NCBI RefSeq assembly: GCF_001421485.1
Contig: NZ_LMKK01000003.1
Span: 682,001 to 746,000, forward strand
Origin: Agreia sp. Leaf210
GTDB taxonomy: Bacteria > Actinomycetota > Actinomycetes > Actinomycetales > Microbacteriaceae
DNA: 64,000 nt
Reading direction: 5' to 3'
Shown here: one piece after another, positions 1-64,000 of the stretch
Position numbering within the stretch: the first letter of the stretch is position 1
Layout of the letters: every line of letters starts with the position of its first letter
Translations under genes and position numbers: made by a program
The notes under the pieces: generated by a model
The model's input: only the letters and a program-made list of their open reading frames with translations
Database searches by the model: none
Told to the model about the DNA's origin: nothing

Positions 1-1162
1 CATCCGTGCCCACCTGAGCCCCGGCCGCGACCACCACGTTCTTGTCCAGAATAGCCCGCTTGACGATGGCGCCCGGCTCGATGTGCACGCGGTCGAACAG
101 CACCGAATCCTGCACGAGGGCCTCGGACTCGATGGTCGACCACGGGCCCACCACGCTGCCCTCGACCCGAGCACCGGAGATGAGGCAGCCCAGCGACACG
201 AGCGACCCGAGCGTGGTGCCGGTGTTGCCCTTCGCATCCCGCACGAATTTCGCCGGCGGCGAGTTGAGCTGCTGGGTGAAGATCGGCCACTCGCGGTTGT
301 AGAGGTTGAAGATCGGCAGTGCCGAGATCAGATCCTGGTGGGCGTCGTAGAACGAATCGATCGTTCCCACGTCGCGCCAGTAGTAGCGATCGCGGTCTGT
401 CGCTCCCGGCACCTCGTTGCGCTGGAGGTCGTACACGCCGGCCAGTCCGCGCTCGACGAAGTCGGGAATGATGTCGCCACCCATGTCGTGGCTCGAGTCG
501 GGCTTCTCGCCGTCACGGATGACAGCCTCGATGAGCATGTCCGCGTCGAACACGTAGTTGCCCATCGAGGCCAGAACCTCGCCTGGGGAGTCGAGCAGGC
601 CCTTGGCATTCGTGGGCTTCTCGAGGAACTCGGAGATCTTCGTGGGGTCGTCGTCGGATGTCTGGATGACGCCGAACTGGTCGGAGAGTTCGATCGGCTG
701 GCGGATCGCGGCCACGGTCGCACCCAGGCCCGACTTGATGTGCGCGTCGACCATCTGCTCGAAGTCCATGCGGTACACGTGGTCGGCGCCGACGACGACC
801 ACGATGTCGGGTCGCTCGTCGCCGATCAGGTTGAGGCTCTGCAAGATAGCGTCCGCGGAGCCCGCGAACCACCGCTTGCCCAGGCGCTGCTGAGCCGGAA
901 CCGATGCGACATAGGAATCGAGCATCATCGGCAGCCGCCACGTCTGGGAGACGTGCCGGTCGAGGCTGTGCGACTTGTACTGGGTGAGCACCACGATCTG
1001 CCGCAGGCCGGAATTCACCAGGTTCGACAGAGCGAAATCGATGAGCCGATAGCTGCCGCCGAACGGAACGCCGGGCTTTGCCCGGTCTGCGGTGAGCGGC
1101 ATAAGACGCTTACCCTCTCCGCCGGCGAGGACGATGCCAAAAATCTTCTTCGATGCTGCCAT
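1..1162 (-). CDS. glgC: Glucose-1-phosphate adenylyltransferase GlgC (3' end outside window)
   Basis: Makes ADP-glucose from ATP and glucose-1-phosphate, the activated donor for glycogen and maltose-1-phosphate synthesis. The reading frame starts at the ATG at 1162 and is open for 387 codons to the window edge, close to the ~410 residues usual for the family, so only the last residues are missing. The nucleotidyltransferase signature AGGEGKRL lies near residues 13-20, KPGVPFGG near 29-36, and the C-terminal part turns into the left-handed beta-helix (repeated V/I-rich strands such as LVSLGCLI). It is divergent from glgA with only 47 bp between the start codons, the same arrangement as mycobacterial glgC/glgM. 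Confidence 0.95.
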
Positions 1163-1209
1163 GCACTAACAGTAGAGCCTCGGCGGAGGACTGTACTACG
1201 TTCATAGCT
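1163..1209. promoter_or_regulatory. Divergent glgC/glgA promoter space
   Basis: Only 47 bp separate the ATG of glgC (minus) from the GTG of glgA (plus), so both promoters must overlap each other or the neighbouring coding sequence. No clear Shine-Dalgarno precedes the glgA GTG, which is compatible with a leaderless mRNA. I see no recognisable operator. Confidence 0.4.
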
Positions 1210-2391
1210 GTGCGAGTAGACGTAATATCCCGAGAGTATCCACCCGAGGTCTATGGCGGAGCGGGGGTGCATGTCGCCGAGCTCGTCAAGGCGCTGCGCG
1301 GCAGCATCGACGTCGTCGTGAGGGCTTTCGGAGAGCCGCGTGACGAGCCCGGTGTCTTTTCGTATTCGACTCCGGTCGGGCTCGCCGAGGCGAATCCTGC
1401 GCTCAAGACGCTCGGCACCGACCTCGAGATCGCCAACGACGTCGCGGGGGCCGACGTGGTGCACTCGCACACCTGGTACGCGAATGCGGCCGGCCAGATC
1501 GCGGCGCGGCTGCACGGCATCCCGCACGTGGTCACGGCGCATTCACTCGAGCCACTCAGGCCCTGGAAGGCGGAGCAGCTCGGTGGGGGATACCGGCTCT
1601 CGAGCTGGATCGAGAAGACCTCCTTCGAGAGTGCCGACGCCGTGATTGCCGTCAGCCACGGAATGCGCCGCGACATTCTGCGCAGCTATCCGTCTCTCGA
1701 TCCCGAGCGGGTCAGCGTCGTCTACAACGGCATCGACCTCGACAAGTGGCACCCCGAGAAAGACGACGACGTGCTCGCCGAGTTGGGCATCGACCCCAAC
1801 CGCCCCACGGTCGTGTTCGTCGGACGCATCACGCGCCAGAAGGGGCTGCCGTATCTGCTCCGCGCGATCGAGAAGCTCTCGCCCGAGGTTCAGGTGGTGT
1901 TGTGCGCCGGCGCGCCGGACACTCCCGAAATCCTCGAGGAGGTCGCTGGCGGCGTGCGGGAACTGCAGAAGACCCGATCCGGCATCGTGTGGATCGACAG
2001 GCTCCTCGATACCCGCACCCTGTCTGTCGTGCTGTCGAGCGCAACGGTCTTCGTCTGTCCCTCCGTGTACGAACCCCTGGGCATCGTCAATCTCGAGGCC
2101 ATGGCGTGTGGCCTGCCGGTCGTCGGAACGGCCACGGGAGGAATCCCCGAGGTGGTCGACGACGGCGTCACGGGTCTGCTCGTACCGATCGATCAGGAGC
2201 AGGACGGCACAGGCACACCGACCGACCCTGAGCGGTTCGTCGCCGACCTCGCCGCCGCTCTCACCCGGGTACTCGATGACCCCGAGTGGGCACGGTCGAT
2301 GGGTCGTGCGGGCCGGCTACGGGCGGAGAGCACATTCAGTTGGGCTCAAATCGCGGTCGAGACGGAGCGGATCTACCGCTCGCTCCTCTGA
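1210..2391 (+). CDS. glgA: Glycogen synthase / alpha-maltose-1-phosphate synthase (GT4 family)
   Basis: A GT4 retaining glycosyltransferase that uses ADP-glucose from GlgC. Actinobacterial GT4 members of this type (GlgM/GlgA) make alpha-maltose-1-phosphate or extend alpha-1,4-glucan; the sequence alone does not separate the two roles. The N-terminus carries SREYPPEVYGGAGVHV, the donor-binding loop, and the C-terminal half has the GT4 segment EPLGIVNLEAMACGLPVV with the E-x7-E pair. The start is set at GTG 1210, giving 393 residues that begin directly at the conserved VRVDVISREYPP stretch. The longer in-frame ATG at 1153 would add non-conserved residues and overlap glgC. Confidence 0.93.
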   Translation: MRVDVISREYPPEVYGGAGVHVAELVKALRGSIDVVVRAFGEPRDEPGVFSYSTPVGLAEANPALKTLGTDLEIANDVAGADVVHSHTWYANAAGQIAARLHGIPHVVTAHSLEPLRPWKAEQLGGGYRLSSWIEKTSFESADAVIAVSHGMRRDILRSYPSLDPERVSVVYNGIDLDKWHPEKDDDVLAELGIDPNRPTVVFVGRITRQKGLPYLLRAIEKLSPEVQVVLCAGAPDTPEILEEVAGGVRELQKTRSGIVWIDRLLDTRTLSVVLSSATVFVCPSVYEPLGIVNLEAMACGLPVVGTATGGIPEVVDDGVTGLLVPIDQEQDGTGTPTDPERFVADLAAALTRVLDDPEWARSMGRAGRLRAESTFSWAQIAVETERIYRSLL

Positions 2392-2411
2392 TCACCGGTT
2401 AAGCTAGATCC

Positions 2412-3194
2412 ATGCCCGTGGTACTCCAGCTGTCCGACGTGTCCGTAGTGCGAGACGCGAATCCGATTCTCTCGAACCTGGACTGGACGGTGGAGGGCGA
2501 CGAACGCTGGGTCATCCTCGGACCGAACGGCGCGGGCAAGACGACACTCCTGCAGATCGCAGCCGCTATGAGCCACCCCTCGAGCGGTGTCGCCACCGTT
2601 CTCGACGGAAAACTCGGCCAGGTCGACGTGTTCGAGCTGCGCCCCCGGGTCGGCTTCGCATCCAGCGCCATGGCCCGACGTTTCCCCGCCGACGAGACCG
2701 TGCTCAACGTCGTTCTGACGGCGGCCTACTCGGTGACGGGCCGGTGGAACGAAGACTACGAAGACGTCGACCTCCGACGCGCGCATCGCGTTCTCGCGGA
2801 GTGGAAACTGGATCACCTCGAGAACCGACTGTTCGGTTCGCTGAGCGATGGCGAGCAGAAGCGCGTGCAGATCGCGCGATCGGTCATGACCGATCCAGAA
2901 CTCCTCTTGCTCGATGAGCCTGCCGCGAGTCTCGACCTCGGAGCGCGTGAAGAACTCCTGCAGCTGCTCGGCGGATACGCCAGTTCCTCCGATTCGCCCG
3001 CCATCGTGATGGTCACCCACCACGTCGAGGAGATTCCGCGCGGCTTCACCAGTGCGCTGCTCGTCTCGGGTGGACGTATCGTCGCGGCCGGACCGCTGAC
3101 GGAGGTGCTGACAGAAGACAATCTGGAGGCCACTTTCGGACTGCCGATCACCCTCACAGAGGTCGACGGCCGTTACTCAGCGCGGGCCGCCTGA
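2412..3194 (+). CDS. ABC transporter ATP-binding protein
   Basis: A 260-residue nucleotide-binding subunit. Walker A GPNGAGKTT is at about residues 37-45, the signature is LSDGEQKRV (Asp where Gly is usual), and Walker B is LLLLDEP followed by the switch His in VTHHVEE. It resembles the soluble ATPase family seen next to RNA-modification or housekeeping genes in Actinobacteria, and no permease gene lies nearby, so its partner and substrate are unknown. It starts 20 bp after glgA and could be cotranscribed with it. Confidence 0.85.
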   Translation: MPVVLQLSDVSVVRDANPILSNLDWTVEGDERWVILGPNGAGKTTLLQIAAAMSHPSSGVATVLDGKLGQVDVFELRPRVGFASSAMARRFPADETVLNVVLTAAYSVTGRWNEDYEDVDLRRAHRVLAEWKLDHLENRLFGSLSDGEQKRVQIARSVMTDPELLLLDEPAASLDLGAREELLQLLGGYASSSDSPAIVMVTHHVEEIPRGFTSALLVSGGRIVAAGPLTEVLTEDNLEATFGLPITLTEVDGRYSARAA

Positions 3195-3307
3195 CCCCGC
3201 ACTTTTCTGATAGAGTTGGCCGCTGGCCCGGTCGCCGCTGCATCGCTCCGCGCGCGTGCCAGGTCAAAAAGACTTTTTCGCATCACTCGTACCCATAAGG
3301 ACACCCC

Positions 3308-3559
3308 ATGAAGACAGACATCCACCCGAACTACGCTCCGGTTGTCTTCCGCGATCTCGCCTCCGGCGCGACCTTCCTGACCCGCTCTACGGTCGGCAGC
3401 TCGAAGACCATCGAGTGGGAAGACGGAAACACCTACCCGGTCATCGACGTCGAGATCTCGTCCGAGTCGCACCCGTTCTACACGGGCAAGCAGCGAATCA
3501 TGGACTCGGCCGGGCGCGTCGAGAAGTTCAACAGCCGTTACAAGGGCTTCGGCGCGTAA
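3308..3559 (+). CDS. rpmE2: 50S ribosomal protein L31 type B
   Basis: An 83-residue L31 of the long, zinc-free type: it begins [16 protein letters not shown], contains the conserved [12 protein letters not shown] segment, and lacks the CxxC cysteines of RpmE type A. A good ribosome-binding site (AAGGA, 3297-3301) precedes the ATG. A -10-like TAGAGT lies in the 113-bp upstream gap, but I see no palindromic Zur box there. A strong hairpin follows the stop. Confidence 0.96.
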
Positions 3560-3575
3560 CACGCCACTCAGCATC

Positions 3576-3613
3576 GAAGAAGGGCCGGAAGCGATTCGCT
3601 TCCGGCCCTTCTT
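3576..3613. terminator. Bidirectional terminator between rpmE2 and the exonuclease gene
   Basis: Perfect 19-bp inverted repeat: the left arm begins GAAGAAGGGCCGG (3576-3594) and the right arm is its exact complement (3595-3613). It lies between convergent genes and ends in pyrimidine-rich sequence on both sides. Confidence 0.85.
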
Positions 3614-3620
3614 CTGTTCC

Positions 3621-3677
3621 CAGCCGAACGGCCACGCCGTTCTGTTCCGTTCTCAGCCGACCGGCCACGCCGTTCTG
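3621..3677. repeat. Short tandem direct repeat, 24 bp x 2
   Basis: Units at 3621-3644 and 3654-3677 match at 23 of 24 positions (both begin CAGCCGA and end CGCCGTTCTG) and are separated by 9 bp. The second unit forms the last codons of the downstream minus-strand exonuclease gene, so the first looks like a duplicated gene end just past its stop. Confidence 0.7.
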
Positions 3678-4426
3678 GCGGTGAATTCGGGATTGTGGGT
3701 GCGACGCATGTACTCCTGAAAACTCTCGGCCTGCTCTCGAAACCAGTCGACCTGACGGTCGTGCAGCTCGTGCACGGCAAGAGCCGAGACGGCGTCGTGC
3801 TTCTGCGCCAGAGCCTGCGCAACCCGACCCGCGGCAATGGCATCGGCGCCGGCGTCATGAGCGTCGAGCAGCTCGACTCCGTAGACCACGGCCGCTGCCT
3901 CGAGGGTTCGCTTGCCCTTGCGGTAGCGATCGACCGCCTTGTCGATGACCAGAGGATCGACGATGGGGCCGGGCAGCTCGAGCGGGTCGATGCCGTAGCG
4001 CACGGCCTCGTGGTGCAGCAGGGTGAGGTCGTAGGGCGCGTTGTAGATCACCAGGGGCACGCCGTCTGCGAGGAGAGCACGGAGCGCCTCGATGATCTCG
4101 TAGACCACGATTGCGGCGGGACGTCCGTCGGCGACGGCCGTCTGCGTGGTGATGCCGTGCACTGCTGTCGCCTGCTCGGGGATGTCGACTCCGGGATTCG
4201 CCAGCCAGTCGAGTCGCGAGACCGGATGCCCGTCGACCCCGATCACGCTCACGTTCCCCGTGACGATGCGACTCGTCTGCACGTCGATGCCAGTGGTCTC
4301 GAGATCGAAGACGGCGAGGCGGTGCCACCATGGCGCCGCCTCGGCCGCCTCGATCTCGGTCGGATCTGCGATGAGAACCGCCTCGTCGGAGAGGCTGAAC
4401 AATTCGGGCTGCGCTGAATCTGTCAC
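3653..4426 (-). CDS. DnaQ-like 3'-5' exonuclease (DEDDh)
   Basis: An exonuclease of the DnaQ/RNase T superfamily. Motif I is FDLETTG, motif II lies around VIYNAPYDLTLL, and motif III is the HDAGADAIA segment, giving a complete DEDDh metal-binding set. It is a stand-alone ~257-residue protein, shorter than PolC and unlike DinG, and probably acts in repair or RNA/DNA trimming. GTG 4426 (VTDSAQPEL) is preferred; an in-frame ATG at 4447 would add seven residues (MAGRVRV). It lies just downstream of treS on the same strand. Confidence 0.8.
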   Translation of the reverse strand: MTDSAQPELFSLSDEAVLIADPTEIEAAEAAPWWHRLAVFDLETTGIDVQTSRIVTGNVSVIGVDGHPVSRLDWLANPGVDIPEQATAVHGITTQTAVADGRPAAIVVYEIIEALRALLADGVPLVIYNAPYDLTLLHHEAVRYGIDPLELPGPIVDPLVIDKAVDRYRKGKRTLEAAAVVYGVELLDAHDAGADAIAAGRVAQALAQKHDAVSALAVHELHDRQVDWFREQAESFQEYMRRTHNPEFTARTAWPVG

Positions 4427-4477
4427 AACTCGAACTCTACCGGCCACCTCGGACGCTACCCTTGCGCCACCTGGGGA

Positions 4478-6196
<1,719 letters not shown>

Positions 6197-6280
6197 GTAC
6201 TAGTCCTTCCGAGGGCGCGTATCGGGCGTATCGACGCGCTGCATCAGCCCAGTCTAGGCGTGCACCTACACTGGATCACG

Positions 6281-7180
6281 ATGATTGTTCCCTCTCCTTA
6301 TGCAGCCCGACTCGACGCCATCCCTCTCGAGCGACGCACCGAAGAACTCGCCGGCAGCACGACGGAACTCTGGGTCTACGGCCCCCACGACGCCGACACG
6401 ACGATCGTGCTGGTCCACGGCTTCCGCGGCGACCACCACGGCCTCGAGCCCGTCGTCGCCCATCTGCCGCAGTACCGCACCGTTGTCGCCGATCTTCCGG
6501 GCTTCGGCGTGTCGACGCCCCTCGACGCCGGCCATGACATCGAGGGGTATGCGGCATGGCTCCTCGAGCTCGTCGACCGCGTGCGCGGGCCCGGACGCAC
6601 GGTGGTCCTGGGTCACTCCTTCGGCTCGATCATCGTGTCCGCCGCGCTGGCGCGGGGACTCCGCGTCGATGACATCGTCCTTGTCAATCCCATCGCAGCG
6701 CCCGCGTTGTCCGGACCTCGAGGCATCCTCACCCGCCTGGCGGTCTTCTACTACTGGGCCCCCGCCAAGCTGCCCGAGCGCCTCGGATTCGCCGTGCTCC
6801 AGGCGCCGATCGTGACGCGCATCATGAGCGTCACCATGGCGAAGACCCGGTCGCGCTCTCTGCGCCGGTGGATCCACAATCAGCACGACCTCTACTTCGG
6901 TGCCTTCTCGAACCGGCAGGTCGTTCTCGACGCTTTCAAGGCCTCGATCTCGCACGATGTCTCCGAGTACGCGTCCGAGAACAGGACGCGCACGCTGCTG
7001 ATCGCCGCCGATCGCGACGACATCACGCCGGTCGAGGCCCAGCATCGCCTCACCGAGAAGATCGCCGACTCGCGACTGGTGATCCTGACCGGCGTCGGAC
7101 ACCTCGTGCACTACGAGAGGCCCGAGCAGGCGGCAGACGCGATCGCTGCGTTCCTGCGCGACGAAACGGGTGGCCGATGA
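6281..7180 (+). CDS. Alpha/beta hydrolase
   Basis: A 299-residue alpha/beta-fold hydrolase. The oxyanion-hole motif VLVHGFRGDHHG, nucleophile elbow GHSFGS, late acid in AADRDDITP and catalytic His in GVGHLVHYE are all in order. The substrate cannot be told. The start is ATG 6281; an open frame continues far upstream antisense to treS but is only a high-GC shadow. No Shine-Dalgarno is visible, and a -10-like TACACT ends 8 nt before the ATG, so a leaderless mRNA is plausible. It overlaps the next gene by ATGA and probably forms an operon with it. Confidence 0.82.
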   Translation: MIVPSPYAARLDAIPLERRTEELAGSTTELWVYGPHDADTTIVLVHGFRGDHHGLEPVVAHLPQYRTVVADLPGFGVSTPLDAGHDIEGYAAWLLELVDRVRGPGRTVVLGHSFGSIIVSAALARGLRVDDIVLVNPIAAPALSGPRGILTRLAVFYYWAPAKLPERLGFAVLQAPIVTRIMSVTMAKTRSRSLRRWIHNQHDLYFGAFSNRQVVLDAFKASISHDVSEYASENRTRTLLIAADRDDITPVEAQHRLTEKIADSRLVILTGVGHLVHYERPEQAADAIAAFLRDETGGR

Positions 7181-8253
7181 GGGTCGTCGTCGACTGCCGG
7201 TACACGCGCATCGGCAGGCACGACGGAATCAGCCGCTACACGGCCGGACTCGTCAGCGCGCTCGCCGACGAGCATGACCTCGTGATGCTGATCAGCGACA
7301 TCCGCCAGCTCGAGATGCTCCCCGATCTGCCGTGGCACCTCGCGAGCTCGCCCACCAGCGTTCGCGAGCCCCTCGTGGCGCTGCAGGTCAACGCCCTGAA
7401 GCCCGATGTCGTCTTCTCTCCCATGCAGACGATGGGATCGTTCGGTCGCCGCTACGCGCTCGCCCTCACGGTGCACGACCTCATCTACTACTCGAATCCG
7501 ACTCCACCTCGCGATCTCGCCTGGCCCATCCGCCTGCTCTGGCGCGCGTATCACCTGTCGTGGTGGCCCCAGCGCTACCTGCTGTCGCGGGCGGATGCCG
7601 TGGTCACCGTGTCGCGCACGACACGCGACCTCATCGCCCGCAACAGGCTGACCCGCAGGCCGGTCACCGTCGTCAGAAATGCTGCGGACGGCGCGGTGTC
7701 GTCGCCCGAGCCCGCCGAGACGCGCCACCGTCACCTCGTCTATATGGGCTCGTTCATGCCGTACAAGAACGTCGAGACCCTCGTCGCGGCGGCAGGCCTG
7801 CTCGACGACTACGAGCTGCACCTCATGAGCCGGGTGTCGGATGCCGACAGACGGCGACTCCAGGCCATCGCGCCGAACGCGCGGCTGGTGTTCCACAACG
7901 GGGCGAGCGACGAGGAGTACACCTCCACCCTGCGCAACGCGACGGCGCTCGTCACGGCCTCTCTCGAGGAGGGTTTCGGTATTCCGCTCGTCGAATCCAT
8001 GGCCCAGGGAACCCCCATCGTCGTCAGCGATATCCCCGTGTTCCAAGAGATCGGCGGTGATGCCGGCCTCTACTTCGACGCCCGCGATCCCGCCGATCTG
8101 GCCGCGCGGGTGCGCACGCTCGAGGACCTGTCCGAATTCACCCGACGGTCCGAGGCAGGCATCACTCAGGCGGCGGAGTTTAGCTGGACGTCGTCAGCGA
8201 AGACACTATGGGCGCTTCTCGCCGAACTGGCGGATCGACCGCGACGCCGTTGA
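7177..8253 (+). CDS. Glycosyltransferase family 4 protein
   Basis: A 358-residue GT-B enzyme. The N-terminal half begins MRVVVDCRYTRIGRHDGISR, close to mannosyl/glucosyl transferases of cell-envelope pathways. The C-terminal half has LVYMGSFMPYKN and the donor-binding segment SLEEGFGIPLVESMAQG. The acceptor is unknown. It is translationally coupled to the hydrolase (ATGA at 7177-7180), and its last 74 bp overlap the convergent phosphatase gene. Confidence 0.83.
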   Translation: MRVVVDCRYTRIGRHDGISRYTAGLVSALADEHDLVMLISDIRQLEMLPDLPWHLASSPTSVREPLVALQVNALKPDVVFSPMQTMGSFGRRYALALTVHDLIYYSNPTPPRDLAWPIRLLWRAYHLSWWPQRYLLSRADAVVTVSRTTRDLIARNRLTRRPVTVVRNAADGAVSSPEPAETRHRHLVYMGSFMPYKNVETLVAAAGLLDDYELHLMSRVSDADRRRLQAIAPNARLVFHNGASDEEYTSTLRNATALVTASLEEGFGIPLVESMAQGTPIVVSDIPVFQEIGGDAGLYFDARDPADLAARVRTLEDLSEFTRRSEAGITQAAEFSWTSSAKTLWALLAELADRPRRR

Positions 8254-8803
8254 ACGTATCCAGAACCAGCGTTCCCTCCACGTAGCGGAAGCGGTGATCG
8301 GATCCGTTCGGAATGCGCACCTCGGCGGGCGGAAGCGCCTTCTCGGTCACGTAGCGTACAAGCGACCCGATGACGCCACCGTGGGTCACGATGAGGATCC
8401 GCTGCCCCGGACGCTGAAGGGCGATGCTCTCGATCGCGGGAAGAACTCGCCGCGTGACGTCGCTGCGCCGCTCGATGCCCCGAACGCCTGCCATGCCGGG
8501 AAACCGGCTCGCGAGCGTTGCGGCATCCAGCCCCTCGGCCTCGCCGTAGGCGCGCTCGACGAGTCGATCGTCGACCTCCGGCTCACCGAGGCCGAGCCGC
8601 TCCGCGATGATGCTCGCCGTCTCGAAGGCGCGTCCGAGCGGACTCGTCACGATCGCGTGCCACTGTTCGTCGGCCAGCCTCTCGGCAGCGGCCGCCGCCT
8701 GCGCGCGACCCGTGTCGTTCATCGGGATGTCCGTCCGGCCCTGGATTCGACGTGCAAGATTCCACTCCGTCTCACCGTGACGCACGAGAACGAGCTCGGT
8801 CAT
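8180..8803 (-). CDS. Histidine phosphatase family protein
   Basis: A 207-residue phosphoglycerate-mutase-like phosphatase. The catalytic His sits in LVRHGETEWN near residue 8 and the second conserved His in VTHGGVIGS. The partner acid segment ERAYGEAEG is present. The start ATG 8803 overlaps the sirtuin stop by 4 bp, so the pair is one operon. The short form and its context do not reveal the substrate. Confidence 0.85.
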   Translation of the reverse strand: MTELVLVRHGETEWNLARRIQGRTDIPMNDTGRAQAAAAAERLADEQWHAIVTSPLGRAFETASIIAERLGLGEPEVDDRLVERAYGEAEGLDAATLASRFPGMAGVRGIERRSDVTRRVLPAIESIALQRPGQRILIVTHGGVIGSLVRYVTEKALPPAEVRIPNGSDHRFRYVEGTLVLDTFNGVAVDPPVRREAPIVSSLTTSS

Positions 8804-9672
8804 CGTGTGCCCTTCGCCGAAAGCAGATGGCGACTCAGCTCGGTGAGTGTCTCGGTCGCCCCAGCATCCAGTTTGACCGTCGCCCGGGAGTCGCCCTTCG
8901 TCGCGCCCCGGTTGACGATGACGATGGGCAGGCGCCGACGTCGCGCCTGCTCGAGCAGCCTGATGCCCGAGTTCACGACGAGCGACGATCCGGCGATCAG
9001 TATCGCCTCGGCACCGGCGACGAGCGCAGAAGCCTCCTGGAATCGCTCGGTGGGGATGAACTCGCCGAAGAAGACCACATCGGGCTTCAGCATGCCCTGG
9101 CAGACGGAGCACGCCGGCACGACGAACGACGAGTAGTCGGTGACGTCGGCGTCGCCGTCGGGTGCCATCGTGATCGCGTCGGGTTCGTCAACCCACGGGT
9201 TGTCCGCGGAGATCCGCTCCGCGATGCTGGCCCGGGCGAACGCCTGGCCGCAATTGAGGCAGAGCACGCGATCCATCGACCCGTGCAGATCGACGAGGTG
9301 GGTGGATCCGGCCCTCGCGTGCAGGCCGTCGACGTTCTGGGTGATCACCCCGGACACCACGCCCGCATCTTCGAGCGCGGCCAGAACACGATGGCCGGCG
9401 TTCGGGCGCGCAGCATGGAACATCTTCCAGCCGAGGTGGCTTCCCGCCCAGTATCGGCGGCGGTAGTCATGACTCTCGCGAAATTGATCGAACGTCATCG
9501 GATTGCGTTTCGGCGCACCCTCGCCGCGATAGTCCGGGATACCGGAGTCGGTACTCATGCCCGCGCCGGTCAGAACGACGATGCGCCGCCCCGCGAGGGC
9601 AGCCACAGCCTCATCGATCTCTACCGGTGAGTCTGCTCTCGGGGTCGATTCGACCAGCGGGATCACCTGCAC
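8800..9672 (-). CDS. Sir2-type NAD-dependent protein deacylase
   Basis: A sirtuin of 290 residues. The NAD-binding motif GAGMSTDSGIPDYRG (about 36-50), TQNVDGLH, the catalytic His in LVDLHGSMDR, two zinc CxxC pairs (CLNC and CSVC) and the GSSL motif are all present. It is likely to remove acetyl or acyl groups from lysines. It lies upstream of, and overlaps, the histidine phosphatase gene. Confidence 0.9.
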   Translation of the reverse strand: MQVIPLVESTPRADSPVEIDEAVAALAGRRIVVLTGAGMSTDSGIPDYRGEGAPKRNPMTFDQFRESHDYRRRYWAGSHLGWKMFHAARPNAGHRVLAALEDAGVVSGVITQNVDGLHARAGSTHLVDLHGSMDRVLCLNCGQAFARASIAERISADNPWVDEPDAITMAPDGDADVTDYSSFVVPACSVCQGMLKPDVVFFGEFIPTERFQEASALVAGAEAILIAGSSLVVNSGIRLLEQARRRRLPIVIVNRGATKGDSRATVKLDAGATETLTELSRHLLSAKGTR

Positions 9673-9812
9673 CTCCTGCCGCCCGTGTCTGTGGACTCGG
9701 ACGCTTCGCGTTACTCTTCGAAGTCTAAACAGTCCCGAGTGCGGTTTTGTTTCCGATACGACTTTCTCGATCGCGACAACGCGGCACGCGGAAGAACGAG
9801 GAGTGCCCGAGC

Positions 9813-10613
9813 GTGAAGACAGTGCGGATCGACAGCCTCGACCTCCCCGGACTCGACGACTATGCGCGGCTGACCGATGTGGTTCTGCGACGTCTCAGCG
9901 AGCCCGCCGGGGGCCTGTACATCGCCGAGTCGTCGAAGGTCATCGCTCGGGCCCTCGCGGCAGGCCATCGGCCTCGCTCCGTACTCCTGCAGGAGCAGTG
10001 GCTCGACGACATCGAGCCCCTGCTCGCGGACTGGGATGACGTCACGGTCTTCGTCGGCGACGCGGCGACGCTCGAATCCCTCACGGGATACAACCTCCAT
10101 AGAGGCGCACTCGCGGCGATGCATCGGCCCGAGCTGCGACCGGTCGCCGAGGTCATCGAGGGTGCCCGACGGATCGTCGTGCTCGAGGACATCACCGACC
10201 ACACGAATGTGGGCGCGATCTTCCGAGCCGTCGCCGGAATCGGTGCCGACGCCGTGCTGATCTCACCGCGCTGCGCCGATCCGCTGTACCGGCGCAGCGT
10301 CAGAGTCAGCATGGGCACGGTGCTCCAGGTTCCGTGGACCCGCCTCCCGGAGTGGTCCGAGACGACGCCCCTGCTGCACGACGCCGGCTTCCACATCGCG
10401 GCCCTGGCCCTGTCCGATGACGCGGTCACGCTCGACGACTTCGCCGCGACGGTGCCGCAGAAACTCGCTCTGGTGCTCGGCTCCGAAGGAGACGGACTGT
10501 CGAGGCAGGCGCTGGGCGCGGCCGACACGGTGGTGACGATTCCGATGAGTCATGGCGTCGACTCCCTCAACGTGGCGGCAGCGAGCGCCGTGGCGCTCTA
10601 CACGCTCCGGTGA
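9813..10613 (+). CDS. TrmH/SpoU family RNA 2'-O-methyltransferase
   Basis: A SPOUT-class RNA methylase. The C-terminal knot has motif 2 VLGSEGDGLS and motif 3 IPMSHGVDSLNVAAA; motif 1 is DHTNVGAIFRAV. The N-terminal ~110 residues form the substrate-binding domain. The start is GTG 9813, preceded by GAGGAG; 266 residues. The target RNA is not identifiable from sequence. Confidence 0.87.
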   Translation: MKTVRIDSLDLPGLDDYARLTDVVLRRLSEPAGGLYIAESSKVIARALAAGHRPRSVLLQEQWLDDIEPLLADWDDVTVFVGDAATLESLTGYNLHRGALAAMHRPELRPVAEVIEGARRIVVLEDITDHTNVGAIFRAVAGIGADAVLISPRCADPLYRRSVRVSMGTVLQVPWTRLPEWSETTPLLHDAGFHIAALALSDDAVTLDDFAATVPQKLALVLGSEGDGLSRQALGAADTVVTIPMSHGVDSLNVAAASAVALYTLR

Positions 10614-10660
10614 GCACAGCCCGCACGGCCTTCCTCCTGCGCATCTCCTAGGATTGGCGG

Positions 10661-11902
10661 ATGCCCCCGACGTCTGCCCCCGTTCGCCGCCGACGTCGGA
10701 TCGTCGCCTTCTCGGCCGGCGGCATCTTCGTCGTCGTGGCGGTCGCCCTCGGTCTGTACGTGCCCGCCGCATTGGCCGCGCCGTTGCCGACGGCTCAGCT
10801 CGAGTTGACCGTGCCCACGCCACCAGCCGCCGAGCCCGCTCGGCTCGCCCTCCCGGGGATCGGGTCGGGAGCCATCGCGGAGGAGGGTTCCGGCGAGTTC
10901 CTGGGCGAGAGCGGTCAGACAGGGCCCGTTCCCATCGCGAGCGTCACCAAAGTCGTCACGGCGCTGGTGGTGCTCGAGGCCCATCCTCTCACCGAGGGTG
11001 ACGACGGGCCGGGGATCACCATGACCGCGGCCGACGTGCAGCTCCTCGAACAGACGCGCGCGGTCGACGGCTCCTACGAACTCGTCAACGAGGGCCAGAC
11101 CCTTAGCGAGCGCCAGGTACTCGAGATCATGCTGCTGAAGTCGGCGAACAACTACGCCGAGACGGTCACCAACTGGGCGTTCGGTTCGCTCGCCGGCTAC
11201 CTCGATGCGGCTCGCTGGTTCACGGCCGCACACGGACTCGCAGACACCACCATCGTGGATGCGTCAGGCCTCGATCCGAGCAGCCGCAGCTCGACGAAGG
11301 ACCTGATGACGATCGCCTCGCTCGCTCTCGCCGACCCCGTGCTCGCGAAGATCGTGTCGACAGCCATCGATCAGGTGCCCGTCATCGGGGAGATCGACAA
11401 CAGCAACAAACTCCTCGGTATCGATGGCATCGACGGCATCAAGACAGGAACGACGGACGAGGCCGGGTCGTGTCTGTTGTTCTCCGCCGAGTTCGCGGTC
11501 GGCGACGAGACGAAGTCCGTGGTGGGGGTGATCCTCGGGGCCGAGAGCTCTCAGGCCGCCCGGGATGCCGTCCAGGCTCTCCTCGCCAGCACGAAGGCGG
11601 GCTTCACCACGCTGCCGCTCATCAAGGCGAACACCGAGGTCGGCAGCTATACGACGGAGTGGGGAGAGACGGCGCCGATCATCACGACATCCGACAGCGA
11701 TGCCATCGTCTGGTCGGACGACCCGGTCGACGTCGACGCCAGCGCCGCAGACGTCGTGACGGCGCAAACCGGGGTGAACGTGGGCACGATCCGCTACACG
11801 GTGGACGACGTCACGGAGCAGGTCGCGCTCAGTGTCGACGGAACGCTGCAGGATCCCGGCTTCTGGTGGCGGATCGGCCACCCCGAGCTCGTCTTCGGCT
11901 AG
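10661..11902 (+). CDS. D-alanyl-D-alanine carboxypeptidase (S11, PBP)
   Basis: Trims the pentapeptide stem of peptidoglycan. The 413 residues have an N-terminal membrane anchor or signal (about 14-40), then SVTK (94-97) with the acylating Ser, SAN (161-163) and KTG (261-263), which is the full S11 active site. The C-terminal ~110 residues look like an added beta-rich domain rather than a membrane anchor. Its TAG stop shares a CTAG with the stop of the convergent SGNH gene. Confidence 0.9.
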   Translation: MPPTSAPVRRRRRIVAFSAGGIFVVVAVALGLYVPAALAAPLPTAQLELTVPTPPAAEPARLALPGIGSGAIAEEGSGEFLGESGQTGPVPIASVTKVVTALVVLEAHPLTEGDDGPGITMTAADVQLLEQTRAVDGSYELVNEGQTLSERQVLEIMLLKSANNYAETVTNWAFGSLAGYLDAARWFTAAHGLADTTIVDASGLDPSSRSSTKDLMTIASLALADPVLAKIVSTAIDQVPVIGEIDNSNKLLGIDGIDGIKTGTTDEAGSCLLFSAEFAVGDETKSVVGVILGAESSQAARDAVQALLASTKAGFTTLPLIKANTEVGSYTTEWGETAPIITTSDSDAIVWSDDPVDVDASAADVVTAQTGVNVGTIRYTVDDVTEQVALSVDGTLQDPGFWWRIGHPELVFG

Positions 11903-12714
11903 CCGACGGAGTCGGAGCTGTCGGACTTCGGCGCCGGCAGGCCCATGGGCACCGCGTCGGGCCGCTTCGGCGAGATCCCGTCTCCGCTCGAGCGATGCGT
12001 CACACGCCGGATGACCCACGGCACCAAGTGCGTGCGCGCCCAGACGAGGTCTTCCGTGCGCGCCTGGCGCCAGGTCGCCAGGGGAAGGGGCTCGGGAGCG
12101 CCCGACTGCAGCTCGTTCTCGACATTGAGCGCCTGCAGCACCAGACGCGCGACCTCGTGATGACCGAGAGCGTTCAGGTGGAGCCGGTCCGGACTCCACA
12201 TGCGCGAGTCCTGAATGCTCGACAGGCCCCACTGGTCTGCGACGATGCAGTCGTGACGCGCGGCGATCGTACGAAGATTCTCGTTGTAGATGGCGACCTT
12301 GCCCCGGATGCCTCGGAACACGGGGGAGAAGGCCACATCCGTTCCCGTGAAGATCACGACGGTGGCGTTGTCGCGCCGCAGTCGCTCGATCCCCGCGTCC
12401 ATCCGGCGCGCGATGTCATCGGGGTCCGTTCCGGGGCGGATGATGTCATTGCCGCCCGCCGAGATCGTGATGAGGTCGGGCTGCAGGGCCAGAGCCGGTT
12501 CGACCTGTTCGTCGAGGATTCCCTGCATCAGCCGCCCTCGGATGGCCAGGTTCGCGTAGGCGAAGTCGTCTCCGGCCTCGGCACCCAAGACCTCGGCCAC
12601 ACGGTCCGCCCAGCCCCGGTACCCACCAGGGCTCGCTGGCTCCGGGTCACCGATCCCCTCGGTGAACGAGTCTCCGATCGCCACGTATCGACGCCATGGA
12701 TGCCGCTCGGTCAT
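11899..12714 (-). CDS. SGNH/GDSL hydrolase family protein
   Basis: A 271-residue SGNH esterase. Block I is IGDSFTEG near residue 14, block III is SAGGNDI, and block V is SPDRLHLNALGH with the catalytic Asp and His. The start ATG 12714 has a strong AAGGAG about 6 nt upstream; a longer frame from 12738 is less likely. No signal peptide is seen, so it is probably cytoplasmic. The substrate is unknown. Confidence 0.87.
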   Translation of the reverse strand: MTERHPWRRYVAIGDSFTEGIGDPEPASPGGYRGWADRVAEVLGAEAGDDFAYANLAIRGRLMQGILDEQVEPALALQPDLITISAGGNDIIRPGTDPDDIARRMDAGIERLRRDNATVVIFTGTDVAFSPVFRGIRGKVAIYNENLRTIAARHDCIVADQWGLSSIQDSRMWSPDRLHLNALGHHEVARLVLQALNVENELQSGAPEPLPLATWRQARTEDLVWARTHLVPWVIRRVTHRSSGDGISPKRPDAVPMGLPAPKSDSSDSVG

Positions 12715-12815
12715 ATGCACTCCTTCGAAGAAATCCACTCGTCAATGTACTCCTCTCGCTTCGTCGCCGAGGCATCTCGATTCGTTCCTGGTGTCGTCAG
12801 CTGCGGGTAGTGTGG

Positions 12816-14687
12816 ATGCACGTGAACAGCCTGCCCGAACCTCTTCCCCTGCCCGAGCTCCGGGTCGATTCCGCGGGCACCGACGGCACGCCCGTGGTGG
12901 GCGGCGGCGCCGCGGAACATCTCTCCCCGTCCTTTCCCGAGCGGGCGGCCTGGGGCACAGCATCCAAGCTCCGCGCGTGGCAGTCCGAGGCTCTCGAGGC
13001 CTACTTCACCCATCAACCCCGTGACTTCCTCGCGGCGGCCACCCCGGGCGCAGGCAAGACGACCTTCGCTCTTCGCCTCGCCAGCGAACTCCTGCACAGG
13101 GGCATCATCGACCGGGTCACCGTCGTGGCCCCGACAGAGCACCTCAAGAAGCAGTGGGCAGACGCCGCCGACCGCGTTCACATCCGGCTCACCCCGGGCT
13201 TCAAGAACAGCGATCGCCGCTACGGAAGTCATTTCCACGGCGTCGCCGTCACCTACGCTCAGGTCGCAGCCAGACCAGCACTGCACCGCGAACTCACCGA
13301 GTCGGCGCGCAGTCTCATCATCCTCGACGAGGTTCATCACGGCGGAGACGCGCTGAGCTGGGGCGAGGCGATCCGTGAGGCCTTCGCTCCTGCAACCCGA
13401 CGGTTGTCTCTCACGGGCACACCGTTCCGTTCCGATACCTCGCCCATCCCGTTCGTCAGCTACCTGCAAGACGAGCACGGCATCAGGCTCTCGCAGACCG
13501 ACTACAACTACGGCTATGGTCGCGCCCTGCAAGACGGGGTCGTGCGCCCCGTGCTCTTCATGGTCTACGCCGGCCACATGCGGTGGCGCAGCAAGGTGGG
13601 CGACGAGATGGAGGCGCGCCTCGGCGAGGGCAACACCAAAGACATCACTTCGCAGGCGTGGCGCACAGCCCTCGACCCGGCCGGCGACTGGATCCCCTCT
13701 GTGCTCGCCGCCGCCAACCGTCGGCTCGCCGAGGTGCGTCAGGGCATCCCGGATGCCGGCGGCCTGGTGATCGCGACCGATCAGTTCACGGCCCGCGCGT
13801 ATGCCGCCATTCTCGAGAACATCTCGGGCGAGCCGGTCACCGTCGTTCTCTCCGACGAGAAAGAGGCCTCGGGCCGCATCGAGGAGTACTCGAAGTCGTC
13901 GAGACGGTGGATGGTCGCCGTGCGGATGGTGTCCGAGGGCGTCGACATTCCTCGGCTCGCCGTGGGCGTCTACGCCACGAGCGCGTCGACGCCGCTGTTC
14001 TTCGCCCAGGCCATCGGCCGATTCGTCCGAGCCCGACGCCGTGGTGAGACCGCCTCCATCTTCCTCCCGAACGTCCCCGGCCTCATGGCCTTGGCCGGAA
14101 CGATGGAACTCGAGCGAGACCACGCTCTTGATCGACGCGACTCGGGCGACCCCGAGGGCGACATGTGGAACCCCGAAGACGCCATGGTCGCCGAGGCCAA
14201 CGTGCAAGACAAAGCCTCCGATGCGTTGCAGAACGACTTCGCCTTCCAGGCCCTCGGCTCGCACGCGACGTTCGACCGGGTGATGTTCGAGGGCAGCGAG
14301 TTCGGCGCAGAGGCTCCGGTCGACAGCGACGAGGAGCTCGACTTCATCGGCATCCCAGGGCTGCTCGAGCCCGATCAGGTGCGCGAACTCCTTCAGCACC
14401 GGCAGGCCAGGCAGCAGCGTCACGCCGCCGACCGTCGCAAGAACTCGCCTCCCGGGCCGGCCGAAGACGAACCCGCCGCGCCTCTCTATCGCACGCTGGC
14501 GGAGCAACGCAAGCTTCTGAACAGCCTCGTCGGCATCTGGGCCAAGACCTCAGACCAGCCTCACGGCCTGGTGCACGCCGAGCTGCGTCGAGTCTGTGGC
14601 GGTCCGGCCGTTCCTCAGGCGAGCGTTACACAGCTGCAGTCGCGCATCGCCACGGTGCGCAAGTGGATGGGCGCCCACCACTCCTGA
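12816..14687 (+). CDS. DEAD/DEAH box helicase
   Basis: An SF2 helicase of about 623 residues. The Q-like region RAWQSEALEAY precedes Walker A ATPGAGKTT; Walker B is DEVHHGG (a DEVH box); motif III is SLTGTPFRSD; and the helicase C domain contains MVSEGVDIPRLAVGVYAT and AIGRFVRARR. It resembles the Rad25/type III-restriction-like helicases widespread in Actinobacteria. ATG 12816 is preferred; GTG 12822 or 12810 are alternatives. Function (repair or RNA) is not resolved. Confidence 0.83.
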   Translation: MHVNSLPEPLPLPELRVDSAGTDGTPVVGGGAAEHLSPSFPERAAWGTASKLRAWQSEALEAYFTHQPRDFLAAATPGAGKTTFALRLASELLHRGIIDRVTVVAPTEHLKKQWADAADRVHIRLTPGFKNSDRRYGSHFHGVAVTYAQVAARPALHRELTESARSLIILDEVHHGGDALSWGEAIREAFAPATRRLSLTGTPFRSDTSPIPFVSYLQDEHGIRLSQTDYNYGYGRALQDGVVRPVLFMVYAGHMRWRSKVGDEMEARLGEGNTKDITSQAWRTALDPAGDWIPSVLAAANRRLAEVRQGIPDAGGLVIATDQFTARAYAAILENISGEPVTVVLSDEKEASGRIEEYSKSSRRWMVAVRMVSEGVDIPRLAVGVYATSASTPLFFAQAIGRFVRARRRGETASIFLPNVPGLMALAGTMELERDHALDRRDSGDPEGDMWNPEDAMVAEANVQDKASDALQNDFAFQALGSHATFDRVMFEGSEFGAEAPVDSDEELDFIGIPGLLEPDQVRELLQHRQARQQRHAADRRKNSPPGPAEDEPAAPLYRTLAEQRKLLNSLVGIWAKTSDQPHGLVHAELRRVCGGPAVPQASVTQLQSRIATVRKWMGAHHS

Positions 14688-14719
14688 CCCTGCCCTCGGG
14701 TCGGCATCCTCGCCATCTC

Positions 14720-16042
14720 TTAGAGGAAGCGGACGAAGTAGTAGCTGCCCCAGAGCGAGTGCGCGTGAGTCACGTAACGACCCCAGTCGGGGGAGTGGAT
14801 GACTCCACCCTGGCCGTCGTAGATGCCGATGTGGCCGCTCCACACGACCGCGTCGCCCGCCCGGGCGTCGGATGAGGAGATGCGCACGCCCTGTGCCGCC
14901 TGAGTGGGAACGTATCGCGGCAGATCGATGCCGAACTGCTTGTAGACGTACTGGGTCAACCCGTCGCATCCGAAGCTGTCGCTGGGGTCTGCACCCCAGC
15001 CGTAGGGAACGACGCCGACGAACTGCTCCGCGTAGGCCACGACAGCGTCACCGTTGTAGCTCTGCGGAGGGTTGACGACGGGAGCGGATGGAGCGGGAGC
15101 GCTCGGCTCACCGCCGCCTGAAGATCCCTCTGAGGGTCCGCCCGCGGAACCTCCTGCGGATCCGTCGCTACCGCCCGAGGAAGGTGCGGGGGCCGGCGCC
15201 GCTGCTTCCGCGTCCGCAGCGGCTCGCGCAGCCTCATCGGCTGCCTGCTTGGCCTGCGCCGCAGCCTGCACGCCCGCCTTGTACTGGTCTTCGGTGAGGT
15301 CGAGATTCGTGGTCAGGGCCTGGAGCTGCACGGAGAGTTCGGCTTCGTGACTCTGCTGCTCGATCAGTGCGGCACCGACCGTCTGCTGAGTAGTGACGGC
15401 TTCGTCGAGTGCGCTCTGGGCTGTCGATGCGAGTGCACCCAAAGCGTTGCGCGCCACGTCGGCCTGTTCGCCGAGCGAGTCCGCTGTGTTCTGGTCGATC
15501 TGGGCCTGCTGATAGATGCCGGTGGTCGACTCGCTGAGCTTCGACATCGCTCCGAGTTGGTAGAGCAGGTCGTTTGCCTTGTCGCCTTCGACGAAGAGAC
15601 GAGACGAGAGGTCGTTGCCGCCCGAGCGGGCGAACTGTGCGGCGAGGATCGCTGCCTGCGTGTGGGACTCGGCCGCCTTGGTCTTCGCCGCAGCGGCCTT
15701 CGACTCCAGCTGATCGGCCTTGACTGAGGCCGTGTTGTACGCGGTCTGAGCCGTCTGGTTCTCTTGCCAGCGAGCCTCCGCTGCGGCCTGGGCCTGGCCT
15801 ACCTGAGTCTGCAGACCGTCGATGAGGCCCGTGATGCGGGAGATCTCCGCCTCTTTGGCTGCCTCGGACGATCGGGCGGCGACCACGTCGTTCCACGACG
15901 GATAGTTGTCGGCGGAGACCGGCGACGAGGAGATCGCACCGACTGCCAGCATGCCGACCATCGCAGTCGCAGCAAGAACACCACGCCAGTGAGAACGACG
16001 AGCAGAAGACCGACCGAGAGACGCGGTGGTGGTGACGAGCAT
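14720..16042 (-). CDS. NlpC/P60 family peptidoglycan endopeptidase (RipA/RipC-like)
   Basis: A secreted cell-wall hydrolase of about 440 residues. It has an N-terminal signal peptide (GVLAATAMVGMLAVGA, cleavage near ASA/SADN), a long alpha-helical coiled-coil region, an Ala/Gly/Ser/Pro-rich linker, and a C-terminal NlpC/P60 domain. The catalytic Cys is about residue 359 in SFGCDGLTQY and the His about 404 in SGHIGIY. The first position after the catalytic Cys is Asp where Ser is common. The start ATG 16042 has GGGGAAA upstream. It is likely to act in septum splitting. Confidence 0.88.
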   Translation of the reverse strand: MLVTTTASLGRSSARRSHWRGVLAATAMVGMLAVGAISSSPVSADNYPSWNDVVAARSSEAAKEAEISRITGLIDGLQTQVGQAQAAAEARWQENQTAQTAYNTASVKADQLESKAAAAKTKAAESHTQAAILAAQFARSGGNDLSSRLFVEGDKANDLLYQLGAMSKLSESTTGIYQQAQIDQNTADSLGEQADVARNALGALASTAQSALDEAVTTQQTVGAALIEQQSHEAELSVQLQALTTNLDLTEDQYKAGVQAAAQAKQAADEAARAAADAEAAAPAPAPSSGGSDGSAGGSAGGPSEGSSGGGEPSAPAPSAPVVNPPQSYNGDAVVAYAEQFVGVVPYGWGADPSDSFGCDGLTQYVYKQFGIDLPRYVPTQAAQGVRISSSDARAGDAVVWSGHIGIYDGQGGVIHSPDWGRYVTHAHSLWGSYYFVRFL

Positions 16043-16083
16043 GGTTTCCCCGAATTCGCAGAATGGCCGCAATGGCGTCGTGA

Positions 16084-16097
16084 GTCACATTCGTCAC
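16084..16097 (-). promoter_or_regulatory. GTGAC direct repeat upstream of the NlpC/P60 gene
   Basis: On the minus strand GTGAC-GAAT-GTGAC, two pentamers with a 4-bp spacer, lies about 45 bp before the start codon. Response regulators such as MtrA bind direct repeats and control cell-wall hydrolases in Actinobacteria, but this match is only suggestive. Confidence 0.25.
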
Positions 16098-16207
16098 AAC
16101 AACAACATCGCTCACACTAGCAACGAATTGGATGCGACTCCATACACGAGCCGCGACCGATTTCTCGGAGCAACTTCGGCGTGTCGCATTTTTACGTCGA
16201 ACACGCG

Positions 16208-16245
16208 ACGAAGGCCCCCCACCCGGATGGGTGGAGGGCCTTCGT
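16208..16245. terminator. Terminator downstream of the cold-shock gene
   Basis: A 17-bp stem with one mismatch: ACGAAGGCCCCCCACCC (16208-16224) pairs with 16229-16245 around a GGAT loop. It lies 70 bp past the end of the minus-strand csp gene and ahead of nothing transcribed on the plus strand. Confidence 0.7.
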
Positions 16246-16312
16246 TGACAAGCTTCGCTTCACGTGGTCTCGGTCGACGCTTTCACGTCACCTCGACCTC
16301 ATAAGGAAAGAC

Positions 16313-16516
16313 TTAGAGGGGGCGGATGTTCTCAGCCTGGGGACCCTTGGGGCCCTGTGCGACGTCGAATTCGACCTTCTGGTTCTCGTCGAGCGAGCGG
16401 TATCCGCTGGAGGCGATAGCCGAGTAGTGCGCGAACACGTCGGGGCTGCCGTCTTCGGGGGCGATGAAGCCGAATCCCTTTTCAGCGTTGAACCATTTCA
16501 CTGTGCCTGTAGCCAT
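16313..16516 (-). CDS. Cold-shock protein (CspA family)
   Basis: A 67-residue single cold-shock domain with RNP1 KGFGFI and RNP2 VFAHYSAI, a nucleic-acid chaperone. The start ATG 16516 has a consensus AGGAGG. The ~150-nt untranslated leader back to the candidate promoter is typical of csp genes. Confidence 0.95.
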
Positions 16517-16669
16517 TGCAAACTCCTCCTGGAGTGATAATTCGGTCCCGATTGTCGGGGCCACTCGTCGGGGTGTTCGTCGTCTCCCAGGATTGGGCCC
16601 GAACAGTGTCGGGCAGGGCACCGGAGGCACCCCGGACGTGCGAGGCACATCAACTTCTGTGAACAGCCT

Positions 16670-16699
16670 ACTATGCTCTTGGCCTCGCCGCGCGACCAA
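16670..16699 (-). promoter_or_regulatory. Candidate csp promoter
   Basis: Minus-strand TTGGTC (16694-16699) and CATAGT (16670-16675) are separated by 18 bp, a plausible housekeeping -35/-10 pair giving a ~145-nt 5' UTR. Assigned by eye only. Confidence 0.35.
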
Positions 16700-16745
16700 A
16701 ATCATCACGCCTTGGTCACGCTCGTGCGAAACAGACCCGATAGAC

Positions 16746-16788
16746 AGAAAAAACCCCCGAGATCTCGCGTTATGCGAGATGTCGGGGG
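16746..16788 (-). terminator. Rho-independent terminator of tRNA-Leu
   Basis: A 15-bp stem (16754-16768 with 16774-16788, two mismatches) is followed on the minus strand by six T residues. It sits about 15 bp beyond the tRNA 3' end. Confidence 0.88.
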
Positions 16789-16803
16789 TGATTCTTATTT
16801 CTG

Positions 16804-16888
16804 TGTCCGAAGGGGGACTTGAACCCCCACGCCCTATACGGGCACTAGCACCTCAAGCTAGCGCGTCTGCCATTTCCGCCATCCGGAC
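16804..16888 (-). tRNA. tRNA-Leu (anticodon GAG)
   Basis: An 85-nt gene with a long class II variable arm. The acceptor stem GTCCGGA pairs with TTCGGAC (one G-T), the T-loop is GTTCAAGTC, and the anticodon stem CTAGC/GCTAG encloses TTGAGGT, giving U33 followed by GAG, which reads CUC/CUU. The discriminator is A and the 3' CCA is not encoded. Confidence 0.95.
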
Positions 16889-16995
16889 TGGATGAGCTGC
16901 TTTCCGTTCCCGGTGCAACCAAGGTAAGACGATAGCACGGTTTGAAACCCCCTCGACGCCACGAGTCCGTCGAGGCCCTGCGGTACCGTGAAAGC

Positions 16996-18321
16996 ATGAC
17001 TTCGATGCCCGAGAACCCCACCCCTGAGGCCGGTCTCGACGCCACGGCCTCGATCGCCCGTGACCTCATCCGCTTCGACACGTCGAACTTCGGAGAAGGC
17101 CGCTCCAACGGCGAGACGGACGCGGCGGAATACGTTGCGGCACACCTGGAGAGGCTCGGCTTGACCGCCGAACTCATCGATTCCGAGCCAGGTCGTACGA
17201 GCGTGGTGGCCCGCGTGGAGGGTGAGGACTCGAGTCGCGGGGCCCTCGTCGTGCACGGACACACCGACGTGGTGCCGGCGATCGCCGACGACTGGTCGGT
17301 CGATCCATTCGGCGGCGTCATCGCGGACGGCATGCTGTGGGGTCGCGGAGCGGTCGACATGAAGAACATGGACGCCATGATCCTGACCTCCCTCGACGAC
17401 ATCCTGTCGTCGGGCCGCAGGCCCGCACGAGACCTGGTGGTGGCCTTCTTCGCCGACGAGGAGGCCGGGGGAGTCCTCGGCTCTCATTACCTCGTGAAGA
17501 ATCGCCCCGACCTCTTCGAGGGCGCGACCGAGGCGATCAGCGAGGTCGGAGGCTACTCGATCGACCTAGACGGAACGCGGGCCTACCTGGTTCAGACAGG
17601 AGAGAAGGCCCTGATCTGGGCGAAACTCGTTGCACGGGGAACGGCCGGTCACGGATCACAGATCAACTCGGACAATGCGATCACCAGGCTCGCCGCCGCC
17701 GTCGCGAGGATCGGCAGCCAGGAGTGGCCCGTGCACCTCACCAAGACGACGACGGAACTCCTGGGGCGCGTCGCCGCGATCCTGGGCAAAGATCCCCTTC
17801 GGACCACGCCCGACGAACTCGCCATCGCGACCGGAACGGCATCGCGATTCATCTCCGCCTCACTGCGCAACACGGCCAACCCCACAGGCTTGACGGCCGG
17901 ATACAAGCACAATGTGATCCCCGACCGTGCCGAGGCGCTGCTCGACATCCGGGTGCTTCCCGGCCAGGAAGACGATGTCATTGCGCGACTCCGCGAGCTG
18001 GCCGGTCCCGGTGTCGACGTGGAGATCTCGCATCAGGACATCGGACTCGAGACCGACTTCTCCGGCCCCCTCGTCGACCAGATGATCTCCAGCCTCCACC
18101 GGTTCGATCCGGCGGCCGAAGTGCTTCCCTATCTGCTCTCGGCAGGAACCGACAACAAGGCTCTCAGCACGATCGGCATCAAGGGATATGGATTCGCCCC
18201 TCTGCAACTGCCGGCGGAGCTCGACTTCCCCGCCCTCTTCCACGGTGTAGACGAGAGGGTCCCGCTCGACGCATTAGTGTTTGGCAGGAAGGTTCTGACA
18301 GACCTCCTGCTGCGCTACTGA
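16996..18321 (+). CDS. M20/M25/M40 family metallopeptidase
   Basis: A 441-residue dinuclear zinc hydrolase of the ArgE/DapE/CPG2 superfamily. Metal and catalytic segments are in order: [30 protein letters not shown] and a late His in [10 protein letters not shown]. The start is ATG 16996. The substrate (N-acyl amino acid or peptide) is not clear; actinobacterial homologues are usually annotated as peptidases. uppP follows 55 bp downstream. Confidence 0.88.
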
Positions 18322-18376
18322 CCAGGCTCCCACGGTCTCCCGACCGATTCCGCCGCCACATTCCGAAGGGGAGTCC

Positions 18377-19231
18377 GTGGACTTTCTCAACGCCATCATC
18401 CTCGGCCTCGTGCAAGGACTCACGGAGTTCCTGCCGATCTCGTCGAGTGCACATCTACTGATCGTCGGCCGCCTCCTGGGCACGGGAGACGACCCGGGTG
18501 CAGCGTTCACCGCGATCACCCAACTGGGCACCGAGACCGCGGTGGTCATCTACTTCTGGCGCGACATCTCCCGCATCGCAACCCGGTGGTTCTTCTCGCT
18601 CACGGGCCGCGTTCCCCGATCCGACCCCGACGCCAAACTCGGCTGGTTCATCATCCTCGGCAGCGTGCCGATCGTCGTGCTCGGCCTGATCTTCCAAGAC
18701 GCGATCGAGAGCACGCTGCGCTCGCTCTGGATCGTGGCGGGCACGCTCATCGTCTTCGGGATCCTGCTTGGCGTCGCCGACTATGTCGGGGCGAAGAAGA
18801 GACGCCTCGACGACCTCACTGTTCCCCACGCGACCGTGTTCGGCTTCGCCCAGGCACTCGCTCTCATTCCCGGCGTCTCACGCTCGGGCGGCACCATCAC
18901 GGCCGGACTCTTCATGGGGTACGAACGCGCCGCCGCTGCGCGCTACTCCTTCTTGCTCGCCATCCCCGCCGTCTTCGGCAGCGGGCTCTATCAGGTGTTC
19001 AAGTCCGTGAAGGAGACCTGCACGGTCGCAACGGCCAGCTGCACCCCGGAAGTCTTCGGTCCTCTCGAGACGCTCGTCGCCACGGTCATCGCCTTCGTCG
19101 TGGGACTCGTCGTCATCGCCTTCTTCATGAGCTACATCTCGAAGCGGAGCTTCCTGCCCTTCGTCGTGTACCGGATCGGTCTGGGACTCGTTCTCCTCGT
19201 TCTGCTCGGCACAGGAGCCATGCAGGCCTGA
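18377..19231 (+). CDS. uppP: Undecaprenyl-diphosphate phosphatase UppP
   Basis: Recycles undecaprenyl diphosphate for cell-wall synthesis and is the BacA bacitracin-resistance protein. The 284 residues are multi-spanning and carry both family motifs, [11 protein letters not shown] near the N-terminus and [10 protein letters not shown] around residue 170. The start is GTG 18377 with AAGGGGA upstream. Confidence 0.95.
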
Positions 19232-19258
19232 CCCGTCGAGCGACGGTAGTCTTTTGCA

Positions 19259-20518
19259 GTGCATTCCTGGACCCGGCCCCTCGTCCCCTCACTTCCCGGA
19301 CGAGGTCCCGTTCCCCGGGTCTTCGACGATTCGACGGGTGCCCTGGTCGAGACCCGAGGCGTCGACGGCCGAATCGGCCTGTACGTCTGCGGCATCACAC
19401 CGTATGACGCCACCCACCTGGGTCATGCGTCGACCTACCTGGCCTTCGACGGCATCCAGCGCCTGTGGATCGACGCGGGCCTCGAGGTCGACTACGTGCA
19501 GAACATCACGGATGTCGACGACCCGCTGCTCGAGCGGGCGAACGCGACCGGCGTCGACTGGCGCGCCCTCGCCGCGAGCCAGGTAGAGCTCTTCCGCACG
19601 GACATGGCGGCGCTCCGGGTCCTCCCTCCTCGCGACTACGTCGCGGTGACCGAGGTCGTCGACCCGATCTCGGATGCCGTGCGCCGGCTCGTCGACGCCG
19701 GCTTCGGCTACCCGGTCGACACACCAGACGCGCGCGTCGCCGGCGGCCAGGACATCTACTTCGATATCGATGCGGCCACCGAACGCACAGACTGGCACCT
19801 CGGACTCGAAAGCCGCCTCGACGCCGTCACGATGGCTGCGTTCTTCGCCGAGCGCGGGGGAGACCCTGATCGCGCAGGCAAGCGCAATCGACTCGACCCC
19901 CTGCTGTGGCGAGCGGCGCGCGAGGGGGAGCCCTCGTGGCCCAGCCCGGTCGGCGAGGGGCGCCCCGGATGGCATATCGAATGCTCCGTCATCGCGCTCG
20001 ATGCACTCGGCCCGCACTTCTGCATGCAGGGCGGCGGAAGCGACCTCGTCTTCCCGCACCACGAGTTCTCGGCGGCTCACGCCACGGCTCTCACCGGCGA
20101 GCGATTCGCCGACGTGTACGCCCACGCGGGCATGGTCGCCTATCAGGGCGAGAAGATGAGCAAGTCGCTCGGCAATCTCGTCCTGGTCTCCCGGCTCCGC
20201 GCATCCGGTGTCGACCCGTCGGCGGTGCGGCTCGCCGTTCTCGCCCACCACTACCGCGACGACTGGGAGTGGACCGACGCCGGCCTCGCGGAGGCGGTCG
20301 CGCGCCTCGATCGCTGGCGCGAGGCGGTGGGCCGGCCGCAGGCGTCCGAGGCCCTCGACGATGAAGAAGCGCTTCTCGCACGCCTCCGCGCCGTACTGTC
20401 GTCAGACCTCGACACCCCGGCCGCCCTCATGGCGATCGACGAGTGGGTGGCGGGCTCGCACCCGACGAGCGGTCTCGTCGCCCGCACGGTGGACGCACTC
20501 CTGGGAGTGCAGCTCTAG
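19259..20518 (+). CDS. mshC: L-cysteine:GlcN-Ins ligase MshC (mycothiol synthesis)
   Basis: Condenses cysteine with glucosaminyl-inositol in mycothiol biosynthesis; it is a paralogue of CysRS. The 419 residues show the zinc-ligand Cys44 (YVCGITPYD), the HLGH signature at 53-56, [19 protein letters not shown], and the KMSKS loop. The length and [18 protein letters not shown] favour MshC over CysS. The start is GTG 19259. It shows that the organism uses mycothiol. Confidence 0.93.
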
Positions 20519-20525
20519 TCGCCGG

Positions 20526-21446
20526 TCAGGCGCCGGGGCGCCACGGCTCGTCTGGGCGACCGTCGCCTCTTTTACGAAGGTACTTCTCGAACTCCTGAGC
20601 GATCGCCTCGCCACTCGCCTCGGGCGAGTCGACGGTATCGCGCGCCTGTTCGAGCTGCTGGATGTACGAGGCCATCTCGTCGTCCTCTCCGGCGAGCGCA
20701 TCGATTCCCGACTCCCACGCGGAGGCCTCGTCGACCAGGTCGCCGCGGGGGATCACGACGTCGACGAGCTCCTCGAGTTTGTCGATGAGCGCCAGCGTCG
20801 CCTTGGGAGACGGCGCGTTGTGAACGTAGTGGGGAACGGATGCCCAGATCGAGACCGTCGCGATTCCCAGGGCCTCGGCCGCATCGGCGATGACGCTCAG
20901 GATGCCGACGGGCCCCTCGTATGTCGATCTCTCGATCGAGAGCTGGCTGCGCACCGACGCGTTCTCGCTCGTGGCCGTGACCGAGATCGGACGCGTGTGC
21001 GGCACATCGGCCAGCATGGCCCCGAGCAGCACGATGCCCGAGACTCCGGCTGTCATGGCAGCATCGAGCACCTCGACCGTGAATTTCTTCCAATTGCGCG
21101 AGGGCTCCGCGCCCACGAGGAGAAACACATTGCCCGTGTTGTCCGAGCCCACGCGGAGCTCGGCGTCAGCTGCCAGAGGAATGTTGTCGACCTCTGTTTT
21201 CGCCGGACCGTAGATGGTCGCGCTCGGCCAGATCAGGGCTCGATTGCCCTCATCGTCTTGAGACACCACCGGCCTGTTGAACTGGAAATCGAAGTACTCC
21301 TCTGCGTCGACACCGGCGATCGTGACCACGTCGAGCTGCTCACGCAGCAGCTGAACCGCTCCCGTCGCAGCTTCGCCCGCATCGTTCCAGCCCTCGAATG
21401 CGACGACGAGAAGTCGCCCTCTGAGGAATTCATTGCCCTGTGTCAC
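20526..21446 (-). CDS. PAC2 family protein
   Basis: A 306-residue member of the PAC2 family (proteasome-assembly-chaperone-like), found near trmI/mshC/proteasome genes in Actinobacteria. It shows the N-terminal VVAFEGWNDAGEAA motif and the central GIVLLGAMLADVPHTRP segment. The start is set at GTG 21446 (VTQGNEF); the open frame to 21551 contains no better start. It converges on mshC with a 7-bp gap. The molecular role is not established. Confidence 0.85.
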   Translation of the reverse strand: MTQGNEFLRGRLLVVAFEGWNDAGEAATGAVQLLREQLDVVTIAGVDAEEYFDFQFNRPVVSQDDEGNRALIWPSATIYGPAKTEVDNIPLAADAELRVGSDNTGNVFLLVGAEPSRNWKKFTVEVLDAAMTAGVSGIVLLGAMLADVPHTRPISVTATSENASVRSQLSIERSTYEGPVGILSVIADAAEALGIATVSIWASVPHYVHNAPSPKATLALIDKLEELVDVVIPRGDLVDEASAWESGIDALAGEDDEMASYIQQLEQARDTVDSPEASGEAIAQEFEKYLRKRGDGRPDEPWRPGA

Positions 21447-21544
21447 CGTGTGGAGAACCCTTTTCGTCGTCTCGTGATCGTTCTGACAAGGATAGGCCGT
21501 CGATCCAGACCGAGCCCCCGGGCCCCGTAGACTCGATCCACGTG

Positions 21545-22246
21545 ATGACACCCCTGCCCGCCGCCGTCCTCTGGGACATGGACGGAACGATCGTCGATAC
21601 CGAGCCCTATTGGATGCAGTCGCAGGAGAAGCTCGTCGCGACGTTCGGCGGCGTCTGGACCCACGAAGACGCGATGACCCTGGTCGGATCAGGTTTGGAC
21701 CGCACCGCCCGTCTCCTTCAGGAGCACGGAGTCGACATGGCCGCCGACGCGATCATCGACCATCTGACTCGCGAGGTGATGGCGCTCATCAGCATCAGCG
21801 TGCCGTGGCGGCCGGGCGCCCGTGAACTGCTCTCCGCACTGCGAGAGGCGGCCGTTCCCTGCGCCCTGGTCACCATGTCTTTCGGTGTGATGGCCGAGCA
21901 CGTCAGGTCGTTCATTCCTTTCGACGCCTTCGACGTCGTCGTCTCCGGCGACAGCGTCGAGAACAGCAAGCCCCACCCGGAGGCCTACCTCGAGGCGGCA
22001 CGCCTCCTGGGAGTCCCCATCGACGAGTGCGTTGCCTTCGAGGACTCCGTTCCCGGGGTCGCGAGCGCTGCCGCTTCGGGCGCGGTCACCGTCGGCGTTC
22101 CCCACATGCTCTCTCTGGAGAACAGCCCGGCCAGTGTGCTGTGGCCGACACTCGAGGGCCGCACCGTCGACGACGTGAGTGCGGCGCTGGCAGCCCACAG
22201 GCGCTCTGGCGCCATCCACCCCACAACCGGAAGTCGACACCCATAA
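21545..22246 (+). CDS. HAD family hydrolase
   Basis: A 233-residue HAD phosphatase. The nucleophile motif is LWDMDGTIVDTEP, motif II is VTMSFG, motif III is KPHPEAYLEA, and motif IV is FEDSVPGVASA, with a beta-PGM-like cap. Either GTG 21542 or ATG 21545 starts it. It directly precedes trmI (2-bp gap). The substrate is unknown. Confidence 0.86.
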   Translation: MTPLPAAVLWDMDGTIVDTEPYWMQSQEKLVATFGGVWTHEDAMTLVGSGLDRTARLLQEHGVDMAADAIIDHLTREVMALISISVPWRPGARELLSALREAAVPCALVTMSFGVMAEHVRSFIPFDAFDVVVSGDSVENSKPHPEAYLEAARLLGVPIDECVAFEDSVPGVASAAASGAVTVGVPHMLSLENSPASVLWPTLEGRTVDDVSAALAAHRRSGAIHPTTGSRHP

Positions 22247-22248
22247 CC

Positions 22249-23262
22249 GTGAATTCATTCTCCGGACCGTTCCGCGTCGGCGAACGCGTGCAGCTCACCG
22301 GCCCCAAGGGCAAGCTGAACTCCATCACCCTGGCGACGGGGGCCGAGTTCCACACCCACCGCGGAGCCATCGACCACGACGCCATCATCGGGCAGCCCGA
22401 CGGCTCCGTCGTGGCCAACACCGTGGGCGTGGAGTATCTCGTGCTGCGCCCCCTGCTCACCGACTTCGTTATGTCTATGCCGCGCGGGGCCGCGATCATC
22501 TACCCCAAGGATGCAGCGCAGATCCTCGGCCAGGCCGACATCTTCCCCGGGGCGACCGTGGTGGAGGCCGGCGTCGGCAGCGGCGCATTGTCTCTGTGGC
22601 TCCTGCGAGCGATCGGTCCGGAGGGGCGGTTGTCGTCGTTCGAACGCCGCGAGGAGTTCGCCGACGTGGCCATGGCCAACGTGACGGCGTTCTCCGGTTC
22701 CACTCCCGACAACTGGAGCATCACCCTGGGCGACCTGAGCGAGGCGCTGCCCGAACAGCACGAGCAGCACTCGGTGGACCGCGTCGTCCTCGACATGCTC
22801 GCGCCCTGGGAGTGCATCCCGGCTGTGACCGACGCTCTGAAGCCCGGGGGAGTCGTACTCTGCTACGTGGCCACGGTCACTCAGCTCTCCCGCGTCGTCG
22901 AGACGATCCGCAGCACCGGATCGTTCACCGACCCGCAGCCTTCGGAGACGATGATCAGGTCGTGGCACGTCGAGGGCCTCGCCGTCAGACCGGATCACCG
23001 CATGATCGGACACACGGGTTTCCTCGTCACCGCACGACGCCTGGCTCCGGGAGCCCAGTTGCCCGAACTGAAGCGTCGCGCCTCCAAGAGCGAATACTCC
23101 GATGACGATGTGGAGACGTGGACCCCGGGCGCGCTCGGCGAACGCGGCATCAGCCCCAAGAGTCTCCGCAAGCGTGTGCGCATGGCGACGGCGACGGCGA
23201 CGGCCCGCACAGACGGCGACGCCGCACAGCCGTCGCCCAGCCAAGACGCCGACGCGGAATAA
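22249..23262 (+). CDS. trmI: tRNA (adenine-N1-)-methyltransferase TrmI
   Basis: Forms m1A58 in the T-loop of tRNA. The N-terminal beta domain (GPFRVGERVQL) is followed by the SAM motif VVEAGVGSGALSLWLL and the family motif LDMLAPWE. The C-terminal extension is acidic and low-complexity. The start is GTG 22249; 337 residues. In other Actinobacteria the proteasome ATPase gene follows trmI; here an FKBP lipoprotein gene follows. Confidence 0.93.
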   Translation: MNSFSGPFRVGERVQLTGPKGKLNSITLATGAEFHTHRGAIDHDAIIGQPDGSVVANTVGVEYLVLRPLLTDFVMSMPRGAAIIYPKDAAQILGQADIFPGATVVEAGVGSGALSLWLLRAIGPEGRLSSFERREEFADVAMANVTAFSGSTPDNWSITLGDLSEALPEQHEQHSVDRVVLDMLAPWECIPAVTDALKPGGVVLCYVATVTQLSRVVETIRSTGSFTDPQPSETMIRSWHVEGLAVRPDHRMIGHTGFLVTARRLAPGAQLPELKRRASKSEYSDDDVETWTPGALGERGISPKSLRKRVRMATATATARTDGDAAQPSPSQDADAE

Positions 23263-23304
23263 ACTAAGCTGTTGTCCGCTCAACCACCACTGAAAAGAGG
23301 ATCC

Positions 23305-24255
23305 GTGCGCAAGTCGATCGCGCTCATTCTGTCTGCGGGTCTTCTCGCCACCCTGTCGGCGTGCGCGTCGCCGGGATCGGGTCTCGCCGACGGCGGCTGC
23401 ACGCCCCTCGCTCAACCCGGAGCGGCGTCCGAGACCGTCACGGCCTCAGGTGATCCGGGGGAGGCGACGCTCGATTTCGCCACTCCGCTGAAGACGAAGA
23501 GCACCGAGCGCTCGATCCTCACGGCCGGGTCCGGCCCTGCTGCTCAGGTCGGCGATGTGGTCTGGGGCAAAGCGGTCATCGCCAGCGGCACCGACTCGTC
23601 GAATTCTCAGCAGTCGCCCTTCATGATCACGCTCGACAAGACGGCAACGCCCGCGGGATTCATCGACGCGCTCGATTGCGCGCGTGCAGGCGACCGCATC
23701 GCGGCCGTCATCCCCTCGGCACAGACGACGGTCGATCCCTCGGCGGCTCCGGCCGCCGCGACCTCGGACGCCTATGTCTTCGACATCACGTCGGTCTACC
23801 CCGGCGCGGCCACCGGGTCGGCGGAGCCCGCGCAGGCAGGGTTCCCCAGCGTCGTGACGGCACCCGATGGCCGCCCCGGCGTCACCATCCCCTCGGGCAC
23901 GGTGCCGAGCGATCTGCGGTACACCACCCTCAAGAAGGGGTCCGGCGCGAAGGTGGCCGAGGGCGACGTGCTCGTCATCCAGTCCCTCGGGGTCGTGTGG
24001 AGCGACAAATCAGTCTTCGAGTCGACCTGGGACAAGGGTGCTGCGACGCAGGTGCTCGCGGCCGACGGCACGACGAATAAGGGCGGAGTCGTACCCGGGC
24101 TCGTCAAGGCGCTCGTCGGCCAGACCATCGGCTCGCAGGTCCTCGTGGTCGTGCCTCCCGCAGACGGCTTCGGCGACACGGGCACCCAGGGCGTCCCCCC
24201 GGGATCCACGCTCGTCTACGTCGTCGACATCCTCGGCGCCAACCCGGCACCCTGA
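23305..24255 (+). CDS. FKBP-type peptidyl-prolyl isomerase lipoprotein
   Basis: A secreted folding factor anchored by lipid. A type II signal peptide ends in the lipobox LSAC (Cys20). The C-terminal ~90 residues form an FKBP domain: LVIQSLGVVW, FESTW and the VPGLVKALVG flap region, with VVVPPADGFGD. An upstream domain without the FKBP core may be a degenerate copy. The start is GTG 23305 after AAAAGAGG. Confidence 0.88.
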   Translation: MRKSIALILSAGLLATLSACASPGSGLADGGCTPLAQPGAASETVTASGDPGEATLDFATPLKTKSTERSILTAGSGPAAQVGDVVWGKAVIASGTDSSNSQQSPFMITLDKTATPAGFIDALDCARAGDRIAAVIPSAQTTVDPSAAPAAATSDAYVFDITSVYPGAATGSAEPAQAGFPSVVTAPDGRPGVTIPSGTVPSDLRYTTLKKGSGAKVAEGDVLVIQSLGVVWSDKSVFESTWDKGAATQVLAADGTTNKGGVVPGLVKALVGQTIGSQVLVVVPPADGFGDTGTQGVPPGSTLVYVVDILGANPAP

Positions 24256-24305
24256 CGAGAGCGGCTCAGGTCACCGCTCCCTCGCGTCGCACTAAAATAG
24301 TCTCC

Positions 24306-25346
24306 GTGCCAGACCAGTCGCGAACCGCCTCCTCGATCGACTCCTCGGTTCCCGCCGTCGCTGTCGAAGAGCGACTCTTCAGCCTCGTCCTGGCCCTGGT
24401 ATCCACAGAGATCGGCCTCACCAAGGCCGAGATCCTGGGTGCCGTGCAGGGGTACAGGCAGAAGTTCGTTCCGGGCGGAGACAATTCAAGCCTCGAGCGT
24501 CAGTTCGAACGCGACAAAGACGACATTCGCGAACTGGGCGTACCCCTCGAAACGCTCGAGTCGCCCACAGATCCCGGCAACAACCAGGCTCTGCGCTACC
24601 GCATCGCCAAGGGCGACTACGACCTCCCCTCCGACATCACGTTCACGCCGGAGGAGACGACTCTTCTGAACCTCGCCGCCATGGTCTGGCGAGAGGGGTC
24701 TCTGTCGGGCGAATCCCGACGAGCTCTTCTCAAACTGCGCTCGCTGGGAACCGAGGGGAGCAAGCAGCTCATCGGCTATGCCCCGCGCATCCGCACCAGA
24801 GACGCCGCCTTCGCTCCGCTCACCGACGCCCTCGACAAGGCCGTGCTCGTGCGTTTCAGCTATCTCAAACCGGGGGAGCAGAACGCCAGAGAGAGAATCG
24901 TCGCCCCGACGGCCGTCGTGCAGCACCAGGGCCGCTGGTACCTCCAGGCGACCGATCAGCAGGCCGATGCTCCGCGCACGTTCCTGCTGTCGAGAATCGT
25001 CGGGCCCGTGGCCGTCACGCGCACGCCCGCGCCGCGTCCGGCATCCCCGACGGCCGGCGACGATGCGCTGGCCGAACTCGACGAGATCTGGCGCACTCAG
25101 GTCGCGCACGTGTCCGTCCGTGCCGGAACCGACGCCGAATCGCGCCTCGGAAAGCGGCTGGGCAGCATCCGGCACGCCGATGGAACCATCGCGCTGCACT
25201 ACACAGACCTCGCGCTTCTCGCCGACGATCTCGCGGCCTTCGGACCCGAGGTCGTCGTGATCTCGCCTCCGGTTCTCGTCGCTGCCGTCCGCGATCGGCT
25301 CACGGCCATCATCGAGAGCCATACAGATACCGAGGATGCCGTATGA
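24306..25346 (+). CDS. pafB: WYL-domain transcriptional regulator PafB
   Basis: First half of the PafBC activator that induces the RecA-independent DNA-damage response in mycobacteria. It has an N-terminal winged HTH (TKAEILGAVQGY) and a WYL domain with the motif GRWYLQATD, then the WCX extension. 346 residues, GTG start. Its stop overlaps pafC by 4 bp, consistent with co-production of a heterodimer. Confidence 0.93.
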   Translation: MPDQSRTASSIDSSVPAVAVEERLFSLVLALVSTEIGLTKAEILGAVQGYRQKFVPGGDNSSLERQFERDKDDIRELGVPLETLESPTDPGNNQALRYRIAKGDYDLPSDITFTPEETTLLNLAAMVWREGSLSGESRRALLKLRSLGTEGSKQLIGYAPRIRTRDAAFAPLTDALDKAVLVRFSYLKPGEQNARERIVAPTAVVQHQGRWYLQATDQQADAPRTFLLSRIVGPVAVTRTPAPRPASPTAGDDALAELDEIWRTQVAHVSVRAGTDAESRLGKRLGSIRHADGTIALHYTDLALLADDLAAFGPEVVVISPPVLVAAVRDRLTAIIESHTDTEDAV

Positions 25347-26362
25347 GCGCCGATCAGACGACTCCCGGCGGGTTTCACCACGCCCAAGACAAGCTGACCT
25401 TCCTTCTCTCGCTCGTTCCCTATCTGATCCAGCAGACCCAGGTCAGCGTTCACGACGCCGCCAGACACTTCGGAGTCTCGGACGAGACGATCCGAGAAGC
25501 GGTCCTCCTGATCGCGGTGTCGGGAGTGCCCGGAAGCGACAGCAACTATCAGCACGGCGACCTGTTCGACATCGACTGGGACGCATTCGACGACAACGAG
25601 ATCATCATCACCCAGCTCGTCGCCATCGACGACTCACCCCGTTTCTCCGCCCGGGAGGCATCGGCCCTGATCGCCGGACTGCAGTACCTGCAGTCGCTGC
25701 CCGAGAACGTGGGCTCGGCCGCGTATTCGAGCCTCGCCGCCAAACTGGCGAGAGGCGCGTCTGAGACGCCCAGTCAGGTGATCGTCTCCCCGGCCACGAC
25801 GAACGAGACGTTCGCGCGTTTCGGTGACGCCCTGGCCCGCGGCGTCCAGTTGGAGTTCGAGTACCGGGATTCCCGCGGACAGAGGGAGCACCGGCGCGTC
25901 GATCCGCTGCGTCTCGATTCCGACAACGACGACTGGTATCTACGGGCGTGGTGTCACTCGCGCCTCTCGGTGCGGACATTCAGACTCGACCGCATCGACG
26001 CGCTGAACGTCACCGACCTGGCCATCGAGCACCGGCCCGCCGACATCCCCCTCTCGGACTCGCTCTTCGACACGTCGGGGGAGCACACGAGTGTCGTCCT
26101 CGAGTTCAGGCCCGAGGCGCTGGGACTGCTCGGCGAGTTCGTTCCCGAGGGCACACGAGTGACCCGGCACGGGGACATGAGCCGAGCATCGGTGCGCGTC
26201 GCGCACTTCCACGGCCTCACGCGCCTCGTCGCAGGCCTGGCCGGTGTGGCCAGAGTCGTCGATCCTCCGGAGGCTCGACAGGCCGCCCGCCGTTGGGCAC
26301 AGGATGCACTGGCGTCTTATGCGGAGCCGGCGGGCCCCGAGACACCGATCACGACCGCGTAG
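25343..26362 (+). CDS. pafC: WYL-domain transcriptional regulator PafC
   Basis: Partner of PafB. The N-terminal HTH includes QVSVHDAARHFGVSDETIRE, and the WYL motif is NDDWYLRAWC near residue 195. 339 residues, in the normal pafB-pafC-tatA-tatC order. The name reflects linkage to pafA, which is not present here. Confidence 0.93.
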   Translation: MSADQTTPGGFHHAQDKLTFLLSLVPYLIQQTQVSVHDAARHFGVSDETIREAVLLIAVSGVPGSDSNYQHGDLFDIDWDAFDDNEIIITQLVAIDDSPRFSAREASALIAGLQYLQSLPENVGSAAYSSLAAKLARGASETPSQVIVSPATTNETFARFGDALARGVQLEFEYRDSRGQREHRRVDPLRLDSDNDDWYLRAWCHSRLSVRTFRLDRIDALNVTDLAIEHRPADIPLSDSLFDTSGEHTSVVLEFRPEALGLLGEFVPEGTRVTRHGDMSRASVRVAHFHGLTRLVAGLAGVARVVDPPEARQAARRWAQDALASYAEPAGPETPITTA

Positions 26363-26371
26363 GCTGGCACG

Positions 26372-26716
26372 ATGTACTGGTGGTCGTGGATCCTCATCTG
26401 GCTGGCGCTGGCGATCCTCCTGGTCGGCACACTCGTGTTCTTCGGCTGGCGCCTCTTCAAGAAAGGCGTAGCGGTCGTCGACGAACTCGAGCGACTGACC
26501 GACAAGGTCGAGCTGCTGCAGAGGAACGTCGAGGAGTTGTCGATCGAGACTCCTCCGAACGCGATCCTCGACGGCTACTCTGCCGTGGCGAACCGTCGCG
26601 ATCGCGAGAAAGATCGTCGTGCAACCATGCGGCAGCTTCGCAGGGACACCCGAATGAACCGGGGTAGACTGATCACTGCACCACAAGCCTGGGAAGGATG
26701 GACCGATGTTCGGTAA
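26372..26716 (+). CDS. Small membrane protein upstream of tatA (unknown function)
   Basis: 114 residues with one N-terminal membrane helix (MYWWSWILIWLALAILLVG) and a basic coiled-coil-like cytoplasmic tail. It lies 9 bp after pafC and overlaps tatA by 11 bp, so it is cotranscribed with the Tat genes. I do not recognise a named family; actinobacterial homologues often occupy this spot. Confidence 0.75.
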   Translation: MYWWSWILIWLALAILLVGTLVFFGWRLFKKGVAVVDELERLTDKVELLQRNVEELSIETPPNAILDGYSAVANRRDREKDRRATMRQLRRDTRMNRGRLITAPQAWEGWTDVR

Positions 26717-26969
26717 CGCACTGGGGTGGCCCCATCTCGTCATCATCCTCGTTGTCGTCGTTCTACTGTTCGGCGCTCCGAAGCTTCCCGGCCTCGCACG
26801 CAGCCTCGGTCAGTCGATGCGCATCTTCCGCAGCGAAGTCAAGACCATGAAAGACGAGAACGCGGCACCGTCGGAGTCGACGGGAACGACCGATAGCTCG
26901 GCCCATGCCGCACCGGTCGCCGATCAGGCATCGAGCGTCGCTTCGCCTGAATTCAAGCCAAAGCCATAG
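26706..26969 (+). CDS. tatA: Sec-independent translocase subunit TatA
   Basis: 87 residues: one membrane helix (LVIILVVVVLLFG), the hinge APKLPGLARSLG, an amphipathic helix, and a charged tail. It is the pore-forming subunit for folded-protein export and is followed at once by tatC. Confidence 0.93.
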   Translation: MFGNALGWPHLVIILVVVVLLFGAPKLPGLARSLGQSMRIFRSEVKTMKDENAAPSESTGTTDSSAHAAPVADQASSVASPEFKPKP

Positions 26970-26974
26970 GCACG

Positions 26975-27769
26975 GTGGCCGCCCGAACCAAGCGGCGTGC
27001 CAACCGCGAGGGACGCATGTCTCTCGGCGCGCATCTCCTCGAGCTACGCAGGAGACTCTTCATCGCGGCGATCGGCATCATTCTGGGCGCCATCGCCGGA
27101 TGGTTCCTCTCTGACTTCGTTCTCGACGCGATCAGAGGGCCCATCACCGAAGTCGGGCAACAGCAGGGCCGAGTTGCCAGCATCAACTGGGACAACATCG
27201 GCGGGGCCTTCGACCTCAAGGTGCAGATCGCTCTCACCATCGGCTTCGTAGTTTCTTCGCCGGTCTGGCTCTATCAGATCTGGGCTTTTCTCGTACCCGG
27301 GCTCACTCGGAGAGAGAAGGGCTACAGCGTCGGCTTCCTCGGCGCATCGATCCCGCTGTTTCTCGCAGGCTGCGTAGCCGGGTGGTACGTGCTGCCGCAC
27401 ATCGTGATCCTCCTGGCGAGCTTCGCCCCCTCCGAAGACACGAACCTCATCACGGCTCGCGGCTATTACGATTTCGTGCTCAAGCTGGTCCTCGCCGTCG
27501 GTATCGCCTTCGTATTGCCGGTCTTTCTCGTTCTGCTCAATTTCGTCGGCGTGCTCAGCGCGTCGGCGATCATCAAATCGTGGCGCCTCGCGATCCTCGC
27601 GATCGTTCTCTTCACCGCCATCGCGACGCCCGCCGCAGACCCCACTGCCATGATCCTTCTCGCGATCCCCATGGTCATCCTGTTCTTCGCGGCCTACGGC
27701 GTCGCGTGGATCCATGACTGGCGCGTCGCCCGCGCGGCCGATCGACTCGACAGCGAATTGGCCGCCTGA
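26975..27769 (+). CDS. tatC: Sec-independent translocase subunit TatC
   Basis: A six-helix receptor for twin-arginine signal peptides. Family motifs are LGAHLLELRRRL near the N-terminus and SSPVWLYQIWAFLVPGL; helix pairs follow. 264 residues, GTG start. Its stop overlaps the helY start (TGATG). Confidence 0.95.
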   Translation: MAARTKRRANREGRMSLGAHLLELRRRLFIAAIGIILGAIAGWFLSDFVLDAIRGPITEVGQQQGRVASINWDNIGGAFDLKVQIALTIGFVVSSPVWLYQIWAFLVPGLTRREKGYSVGFLGASIPLFLAGCVAGWYVLPHIVILLASFAPSEDTNLITARGYYDFVLKLVLAVGIAFVLPVFLVLLNFVGVLSASAIIKSWRLAILAIVLFTAIATPAADPTAMILLAIPMVILFFAAYGVAWIHDWRVARAADRLDSELAA

Positions 27770-30225
27770 TGCCCGAATCCGATCCCACAGCCCTCTCTCC
27801 GGCCGAACGCTACGCGCGCAGCCGGGCACGCGGTGGCAAACCCCTGCTCGATGCCTTCGCCGAGCGGGTGGACTTCGGCCTCGACACGTTCCAGATCGAG
27901 GCATGCGGCGCTCTCGAGGCCGGGGACAGCGTTCTGGTGGCGGCGCCGACCGGCGCAGGCAAGACGGTCGTCGCCGAGTTCGCACTGTTCCTCGCAATGC
28001 AGCAGAAACGCGCGAAGGTCTTCTACACCGCACCCATCAAGGCGCTGAGCAACCAGAAGTTCCATGAGTTCACGGCCGAATACGGCGCAGAGAATGTGGG
28101 CCTCCTCACGGGCGACACGAACATCAACGCGTCGGCTCGCATCGTGGTCATGACCACCGAGGTGCTTCGTAACATGATCTACGCCGACTCCGATCTGCTC
28201 ACCGATCTGGCCTACGTAGTCATGGACGAGGTGCACTACCTCGCAGACAGATTCCGTGGAGCCGTCTGGGAGGAAGTAATCATCCACCTCTCCTCGGAGG
28301 TGCGGCTGGTCTCGCTGAGCGCCACGGTGTCGAACGCCGAGGAATTCGGCGACTGGCTGCAAGCAGTTCGAGGCCAGACATCGGTGATCGTCTCGGAAGA
28401 ACGCCCCGTTCCCCTCGACCAGCACGTGATGGTCCGCAGCAAGCTCATCGACCTGTTCGATGCGACAGGAAAAGCCGCGACCGCTCGTGTGAATCCCGAG
28501 CTTCTGCGCATCGCTCGCAACTCGATGCCGCAGAGTTCTAGTCGACGAGGCTCGCGCGACCGACGCGGCGGTGGCTCCTACCATCGGGGCGGGCATGGCG
28601 CGCAGGAGCGAGCAGACAGGCCCGAGGTCATCGACATGCTCGATCGGCAGAATCTGCTGCCGGCGATCTTCTTCGTGTTCAGCCGAATCGGATGCGATCA
28701 GGCCGTCAAGCAGGTCCTGCGGGCCGGAATCAAGCTCACCACCGCCGACGAGCGCGACGAGATCCGTGACATCGTCGAAGACAGATGTCGCACGATCCTC
28801 GACGAAGATCTGGCGGTGCTCGGATACTGGGAATGGCTCGAAGGCCTGCAGCGCGGCGTGGCCGCGCATCACGCGGGGCTCCTGCCGGCCTTCAAAGAGG
28901 TCGTCGAAGAGCTCTTTCAGAAGAAGCTCGTCAAGGTCGTCTTCGCCACCGAGACGCTGGCTCTGGGCATCAACATGCCCGCGCGCACGGTCGTTCTCGA
29001 GAAGCTCGAGAAGTTCAACGGCGAGGCCCGTGTTCCGATCACTCCGGGGGAGTACACCCAGCTGACCGGACGAGCCGGTCGCCGCGGGATCGACGTCGAG
29101 GGGCACTCCGTCATCCAGTGGCGAGACGGGCTCGACCCGCAGGCGATCGCCTCTCTCGCGTCCCGGCGCAGCTACCCGCTCAATTCCAGTTTCCGGCCGA
29201 CCTACAACATGGCGGTCAACCTCATCGAGCAGTTCGGACGGGCGCGCACCAGAGACAGCCTCGAGTCGTCGTTCGCACAGTTCCAGGCAGACAGAGCCGT
29301 CGTCGATCTCGCCCGCAAACTCCGCTCGCACGAGGAGTCGCTGGCAGGGTACGCGCGTTCCATGACCTGCGACAGGGGCGACTTCGCCGAGTACGCCGCC
29401 CTGCGGCGCGAGATCACCGAGCTCGAGCGATCCGGGGCGGGCAGGGCGGATTCTCAGTCGAGGGCCGAACGCGATTCTCGTTCGAAGAAGATCAACGACC
29501 TCCGTCGTCGGCTCAAGGTGCATCCCGTGCACTCGTGTCCTGACCGAGAGCAGCACGCACGGTGGGCCGAACGGTGGTGGCGCCTGAAGAAAGACACGGA
29601 TCGCCTCGCACAGCAGATCAATACGCGCACCGGGGCGATCTCCAAGGTCTTCGACCGAGTCACCGACGTTCTCGTCGAGCTCGGCTATCTCACGGCCGAA
29701 GCCGACGGCGAGATGACTCTGACGCCGACCGGGCGCACACTCAAGCGCATCTATGGTGAGAGAGACCTGCTGGTGGCCGAGTGCCTGCGCCGCCAGGCGT
29801 GGAAAGACTTGGATGCTGCCGGGCTCGCCGCAATGGCCTGCTCTCTGGTCTATGAGCCCCGACGAGAAGAGAACGACGTCGCCGATCGATTCCTCCCGCG
29901 AGGACCGTTCAGAGCGGCTCTCGAATCGACTCGGCACATTCTCGAGTCGATCCAGGAACTCGAGGCTCGGCACCGCCTCCCCGAAGGGTCTCCCATCTCG
30001 ACGGGGCTGAGTCTCGCCATGTACCAGTGGGCACGAGGAGCCCGCCTCGACGACGTTCTGACCGACGCCGACATGCAGGCGGGTGACTTCGTCCGCTGGA
30101 CGAAGCAGACCATCGATCTGCTCGACCAGCTGCAGGGTCAGCCCGATGCGCGTGTCGCGCGCACGGCCAGAGATGCTCTCGACCTGATCCGTCGCGGCAT
30201 CGTGGCGTACTCATCGGTGGCCTGA
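27769..30225 (+). CDS. helY: Ski2/Mtr4-like RNA helicase HelY
   Basis: An SF2 DExH helicase of 818 residues, placed after tatC as in mycobacteria (helY). Walker A is APTGAGKTV, the DEVH box is VMDEVHYLAD, motif III is SLSATVSNAEEF, and motif VI is QLTGRAGRRGID. A Gly/Arg/Ser/His-rich insertion (RGSRDRRGGGSYHRGGHG) lies between the RecA domains. A DSHCT-like helical C-terminus ends the protein. A role in RNA processing or decay is expected. Confidence 0.92.
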   Translation: MPESDPTALSPAERYARSRARGGKPLLDAFAERVDFGLDTFQIEACGALEAGDSVLVAAPTGAGKTVVAEFALFLAMQQKRAKVFYTAPIKALSNQKFHEFTAEYGAENVGLLTGDTNINASARIVVMTTEVLRNMIYADSDLLTDLAYVVMDEVHYLADRFRGAVWEEVIIHLSSEVRLVSLSATVSNAEEFGDWLQAVRGQTSVIVSEERPVPLDQHVMVRSKLIDLFDATGKAATARVNPELLRIARNSMPQSSSRRGSRDRRGGGSYHRGGHGAQERADRPEVIDMLDRQNLLPAIFFVFSRIGCDQAVKQVLRAGIKLTTADERDEIRDIVEDRCRTILDEDLAVLGYWEWLEGLQRGVAAHHAGLLPAFKEVVEELFQKKLVKVVFATETLALGINMPARTVVLEKLEKFNGEARVPITPGEYTQLTGRAGRRGIDVEGHSVIQWRDGLDPQAIASLASRRSYPLNSSFRPTYNMAVNLIEQFGRARTRDSLESSFAQFQADRAVVDLARKLRSHEESLAGYARSMTCDRGDFAEYAALRREITELERSGAGRADSQSRAERDSRSKKINDLRRRLKVHPVHSCPDREQHARWAERWWRLKKDTDRLAQQINTRTGAISKVFDRVTDVLVELGYLTAEADGEMTLTPTGRTLKRIYGERDLLVAECLRRQAWKDLDAAGLAAMACSLVYEPRREENDVADRFLPRGPFRAALESTRHILESIQELEARHRLPEGSPISTGLSLAMYQWARGARLDDVLTDADMQAGDFVRWTKQTIDLLDQLQGQPDARVARTARDALDLIRRGIVAYSSVA

Positions 30226-30230
30226 GAACG

Positions 30231-31793
30231 GTGCTCGACGATCTCCGCACGCCTGTGCGCCCCCTGATGCCGTTCTGGTTGGCACTCCTCACCGCCGCGG
30301 CCGGGGGAGTCGCTCTCGATACGGGCTTCCCCGACAAGGGTCTCTGGCCGGTCACCTTCCTGGGCATCGCCTTGATCCTGGTGTCCGTCATCGGACGCCG
30401 GGTATTCAGTGCGTTCCTGATCGGCCTGGTGGGAGGATTCTCGTTCTGGGGTGTGCACATCTTCTGGCTCACGCTGTATCTGGGCCCCATTCCCTGGCTT
30501 GCACTGGCCATCCTCCAGGCGCTCTTCTTCGCCGTCGGGGCGGCACTGCTCGCCGTGGTCTACAGCCGTGCCCCGCGCACCTGGCCGCGAACCGGCATCC
30601 GGCTCGTGATACTGCCCATCGTCATTGCCGGGCTCTGGACCGCTCGCGAGGCGATCACCGCCGTATGGCCCGAAGGCGGATTCTCGTGGGGACGCGTCGT
30701 GTTCTCGCAGTCCGAGAGCCCCTACGCCTCGCTCGTGGCGTGGATCGGCTTCTCGGGCGTCTCGTTCGTCATGGTCTGGCTCGTCGCTTTTCTCGTCGAA
30801 GTCGCACGCACGACGACCGTTGTCGCGACGACGCGCATCCTCTGGGCTGCGACGGCTATCGTCGCCACCCTCGCCGTGCCGGCCTGGTACGCACCGACCG
30901 ACGGTTCATCGCGCATCGCCGCAGTGCAGGGGAACACCGACGCGTCGTTGTTCTCTCAGCGGGCGGCCGGCGACGTGCTGAGCGATCAGACAGCTGAGAC
31001 CCTGAAGATCATCGATCAGAAGGTCGACATGGTCGTGTGGCCCGAGAACGGGTCGGATCTCGACCCGGCGCGATCGGAGCAGGCCGCAAAACAGCTCGAT
31101 TATCTGAGCGAGAAGATGAACGCGCCCTTCATCGTGGGAACGATCACGAACCCGTCTCAGAACACCTACTACAACACCTCCCTGCTCTGGGAGGCCGGCC
31201 AGGGATCGGTCGACCACTACGACAAGCGGCACCCCGTGCCGTTCGCGGAGTACATGCCCGCTCGTGCCTTCTTCCGCGCCATCGTCCCCGACCTCGTCGA
31301 TCTCGTCACCCGCGACTACACCAAGGGCACGACCGACACCGTCTTCGACGTGAACGGTGTGATCGCGGGAATCTCGATCTGCTTCGACATCACCGACGAC
31401 GCGGTCGCGCGAGACATGGTGCACGACGGCGCGCAGGTGATCCTCGCCCAGACCAACAACGCGGACTTCGGCAAGACCGACGAGAACCTGCAACAGCTCG
31501 CCATTGCGCGGCTGCGCGCCGTCGAGACGGGGCGCAGCGTCGTGAACATCTCGACCGTCGGGACCTCGGCCATCGTGGCCCCAGACGGCTCGACCATCGC
31601 GTCGATCCGCCCCTACGAAGCGGGTGCCATGATCGCCGACGTGCCGTTGGCGACGCAGACCACACCGGCGACCCTGCTGGGCGGTGGCATAGAACTGCTC
31701 GTCTCGGGGCTCGGACTCGCCGGCCTTGCTCTCACCCTGCTCACCGCCCGAAGCTCACGTCGGGCACGACGAGAAGCGCCCCGCGTCAGCTGA
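30231..31793 (+). CDS. lnt: Apolipoprotein N-acyltransferase Lnt
   Basis: Adds the third acyl chain to lipoproteins. The 520 residues begin with about six membrane helices, then a nitrilase domain with the catalytic triad Glu (WPENGSD), Lys (YDKRHPVPF) and Cys (GISICFD), and a final membrane helix. It starts at GTG 30231, 5 bp after helY. In many Actinobacteria lnt is fused to or followed by ppm1; no mannosyltransferase domain or gene is present here. Confidence 0.93.
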   Translation: MLDDLRTPVRPLMPFWLALLTAAAGGVALDTGFPDKGLWPVTFLGIALILVSVIGRRVFSAFLIGLVGGFSFWGVHIFWLTLYLGPIPWLALAILQALFFAVGAALLAVVYSRAPRTWPRTGIRLVILPIVIAGLWTAREAITAVWPEGGFSWGRVVFSQSESPYASLVAWIGFSGVSFVMVWLVAFLVEVARTTTVVATTRILWAATAIVATLAVPAWYAPTDGSSRIAAVQGNTDASLFSQRAAGDVLSDQTAETLKIIDQKVDMVVWPENGSDLDPARSEQAAKQLDYLSEKMNAPFIVGTITNPSQNTYYNTSLLWEAGQGSVDHYDKRHPVPFAEYMPARAFFRAIVPDLVDLVTRDYTKGTTDTVFDVNGVIAGISICFDITDDAVARDMVHDGAQVILAQTNNADFGKTDENLQQLAIARLRAVETGRSVVNISTVGTSAIVAPDGSTIASIRPYEAGAMIADVPLATQTTPATLLGGGIELLVSGLGLAGLALTLLTARSSRRARREAPRVS

Positions 31794-31809
31794 TGCTGAC
31801 CGGGGCGCT
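31775..31809. terminator. Terminator hairpin spanning the lnt stop codon
   Basis: AGCGCCCCG (31775-31783) pairs with CGGGGCGCT (31801-31809); inside, GTCAGC pairs with GCTGAC around a TGAT loop, with one bulged C. The lnt TGA (31791-31793) lies in the loop. It sits between convergent lnt and rbpA and can serve both. Confidence 0.75.
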
Positions 31810-31829
31810 GAATCGTGCCGGGATGCGGA

Positions 31830-32189
31830 CTAGGCGTTGACCTTCTGGCCTCGACGGGCGCGGAGGTAGGTCAGACGCTCTTCGAGCAGCTCCTCGAGCT
31901 CTGCGCGAGTGCGTCGCTCCAGCAGCATGTCCCAGTGGCTGCGCGGCGTCTTCGACTCCGCGTGCTCGACGATGACGGGCTCTGACCCGACCATGCGAGT
32001 CGCTTCCATGCTGCAGTACTTGCACTCCCAGGTGTCAGGAGCTTCGGCCTCTGCGGAGAACACCATGTCGGTGTCCTTTCCGCAGGGACAGTGATACGTG
32101 TGGGTCAAGCGCGGGGAGAAGACGACGCCTTCTTCGGTCTGAAGGCTTTGGCCTCCGAGTCTCATTCCGCGCAAGCTGCGATCTGCCAT
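31830..32189 (-). CDS. rbpA: RNA polymerase-binding protein RbpA
   Basis: An actinobacterial transcription factor that binds RNA polymerase and SigA-type sigma factors and stabilises open complexes. The 119-residue protein has the N-terminal tail and core (SFSPR-like VVFSPRLTHTYHC), four metal-site cysteines (34, 36, 56, 59), and the C-terminal sigma-interaction helix RSHWDMLLERRTRAELEE. The start is ATG 32189 with AAAGGA upstream. Confidence 0.95.
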   Translation of the reverse strand: MADRSLRGMRLGGQSLQTEEGVVFSPRLTHTYHCPCGKDTDMVFSAEAEAPDTWECKYCSMEATRMVGSEPVIVEHAESKTPRSHWDMLLERRTRAELEELLEERLTYLRARRGQKVNA

Positions 32190-32225
32190 TGTGTGGTCCT
32201 TTCTCGCGTTGCTTACACCGTTATA

Positions 32226-32252
32226 AACCCCAGAACGGCGGCAATTCTTCCC
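32226..32252 (-). promoter_or_regulatory. SigR/SigH-type promoter of rbpA
   Basis: On the minus strand GGGAAG (32247-32252) is separated by 18 bp from GTTTAT (GTT at 32226-32228), matching the oxidative-stress sigma factor pattern GGAAT-N18-GTT. rbpA of Streptomyces coelicolor is known to be SigR dependent. It lies 37 bp upstream of the start codon. Confidence 0.55.
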
Positions 32253-32293
32253 GGCCGGAGCTTTACCAGAACTCTCCCAGAGAGTAAGCAGGG

Positions 32294-33103
32294 TCACGCG
32301 AGGGGATGCGCCTCGTGCGGCGATCGGATACGACGAAGCAGTTCCAGGGCCAGGTCCGGTCGATCGGTCACGATCCCATCGACCCCGAGTTCGAGCAGTC
32401 TCTTCATCTGTTCGGGGTCGTTCACTGTCCAGATGTGTATCTCGATACCCCGGCGATGAAGCGCGCGAACGACGCGATCCGTCGCGATCTCGAAGCGGCC
32501 GTGCCGCGGTGGCACCTGCACCGCATCGACTGCCACGACGGCTCGAGGCGCGACCGCGAGAAGGCCGAGCTTCGCCAGCGCGAGGATGAGGGCGAACCGC
32601 GGAGCACTGGCCGAGCTGGCTACGCCCGGGATGAGCCGAACAGCCTCCGCGCGCCTTGTCGACGAGAACGACGTGATCAAGACGCGATCCGTCGCCTCGG
32701 CGGCGAGCACGGCGCCGGCTACGGCTGCTCCCGCCTGAGGCGACTTGACGTCGATGTTGAAGCGAGCGTCCGGGAAGGCACGAAGAGCCTCGAGCAGAGT
32801 CGGCATGCGGTGCCCCGCTCCGAGGTCGATCTCCTGCAACTGCGCGGTTGTCAGATCGGACACGGCTGCGTCGACTCCGGCAACGCGGTCGAGCCGGGGA
32901 TCGTGCGCGATCATGGCGACGCCGTCTTTCGACACGTGGACGTCGGTCTCGAGGTAGAGAACGCCGAGAGCCCACGCCGCGTCGAACGAGGCGAGTGTGT
33001 TCTCGGGAACGTCGAGGGCGAGGCCGCGGTGCGCGAGAATCCGAGGGACAGCGGGGGAGAACCACCCGCCGGCCGCGTCAGTCCTGCGGCGGTGTCGGTG
33101 CAC
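32294..33103 (-). CDS. Glycerophosphodiester phosphodiesterase family protein
   Basis: Hydrolyses glycerophosphodiesters to glycerol-3-phosphate and alcohol. The 269-residue TIM-barrel domain has ILAHRGLALDVPENTLASF and ETDVHVSKDGVAMIAHDP, carrying the metal and catalytic residues (His-Arg, Glu, Asp, His). The start is taken as GTG 33103, overlapping the SPFH gene end by 26 bp; no other start lies between it and the conserved core. No signal peptide. Confidence 0.87.
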   Translation of the reverse strand: MHRHRRRTDAAGGWFSPAVPRILAHRGLALDVPENTLASFDAAWALGVLYLETDVHVSKDGVAMIAHDPRLDRVAGVDAAVSDLTTAQLQEIDLGAGHRMPTLLEALRAFPDARFNIDVKSPQAGAAVAGAVLAAEATDRVLITSFSSTRRAEAVRLIPGVASSASAPRFALILALAKLGLLAVAPRAVVAVDAVQVPPRHGRFEIATDRVVRALHRRGIEIHIWTVNDPEQMKRLLELGVDGIVTDRPDLALELLRRIRSPHEAHPLA

Positions 33104-33998
33104 GGTCGCCGAACGCCTGACCGATTCCCTTGAGCGCCTCGGTGAGCTCGCTCGGGATGATCCACAGCTTGTTGGCCGACCCCTCGGCGAGCTTGGGAAG
33201 CGTTTGCAGGTATTGGTAGGCCAGCAGAAGCTGATCCGGCTCGCCCTGATGAATGGCGCCGAACACGGTGGTGATGGCTTCCGCCTCACCCTTCGCTCGC
33301 AGGACCGCAGCCTGCGCATCGCCCTCTGCCCTCAGGATCTCGCCCTGCCGATGCCCCTCAGCCTCGAGGATGGCCGACTGCTTCGTTCCCTCGGCGGTGA
33401 GGATGACGGCGCGACGTTCCCGCTCGGCACGCATCTGCTTCTCCATCGAGTCCTGGATCGACAGTGGCGGATCGATGGCCTTGAGTTCCACTCGGCCCAC
33501 GCGGATACCCCACTTGCCGGTCGCCTCATCGAGGACGATGCGCAGCTGACCGTTGATCTCGTCGCGACTGGTGAGCGCCTGCTCCAGGTTCAGCCCGCCC
33601 ACGACGTTGCGCAATGTCGTGGTTGCAAGTTGCTCGACTGCGCCGAGGTAGTTGGCGATCTCGTAGGTGGCCGCCCGAGCGTCGGTGACCTGGAAGAAGA
33701 CGACGGTGTCGATCGACACGACCAGGTTGTCTTCGGTGATCACCGGTTGCGGGGGAAACGAGACGACCTGCTCGCGAAGATCGATCAGGGGGCGGAGCCT
33801 GTCGATGAAGGGGACCAGTACACGAAGGCCGGGCTCGAGGGTCTTGTGATAGGCACCCAGTCGCTCGACCACACCCGCGGTGGCCTGCGGAATGATGCGG
33901 ATGGACCGCGCGAGAATCACCAGCACGAAGATGACGACAACGACGACGATGGCGATCACGACGATCTGACCGACGATCGCGGAATCCGAGTTGTTCAC
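33078..33998 (-). CDS. SPFH/band 7 (stomatin-like) membrane protein
   Basis: A 306-residue stomatin/prohibitin family protein. The N-terminal membrane helix (IVVIAIVVVVVIFVLVILA) is followed by the SPFH domain (RIIPQATAGVVERLG) and a long Ala/Glu-rich coiled coil (AERERRAVILTAEG). The start is GTG 33998 with AAAGGA upstream. It overlaps the upstream NfeD gene by 4 bp; the two families function as a pair. Confidence 0.9.
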   Translation of the reverse strand: MNNSDSAIVGQIVVIAIVVVVVIFVLVILARSIRIIPQATAGVVERLGAYHKTLEPGLRVLVPFIDRLRPLIDLREQVVSFPPQPVITEDNLVVSIDTVVFFQVTDARAATYEIANYLGAVEQLATTTLRNVVGGLNLEQALTSRDEINGQLRIVLDEATGKWGIRVGRVELKAIDPPLSIQDSMEKQMRAERERRAVILTAEGTKQSAILEAEGHRQGEILRAEGDAQAAVLRAKGEAEAITTVFGAIHQGEPDQLLLAYQYLQTLPKLAEGSANKLWIIPSELTEALKGIGQAFGDRAPTPPQD

Positions 33999-34468
33999 GG
34001 GGTAGTCCTTTCTGCGGGAACGACGAACGCCGTCGCCCCATCGATCGCGGTGACGAGCACCCTCTGACCTGGATCGAGATCGGCCGAGTCTGTAGACGGA
34101 GACACCCGCGCGGTCCAGATGTCGCCGTTCGAGAGCTTGACGTGCCCGCCCGCGCCCGTGAGGCGGGTCGTGACGACCCCGTACAGGCCGATCAAGGCAT
34201 CCACATTGCTCTTGGTGGTGTCGCCGCCCCGCCGAAGAGCTCGCAACAGCGGAGGTCTGATCGTGAAGATGAGGAGCACCGACAAAACGGAGGCGATAAT
34301 GATCTGGAGCCACCACGGAACGCCGACGAGACTCGAGACGAGGCCGCCGAGGCTACCCAGCGAGATCATGAGGAATGTGAACTCGAGACTGAACATCTCG
34401 ACGATGAGAAAGACCAGCACCAGGGCCAGCCAGATCGTCCACGCGTAGGACGCCAGGAATTCGACCAT
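33995..34468 (-). CDS. NfeD-like membrane protein
   Basis: 157 residues: two or three membrane helices, then a C-terminal OB-fold domain (TRLTGAGGHVKLSNGDIWTAR), as in short NfeD1b proteins that partner with SPFH proteins. First gene of the operon. Confidence 0.87.
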   Translation of the reverse strand: MVEFLASYAWTIWLALVLVFLIVEMFSLEFTFLMISLGSLGGLVSSLVGVPWWLQIIIASVLSVLLIFTIRPPLLRALRRGGDTTKSNVDALIGLYGVVTTRLTGAGGHVKLSNGDIWTARVSPSTDSADLDPGQRVLVTAIDGATAFVVPAERTTP

Positions 34469-34576
34469 CTGTACACGACTCCTCTCGTCGGTGTATGCCT
34501 TAAAACTACCAGCAACGCAGGAGGGGAGGACCGCGAGTTGGTAGTCTCGGGTTCCACAGTCAAAGGAGTATCGAGC

Positions 34577-35347
34577 TTGTCAACAAACCCCCTGAAACCC
34601 GAGTCCATGGCCGCGAAGCGGGTTCTCGTCACCGGCTCATCGCGCGGAATCGGTGCTGACACCGTGTCGTACTTCGCTGCCGCCGGCGCCCGAGTGGCCA
34701 TCAACTTCCGCAACAAAGAGGCTCGAGCGCTCAAACTCGCCGCGAAGATCGCGGAAGACGGGGGAGAGGCGATCACGGTCGGAGCAGATCTCACCGATCC
34801 CGACTCCGTCGCCCAGCTGTTCGAGCGCATCCAGTCGGAGTTCGGGGGACTCGACGTTCTGGTGCTCAACGCCTCGGGAGGAATGGAAGGCGGAATGGCC
34901 GCCGACTACGCGATGACACTCAACCGGGACGCCCAGCTGAACGTCTTGACCAGCGCAGTTCCTCTTCTGGCGCCCGGCTCGAGAGTCGTCTTCGTCACCA
35001 GCCACCAGGCCCACTTCATCCACACCACCGAGACCATGCCGGAATATGTCCCCGTGGCCCTGTCGAAGCGGGCCGGTGAGGACGCGCTGCGCGCTCTGAT
35101 CCCCGAGCTCGACGAGAAGGGTATCGAGTTCGTCGTGGTCTCCGGCGACATGATCGAGGGCACCATCACCGCGACGCTCCTCGAACGAGCCAATCCCGGC
35201 GCTATCAGTTCGCGCAAGGAGTCGGCGGGCCGCCTCTACAACGTCGGCGAGTTCGCCGCCGAGGTCGCACTCGCCGGCGTCGAGCCGATCCCGCAGAACC
35301 ACACGCGCTACGTCGGAGACATCAGCGACTTCGCGCCCGTCGACTGA
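34577..35347 (+). CDS. SDR family oxidoreductase lacking the canonical catalytic Tyr
   Basis: A Rossmann-fold short-chain dehydrogenase/reductase of 256 residues. The cofactor motif TGSSRGIG is at 19-26, and the catalytic Ser is in VTSHQAH (142). The usual YxxxK is absent: Lys164 is preceded at -4 by Val160, and the nearest Tyr is 157 (EYVPVALSK). The TTG start at 34577 is chosen because AAAGGAG lies 8 nt upstream; ATG 34607 is the alternative. The substrate is unknown. Confidence 0.83.
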   Translation: MSTNPLKPESMAAKRVLVTGSSRGIGADTVSYFAAAGARVAINFRNKEARALKLAAKIAEDGGEAITVGADLTDPDSVAQLFERIQSEFGGLDVLVLNASGGMEGGMAADYAMTLNRDAQLNVLTSAVPLLAPGSRVVFVTSHQAHFIHTTETMPEYVPVALSKRAGEDALRALIPELDEKGIEFVVVSGDMIEGTITATLLERANPGAISSRKESAGRLYNVGEFAAEVALAGVEPIPQNHTRYVGDISDFAPVD

Positions 35348-35363
35348 CTCGGAGACGGTCGGC

Positions 35364-35834
35364 ATGGTTCAGCACGCGACGACGACCGACATCGTCTATG
35401 CCAAGTCTCGGGTACTGCTCGTCGACCAGTACGATCACGTTCTGCTTCTGCTGACCCGGCACGATGTCGACAGCTATCCGTCGCGATGGCTGACGACGGG
35501 TGGCCACCTCGAGGTCGGCGAGGACCATCCGACAGCCGCGATCAGGGAGCTCTTCGAGGAGACCGGACTCGTCATCGAGAATCCGGGTCCGCCCATCTGG
35601 AGTCACGACTTCGTGGCAGAGAGAGCACCCGGCGTCTGGGCCTCGCATCACGAGGTCTGGTACTCGGTGCGCACGGAACGGTTCGACCTCGACACCAGCA
35701 ATTGGACTCCCGAGGAACTGGTGGACATCATCGATCAACGCTGGTGGAGTCTGGGTGAGCTCGAGAAGACGACGGATCCTGTCGAGCCCGAGAATCTCGC
35801 CCGAATCCTCCGCGGTCAATTGTCCGCCTGCTGA
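35364..35834 (+). CDS. Nudix hydrolase
   Basis: 156 residues with a full Nudix box: GHLEVGE, then REL, then FEETGL, matching Gx5Ex7REUxEExGU. It hydrolyses a nucleoside-diphosphate-linked compound; the substrate is not evident. It is 16 bp after the SDR gene. Confidence 0.88.
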   Translation: MVQHATTTDIVYAKSRVLLVDQYDHVLLLLTRHDVDSYPSRWLTTGGHLEVGEDHPTAAIRELFEETGLVIENPGPPIWSHDFVAERAPGVWASHHEVWYSVRTERFDLDTSNWTPEELVDIIDQRWWSLGELEKTTDPVEPENLARILRGQLSAC

Positions 35835-35857
35835 GAACCCCGACGACGGAGACGATC

Positions 35858-38215
<2,358 letters not shown>

Positions 38216-38495
38216 TCGTGAATCCGTTATGTCAAGAGATTGAGTAGGACGACTCCAGATGGTCTGGCGCCTCACCCGCGGCGATGCTCACCTGAAGACC
38301 TTCCGATCCGCGTCAGAGCGAGATCCGGATGATCGTGGAGACGATCGCGTGGGCACCACCACCAGGCAACTGCTCGCGTCTCGCACAACCATCGCCCACG
38401 AAGCGATCGCTGGGCGTAAACACCCCGCTTCGCCTACGTCGCCGCTGCTCCGATAATGCACATTATGTCAATAGACCCGTTGCGGCTCCACGGAC
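38216..38495. other. 280-bp intergenic space between uvrA2-like and dhaM
   Basis: No convincing gene. It holds an imperfect inverted repeat, CGATCGCGTGGGC (38342-38354) against 38394-38409 with a 3-nt bulge, and a small palindrome ATAATG-CA-CATTAT at about 38453-38466. TTATGTCAA occurs twice (about 38228 and 38464). Both flanking genes end here, so it may be a terminator region or a decayed insertion. Confidence 0.4.
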
Positions 38496-39209
38496 TCACG
38501 CCTCGCCGAAGCCGGACTCCACCAGTTCGGCGAGCGCATCAACGGCAGCCCGGCCGTCGGGGCTCGTCGTCCTCAACTCGACCGTGCTGCCCTTGACGAG
38601 ACCCATCGACATGATCCCGAGAAGGCTCCGCGCATCTTTTCCGTTGACCGTCACGGGAGATCCCAGGCTGTTCGCCATCTTCACGAACTCGGCCGCGGGT
38701 CGAGCGTGCAGCCCATCGCGGTTGATGATCGTCACACTGCGCGAATAGTCGGCCGACGGCGGTGCTCCGGCGCCGTCGTCGCGCTCGGGCCCGGAGCCGC
38801 TGTCAGACGAGAACGCCTCGATAGCGGAGCGTGCGGCCGTCACGACCGACTCGAGGTCTCCCCCACCCTCTGCCTCGACGGCCGCGGCGACCGCGCCCTC
38901 GACGAGCGGCGCATCCACGATGACGACCCGATCACGAACCTCGTCGTCGAGAAAGTCCTTGGCCGTCTCCGCCGTGAGGATCGCCGAACCCAGATCGCAC
39001 AGAACGACGACGCCGGCACCAGAATCGACGGACGCGATCGCATGCTGGACCTTCTCGAAGCTCGTCCCGACGCCACCCTCGTCGGTCCCCCCGGCCGCAG
39101 CGAGTGCCGTTCCTCCGGCCATCTGTCCCGCCAACTCGACGAGACCGTCGGCGATCTTCACGCTGTGCGAGACGAAGACGAGACCGACTCTGCCGGCGAC
39201 TCCCGCCAC
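38496..39209 (-). CDS. dhaM: PTS-dependent dihydroxyacetone kinase phosphotransferase subunit DhaM
   Basis: Relays phosphate from the PTS to DhaL. The 237-residue protein has an EIIA-mannose-like domain with the phospho-His15 (LVFVSHSVK) and a C-terminal HPr-like domain (INRDGLHARPAAEF) with its own His. The enzyme I-like domain of E. coli DhaM is absent. The GTG start at 39209 lies 1 bp outside the dhaL stop at 39211, so the genes are coupled. Confidence 0.9.
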   Translation of the reverse strand: MAGVAGRVGLVFVSHSVKIADGLVELAGQMAGGTALAAAGGTDEGGVGTSFEKVQHAIASVDSGAGVVVLCDLGSAILTAETAKDFLDDEVRDRVVIVDAPLVEGAVAAAVEAEGGGDLESVVTAARSAIEAFSSDSGSGPERDDGAGAPPSADYSRSVTIINRDGLHARPAAEFVKMANSLGSPVTVNGKDARSLLGIMSMGLVKGSTVELRTTSPDGRAAVDALAELVESGFGEA

Positions 39210-39210
39210 G

Positions 39211-39849
39211 TCAGACGCCCGCCGCCGCGTCGGCGGCGACACGGAGCAGCAGGGCCGACGATTGGGCACCGGGGTCGCGGTGACCGATGGCCCGCTCCCC
39301 CAGATAGCTCGCCCGTCCCTTATGGGCGACGAGCGGCTCCGTGGCACGCGCGCCGGCCTCGGCGGCCGTGGCAGCGGCATCCAGAATCGCCGCTTCGTCG
39401 AGCCCGTCAGTCAAGGCAGACGAGGCCGCCTCCACGGCGGGACTCCACGCATCCACCATCGTCTTATCGCCGACCGCGGCCTTGCCTCGCAGTACGATCC
39501 CATCTCGAGCAGCCGTGAGCATGGCCACGACGGCCGCGCCGTCGAGGTGCTCCTGCCCCGCGACAGCACCCGCCGCTTTCAGATAGGCCGTTCCGTACAG
39601 CGGGCCTGCGGCGCCCCCGACGGTCGAGATCAGAGTCGTCGCGACGAGTTTGAGAACATCGCCCGGCGTCGCTTCGGCGGGCAGATCGTCGAGCTTCGGC
39701 AGAACGGCCGAAAAGCCTCGATCGAGATTCTCGCCGTGATCACCATCTCCGATGTCGCGATCCAGAGTGATCAGCTCCACCCGGTGCTCCGACACGACCT
39801 TCGCGCTCTCCCTGACCCAGCGAACGGCCCACTCCGTGTTCAACGTCAT
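39211..39849 (-). CDS. dhaL: Dihydroxyacetone kinase ADP-binding subunit DhaL
   Basis: The ADP-carrying subunit. The 212-residue helical barrel shows the two nucleotide/metal motifs DRDIGDGDHGENL and TVGGAAGPLYG, plus GDKTMVDAW. The start is ATG 39849 with GGGAGG upstream, 4 bp after dhaK. Confidence 0.92.
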   Translation of the reverse strand: MTLNTEWAVRWVRESAKVVSEHRVELITLDRDIGDGDHGENLDRGFSAVLPKLDDLPAEATPGDVLKLVATTLISTVGGAAGPLYGTAYLKAAGAVAGQEHLDGAAVVAMLTAARDGIVLRGKAAVGDKTMVDAWSPAVEAASSALTDGLDEAAILDAAATAAEAGARATEPLVAHKGRASYLGERAIGHRDPGAQSSALLLRVAADAAAGV

Positions 39850-39853
39850 GCTG

Positions 39854-40855
<1,002 letters not shown>

Positions 40856-41012
40856 GGGTGGCAATCCTCTGTGATGGCCGTGCGACCTGGACGCGTCTCT
40901 GCGACCAGGGAGCTGCGCGGGAGCGGAGCTCGCAGAGCCAAATCTACTTGTTCGGTCGAGTTCGGCGAAAGAGCCTCGACTTTTGCGCGTCAGATCATAT
41001 GCGCCTCGGATT

Positions 41013-41080
41013 CGTGCAGATATGGTGTAGTCACCCGCTTGCTGTGGGGCTCTGCACGAGGTGACGACGGTGTCACGTGA
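41013..41080. promoter_or_regulatory. Inverted-repeat cluster in the dhaK/glpF divergent promoter region
   Basis: The 237-bp gap between dhaK and glpF contains CGTGCAGA (41013-41020) and its exact complement TCTGCACG (41051-41058). Nested with it are GTCACC (41030-41035)/GGTGAC (41060-41065), GTGAC-N6-GTCAC (41061-41076) and the palindrome TCACGTGA (41073-41080) just before the glpF ribosome-binding site. These are candidate operators; no regulator gene is present locally. Confidence 0.45.
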
Positions 41081-41092
41081 AGGAAGGTCAAT

Positions 41093-41965
41093 GTGGACAA
41101 TCTCGGGGTTGTATTTCTTGCGGAGCTGGTAGGCACCGCTCTGCTGGTTCTGTTGGGCTGTGGTGTCGTCGCGAACGTCGCGCTGGTGAAGAACAAGGGC
41201 TTCAACGGCGGCTTCCTCATGGTGAACATCGGCTGGGGCTTCGCGGTGTTCTCGGGTGTGATCGTGTCGTACAACAGCGGTGCGCACCTGAACCCGGCCG
41301 TCACGCTGGGGCTCGTCGCCAACGGCGCGACGGAGTTCGGCTCGGGTGTTCCGGTGAACATCGTGTCGATCCTCACCTACATCGCCGCTCAGCTGTTGGG
41401 TGCGATCATCGGTGCCGTGTTCGTGTGGCTGGCATACAAGCAGCACTTCGACGAGGAGCCCGACGCGGCCAACAAGCTCGGCGTCTTCTCGACCGGCCCC
41501 GCCATCCGCTCCTACGGCTGGAACCTGGTCACCGAGGTCATCGGCACCTTCGTCCTGGTGTTCGTGGTGATCGGTTTCGGTCGGCAGGAGCCGGGCGGCG
41601 GTCTCGCTGCGCTGGGCGCTCTTCCGGTGACTACGGCTGGAACCTGGTCACCGAGGTCATCGGCACCTTCGTCCTCCTACGGCTGGAACCTGGTCACCGA
41701 GGTCATCGGCACCTTCGTCCTGGTGTTCGTGGTGATCGGTTTCGGTCGGCAGGAGCCGGGCGGCGGTCTCGCTGCGCTGGGCGCTCTTCCGGTGGCGATC
41801 CTCGTGATCGCGATCGGCGCATCCCTCGGTGGCCCGACCGGCTACGCGATCAACCCGGCCCGTGACCTCGGCCCGCGCATCGCGCACGCCCTGCTACCCA
41901 TCAAGGGCAAAGGATCGTCCGACTGGTCCTACTCCTGGATCCCGCCCGACCGGCTATCCTCGTGA
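41093..41965 (+). CDS. glpF: Glycerol uptake facilitator GlpF, disrupted by internal duplications
   Basis: An aquaglyceroporin frame with GTG start and AAGGAAGG upstream. The first NPA box is in [11 protein letters not shown] and the second is NPARDLGPR. The frame is 290 residues because a 165-bp in-frame insertion repeats the helix [19 protein letters not shown] and adds junk ([15 protein letters not shown]). It then ends early at IPPDRLSS because a 158-bp duplication shifts the frame, so the last membrane helix is lost. Deleting 41630-41794 and 41935-42092 restores a 252-codon gene through 42174. It is either a real mutation or an assembly fault. Confidence 0.75.
41510..41794 (+). repeat. 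Repeat A in glpF: one 120-bp unit twice plus a 44-bp partial copy
   Basis: The unit 41510-41629 recurs exactly at 41675-41794 (period 165 bp, 55 codons). Between them 41631-41674 is a third, partial copy of the unit start (ACGGCTGGAACCTGG...). The unit covers one membrane helix and its loop. Confidence 0.95.
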
Positions 41966-42092
41966 TCGCGATCGGCGCATCCCTCGGTGGCCCGACCGGC
42001 TACGCGATCAACCCGGCCCGTGACCTCGGCCCGCGCATCGCGCACGCCCTGCTACCCATCAAGGGCAAAGGATCGTCCGACTGGTCCTACTC
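41798..42092 (+). repeat. Repeat B in glpF: 137-bp perfect direct repeat, out of frame
   Basis: 41798-41934 is identical to 41956-42092, offset 158 bp (not a multiple of three). The 21-bp spacer contains CCCGACCGGCTA, itself a piece of the repeat interior (about 41833-41844). Recombination between the copies would remove 158 bp and restore the true C-terminus. Confidence 0.95.
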
Positions 42093-42174
42093 GTGGGTCC
42101 CGGTCGTCGGCCCCATCATCGGAGGCGTCCTCGCCGGCCTCGCGGCTGTCCCGCTCCTCCCGATCATCACGTGA
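41962..42174 (+). pseudogene. glpF: Detached C-terminal part of glpF
   Basis: 70 codons in another frame: the repeated NPARDLGPR loop region, then the authentic end [22 protein letters not shown] with the last membrane helix. There is no ribosome-binding site of its own at the GTG. It is best read as the separated 3' end of glpF. Confidence 0.8.
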
Positions 42175-42253
42175 CCTCCCAGCGGGCCCGGGCACCATGG
42201 TGACCGGGCCCGCTGCTTGCACCGGACCGAAGAATTTAACGAAGGAGTTAGAC

Positions 42254-43735
42254 ATGACGGATTACATCCTGGCGATCGACCAGGGCACCACCAGTACCCG
42301 AGCGATCGTCTTCGATCACGCCGGGTCGATCGTATCGACGGGGCAGCTCGAACACGAGCAGATCTTCCCGAAGGCGGGCTGGGTCGAGCACAACCCGAAG
42401 GAGATCTGGGACAACACGAGAGAGGTCATCGGGCAGGCCCTCTCGAAGGCCAACATCACTCGCCACAACATCAAGGCCGTCGGCATCACGAACCAGCGGG
42501 AGACCGCCGTCGTCTGGGACAAGAACACGGGCGAACCCGTGTACAACGCCATCGTCTGGCAAGACACCCGCACCCAGGCCATCGTCGACCGGGATGTGGT
42601 GGGCCTCCCCCTCTCGACGTACTTCGCCGGAACGAAGATCGTCTGGATCCTCGAGAACGTCGAGGGCGCCCGGGAACGAGCAGAAGCCGGCGATCTGCTG
42701 TTCGGAACCACGGACAGCTGGGTCACCTGGAATCTGACCGGCGGGGTCGACGGCGGCGTCCACATCACCGACGTCACCAACGCCAGTCGCACGCTCTTCT
42801 TGAACCTCGAGACCCTGGAGTGGGACGACGAGATCCTCGCCGTCTTCGACGTGCCGAAGTCCATGCTGCCCGAGGTCAAGAGCTCCTCCGAGGTGTACGG
42901 CCTCGTGCATGACTCGAGCCTCCTTCGCGAGGTTCCCGTCGCGGGCATCCTGGGCGACCAGCAGGCGGCCACGTTCGGTCAGGCCGCGTTCGACAAGGGC
43001 GAGGCCAAGAACACCTACGGCACCGGCAACTTCCTGATCTTCAACACCGGCACCGACATCGTCAAGAGCGAGAACGGTCTGCTCACCACCATCGGGTACA
43101 AGCTCGGCGACGGCGAGACCCACTACGCCCTCGAAGGCTCCATCGCCGTCACCGGCTCGCTCATCCAGTGGCTGCGCGACAACCTCGGGATCATCTCGTC
43201 GGCGCCCGAGGTAGAGGCACTGGCAGACACCGTCGACGACAACGGCGGCGCGTACTTCGTGCCCGCGTTCTCGGGTCTCTTCGCGCCGCACTGGCGCTCG
43301 GATGCCCGTGGCGCGCTGGTCGGCCTCACTCGGTACGTGAACAAGGGCCACATCGCCCGCGCCGCGATCGAGGCCATCGCGTTCCAGACCCGCGAGGTTC
43401 TCGACGCGGTCAACGCCGACTCAGGTGTTCCGCTGACCGAGCTCAAGGTCGACGGCGGAGCATCCGCCAACGACCGCCTGATGCAGTTCCAGGCCGACAT
43501 CCTCGACGTGCCGGTCGTTCGCCCGGTCGTCGCAGAGACAACGGCGCTCGGCGCGGCCTACGCGGCCGGCCTCGCTGTGGGCTTCTGGTCGACCCTCGAT
43601 GAACTGCGCGACAACTGGCAGGAAGACAAGCGTTGGACGCCCAACCTCGACGTCGCGGAGCGCGAGCGACTGTTGCGCAACTGGAAAAAGGCTGTCACGA
43701 AGACCCTCGACTGGGTCGACGAAGACACGCAGTGA
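42254..43735 (+). CDS. glpK: Glycerol kinase GlpK
   Basis: ATP-dependent phosphorylation of glycerol to glycerol-3-phosphate. The 493-residue FGGY kinase has [15 protein letters not shown], the glycerol-binding WQDTRT and [13 protein letters not shown], and the C-terminal ATP motif [19 protein letters not shown]. The start is ATG 42254 with GAAGGAG upstream, 79 bp after glpF, in one operon. No glpD is in the window. Confidence 0.96.
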
Positions 43736-43736
43736 G

Positions 43737-44789
43737 TCAGTGACGCGTGGCTTCGGCCCACGCGTCGAGAGTGGCCGTCGCCGCACCGGAATCGATCGTC
43801 CGGGCGGCCACGGCCATTTTTTCGCGCAGACGCTCGACGATCGACCGCCGTCCCTGCTCCGGATCGGATGCGAGGTCGAACGCGACGAGTCCCGCAGCCG
43901 CGTTCAACAGGACGATGTCGCGGACCGGCCCCGACTCCCCCCGCAGAACCCGCCGCGCGATGTCCGCGTTGTGCTCGGCGTCGCCACCCAGCAGATCGCT
44001 GATCTTCGCTCGAGAGAGTCCGAGGTCCCGGGGGTCGAGGTCGTGCTCCACCACAGCCCCGAGCGAGACCTCCCAGATGTGGCTGTGGCCCGTCGTCGTC
44101 AGCTCATCGAGCCCATCGTCGCCTCGGAAGACGAGCGCCGTCGCTCCTCTGGTCTGAAAGACACCCACGAAGATCGGCACCCTGTCGAGTTGCGCGACAC
44201 CGACAGCGGATGCCTCGGGCCTGGCCGGATTACAGAGCGGCCCGAGGTAGTTGAAGACCGTCGGCACGCCCAACTCCCGCCTGACGTTGGCGACATTGCC
44301 GAAGCCGGGATGGAACTTGGCAGCGAACGCGAACGTGATTCCCGCCTCGTCGAGCACTTCAGCGGTGCGCACGTTGGAGATGTCGAGATCGACACCCAGC
44401 GCCTGGAGCACGTCGGAGGAGCCGGACTTCGAACTCGCGGCCCTGTTTCCGTGCTTCACGACAGGAACGCCAGCAGCAGCAGCCACGATCGACGCCATCG
44501 TCGAGACGTTGACCGTGCCGTGCCTGTCGCCGCCGGTGCCGACGATGTCGAGCGCCATCGGGTCGACGTCGAGGCCGACAGCGTGGTCGAGTACCGCATC
44601 CCGGAACCCGACGATCTCATCGACCGTCTCCCCCTTGGCACGCAACGCGATGAGAAAGGCGGCGAGTTGAGCGTCGGATGCCTCACCCGACATGATCTGA
44701 TCCATCGCCCACGAGGAGTCCGACACCGAGAGATCGTCTCGAGCAAGAAGAGTGGAGAGAATTTCGGACCAGGACTCTGAGTACGCCAT
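43737..44789 (-). CDS. trpD: Anthranilate phosphoribosyltransferase TrpD
   Basis: Second committed step of tryptophan synthesis: anthranilate plus PRPP. The 350 residues show the PRPP motifs DIVGTGGDRHGTVNVST and KHGNRAASSKSGSSD and the GLDELTTTGHSHIWE segment. It is isolated from other trp genes, next to the respiratory cluster as in other Actinobacteria. It ends 1 bp from the glpK stop (convergent). Confidence 0.95.
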   Translation of the reverse strand: MAYSESWSEILSTLLARDDLSVSDSSWAMDQIMSGEASDAQLAAFLIALRAKGETVDEIVGFRDAVLDHAVGLDVDPMALDIVGTGGDRHGTVNVSTMASIVAAAAGVPVVKHGNRAASSKSGSSDVLQALGVDLDISNVRTAEVLDEAGITFAFAAKFHPGFGNVANVRRELGVPTVFNYLGPLCNPARPEASAVGVAQLDRVPIFVGVFQTRGATALVFRGDDGLDELTTTGHSHIWEVSLGAVVEHDLDPRDLGLSRAKISDLLGGDAEHNADIARRVLRGESGPVRDIVLLNAAAGLVAFDLASDPEQGRRSIVERLREKMAVAARTIDSGAATATLDAWAEATRH

Positions 44790-44893
44790 AGGCCGATTCT
44801 AAAGGCCGGACAGCTGCCGAGTCGGTGTCAATGGGCCCCGCGACTCATACCCAAATGCAAAAACCCTGTGCTGATATCGGACATAATGGAGAA

Positions 44894-45523
44894 GTGACGA
44901 GCAGCTCCCTGACCCAGACTTCGAGTGCCCCGCTGATTCAACGACCGAACGTCGTGGCAGTGGGCACAATCGTGTGGCTCGGAAGCGAGGTGATGTTCTT
45001 CGCCGGCCTCTTCGCTATCTACTTCACACTCCGCAGTACGTCCGGCCCACTGTGGGAGAGTGAGTCGAGCGTTCTCAACGTTCCCTTCTCCCTCGTGAAC
45101 ACCCTCATCCTCGTGGCGAGCTCGTTCACCTGCCAGGCAGGCGTATTCGCCGCGGAGCGCCTGCAGGCGCGTGCGACCGGCTGGAAGCCGACGCAATGGG
45201 GTACGACCGAGTGGTTCTTCCTCACCTATCTCCTGGGCGCGATCTTCGTGTCAGGCCAGATCTTCGAGTACGCGACCCTCGTCTCCGAGGGCATCTCGAT
45301 GAGCTCCAGCGCCTACGGCTCGGCCTTCTACCTGACCACCGGTTTCCACGGTCTGCACGTGACCGGCGGACTCATCGCGTTCCTGCTTGTGATCGGTCGC
45401 ATCTTTGCCGTCAAGAACATGGGGCATCGTGAGGCGACCAGCGCCATCGTCGTGTCGTACTACTGGCACTTCGTCGACGTGGTCTGGATCGGCCTGTTCC
45501 TCGTCATCTACGTGCTGAAATAA
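44894..45523 (+). CDS. ctaE: Cytochrome c oxidase subunit III CtaE
   Basis: A five-helix aa3 oxidase subunit III of 209 residues; motifs include the [10 protein letters not shown] and [10 protein letters not shown] segments. The start is GTG 44894. No ribosome-binding site is seen, and a -10-like CATAAT (44882-44887) sits just before it, so the mRNA may be leaderless. First gene of ctaE-qcrC-qcrA-qcrB. Confidence 0.93.
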
Positions 45524-45551
45524 TCGACCGGCCCACCCGAGCACCGGTCGA
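45524..45551 (+). other. Hairpin between ctaE and qcrC
   Basis: TCGACCGG (45524-45531) pairs with CCGGTCGA (45544-45551) around a 12-nt loop. There is no T-tract, so it may modulate or process the operon mRNA rather than end it. Confidence 0.35.
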
Positions 45552-45563
45552 ACAAAGAGAGTT

Positions 45564-46370
45564 GTGAAAAGAGTGAAGAGAATGGCCCGAAAAGGCAGCA
45601 CGGCAAACAGACGTCATCCCTTGGCGACTGTTGCCCTGATCGCAATCGGACTCATGTTCACGGGTGGTGGTTACGCGCTCTTCAGCAGCACGGCCACGGC
45701 CGAGACCAGCACGGCCTCGCAGACGACGATCGACGAGGGTAAGAAGCTCTTCGCCGCCAACTGCGCCAGCTGCCACGGACTCGACCTCCAGGGCACCGGC
45801 GCAGGTCCCAGCCTCCTCGGCGTGGGCGCCGCATCGGTCGACTTCCAGGTCGGCACTGGCCGCATGCCGATGGCGATGCAGGGCCCGCAGGCCATGGAGA
45901 AGGCGCCGCAGTTCACCGCCGAGGACACCGAGGCGCTGGCCGCATATGTCGCGTCCCTGTCCCCCGGCCCTGCCGTTCCCGACGAGAGCCTCCTCGACGG
46001 CGAAGGAGACGCCAGCAACGGCGCCGAGTTGTTCCGCATCAACTGCGCCATGTGCCACAACGTGGCAGGAGCAGGTGGAGCTCTCACCGAGGGCAAGTTC
46101 GCGCCCGCACTAACCGGAGTCGCTGCAGTGCACATCTACGAGGCCATGGTCACCGGCCCGCAGAACATGCCGGTCTTCAACGACAAGAACCTCTCCCCCG
46201 AAGACAAGCGCGACGTCATCACGTACCTCAAGTACATCGAGAAGAACCCGTCTCCGGGCGGATACGAACTCGGCAGCCTGGGCCCCGTGGCCGAGGGACT
46301 CTTCGTGTGGATCTTCGGACTGGGCGCCATCGTGGCCCTGACCGTCTGGCTCACCGCGAAGTCGAACTAG
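45564..46370 (+). CDS. qcrC: Cytochrome bc1 complex di-haem cytochrome c subunit QcrC
   Basis: The actinobacterial cytochrome cc subunit that links bc1 and aa3 directly. An N-terminal signal anchor (ATVALIAIGLMFTGGGYAL) precedes two haem c sites, CASCH (67-71) and CAMCH (161-165), and a C-terminal membrane helix. The GTG at 45564 is used; ATG 45582 would give a protein six residues shorter. Confidence 0.94.
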   Translation: MKRVKRMARKGSTANRRHPLATVALIAIGLMFTGGGYALFSSTATAETSTASQTTIDEGKKLFAANCASCHGLDLQGTGAGPSLLGVGAASVDFQVGTGRMPMAMQGPQAMEKAPQFTAEDTEALAAYVASLSPGPAVPDESLLDGEGDASNGAELFRINCAMCHNVAGAGGALTEGKFAPALTGVAAVHIYEAMVTGPQNMPVFNDKNLSPEDKRDVITYLKYIEKNPSPGGYELGSLGPVAEGLFVWIFGLGAIVALTVWLTAKSN

Positions 46371-46459
46371 ACCAGCGGTCCGACCGCGCACACATTCTTC
46401 ACCGAGGCGAGGACGACCTGTAAAGGACGGCCTCGAAGAAAAGCTCGAAAGGCAATCAC

Positions 46460-47536
46460 ATGGCACATGACGATATGAGCGGCAAGGACATCACCGCTGT
46501 TTCGTCGACTGGCGTCTCCCACGAGACGGCAGCTCCCGGCACGGCCGTCATCCCTTCTGAGACGTTCGAGAACCCGGGCTTCCCGGTTCACCGTCAGCGC
46601 GTGACAGACACCGACCCGAAGGCCGAGAAGACGGCCGAGCGTCAGGTCTATACGTTCTTCTACCTGTCGATCGTCGGAAGCATCTTCGCGATTGCCTCGT
46701 ACATGGCGTTCCCCATCGAAGACGGCGACACGGGCGCCCTGCGCCTGCACACGATGATGCTCGGAATCGGCATCGTGCTCGCCCTCTTCGGTCTGGGATT
46801 CGGTGCCGTGCACTGGTCGAAGGCACTGATGGCCAATCACGAGGGCATCGATCAGCGACACCCCGTTCGTGGAAGCGAAGAGACGCGCGCCCGTGCCGTG
46901 GAGATCTTCAAGCAGGCCAATGAGGAGTCGGGCTTCGGGCGACGCACCCTCGTTCGCAACACTCTGCTCGGCGCTCTCGTCGCCTTCCCCCTTCCCGCGG
47001 TCGTTCTCTTCCGCGGCTGGGGTCCTCAGAACGAGAACCCCGTCGAAATGCTCGAGCACACGATGTGGAAGAAGGGCGCACGCCTGACCCTCGACCCGTC
47101 TGGATTGCCGATCAAGGCCTCCGACGTCACGCTCGGCTCCGCATTCCATGTGATCCCCGAGGGCCTCAACGAGTCGGAGCACCGTCTCGAAGAGAAGGCG
47201 AAGGCCTCTGTCCTCCTCATGCGTCTCGATCCCTCCAAGCTCAAAGAGAGCGCGGAGCGAACGGGATGGTCGTACGACGGCATCGTCGCGTACTCCAAGA
47301 TCTGCACGCACGTCGGGTGCCCCGTCGCCCTCTACGAGCAGCAGACGCACCACCTGCTCTGCCCCTGCCACCAGTCGACTTTCGACGTCACCGAAGAATG
47401 CAAGGTCATCTTCGGTCCGGCGAAGCGCGCACTCCCGCAGCTGCCGATCGCCGTTGACGGCGAAGGCTACCTGATCGCCCAAAGCGATTTCCACGAACCC
47501 GTCGGCCCGAGCTTCTGGGAGCGATCTTCATCATGA
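46460..47536 (+). CDS. qcrA: Cytochrome bc1 complex Rieske iron-sulfur subunit QcrA
   Basis: The 358-residue actinobacterial Rieske protein with three membrane helices (about 65-82, 98-117 and 168-185) and a [2Fe-2S] domain. The ligands are in CTHVGC (282-287) and CPCH (301-304). It overlaps qcrB by 4 bp. Confidence 0.95.
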   Translation: MAHDDMSGKDITAVSSTGVSHETAAPGTAVIPSETFENPGFPVHRQRVTDTDPKAEKTAERQVYTFFYLSIVGSIFAIASYMAFPIEDGDTGALRLHTMMLGIGIVLALFGLGFGAVHWSKALMANHEGIDQRHPVRGSEETRARAVEIFKQANEESGFGRRTLVRNTLLGALVAFPLPAVVLFRGWGPQNENPVEMLEHTMWKKGARLTLDPSGLPIKASDVTLGSAFHVIPEGLNESEHRLEEKAKASVLLMRLDPSKLKESAERTGWSYDGIVAYSKICTHVGCPVALYEQQTHHLLCPCHQSTFDVTEECKVIFGPAKRALPQLPIAVDGEGYLIAQSDFHEPVGPSFWERSSS

Positions 47537-49176
47537 GTACAGTGACCACGCCGGAGACAGCACCTGCCCCGGCACCCGCACAATCGTCTTCATCGCAGCG
47601 GAGCAGCACGAGCCGCTTCACCGAGGCAGCCGCTAACTACATCGACGAGCGCACCAGCATCTCGGGCGTCGTCAAGGAGTTCGGCCGCAAGATCTTCCCT
47701 GATCACTGGTCGTTCATGCTCGGTGAGGTCGCCCTCTACAGCTTCGTCGTCATCCTCTTGACGGGAACGTTCCTGACGTTCTTCTTCCAGGCATCGATGG
47801 CCGAAGTCGTCTACAACGGCTCCTACGTCCCCCTCAAGGGTGTCGAGATGTCCACGGCCATGTCGTCGACGCTGAACATCTCGTTCGACGTCCGCGGTGG
47901 TCTGCTCATCCGCCAGATCCACCACTGGGCAGCCCTGACCTTCATCGCGGCCATCGGCATCCACATGCTGCGCATCTACTTCACCGGCGCATTCCGCAAG
48001 CCCCGCGAGTTGAACTGGGTCATCGGTTTCATCCTCTTCATCCTCGCTCTGGCAGAAGGCTTCACCGGATACTCGCTTCCTGACGATCTCCTGTCGGGCA
48101 ACGGCCTGCGCATCATCGACGGTCTAATCAAGGGACTGCCTGTTGTCGGAACCTGGATCTCCTTCCTGCTCTTCGGCGGAGAGTTCCCCGGAACTGACAT
48201 CGTCGGACGCCTGTATTCGCTGCACATCCTGTTGCTGCCGGCGATCCTGGCCGTCATGCTCGCCCTGCACCTCGTGTTCGTCGTCGTACACAAGCACACC
48301 CAGTGGTCGGGTCCGGGCCAGACGAAGGACAACGTCGTCGGCTCCCCCATCCTCCCGATGTTCGCCGCCAAGGCCGGTGGCTTCTTCTTCATCGTCTTCG
48401 GCGTCATCGCCCTGATGGGAACGTTCTTCACGATCAACCCCATCTGGAACTACGGCCCCTACGACCCGTCGCCGGTGTCTGCGGGTACGCAGCCTGACTG
48501 GTACATCGGATTCGCCGACGGTGCGCTGCGTCTGATTCCGCCGGGACTCGAGTTCGAGCTCTGGGACCGCACCTGGTCATTCAACATCATCATCCCGGTG
48601 CTCATCCTGACCGGCCTCATCGTCGCCGTGCTCGTCTACCCCTTCATCGAGGCATGGATCACCGGTGACAAGCGCGAGCACCACCTGCTCGACCGCCCGC
48701 GCAACGCTCCGACCCGCACCGCCATCGGTGTCGCCGGCGTTCTGTTCTACGCGGCCCTGTGGGGTGCTGCGAGCTCCGACCTCATCGCCACGCACTTCCA
48801 GCTGTCGATCGAGGGCGTGATCCACGTGAATCAGGCTCTGCTCATCCTCGGCCCGATCATCGGATACCTGGTCACCAAGCGCGTGTGCCTCGCCCTGCAG
48901 AAGAAGGACCGCGAGATCGCCCTGCACGGTTTCGAGTCCGGACGCATCGTGCGCCTGCCGGGTGGCGAGTACATCGAGGTGCACCAGCCCGTCGACGAGT
49001 ACGAGCGCTGGAAGCTGGTGGATTACAACGACTACCAGCCCCTCATGATCCGCCCGAATGCACAGGGCAAGATCACGACGGTCCAGCGCTTCCGCGCAGG
49101 CATGTCGCGCTGGTTCTTCGAAGACCGCATCGCTCCGGTCAGCCCCAAGGAGATCGAGCGCGGCGGTCACCACTAG
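47533..49176 (+). CDS. qcrB: Cytochrome bc1 complex cytochrome b subunit QcrB
   Basis: The quinol-oxidising membrane subunit. 547 residues with eight or nine helices; haem-b histidines fall in RQIHHWAALTF and in the SLHILLLPAILAVMLALHLVFV helix region, and the PEWY-type Qo loop is TQPDWYIGF (PDWY). It has the actinobacterial C-terminal extension. This subunit is the target of telacebec-type drugs in mycobacteria. A strong terminator follows. Confidence 0.95.
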   Translation: MSTVTTPETAPAPAPAQSSSSQRSSTSRFTEAAANYIDERTSISGVVKEFGRKIFPDHWSFMLGEVALYSFVVILLTGTFLTFFFQASMAEVVYNGSYVPLKGVEMSTAMSSTLNISFDVRGGLLIRQIHHWAALTFIAAIGIHMLRIYFTGAFRKPRELNWVIGFILFILALAEGFTGYSLPDDLLSGNGLRIIDGLIKGLPVVGTWISFLLFGGEFPGTDIVGRLYSLHILLLPAILAVMLALHLVFVVVHKHTQWSGPGQTKDNVVGSPILPMFAAKAGGFFFIVFGVIALMGTFFTINPIWNYGPYDPSPVSAGTQPDWYIGFADGALRLIPPGLEFELWDRTWSFNIIIPVLILTGLIVAVLVYPFIEAWITGDKREHHLLDRPRNAPTRTAIGVAGVLFYAALWGAASSDLIATHFQLSIEGVIHVNQALLILGPIIGYLVTKRVCLALQKKDREIALHGFESGRIVRLPGGEYIEVHQPVDEYERWKLVDYNDYQPLMIRPNAQGKITTVQRFRAGMSRWFFEDRIAPVSPKEIERGGHH

Positions 49177-49201
49177 CCTCTCTGCGACGTAGCGCAATCT
49201 G

Positions 49202-49244
49202 ATCCGCCGGATCGTCTCACTCGAGGCGATCCGGCGGATTTTTT
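49202..49244 (+). terminator. Rho-independent terminator of the ctaE-qcrCAB operon
   Basis: A perfect 13-bp stem, 49202-49214 with 49227-49239, followed by a six-T run (49239-49244). Confidence 0.92.
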
Positions 49245-49374
49245 AGCATTCTCCTCTCATGAACTTCACCTGCTCCGCATGGTGGCTGCGCTAGCAGCCG
49301 GTTGAAGTATGTTCACGGGCTGCACGCAGCTCGTGACAGGCGCGAGAACTCCGTGCAGCTCCCCCAGTCGGGAG
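49244..49374 (+). promoter_or_regulatory. Tryptophan attenuator upstream of trpS
   Basis: A -10-like TAGCAT (49244-49249) lies just before the leader ATG at 49259, suggesting a leaderless leader mRNA. Segment 1 GGCTGC (49284-49289) overlaps the second leader Trp codon and pairs with segment 2 GCAGCC (49294-49299). Segment 2 can instead pair with segment 3 GGCTGC (49318-49323). Segment 3 forms a 9-bp stem with segment 4 (49314-49322 with 49327-49335). A further hairpin CTCCC/GGGAG (49359-49374) would hide the trpS ribosome-binding site and competes with pairing 49317-49326 to 49352-49361. This is the classical 1:2, 2:3, 3:4 layout. Confidence 0.7.
49259..49294 (+). CDS. Tryptophan leader peptide (11 residues)
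   Basis: An ATG-initiated frame encoding MNFTCSAWWLR and stop, with tandem TGG codons at 49280-49285. Its second Trp codon and stop lie inside the first attenuator hairpin. The position, 86 bp upstream of a tryptophanyl-tRNA synthetase gene, and the WW pair fit a sensor of charged tRNA-Trp, as shown for the auxiliary trpS of Streptomyces coelicolor. Confidence 0.72.
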   Translation: MNFTCSAWWLR

Positions 49375-49380
49375 ACACAG

Positions 49381-50292
49381 ATGGATTCATTCAGCGCAAC
49401 AGCAGAACGCTCGATCGGGATCGCGGCTGCGGTAACGCGGCAACCCGAGAGCTTTCGCGTCGTCACCGGAGAACGGCCGACGGGCCCTTTGCATCTCGGG
49501 CAATACTTCGGCGCGATTAGAGAGCGTGTTCGACTGCAGGAGGCCGGCATCGACATGTCCCCGGTCCTCGCGGACTACCAGGTCATCACCGACCGCGACA
49601 CAACGGCTCACGTCCGCGAGAACGTGTACGGAGCGGTATTGGACTACCTCGCGGCGGGCATAGATCCTCAGCGGGCCACGATCTCCACTCACTCGTCGGT
49701 GCTGGCTCTCAACCAGCTGCCTCTGCCGTTTCTCAGCCTCGTTACCGAAGCCGAACTGCACCGCAACCCGACAGTCAAAGCGGAGTCCACGGCATCTGGG
49801 CGAGCCTTGAGCGGGCTGCTCTTGACCTACCCGGTACATCAGGCGGCCGACATCCTGTTCTGCAAGGGCAATCTGATGCCGGTCGGCAAGGACAACCTTC
49901 CGCATGTCGAGATGACCCGCGTGATCGCCAGACGGTTCAACGAACGCTACGGCCAGGTGTTTCCCATGCCGGATGCCCTCATCACCTCGGCGCCGGAGGT
50001 TCCGGGTCTCGACGGCCGCACGATGTCGAAGAGCTACGGCAACTCGATCTCGCTCTCGATGACGCCGGACGAGACCGTCGATGCGATCCATCGCACCCGC
50101 ACAGATCAGGACCGCAAGATCGCCTTTGACCCGGAGCGCAGGCCGGGTGTCTCAGCACCCTGTCGACGGCGAGCATTCGCCGAAGATCCTGATCTCGCGA
50201 GCAGAATCCTCCGTGGCGGAAATGAGGCTGCGAATTCCACCGCAGAGGCTACGCTGGCCGAGGTGCGCGCAGCGATGGGAACGATCTACTGA
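49381..50292 (+). CDS. trpS: Auxiliary-type tryptophanyl-tRNA synthetase with internal C-terminal deletion
   Basis: A class I synthetase of 303 residues. It has PTGPLHLGQYFG (HIGH-like box 38-41, with Gln at the last position), ADYQVITDRD and MSKS (215-218). Usual TrpRS proteins are about 330-350 residues. Here PERRPGVS (about residue 258) jumps to RRRAFAEDPDL, skipping about 45 residues of the helical anticodon-side domain. The tail RGGNEAANSTAEATLAEVRAAMG is then back in register. GGGAG precedes ATG 49381. The YQVITDR type suggests a second, not the housekeeping, TrpRS. It may be functional, altered or decaying. Confidence 0.75.
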   Translation: MDSFSATAERSIGIAAAVTRQPESFRVVTGERPTGPLHLGQYFGAIRERVRLQEAGIDMSPVLADYQVITDRDTTAHVRENVYGAVLDYLAAGIDPQRATISTHSSVLALNQLPLPFLSLVTEAELHRNPTVKAESTASGRALSGLLLTYPVHQAADILFCKGNLMPVGKDNLPHVEMTRVIARRFNERYGQVFPMPDALITSAPEVPGLDGRTMSKSYGNSISLSMTPDETVDAIHRTRTDQDRKIAFDPERRPGVSAPCRRRAFAEDPDLASRILRGGNEAANSTAEATLAEVRAAMGTIY

Positions 50293-50315
50293 CCGACCGG
50301 GCACGAACAGCACAA

Positions 50316-50347
50316 AGGGCCCGTCTCGAATGAACGAGACGGGCCCT
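50316..50347. terminator. Bidirectional terminator between trpS and ctaF
   Basis: A perfect 13-bp inverted repeat, AGGGCCCGTCTCG (50316-50328) with 50335-50347, around a 6-nt loop, between convergent genes. Confidence 0.85.
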
Positions 50348-50362
50348 GAAGCGCGCGTGGAT

Positions 50363-50779
50363 CTAGCGGGCGAAGTACCCGCGGTAGTACTCGTAGACCC
50401 AGCCGACGATCGCGACAAGAACGAGGGCGACACCGATGAAGGTGATCCAGGTTCCCACAGCGAAGCCCAGCAGCATGAGCGAGGCCGATCCCGCGAGGAT
50501 GACGGGCCACCAGCTCCAGGGGCTGTAGAAGCCCATCTCGGGGTCACCGTCGTCGATGTCCGAGTCGAGTCGGTCTTCGGGCAGATCGCCACCCTGGGCG
50601 CTGAAGACGCGGCCCAGGTAGAACGCGAGGAAGGCGGAGAGAACACCCGCGAGGCCGATGCCCAGGGCTCCTACCCACTCGACGTTGCCCTGGTCGAGGA
50701 TGTGCCAGAAGATGTACACCGCTGAGAGCAGCAGACAGAAGACCGCCAGGATCCAGAAGAGGTTCTTGTTCGCTCTCAT
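50363..50779 (-). CDS. ctaF: Cytochrome c oxidase subunit IV CtaF (actinobacterial)
   Basis: A 138-residue, four-helix actinobacteria-specific subunit: helices at about 8-28, 35-55, 93-110 and 112-130, with the loop GFYSPWSWWPVILAG. Last gene of the ctaC-ctaD-ctaF operon. Confidence 0.92.
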   Translation of the reverse strand: MRANKNLFWILAVFCLLLSAVYIFWHILDQGNVEWVGALGIGLAGVLSAFLAFYLGRVFSAQGGDLPEDRLDSDIDDGDPEMGFYSPWSWWPVILAGSASLMLLGFAVGTWITFIGVALVLVAIVGWVYEYYRGYFAR

Positions 50780-50782
50780 GTT

Positions 50783-52519
50783 TTACTTCACCTTCTCGGA
50801 TGCTGTGTCGTACGTGGGAGCGTCTGGCGCGTCTTTCGCCGGCCCCACTCCGAACGGGATGCCCGCCTCGGGGTGGTTGAGGTCGAATGCGGGAGACTCG
50901 CTGCGGATGCGCGGAATCGACGTGAAGTTGTGCCGCGGCGGCGGGCACGAGGTGGCCCATTCGAGAGATCGCGAGTATCCCCACGGGTCGTTGACCGTGA
51001 CCTTCGGAGCCCGGCGAGCCGTGATGTACACGTTCAGGAAGAAAGGCACCAGGGACGCGGCCAGCAGGAACGCACCGACTGTCGAGACCTGGTTCATCGA
51101 GGTGAATCCGTCCTGCGGCGAGTACGTGGCGTAACGACGAGGCATACCCACAACGCCGAGCCAGTGCTGAATCAGGAATGTGGTGTGGAAGCCGATGAAC
51201 AGCATCCAGAAGTGCCACTTGCCCAGGGTCTCGTTGAGCATCTTGCCGGTCCACTTGGGCCACCAGAAGTAGAACCCGCTGAACATGGCGAAGACGACGG
51301 TCCCGAAGACGACGTAGTGGAAGTGGGCCACGACGAAATACGAGTCCGAGACATGGAAGTCGAGCGGCGGCGACGCCAGGATGACGCCGGTGAGTCCACC
51401 GAACGTGAACGTGATGAGGAAGCCGATGGCCCACAGCATGGGCGTCTCGAAGGTGACGGAACCTCGCCACATCGTGCCGATCCAGTTGAAGATCTTCACA
51501 CCCGTGGGAACCGCGATCAGCATGGTCATCAGGGCGAAGAAGGGCAGCAGCACCGAGCCCGTGACATACATGTGGTGAGCCCAGACGGTGACCGAGAGCG
51601 CTGCGATGGAGATCGTCGCGTAGATCAGCGTCTTGTAGCCGAAGATCGGCTTGCGACTGAAGACTGGGAACACTTCCGACACGATGCCGAAGAACGGCAG
51701 CGCGATGATGTAGACCTCGGGGTGACCGAAGAACCAGAAGAGGTGCTGCCAGAGCAGCACTCCCCCGTTGGCAGCGTCGTAGACATGCGCACCGAGGATG
51801 CGGTCGGCACCGAGAGCGAACAGAGCGGCCGCGAGAACCGGGAACGCCATCAGCACGAGGATGGACGTGACGAGGATGTTCCAGGTGAAGATCGGCATGC
51901 GGAACATGGTCATACCCGGCGCACGCATCGTGATGATGGTGGTGATGAAGTTCACCGCTCCGAGAATCGTTCCGAATCCCGAGATTCCCAGGCCTATGAC
52001 CCAGAGGTTTCCGCCGTCACCCGGGGTGAACGTCTCGCTCGAGAGAGGAGCGTACGCGAACCATCCGAACGAGGCCGCGCCCTGGGGGGTGAGGAAGCCT
52101 GCGACAGCAATGAGGCTGCCGAAGCTGTAGAGCCAGTATGCGAAGGCGTTCAGTCGCGGGAAGGCGACGTCGGGCGCTCCGATCTGCAGCGGCATGAGGA
52201 CGTTTGCGAAACCCGCGAACAGCGGGGTCGCGAACATCAGCAGCATGATCGTGCCGTGCATGGTGAACAGCTGGTTGTACTGGTCCTTGGTCTGCAGGAT
52301 CTCGAGCCCGGGCTCGAAGAGCTGAGCACGGATGACCAGCGCCATCACTCCACCGAGGCAGAAGTAGATGAACGAGGAGATCAGGTACATGTACCCGATG
52401 GTCTTGTGGTCGGTGGAGGTGATCCACTTGACCAGGACGTTGCCCTTGCGCTCAGCGCTGCGGGACTGTCCGTCGTTGAGGGCCTGACCGGTGGTCGGCG
52501 CTACGGCTGTGGTCGTCAT
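50783..52519 (-). CDS. ctaD: Cytochrome c oxidase subunit I CtaD
   Basis: The catalytic aa3 subunit, 578 residues, 12 helices. The conserved regions include [13 protein letters not shown] (haem a), [11 protein letters not shown] (CuB His-Tyr), WAHHMYVTG (CuB His pair) and [14 protein letters not shown] (haem a3/a His). ATG start, 3-bp gap to ctaF. Confidence 0.96.
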
Positions 52520-52529
52520 GTGCGTTCCC

Positions 52530-53396
52530 CTACTCCGCTACCCGGGGCGACGTCGTGCCGGGGAGGTTCTGATTTCTGTCGTACTCGTGTCCGAGCTGGC
52601 CGTTGAAGCCGGCGTCCTTCAGAGACTTGATATACGCGTCGTATTCGTCTTGAGAGACGACCTTGACGTTGAAGAGCATGAGCGAGTGATACTCGCCACA
52701 GAGCTCGGCGCACTTACCGCTGTACGTTCCCTCTCGCTCCGGCGTGACGTACATGTAGTTCGTCTTGCCGGGGATCATGTCTTTCTTGTAGAGGAAGTCG
52801 ATGACCCAGAAGGAGTGGATGACGTCGCGAGCCTCGAGCTGGATCTCGATCTTCTTGCCGACGGGCAGGTAGAGCGTGGGGATCTCGGACTCGACAAGCG
52901 TGCCCTTGGCGTCGTCGGGGTCTTCCTGGCCCTGGATGCCTGCGGAGTAGACGTCTTCGTCGACGTAGTTGAAGTCCCACGCCCACTGCTTGCCGTAGAC
53001 GGCGATCGTCACATCGGGGTCGTCGTACTTGGCCTCGATGGCCGACTGGTCACGAGCGGTGAAGGCGAAGAATCCCAGCACCAGGATCAGAGGGACGACC
53101 GTGTAGAAGATCTCGATCGGCATGTTGTAGCGCAGCTGAGCGGGAAGACCGGTCTGTCCGCGGCGACGGCGGTAGACGATCACGGCCCAGAGCGTCAGGC
53201 CCCAGGTGATGACTCCGACGATGAGGAGCACGATCCACGACGTGACCCAGAGTCCGATCACGCGGTCGACGTTGTTCGTCGTGCCGGGTTCGGTGGGCAG
53301 CCATCCCTGCAGCTGCTGCTGAGTGCAGCCTGCGAGGAGGAGTGCAAGGGTGGCCGCAATGGGAATTGCAGCCAGGCGGAGACGTCGAGAGCGCAC
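52530..53396 (-). CDS. ctaC: Cytochrome c oxidase subunit II CtaC
   Basis: Carries the CuA centre. A lipoprotein signal with lipobox LLAGC (Cys24) is followed by two membrane helices and the cupredoxin domain, with CuA ligands in [14 protein letters not shown]. 288 residues, GTG start. First gene of ctaC-ctaD-ctaF, 10 bp before ctaD. Confidence 0.95.
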
Positions 53397-53491
53397 CAGT
53401 TACCTTTCGGAAGACTGTCGGAGGAACTACCGACAAGTGTAGAGAACCGTGCTCTAGCCTACTCGACATAACACGCGCGCCTGAATCCACA

Positions 53492-53554
53492 AAGGGAGCC
53501 GCTTGACAGCGACTCCCTTGCGGAACAGCGTAATTCCGGGCCTCTGCGGGCCCG
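53492..53554 (-). terminator. Tandem hairpins downstream of erpA
   Basis: CGGGCC/GGCCCG (53537-53554) lies just after the erpA stop. A second hairpin, AAGGGAGCCGC (53492-53502) with 53509-53519 (one mismatch), is followed on the minus strand by TTTG. Together they separate erpA from ctaC. Confidence 0.65.
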
Positions 53555-53559
53555 AAGAA

Positions 53560-53922
53560 TCAGTGGAACGAATCGCCGCAGGCGCAGCTTCCGCCGGCGT
53601 TGGGGTTGTCGATCGTGAAGCCCTGCTTCTGGATGGTGTCTTCGAAGTCGATGGTCGCGCCATCGAGGTAGGGAACGCTCATCTCATCGACGATCACCTC
53701 GACACCGTTGTAGTCGACGACGGCATCGCCATCGAGCTGGCGCTCGTCGAAGTACAGCTGGTAGATGAGGCCCGAGCAGCCGCCGGGCTGCACGGCGACG
53801 CGCAGCCGGAGGTCTTCACGACCCTCCTGGATGAGGAGGCTACGCACCTTCTCTGCTGCGGCGTCGGTGACGCCCACGCGGTGGCTGGGAGCCTCGGTCT
53901 GGGTCAATACGGTGTCGCTCAT
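53560..53922 (-). CDS. erpA: Iron-sulfur cluster insertion protein ErpA (HesB/IscA family)
   Basis: A 120-residue A-type Fe-S carrier. The three ligand cysteines are Cys49 (GGCSGL) and the CAC pair 113/115 (SCACGDSF). AGGAG precedes the ATG. It is next to the oxidase genes, as in other Actinobacteria. Confidence 0.94.
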   Translation of the reverse strand: MSDTVLTQTEAPSHRVGVTDAAAEKVRSLLIQEGREDLRLRVAVQPGGCSGLIYQLYFDERQLDGDAVVDYNGVEVIVDEMSVPYLDGATIDFEDTIQKQGFTIDNPNAGGSCACGDSFH

Positions 53923-53948
53923 GGCTGCTCCTAGTAAGTCGGGAAAGC

Positions 53949-53986
53949 ACGTGCGTCGTGATGCGCGATGTATCGCACACGCACGT
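53949..53986. promoter_or_regulatory. Nested inverted repeats upstream of erpA
   Basis: ACGTGCGT (53949-53956) with ACGCACGT (53979-53986), enclosing GCGAT-GT-ATCGC (53965-53976). The site is between the end of the M20 gene and the erpA start, so it may be an operator for erpA or a terminator for the upstream gene. Confidence 0.4.
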
Positions 53987-54030
53987 CGCTACTCGTCAGT
54001 CTAAACACGCAAACCCTGCTCGGGCGGAAT

Positions 54031-55461
54031 TCATTCCGCCAGCTGCTCGAGAGTTCGCTCGTTCAGACGCGCGAGCAGAAGCGCTTCGCTCACGATCGCG
54101 CGCTTCAGCACGCCCAGGTGCTGGGATTCGTTGGGGCTGTGCGCCCGGGTGTCGGGGTCTTCGACTCCTGTTACGAGAATCTGCGCCGCAGGAAACACGC
54201 GGGCGAGGTCGGAGATGAATGGAATGGATCCGCCGATCCCCGTCTCTACGGCTTCGACGCCCCACCCGTTTCTCATGGCCGTCTTCGCTTCGCGCACGGC
54301 CCAGCCGCTCGTATCGACGAGGAACGCGTCACCGAGGTCGACATCGCTGAACTCGATCGCGGCCCCGAAGGGGGCATTATCGCGCAGGTGCTTCTCGATC
54401 GCGTCGAACGCATCGCTCGCCTTCTGACCCGGTGCGATGCGAGAGCTGATGCGCACGGCCACCTGCGGCAAGAGCGTATTGGATGCGTTGGCGACGCTGG
54501 GTGCATCGATTCCGGTGACGCTGATGGCCGGCTGAAACCACAGACGCGACAGGATCGAACCATGGCCGATGCTCGTGACGCCGTCCACGAATCCCGCCTC
54601 GTGCGCCAGCTGGCTTTCGGGATAGTCCGGCGTCACGTCCTGTGTGCCGACGAGTCCATCGACGGCGACGGAGCCGTCGTCGCCATGCAGCGACGCGAGG
54701 AGCCGGACGGTCGCGAGCATCGCATCCGGAGCGGCGCCGCCGAACATGCCCGAGTGCGACGCGTGCTCGAGCGTTCGCACGGTGAGCTTGAAGGTGACGT
54801 TGCCACGAAGGCTGATCGTGATGGCCGGGGTGTCGATGTTCCAGTTGTCGGAGTCCGCGACGACGATAACGTCGGCCTCGAGCTGATCGCGGTGCTTGTC
54901 GAGGAACGCGGAGAACGACCGTGAACCGAATTCCTCCTCGCCCTCGATGAAGACGACCAGTCCCACGTCGAATTCGTTCGCCGTGGCCTCGACGAGCGCG
55001 CGGACGGACGCGATATGCGACACGACGCCCGCTTTGTCGTCGGATGCGCCGCGACCGTAGAGACGGTCGCCGCGGATGGTCGGTTCGTACGGGGCGGACT
55101 CCCAATCGGCGTCGTCGCCGGGAGGCTGGACGTCGTGGTGAGCGTAGAGCAGCACCGTGGGCCGGCCGTTCTTCGCCGCGCGTGACGCCAGCACGGCGGG
55201 CTGGCCGAGAGCGCCCTCCGGGGTCTCTGCCTGCGACACGATCACCGAGTCGAAGGCACCCGTCTCTTCGAGCAGCGAGGCGACGGCGTCAGCACTCTGG
55301 GCGACGAAGGCACGATCGAACGCGTCCCATGACACCGACGGGATTCGCACCAGATCGGTCAGAGTCGCGACGGACCCCGGCATGTTCTGTTCGACGATGC
55401 GCCGGACCTCCGCCTGCAGATCGGTCTCGTCAGAATGCGTCGTGCCCGTGTTCTCAGTCAT
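54031..55461 (-). CDS. M20 family dipeptidase
   Basis: A 476-residue zinc peptidase of the CNDP/PepV-like group. Metal and catalytic segments are LLYAHHDVQPPG, YGRGASDDKAG, FIEGEEEFGS, ADSDNW and a late His (SPNESQHLG). The dimerisation domain includes RTLEHASHSGMFGGAAPD. The start is ATG 55461, with no ribosome-binding site and a TATAAA -10 element nearby, so it is probably leaderless. Confidence 0.9.
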   Translation of the reverse strand: MTENTGTTHSDETDLQAEVRRIVEQNMPGSVATLTDLVRIPSVSWDAFDRAFVAQSADAVASLLEETGAFDSVIVSQAETPEGALGQPAVLASRAAKNGRPTVLLYAHHDVQPPGDDADWESAPYEPTIRGDRLYGRGASDDKAGVVSHIASVRALVEATANEFDVGLVVFIEGEEEFGSRSFSAFLDKHRDQLEADVIVVADSDNWNIDTPAITISLRGNVTFKLTVRTLEHASHSGMFGGAAPDAMLATVRLLASLHGDDGSVAVDGLVGTQDVTPDYPESQLAHEAGFVDGVTSIGHGSILSRLWFQPAISVTGIDAPSVANASNTLLPQVAVRISSRIAPGQKASDAFDAIEKHLRDNAPFGAAIEFSDVDLGDAFLVDTSGWAVREAKTAMRNGWGVEAVETGIGGSIPFISDLARVFPAAQILVTGVEDPDTRAHSPNESQHLGVLKRAIVSEALLLARLNERTLEQLAE

Positions 55462-55471
55462 AGAGGTAAAC

Positions 55472-55479
55472 TTTATACT
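55472..55479. promoter_or_regulatory. Overlapping divergent -10 elements
   Basis: Minus-strand TATAAA (55472-55477) for the dipeptidase gene and plus-strand TATACT (55474-55479) for the DUF3043 gene share four bases. RNA polymerase can serve only one promoter at a time. Confidence 0.5.
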
Positions 55480-55507
55480 TCTGCACTTCTCGGCAAGGAC
55501 GTACATC

Positions 55508-56077
55508 GTGGCCAAAGACAAAGCCCCCGCTCTCGAAGCACCGCTCGAAGACGCCCCTCTCAGCGGCAAAGGCCACGCGACGCCCACGCGCAAAGAACGC
55601 GAAGCGGCGAACAAGCGTCCCCTCGTCGCCGGCGATAACAAAGAGGCCCGCAAGGCCTCGCGAGCGAAACTGCAGGAGTCCCGCGACCGAGCCCGCGTCG
55701 GCATGGCGAACGGCGAGGAGAAATTCCTGCCGATCCGAGACAAGGGGCCGCAGCGCCGCTACGTCCGCGATTACGTCGATGCGCGGTTCAGCCTCGGCGA
55801 GGTCATGATCCCCGTCATGTTCGCCGTGATCCTCGCGACGCTCGTGCCGAACCCCACGGTGCAGACGGCGTTGATGCTGGCCCTGTACGCGTTCGTCGTT
55901 CTGGTCGTCGTCGACAGCCTCCTGCTGGGCTGGCTCGTCACCCGCAAGCTCAAAGCGAAGTTCGGCGAAGAAAAGGTCGAGAAGGGTGTTCGCTGGTACG
56001 CGGCCATGCGCGCGCTGCAGCTGCGTCCCCTGCGCCTGCCCAAGCCTCAGGTGAAGCGCGGCAAATATCCCGTGTGA
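55508..56077 (+). CDS. DUF3043 family membrane protein
   Basis: An actinobacteria-specific protein of 189 residues. A long charged N-terminus (GKGHATPTRKEREAANKRPL, typical of DUF3043) is followed by two membrane helices (VMIPVMFAVILATLVP; ALYAFVVLVVVDSLLLGWLV) and a basic tail. GTG start. Function unknown. Confidence 0.88.
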   Translation: MAKDKAPALEAPLEDAPLSGKGHATPTRKEREAANKRPLVAGDNKEARKASRAKLQESRDRARVGMANGEEKFLPIRDKGPQRRYVRDYVDARFSLGEVMIPVMFAVILATLVPNPTVQTALMLALYAFVVLVVVDSLLLGWLVTRKLKAKFGEEKVEKGVRWYAAMRALQLRPLRLPKPQVKRGKYPV

Positions 56078-56115
56078 ACATTGACGGTCGGTATCCGACG
56101 TCAGACACTGAACCC

Positions 56116-56547
56116 ATGAGGTTCACCACGACCATCGTCCAAGACGGCAACAACGCCGGCATAGAGGTTCCGGCCGACATCATGTCGGCCCTGGGGTCGG
56201 AGAAACGTATCCCGGTCGTGGTCACGCTCGGGTCGCACTCGTACCGCAGCAGCGTCGCGCCGTACAGAGGTCGCTTGATGATCTCGCTGAGTGCGGCCAA
56301 CCGATCCGCGGCGAACGTTGCAGGGGGCGATCAGGTCGAGGTCGAGATCGAGCGCGATACGACCCCTCGAACCGTGACCGTTCCGGCAGACCTCGCTCGC
56401 GTGTTCATCGACGAACCCGACACGAAGGCGCGGTTCGAGGCGCTCTCGTACACGAACCAGAATCGCATCGCGCTGTCGATCGAGTCCGCCAAGACAGACT
56501 CCACTCGGCTGCGACGCGTCGACGCTGCGCTAGCCGAACTCCGCTAG
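56116..56547 (+). CDS. DUF1905/YdeI-type protein
   Basis: 143 residues with an N-terminal DUF1905 beta domain (FTTTIVQDGNNAGIEVPADI and a GRLMISLSAANR strand) and a C-terminal YdeI/OmpD-associated-type helix region (ARFEALSYTNQNRIALSIESAK). An upstream in-frame GTG at 56074 would overlap the DUF3043 gene. Its TAG shares a CTAG with the pyrD stop. Role unknown. Confidence 0.75.
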   Translation: MRFTTTIVQDGNNAGIEVPADIMSALGSEKRIPVVVTLGSHSYRSSVAPYRGRLMISLSAANRSAANVAGGDQVEVEIERDTTPRTVTVPADLARVFIDEPDTKARFEALSYTNQNRIALSIESAKTDSTRLRRVDAALAELR

Positions 56548-57590
56548 ACCCGCTCGACTGCCAGCAGCCGATCCAGGCCACGGTTGATCTGTCGCGCCCA
56601 GAGCGGCCCGCGGTAGAGAAATGCCGTGTACCCCTGCACCAACGTCGCACCGGCGCGCAGTCGCTCGACCACGTCGTCGGCCGTCTCCACTCCGCCGACC
56701 GAGATCACGCAGAGCTCGGCCGGGACGACAGAGCGGATGATGCGCAGGACGTCGATCGATCTCGCCGCGAGCGGTGCCCCTGACAGTCCCCCGGCTCCCG
56801 CTGCGACGACGGTCTTCTCCGTGGTTCGAAGGCCCTCCCGAGACAGCGTCGTATTCGTCGCGATGATGCCATCGAGATCCAGCTCGACGGCGAGTCGCGA
56901 GACTCTCTGCACCTCGTCGTCGGTGAGGTCGGGCGCGATCTTCACGAGAAGCGGGGTCGAACCGGCCTCTGTCTTCACCGCTCTGAGTAGCGGCTCGAGC
57001 TTGTCGATCTCCTGCAGTCCACGCAGGCCGGGCGTGTTCGGCGAGCTGACGTTGACGACGAGGTAATCGGCCACGGGCGCGAGGGCACGCGTGCTCGAGA
57101 TGTAGTCGCCGATCGCATCGTCGACCGCGACGATGCGGCTCTTTCCGATGTTGACACCGATGACGGGCCGCTTGCGGATGCCGGTGGCCTGGGCGACGCG
57201 AAGCGACGCCTCCGCCGCTCCCCCGTTGTTGAACCCCATGCGATTGACGACCGCGCGATCCGCGACGAGACGGAACAGGCGGGGCCGATCGTTGCCGGGC
57301 TGAGGACGGGCCGTGATCGTGCCCACCTCCACGTGTCCGAAGCCGAGCACGCCCAGCCCCTGGATGCCGCGGGCGTCCTTATCGAAACCGGCGGCGAGAC
57401 CGAACGGCGTGGGGAATTCGAGACCGAGCGCGTGCACCGAGTGGGACGACCGTGACGCGGTGAGACGACCGACAATGCCGCCGAGACCGAGTCGCGGAAT
57501 GAGGCGGATCACCGTGAACGCGAGGTGATGCGCCCGCTCCGGATCGATCCGGGTCAGGACATGGGCGAAGAGGAGCGCATACATTCTCAC
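56544..57590 (-). CDS. pyrD: Quinone-dependent dihydroorotate dehydrogenase PyrD
   Basis: A class 2 DHODH of pyrimidine synthesis, 348 residues. The N-terminal helices for membrane/quinone contact are present. It has [12 protein letters not shown], the catalytic Ser region [24 protein letters not shown] and [19 protein letters not shown]. It overlaps nrdR by 4 bp. Confidence 0.95.
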
Positions 57591-58075
57591 TCGACCGTGG
57601 CTTCGCTGTCGTCGTTCGACCGGGCCGCCTGGTGCTCGACGCGCAGAAGAGTGATGGCTTCTTCGAAGTCTTCGAGCGAATCGAAGCCCTGATAGACACT
57701 GGCGAAGCGCAGATACGCCACTTCATCGAGTTCACGAAGTGGCTGGAGGATGGCGAGACCGATGTCGTTCGCCTCGATCTGGGCAGCCCCACTGAGCCGC
57801 ACGGTCTCTTCGACGCGCTGGGCCAGAATCGCCAGATCGGAATCCGTGACCGGTCGCCCCTGACACGCCTTGCGGACTCCGCTCACGATCTTGTCGCGGC
57901 TGAACGGAACCACGACGCCGCTGCGCTTGATGACGTTCAGGCTCGCGGTCTCCGTCGTACTGAACCGTCGACCGCACTCGGGGCACTGGCGGCGTCGCCT
58001 GATGGCGAGGCCGTCGTCGGTCGTCCGGGAATCGACGACTCGCGAATCCGGATAGCGGCAGTATGGGCAGTACAT
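57587..58075 (-). CDS. nrdR: Transcriptional repressor NrdR
   Basis: Represses ribonucleotide reductase genes. 162 residues with a zinc ribbon (Cys3, 6, 31, 34) and an ATP-cone domain (about 46-136; [17 protein letters not shown]). It lies between hisD and pyrD, all on the same strand. Confidence 0.96.
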
Positions 58076-58084
58076 GTCTCTGGC

Positions 58085-59401
58085 CTAACGGTCGGGAGTG
58101 GTGAAGCGTACCGCCACGGCCTCGGCGTGCGCCGGGAGGTTCTCTGACTCGGCGAGAGCGTGGATACGATCCTTGACCTCGCCGAGGGCGGCACGGTCGT
58201 AGCGGATGAGCTGCTGGGGACGCAGGAAGGTGTACGCACCGAGGCCGGAGGAGAATCGCGACTGGCCCCCTGTCGGAAGCACGTGGTTGGAACCCGCCAG
58301 ATAGTCGCCGAGACTCACCGGCGAATACGCCCCGATGAAGATGGCTCCGGCGTTGTGGATGTTCGACACGACCGTATCGGGATCGGTCGTCTGGATCTCG
58401 AGGTGCTCGGGACCGTAGGCGTTGCTGAACTCGGCGGCCGCCGACAGGTCGTCGACGAGCACGATCGCCGACTGCACTCCGTCGAGCGCGACAGCGACCC
58501 TCGTGGCGTGCCTGGTCGACCGTGCGACCTGGTCGAGGAGCGAGCGCACCTGATCTGCGAGATCGGCAGAATCGGTCACGAGCACCGCTGCGGCGAGTTC
58601 GTCGTGCTCCGCCTGGCTCACCAGGTCGGCCGTGACGAATGCGGCATCGGCGCTCGCATCGGCGATGACCAGGATTTCTGTGGGGCCCGCTTCGGAGTCG
58701 ATTCCCGTTCGTGCGCCGACGATGCGTTTCGCCGCGGCGACGTAGACGTTGCCCGGACCGGTGATCACCTGCACGGGGTGGAGGTCGAGGGCCGGGATGC
58801 CGTAGGCGAGTGCACCGATGGCGCCAGCTCCGCCCATCGCGTAGACCTCGGTGATGCCCAGGAGTCCGGCGGCGCCGAGAATCGTCGGATGCACCGAACC
58901 GCCGAATTCCTTCTGCGCGGGCGACACCAGGGCGATCGATGCGACGCCGGCCACCTGAGCGGGAACGACGTTCATCACCACGCTCGACGGATAGACGGCC
59001 TTGCCTCCGGGCACGTAGAGACCGACCCGCTCGACAGGGTGCCAGCGCTGCTCGACGACGGCACCCTCGCCCAGGGTCGTGGTCGTGGCCGGCGGAACCT
59101 GAGCGCGGGTCGCCTGACGCACACGCTCGATCGCCTCCTCGAGGGCACTGCGTACATCGGGATCGAGCTGGGCCACCGCCTCGTCTATCTCCGACTGCGC
59201 GACGCGGATCGACTGCGGTGCGACACCGTCGAATTTCTGGGCCTGGTCGAGGATCGCCTGCTCTCCCCTCTCGATGACGTCATCGATCAGCTGCTGCGCT
59301 GCGACCCGCGCTACCGATACGTCGGTAAGCGACCGAGGCACGAGGTCGATGAGTTCTGAAGGGCTAGGCTTGTGACCCCGAAGGTCGATCGTCTGAATCA
59401 T
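58085..59401 (-). CDS. hisD: Histidinol dehydrogenase HisD
   Basis: The last step of histidine synthesis. 438 residues with the zinc/NAD regions GLYVPGGKAVYPSSV, GPGNVYVAAAKR, the glutamate/histidine pair in SQAEHDELA and the late GPEHLEI. The start is ATG 59401. It is isolated from the other his genes in this window. Confidence 0.95.
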   Translation of the reverse strand: MIQTIDLRGHKPSPSELIDLVPRSLTDVSVARVAAQQLIDDVIERGEQAILDQAQKFDGVAPQSIRVAQSEIDEAVAQLDPDVRSALEEAIERVRQATRAQVPPATTTTLGEGAVVEQRWHPVERVGLYVPGGKAVYPSSVVMNVVPAQVAGVASIALVSPAQKEFGGSVHPTILGAAGLLGITEVYAMGGAGAIGALAYGIPALDLHPVQVITGPGNVYVAAAKRIVGARTGIDSEAGPTEILVIADASADAAFVTADLVSQAEHDELAAAVLVTDSADLADQVRSLLDQVARSTRHATRVAVALDGVQSAIVLVDDLSAAAEFSNAYGPEHLEIQTTDPDTVVSNIHNAGAIFIGAYSPVSLGDYLAGSNHVLPTGGQSRFSSGLGAYTFLRPQQLIRYDRAALGEVKDRIHALAESENLPAHAEAVAVRFTTPDR

Positions 59402-59483
59402 GGCCTGTCCATTGTATTGGCCGATCATCATCGGCGGCCGCCGTCGGGAATAGCTCACACGCAGTGTCGAGTTGGAGGACAGT

Positions 59484-60023
59484 GTGACCGATACAACGCA
59501 GCCGGACGCCCCCGAGGGCACATCTTCTCAGCCGCAGACCCCCGACGATCTTCTCGCGTTCAAACAGGCGTTTCGACGGCACGCCGCAGGGGTCGCCGTC
59601 GTCACTGCCCTCTCGCCTGAGGGTTCGCCGGTCGGTTTCACGGCCACGTCGTTGTCGTCGCTCTCTGCCGTGCCTCCGATGGCGACCTTCAACATGGCCC
59701 GCTCGGCCAGCGCATGGCGAGCGATCGCCGAGACCGACTACGTGGCGATCCACATGCTCGGAGCGCGAAACAGGCCCGTGGCCGAGATCATGTCCGGCGA
59801 CCACGCGCTTCGTTTCTCGGGCGACCACTGGCACGTCGGCCCGCACGGGCTTGCCGTATTGAACGACGTGACCGCGTGGATGGTGGGCCGCATCATCGGA
59901 CGGATGCCGCTGCACAACAACGCCGTCGTCGCCGTGCAGGTGGAGCAGGGTGGCCTCGGTGACGACGACGAGGCACTCCTCTACCACGAGCGCGCGTACC
60001 GCCTGCTCGGCGATCACGCCTGA
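59484..60023 (+). CDS. Flavin reductase family protein
   Basis: A 179-residue FMN-binding split-barrel reductase of the HpaC/RutF type, with HAAGVAVVTALSPEGSPVGF and FTATSLSSLSAVPPMATF. GTG 59484 is preferred because GGAGG lies just upstream; TTG 59472 is less likely. It probably supplies reduced flavin to an unlinked oxygenase. Confidence 0.86.
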   Translation: MTDTTQPDAPEGTSSQPQTPDDLLAFKQAFRRHAAGVAVVTALSPEGSPVGFTATSLSSLSAVPPMATFNMARSASAWRAIAETDYVAIHMLGARNRPVAEIMSGDHALRFSGDHWHVGPHGLAVLNDVTAWMVGRIIGRMPLHNNAVVAVQVEQGGLGDDDEALLYHERAYRLLGDHA

Positions 60024-60050
60024 GCGCGGATCAGACCGCAGGCGCGTGCG

Positions 60051-63000
60051 TCACGCCAGACAGTTCGGTCCGAGCAGTGACTTCAACTCTCCGTAGAGAT
60101 CAGCCGAGACCCGCACCGGATACGGAATCTCGAAGACGCGCGCCGTCTGCCCCTTGACGAGCTTCAGGCGCACCTCGGTGTCTCCGGAATGCCGGATCAG
60201 GACGTCGTTGAGCGCCTGCACTGTATCTGTCGTCGCCCTGGCCTCTGTCATCGAGATCTCGACAGGCCCGAAACCGCCGGCCTGACCCAGATCGGGTGAG
60301 AACAGGCTGAACGCGTGCAGATTGAGACCGTCGTCGCGCATGCTGACGCGACCACGAACGACGACGATCGCGTCGTTCGTGAGTGCGGGCGCGAACTCCT
60401 GGTAGGACTTGCCCATGAACATGGCCGTGACCTCGCCGCCGAAGTCCTCGATCTGGATCATGCCGTATTGGTTGCCGCTGTTGCGCGCCGTGCGGTGCTG
60501 CACGCTCGTGATCAGACCTGCCACCGTCACTTGGTCGCCGTCTTGAGTGTGCTCGCTCGCGAGCAGGTCGGTGATCGAGGTCGAGGCGTGTTTCGCCAGG
60601 GGGATCTCGAGCCCGGCCAGGGGGTGATCTGACACGTAGAGCCCGAGCATCTCGCGTTCGAAGGCGAGCTTGTCGCGCTTCGTCCATTCGGGCCGCTCCG
60701 GAACCTGACTCTCGGTCTGAGGCTCATCCCAGAGACTGTCGAAGTCGAATCCGACCTGGCCGTTCGCCTCGGCCCTCTTGTCGCTGACCGCGCTCTCGAC
60801 CGCATCCTCGTGGATCTCCATCAGAGCACGACGCGACGAACCGAGCGAGTCGAATGCGCCGGCCTTGATCAACGACTCGATGGCCCGCTTGTTGGTCACG
60901 GGCAGAGGAACCTTGCGCAGGAAGTCATGGAACGACTCGAAGCGGCCCTTCTCTTCGCGGGCGTTCTTGATGCCGTCGACGACGTTGAAGCCCACGTTGC
61001 GCACCGCGCCGAGGCCGAAGCGGATGTCCTCCCCCACAGCGGCGAAGAAGCCGATCGACTCGTTGACGTCGGGCGGAAGGACCTTGATGTTCATGCGACG
61101 ACACTCGTTGAGATAGAGCGCCATCTTGTCTTTGGAGTCGCCGACGCTGGTGAGAAGCGCCGCCATGTATTCGGCCGGGTAGTGCGCCTTGAGGTAGGCC
61201 GTCCAATACGAGACGACACCGTACGCCGCCGAGTGCGCCTTGTTGAAGGCGTAGTCGGAGAACGGCAGAAGGATGTCCCACAGCTTCGTGACCGCTTCCA
61301 TCGAGTAGCCGTTGGCCTTCATGCCGGCGGAGAAGCCCTCGAACTGCTTGTCCAGTTCGGACTTCTTCTTCTTTCCCATGGCACGGCGCAGCAGATCGGC
61401 CTGGGCGAGAGTGAAGCCGGCGAGCTTCTGCGCGACCGACATCACCTGCTCCTGGTACACGATCAGGCCGTGTGTCGTTCCCAGCACCTCGAAAAGAGGT
61501 TCTTCGAGCTCGGGGTGAATCGGGGTGATCGGCTGCAGCCCGTTCTTGCGCAGCGCGTAGTTCGTGTGCGAGTCGGCACCCATGGGGCCGGGCCGGTAGA
61601 GGGCGATCACGGCCGAGATGTCTTCGAAGTTGTCGGGCTTCATCAGACGCAGGAGCGAGCGCATGGCCCCTCCATCGAGCTGGAACACACCGAGGGTGTC
61701 GCCGCGTGCCAGGAGTTCGTAGGAGGGCACGTCGTCGAGCTCGAGCTCTTCGAGGACGGGGCGGTGCCCACGGTTCGACTGGATGTTGTCGAGCGCGTCA
61801 TCGATGATCGTCAGGTTGCGAAGACCCAGGAAGTCCATCTTGATGAGGCCGAGCGCCTCGGCGGCCGGGTAATCGAACTGCGTGACGATCTGCCCGTCTT
61901 GCTCACGCTTCATGATCGGAATGATGTCGATCAGCGGCTCGCTCGACATGATCACGCCCGCCGCGTGCACACCCCACTGCCTCTTGAGGTTCTCGATGCC
62001 GACGGCGGTGTCGAAGACGGTGCGCGCTTCGGGATCGCTCTCGATGACGGCCCGGATGTCGGACGCCTCCTTGTAGCGCGGGTGCTTCGTATCGAAGATG
62101 CCCGAGAGCGAGATGTCCTTGCCCATGATGGGCGGCGGCATCGCCTTGGTGAGCTTGTCGCCCATGCCGAAGGGGAAGCCGAGCACCCGGGAGGAGTCCT
62201 TCAGCGCCTGCTTGGCCTTGATCGTTCCGTAGGTGACGATCTGGGCCACGCGTTCGTCGCCGTACTTATCGGTGACGTACTTGATGACCTCGCCGCGGCG
62301 ACGGTCGTCGAAGTCGACGTCGAAGTCGGGCATGGAGACGCGGTCGGGGTTGAGGAATCGCTCGAAGATGAGGCCGTGTCTGATGGGGTCGAGGCCTGTG
62401 ATGTTCAGCGCGTACGCGACCATCGAGCCCGCTCCCGAACCACGACCCGGACCGACCCGGATTCCGTTCTTCTTCGCCCAACTGATGAAGTCGGCGACCA
62501 CGAGGAAGTAGCCCGGGAACCCCATCTGCAGGATGACTCCGGTCTCGTACTCCGCACGCGCGCGCACATCGTCGGGGATGCCGCCCGGGTAGCGGGCCAT
62601 GAGGCCCGTCTCGACCTCCTTGACCAACCAGGTGTCCTCGGTCTCGCCCTCGGGGACCGGGAAACGGGGCATGTAGTTGGCCGACGTGTTGAAGACGGTC
62701 TCGCAACGCTCGGCGATGAGCAGCGTGTTGTCGCACGACTCGGGGTGGTCGCGGAAGAGGTGCCGCATCTCGGCCGCTGACTTCAGGTAGAACTCGTCTG
62801 CGTCGAACTTGAACCGGTTGGGATCGGAGAGCGTCGAACCCGACTGCACGCACAGCAGCGCCGCGTGGCTCGTCGCATCGTGGGCATGCGTGTAGTGCAA
62901 GTCGTTGGTCGCGACCAGCGGCAGATCGAGTTCTTTGGCAAGCCGCAGCAGGTCCGGCATGATCTGCCGCTCGATGCCGAGCCCGTGATCCATGATCTCG

Positions 63001-63569
63001 GCGAAGTAGTTCTCTTTGCCGAAGATGTCGCGGTAGTCCGCAGCAGCCTTACGCGCCTCGTCGTACTGCCCGAGGCGCAGACGAGTCTGGATCTCGCCGC
63101 TCGGGCAGCCGGTGGTGGCGATGAGCCCCTTCGAGTACATGCTCAGCAGCTCGCGGTCCATACGCGGCTTGAAGTAATAGCCCTCGATCGACGCGCGCGA
63201 CGACAACCGGAAGAGATTGTGCATACCCTCCGTCGTCTCGGAGAGCAGCGTCATATGGGTGTAGGCACCCGATCCGGAGACATCGTCTCGCCCGGAGTTC
63301 GGCCCGCCCCACTTCACTCGCGTCTTGTCGCCGCGAGCGGTTCCCGGCGTGATGTAGGCCTCGGTCCCGATGATGGGCTTGATACCCGCATCCGTGGCCG
63401 TCTTCCAGAAATCGAACGCCCCGAAGACGTTGCCGTGGTCGGTGACGGCAACGGCCGGCATCCCCTGCTCTACAGCGGCTTCGATCAGGGGTTTCACCCG
63501 TGCGGCACCATCGAGCATCGAGTACTCGCTGTGCACGTGGAGGTGAACGAATGAATCCTGAGAAGGCAC
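60051..63569 (-). CDS. dnaE: DNA polymerase III subunit alpha DnaE
   Basis: The replicative polymerase of 1172 residues. An N-terminal PHP domain (VHLHVHSEYSMLDGAARV) is followed by the polymerase III palm with the catalytic Asp pair in MPDFDVDFDDRRR. The helix-hairpin and OB-fold (VTVAGLITSVQHR) regions are near the C-terminus. Several PHP metal ligands remain, as in DnaE1-type actinobacterial enzymes. Confidence 0.96.
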   Translation of the reverse strand: MPSQDSFVHLHVHSEYSMLDGAARVKPLIEAAVEQGMPAVAVTDHGNVFGAFDFWKTATDAGIKPIIGTEAYITPGTARGDKTRVKWGGPNSGRDDVSGSGAYTHMTLLSETTEGMHNLFRLSSRASIEGYYFKPRMDRELLSMYSKGLIATTGCPSGEIQTRLRLGQYDEARKAAADYRDIFGKENYFAEIMDHGLGIERQIMPDLLRLAKELDLPLVATNDLHYTHAHDATSHAALLCVQSGSTLSDPNRFKFDADEFYLKSAAEMRHLFRDHPESCDNTLLIAERCETVFNTSANYMPRFPVPEGETEDTWLVKEVETGLMARYPGGIPDDVRARAEYETGVILQMGFPGYFLVVADFISWAKKNGIRVGPGRGSGAGSMVAYALNITGLDPIRHGLIFERFLNPDRVSMPDFDVDFDDRRRGEVIKYVTDKYGDERVAQIVTYGTIKAKQALKDSSRVLGFPFGMGDKLTKAMPPPIMGKDISLSGIFDTKHPRYKEASDIRAVIESDPEARTVFDTAVGIENLKRQWGVHAAGVIMSSEPLIDIIPIMKREQDGQIVTQFDYPAAEALGLIKMDFLGLRNLTIIDDALDNIQSNRGHRPVLEELELDDVPSYELLARGDTLGVFQLDGGAMRSLLRLMKPDNFEDISAVIALYRPGPMGADSHTNYALRKNGLQPITPIHPELEEPLFEVLGTTHGLIVYQEQVMSVAQKLAGFTLAQADLLRRAMGKKKKSELDKQFEGFSAGMKANGYSMEAVTKLWDILLPFSDYAFNKAHSAAYGVVSYWTAYLKAHYPAEYMAALLTSVGDSKDKMALYLNECRRMNIKVLPPDVNESIGFFAAVGEDIRFGLGAVRNVGFNVVDGIKNAREEKGRFESFHDFLRKVPLPVTNKRAIESLIKAGAFDSLGSSRRALMEIHEDAVESAVSDKRAEANGQVGFDFDSLWDEPQTESQVPERPEWTKRDKLAFEREMLGLYVSDHPLAGLEIPLAKHASTSITDLLASEHTQDGDQVTVAGLITSVQHRTARNSGNQYGMIQIEDFGGEVTAMFMGKSYQEFAPALTNDAIVVVRGRVSMRDDGLNLHAFSLFSPDLGQAGGFGPVEISMTEARATTDTVQALNDVLIRHSGDTEVRLKLVKGQTARVFEIPYPVRVSADLYGELKSLLGPNCLA

Positions 63570-63635
63570 AGATGACTCCGACTAAAGCTGGGGTGAGAGG
63601 TCTCAAGTTTACGTCGGCTCCCCCGACAGACGACC

Positions 63636-64000
63636 TCAGTCTCGTCGGAGAATGTCGAGCGCGTTCTGCAGATCGAGCGGGTACGGCGATTCGAACGACA
63701 CGTACTCGCGGCTTCTCGGGTGGATGAAGCCCAGACGCTTTGCGTGCAGCCACTGCCTGGTGAGACCGAGACGCGCAGAGATGGTCGGGTCGGCGCCGTA
63801 CATCGCGTCTCCGACGCACGGATGCCGCTGTGCCGCCATATGGACACGGATCTGATGTGTGCGTCCGGTCTCGAGATGCACCTCGAGCAGAGAAGCCGAG
63901 GGGAAGGCCTCGAGCGTCTCGTAGTGCGTCACACTCGGTTTGCCCCCGGCGGTCACCGCGAACTTCCAGTCTGAGCGGGGATGGCGACCGATGGGAGCGT
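63636..64000 (-). CDS. RluA family pseudouridine synthase (5' part outside window)
   Basis: The C-terminal 121 codons of an RluA/RluD-type enzyme. The family motif [20 protein letters not shown] is followed by YGADP and [11 protein letters not shown]. The catalytic Asp motif (HRLDK) would lie beyond the window edge. It is upstream of dnaE on the same strand. Confidence 0.9.

What the first reader, a model, noticed from the sequence alone, without database searches (positions are those of the whole stretch)
49244..49380. Leader peptide with tandem Trp codons and 1-2-3-4 attenuator controlling trpS
An 11-codon leader (MNFTCSAWWLR) sits between the qcrB terminator and trpS. Four segments form three mutually exclusive pairings: 49284-49289:49294-49299, 49294-49299:49318-49323, and 49314-49322:49327-49335. 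A further hairpin masks the trpS ribosome-binding site. Stalling at the TGG pair would cover segment 1 and favour 2:3 over 3:4. An auxiliary trpS of Streptomyces coelicolor is known to be controlled by ribosome-mediated attenuation; the sequence here, in a likely Microbacteriaceae genome, supports the same logic plus a possible translational layer.
Basis: partly seen in the sequence, partly recalled or inferred. Interest (0 to 1): 0.75.

Follow-up and report, generated by a model that had tools for sequence, protein, structure and literature searches.

The report
Tryptophan-sensing leader switch before trpS
A tiny tryptophan-rich leader peptide and a set of competing RNA hairpins sit before a spare tryptophanyl-tRNA synthetase gene, a conserved actinobacterial switch that most likely hides or exposes the gene's ribosome-binding site, although in this particular genome the gene itself looks as if it is decaying.

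Summary
The leader MNFTCSAWWLR and all three named pairings are there and conserved: a Trp leader precedes this trpS in 60 of 63 actinobacterial loci scanned. (1) The leader is probably translated from a leaderless mRNA: TANNNT lies 6-7 nt before a possible leader start in 59 of 60 loci, the window being the exception. (2) Two more pairings are conserved: hub segment C5 (49317-49325) also pairs with downstream segment D (49353-49361; 97.8% of 554 cells), and the leader's own 5' end pairs with the stretch after segment 2 (0 of 10,000 permutations). (3) 59 of 60 leaders have no U-tract after 3:4. D instead abuts the anti-Shine-Dalgarno strand, so the output is most likely translation initiation. 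Equilibrium folding shows no opening on stalling. A crude co-transcriptional model moves C5 from C3 to B or D at most thresholds, but does not open the Shine-Dalgarno. The step from stall to ON is therefore inferred. Here trpS has a 43-codon deletion, two changed signature residues and dN/dS about 0.5, so this copy may be a relic.

The parts
49202..49244 (+). terminator hairpin of the upstream gene (49202-49214 with 49227-49239) and its T-tract, which abuts the leader promoter
   Evidence: read from the sequence; a similar repeat precedes the cassette in G001, G002, G005; not listed by the scan, whose loop limit is 8
49244..49249 (+). probable -10 element TAGCAT, 9 nt before the leader ATG. 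The hexamer in register with relatives (49247-49252) reads CATTCT instead of TANNNT
   Evidence: TANNNT 6-7 nt from a possible leader start in 59 of 60 loci, the window the only exception
49259..49294 (+). leader ORF MNFTCSAWWLR, no SD of its own, probably leaderless
   Evidence: SD-like 4-mer before the leader start in 2 of 60, before trpS in 52 of 60
49263..49268 (+). segment Z (5' part of leader ORF), pairs with Z'; 6 bp here, 9 bp in the nearest relative
   Evidence: permutation test 0 of 10,000 over 49 distinct pairs
49280..49285 (+). tandem Trp codons (TGG TGG), the sensor
   Evidence: 3 Trp in 36, 2 in 22, 1 in 2 of 60 leaders
49284..49289 (+). segment A (1)
   Evidence: A:B paired in 99.7% of cells
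49294..49299 (+). segment B (2)
49303..49308 (+). segment Z', pairs with the leader 5' end
49314..49325 (+). segment C5 (3), hub: pairs with B, C3 or D
49326..49335 (+). segment C3 (4)
49351..49363 (+). segment D: 49353-49361 pairs with C5 (49317-49325); its 3' end CUCCC (49359-49363) pairs with the SD
   Evidence: C5:D 97.8% of 554 cells, 18 double-change cells; D:E permutation z 3.1
49370..49374 (+). segment E: Shine-Dalgarno GGGAG of trpS, sequestered by D
49381..50292 (+). auxiliary trpS (303 aa), with a 43-codon deletion, H41Q and K214T

Best explanation
[not shown]
Confidence: 0.6

Rival explanations
1. Classical transcription attenuation: C5:C3 is a terminator that works without a U-tract (or with Rho or other factors), B:C5 is the antiterminator, and D and E are a secondary feature.
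For: 1-2-3-4 order and pairings conserved; Streptomyces relatives have a run of three or more T after the same hairpin in 18 of 24 leaders (counted from the 18 nt printed), and one divergent leader, L072, has six T there.
Against: Longest T run after C3 is 3 or less in 59 of 60 leaders; it leaves the covarying C5-loop:D pairing and the SD hairpin without a role.
Confidence: 0.25
2. In this genome the element is a relic: promoter, first helix and gene are drifting after the synthetase lost its function, whatever the element does in relatives.
Against: The reading frame is still open, the deletion is in frame, and A, B, C5, C3, D and the SD hairpin are intact. dS near 1 between the other pairs is saturated. 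An assembly error cannot be excluded. L061 and L072 have as many or more substitutions at conserved columns (10 and 8, window 8). The housekeeping-type TrpRS here has HLGN, so the changed His may be tolerated.
Confidence: 0.4
3. Reverse logic: trpS is opened when the ribosome does not stall, because B:C5 withholds C5 from D.
For: B, C3 and D all compete for C5, so B:C5 formally leaves D free to mask the SD; equilibrium folding of the window stalled at its first Trp codon gives B:C5 with D:E.
Against: It would shut a Trp synthetase when charged tRNA-Trp is short. C5:C3, not C5:D, is the commonest modelled unstalled state.
Confidence: 0.07
4. Chance: a small ORF and hairpins with no function.
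For: Single-sequence folding is only z -1.70.
Against: Conservation and covariation across many genera; a covariance model finds 6 leaders left out of it at 58-96 bits.
Confidence: 0.02

Closest known systems
Streptomyces auxiliary trpS attenuator (S. coelicolor trpS1; Vecchione and Sello 2010, paper not held, title seen in a reference list; a trpS2 attenuator predicted in S. avermitilis, PMC1262725, passages read)
   Same: Tandem-Trp leader before a homologous auxiliary TrpRS, leaderless promoter geometry, A:B, B:C5, C5:C3, and a D segment whose 3' end can pair with the SD (that these loci are the S. coelicolor trpS1 type is my inference)
   Different: Different leader and stem sequences; T run after C3 in 18 of 24; D complementary to C3, not to C5; not found by the covariance model of the window type (0 of 9 such loci given to it)
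Leaderless amino-acid leader peptides of actinobacteria, such as trpL2, leuL1 and metL of S. lividans (PMC8079986, passages read)
   Same: 5'-terminal start codon, TAnnnT promoters, these three without a typical U-rich terminator
   Different: trpL2 (MMTRTCTQLWRAA) precedes a trpS with one Trp codon; no SD-switch architecture is given in the passages seen
Polycysteine leaderless attenuators of mycobacteria (Canestrari 2020, known here only from a passage and reference in PMC9031893)
   Same: Leaderless short ORF whose ribosome speed controls translation of the next gene
   Different: Cysteine codons, other genes; no shared sequence was tested
E. coli trp attenuator (recalled)
   Same: 1:2, 2:3, 3:4 logic and Trp codons ahead of segment 1
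   Different: Intrinsic terminator, leader with its own SD, biosynthetic operon

Membership tests
Ribosome-mediated leader-peptide attenuator (general kind) | Short ORF with codons for the regulated amino acid | tested here: met
   Trp leader in 60 of 63 loci; two or three Trp in 58 of 60
Ribosome-mediated leader-peptide attenuator (general kind) | Mutually exclusive conserved RNA pairings | tested here: met
Ribosome-mediated leader-peptide attenuator (general kind) | Expression responds to the charged tRNA | not testable with these tools
   needs reporter assays
Transcription attenuator with intrinsic terminator | GC-rich 3:4 hairpin followed by a U-tract | tested here: not met
   T run 3 or less in 59 of 60
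Translational attenuator | SD sequestered in one of the alternative folds | tested here: met
   CUCCC:GGGAG; D:E above permutation, z 3.1
Translational attenuator | SD freed in the stalled state | tested here: inconclusive
   no opening at equilibrium or on average in the stepwise model
Streptomyces trpS leader (type I here) | D complementary to C3, and shared sequence | tested here: not met
Rfam families, including Trp leaders | Match to a covariance model | tested here: not met
   no match overlapping the leader in 40000-60000 at E up to 5

The most novel reading that the evidence does not exclude
Probability: 0.3. Interest if true: 0.65.

Novelty: new variant of a known kind. Interest (0 to 1): 0.45.

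Why it matters
If right, a widespread actinobacterial RNA family with no match in Rfam here controls auxiliary Trp synthetases by combining a leaderless leader peptide with Shine-Dalgarno masking and no terminator. It offers a compact, testable case of attenuation decided by the order of folding. It also gives a ready signature for finding auxiliary, possibly inhibitor-insensitive, TrpRS genes, and a warning that in some genomes the switch may outlive its gene.

Tried and rejected
Equilibrium folding with ribosome masks did not explain the switch. A proposed extra helix C3:X, between C3 and the stretch before D, which would balance the pairing budget, was only weakly above permutation (17 of 5000) and hardly above shuffled letters (12.47 against 11.97, sd 0.31), so it is not claimed. 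A covariance-model search of 396 phylum genomes was uninformative: only 10 candidates per genome were scored, the window scored 83.5 bits, and 4 weak matches at E 0.003-0.007 were not followed. A DNA pattern search of 396 genomes gave counts of the same order as its backwards control and was dropped. An in-frame upstream ATG at 49309 as the true trpS start was considered and set aside, because that ATG is absent in several aligned leaders (for example L008, L025, L042, L050).

Rows dropped: one search kept the best 80 of 208 relatives, so all counts concern the nearer ones. A1 used 54 of the 60 leaders. A2 used 52 of the 55 distinct leader stretches; L028, L072 and L074 were left out for long inserts. 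Of the 63 loci, L026 (locus cut short; found by the model at 95.9 bits), L034 and L048 gave no leader. The other 23 loci, mostly Bifidobacterium, were not in that set; the first scan gave one WW ORF among them (L077, judged chance). One search used 41 leaders after removing stretches 90% or more alike.

Full report
What is there. The leader ORF (49259-49294, MNFTCSAWWLR) and the three pairings are exactly as described. The SD GGGAG (49370-49374) can pair with CUCCC (49359-49363), 6 nt before the trpS ATG at 49381. The single-sequence fold is unremarkable (z -1.70, 11 of 200 shuffles as good) and Rfam has no match over the leader, so the case rests on comparison.

Conservation. tblastn-confirmed relatives of the window protein were fetched: the best 80 of 208 named loci, and the gene was found in 6 of 8 genomes of the genus, the window's own included. 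A Trp leader was found in 60 of the 63 loci scanned with the final rule. The other 23 loci, mostly Bifidobacterium, showed no credible leader in the first scan. Leaders have three Trp in 36, two in 22 and one in 2 of 60, and the first Trp is codon 8 in 51 of 60. A covariance model (R1) was run on 32 loci. It recovered L026, L164, L165, L169, L171 and L074, none of them in the model, at 58-96 bits, and gave weaker matches to L072 (31 bits) and L170 (26 bits). On the opposite strand only weak matches (14-18 bits, E 0.04-0.44) were listed. It gave none to 9 Streptomyces-type loci, 6 of the 23 loci without leader, L135, L140, L150, L172, L166, L034, L048, L001 and L002.

Leaderless leader. TANNNT ends 6 or 7 nt before the chosen start in 55 of 60 loci. 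In L044, L047, L052 and L058 it does so for another in-frame start codon, read from the sequences printed. The window alone has no such hexamer in register (CATTCT); its TAGCAT (49244-49249) lies 9 nt before the ATG. An SD-like 4-mer precedes the leader start in 2 of 60, against 52 of 60 for trpS. In S. lividans the -10 is TAnnnT and the -10 to start-site distance is 4-9 nt, with 88.7% at 5-7 (PMC8079986, passages). The simple scan found no full sigma-70 promoter.

Pairings. On 52 leaders, A:B and C5:C3 pair in 94.0% of 884 cells, with 31 double-change cells against 16.3 in shuffles (0 of 500). The count of pairs with a change on both sides, 4, is reached in 31 of 500 shuffles. The covarying pairs include C5 nucleotides that are loop in C5:C3, so C5:C3 does not explain them. 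B:C5 pairs in 89.4% of 414 cells; its core hardly varies. The leader's 5' end (Z) fits the stretch between B and C5 (Z') better than chance: mean score 16.3 against 12.2 permuted, 0 of 10,000, 49 distinct pairs; in some Nocardia-type rows the helix is short or absent. Gap-free helix permutations gave z 6.5 for C5:D, 5.1 for C5:C3, 3.1 for D:E (4 of 5000) and 2.8 for C3:X. Permutations ignore phylogeny and overstate significance.

Mechanism. C5 has three exclusive partners (B, C3, D) and D has two (C5, E). Of these pairings only C5:D keeps D off the SD. At equilibrium the SD is mostly masked in all states: mean unpaired 0.14 free, 0.13 and 0.14 stalled, 0.17 at the stop, 60 leaders. C5:D with a free SD is a median 7.1 kcal/mol above the minimum. 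A stepwise folding model of my own, which refolds only over barriers up to a threshold, gives a different picture for C5. In 41 non-redundant leaders at thresholds 7 and 9, C5:C3 forms in 33-38 and C5:D in 0-3 without a stall, against 9-15 and 14-20 with a stalled ribosome masked. In all 60 leaders, C5:D forms in 23 when stalled against 0 and 2 at threshold 8, and in 12 against 8 and 8 at threshold 6. At threshold 4 the effect is gone or reversed: 4 against 7 and 14, with C5:C3 in 36 against 34 and 37. SD exposure did not change on average. So the partner switch is modelled for some barrier heights, and the opening of the SD is inferred. For the window itself, stalled at its first Trp codon, the SD is mostly exposed at threshold 6 and masked at 8.

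Streptomyces comparison. The gene is in 44 of 246 genomes of the genus of G114 (I take this genus to be Streptomyces from genome size and leader, an inference). Of 30 loci fetched, 24 carry what I call a type I leader; 11 read MTSVPCRNWWRSS and the rest are variants. These have the same segment order, a run of three or more T after C3 in 18 of 24, and in 22 of 24 a D reading GGGCCGUCC, complementary to C3 GGACGGCCC (counts made by eye on the printed rows). D's 3' end pairs with the SD at equilibrium (mean 6.7-7.3 pairs). There the logic closes simply: stall gives 2:3, 4:5 and a free SD. The same modelling shows no switch there either (SD unpaired 0.17-0.19 at equilibrium, 0.25-0.27 stepwise), so its failure in the window type is not strong evidence. 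That attenuation of the S. coelicolor gene was shown experimentally rests on a title and recall.

State of this copy. The window trpS is 303 aa; six compared relatives (L005 and L018 near identical) have 346, and 43 codons are missing after RPGVSA. HLGH is HLGQ and KMSKS is TMSKS, each kept in 58 of 59 homologues; 8 substitutions and 8 deleted residues fall at columns 95% or more conserved; L061 has 10 and 3, L072 8 and 0. dN/dS to L005 is 0.49, against 0.04-0.08 for six pairs without the window, whose dS is saturated. The housekeeping-type trpS is elsewhere in the genome (355-aa frame, L002, with KMSKS and HLGN). The nearest solved structures by sequence are 1yi8 (tryptophanyl-tRNA synthetase) and 2a4m (tryptophanyl-tRNA synthetase II). 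The frame is open, so loss of function is likely but not proven.

Cassette. That gene's end is followed by other sequence in G003, G004, G006 and G007, although G004 and G006 carry leader and gene elsewhere. The gene is in 12 of 199 family genomes (E up to 1e-80) and 35 of 396 phylum genomes (E up to 1e-60). In the 29 phylum loci L135-L163 no credible leader was seen; two WW ORFs there were judged chance.

Literature. Predicted attenuators before trpS in some Streptomyces are in PMC1262725 (passages). Leaderless leader peptides are in PMC8079986 (passages). The listings showed no paper that I recognised as treating this leader in Microbacteriaceae or Nocardiaceae; the library lacks most subscription journals.

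Noticed in passing
window 49381-50292: The auxiliary trpS has a 43-codon in-frame deletion plus H41Q and K214T in the two class I signature motifs, with raised dN/dS against its nearest relative.
   Followed up: yes
window 49200-49260; L205-L211: Leader and trpS move as a unit: present after the upstream qcrB-type gene in G001, G002 and G005, absent there in G003, G004, G006 and G007, elsewhere in G004 and G006.
   Followed up: partly
L173-L202: Streptomyces-type leaders have a D segment complementary to C3 that also pairs with the trpS SD, suggesting a translational lock on top of the terminator.
   Followed up: partly
window 49309: An ATG between Z' and C5 is in frame with trpS (327-aa frame). 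Not conserved in all relatives.
   Followed up: partly
L170, L172: Divergent auxiliary trpS genes in the same family have WWW leaders with different hairpins, L170 with an eight-T run after its hairpin.
   Followed up: no
L041, L051, L064: Leaders whose Trp run has broken up (WRR, WRR, WTW) while the RNA segments stay intact.
   Followed up: no
L069, L074: tblastn matches end at query residue 258, as if the C-terminal part had diverged or shifted frame in these two Microbacterium genes as well.
   Followed up: no
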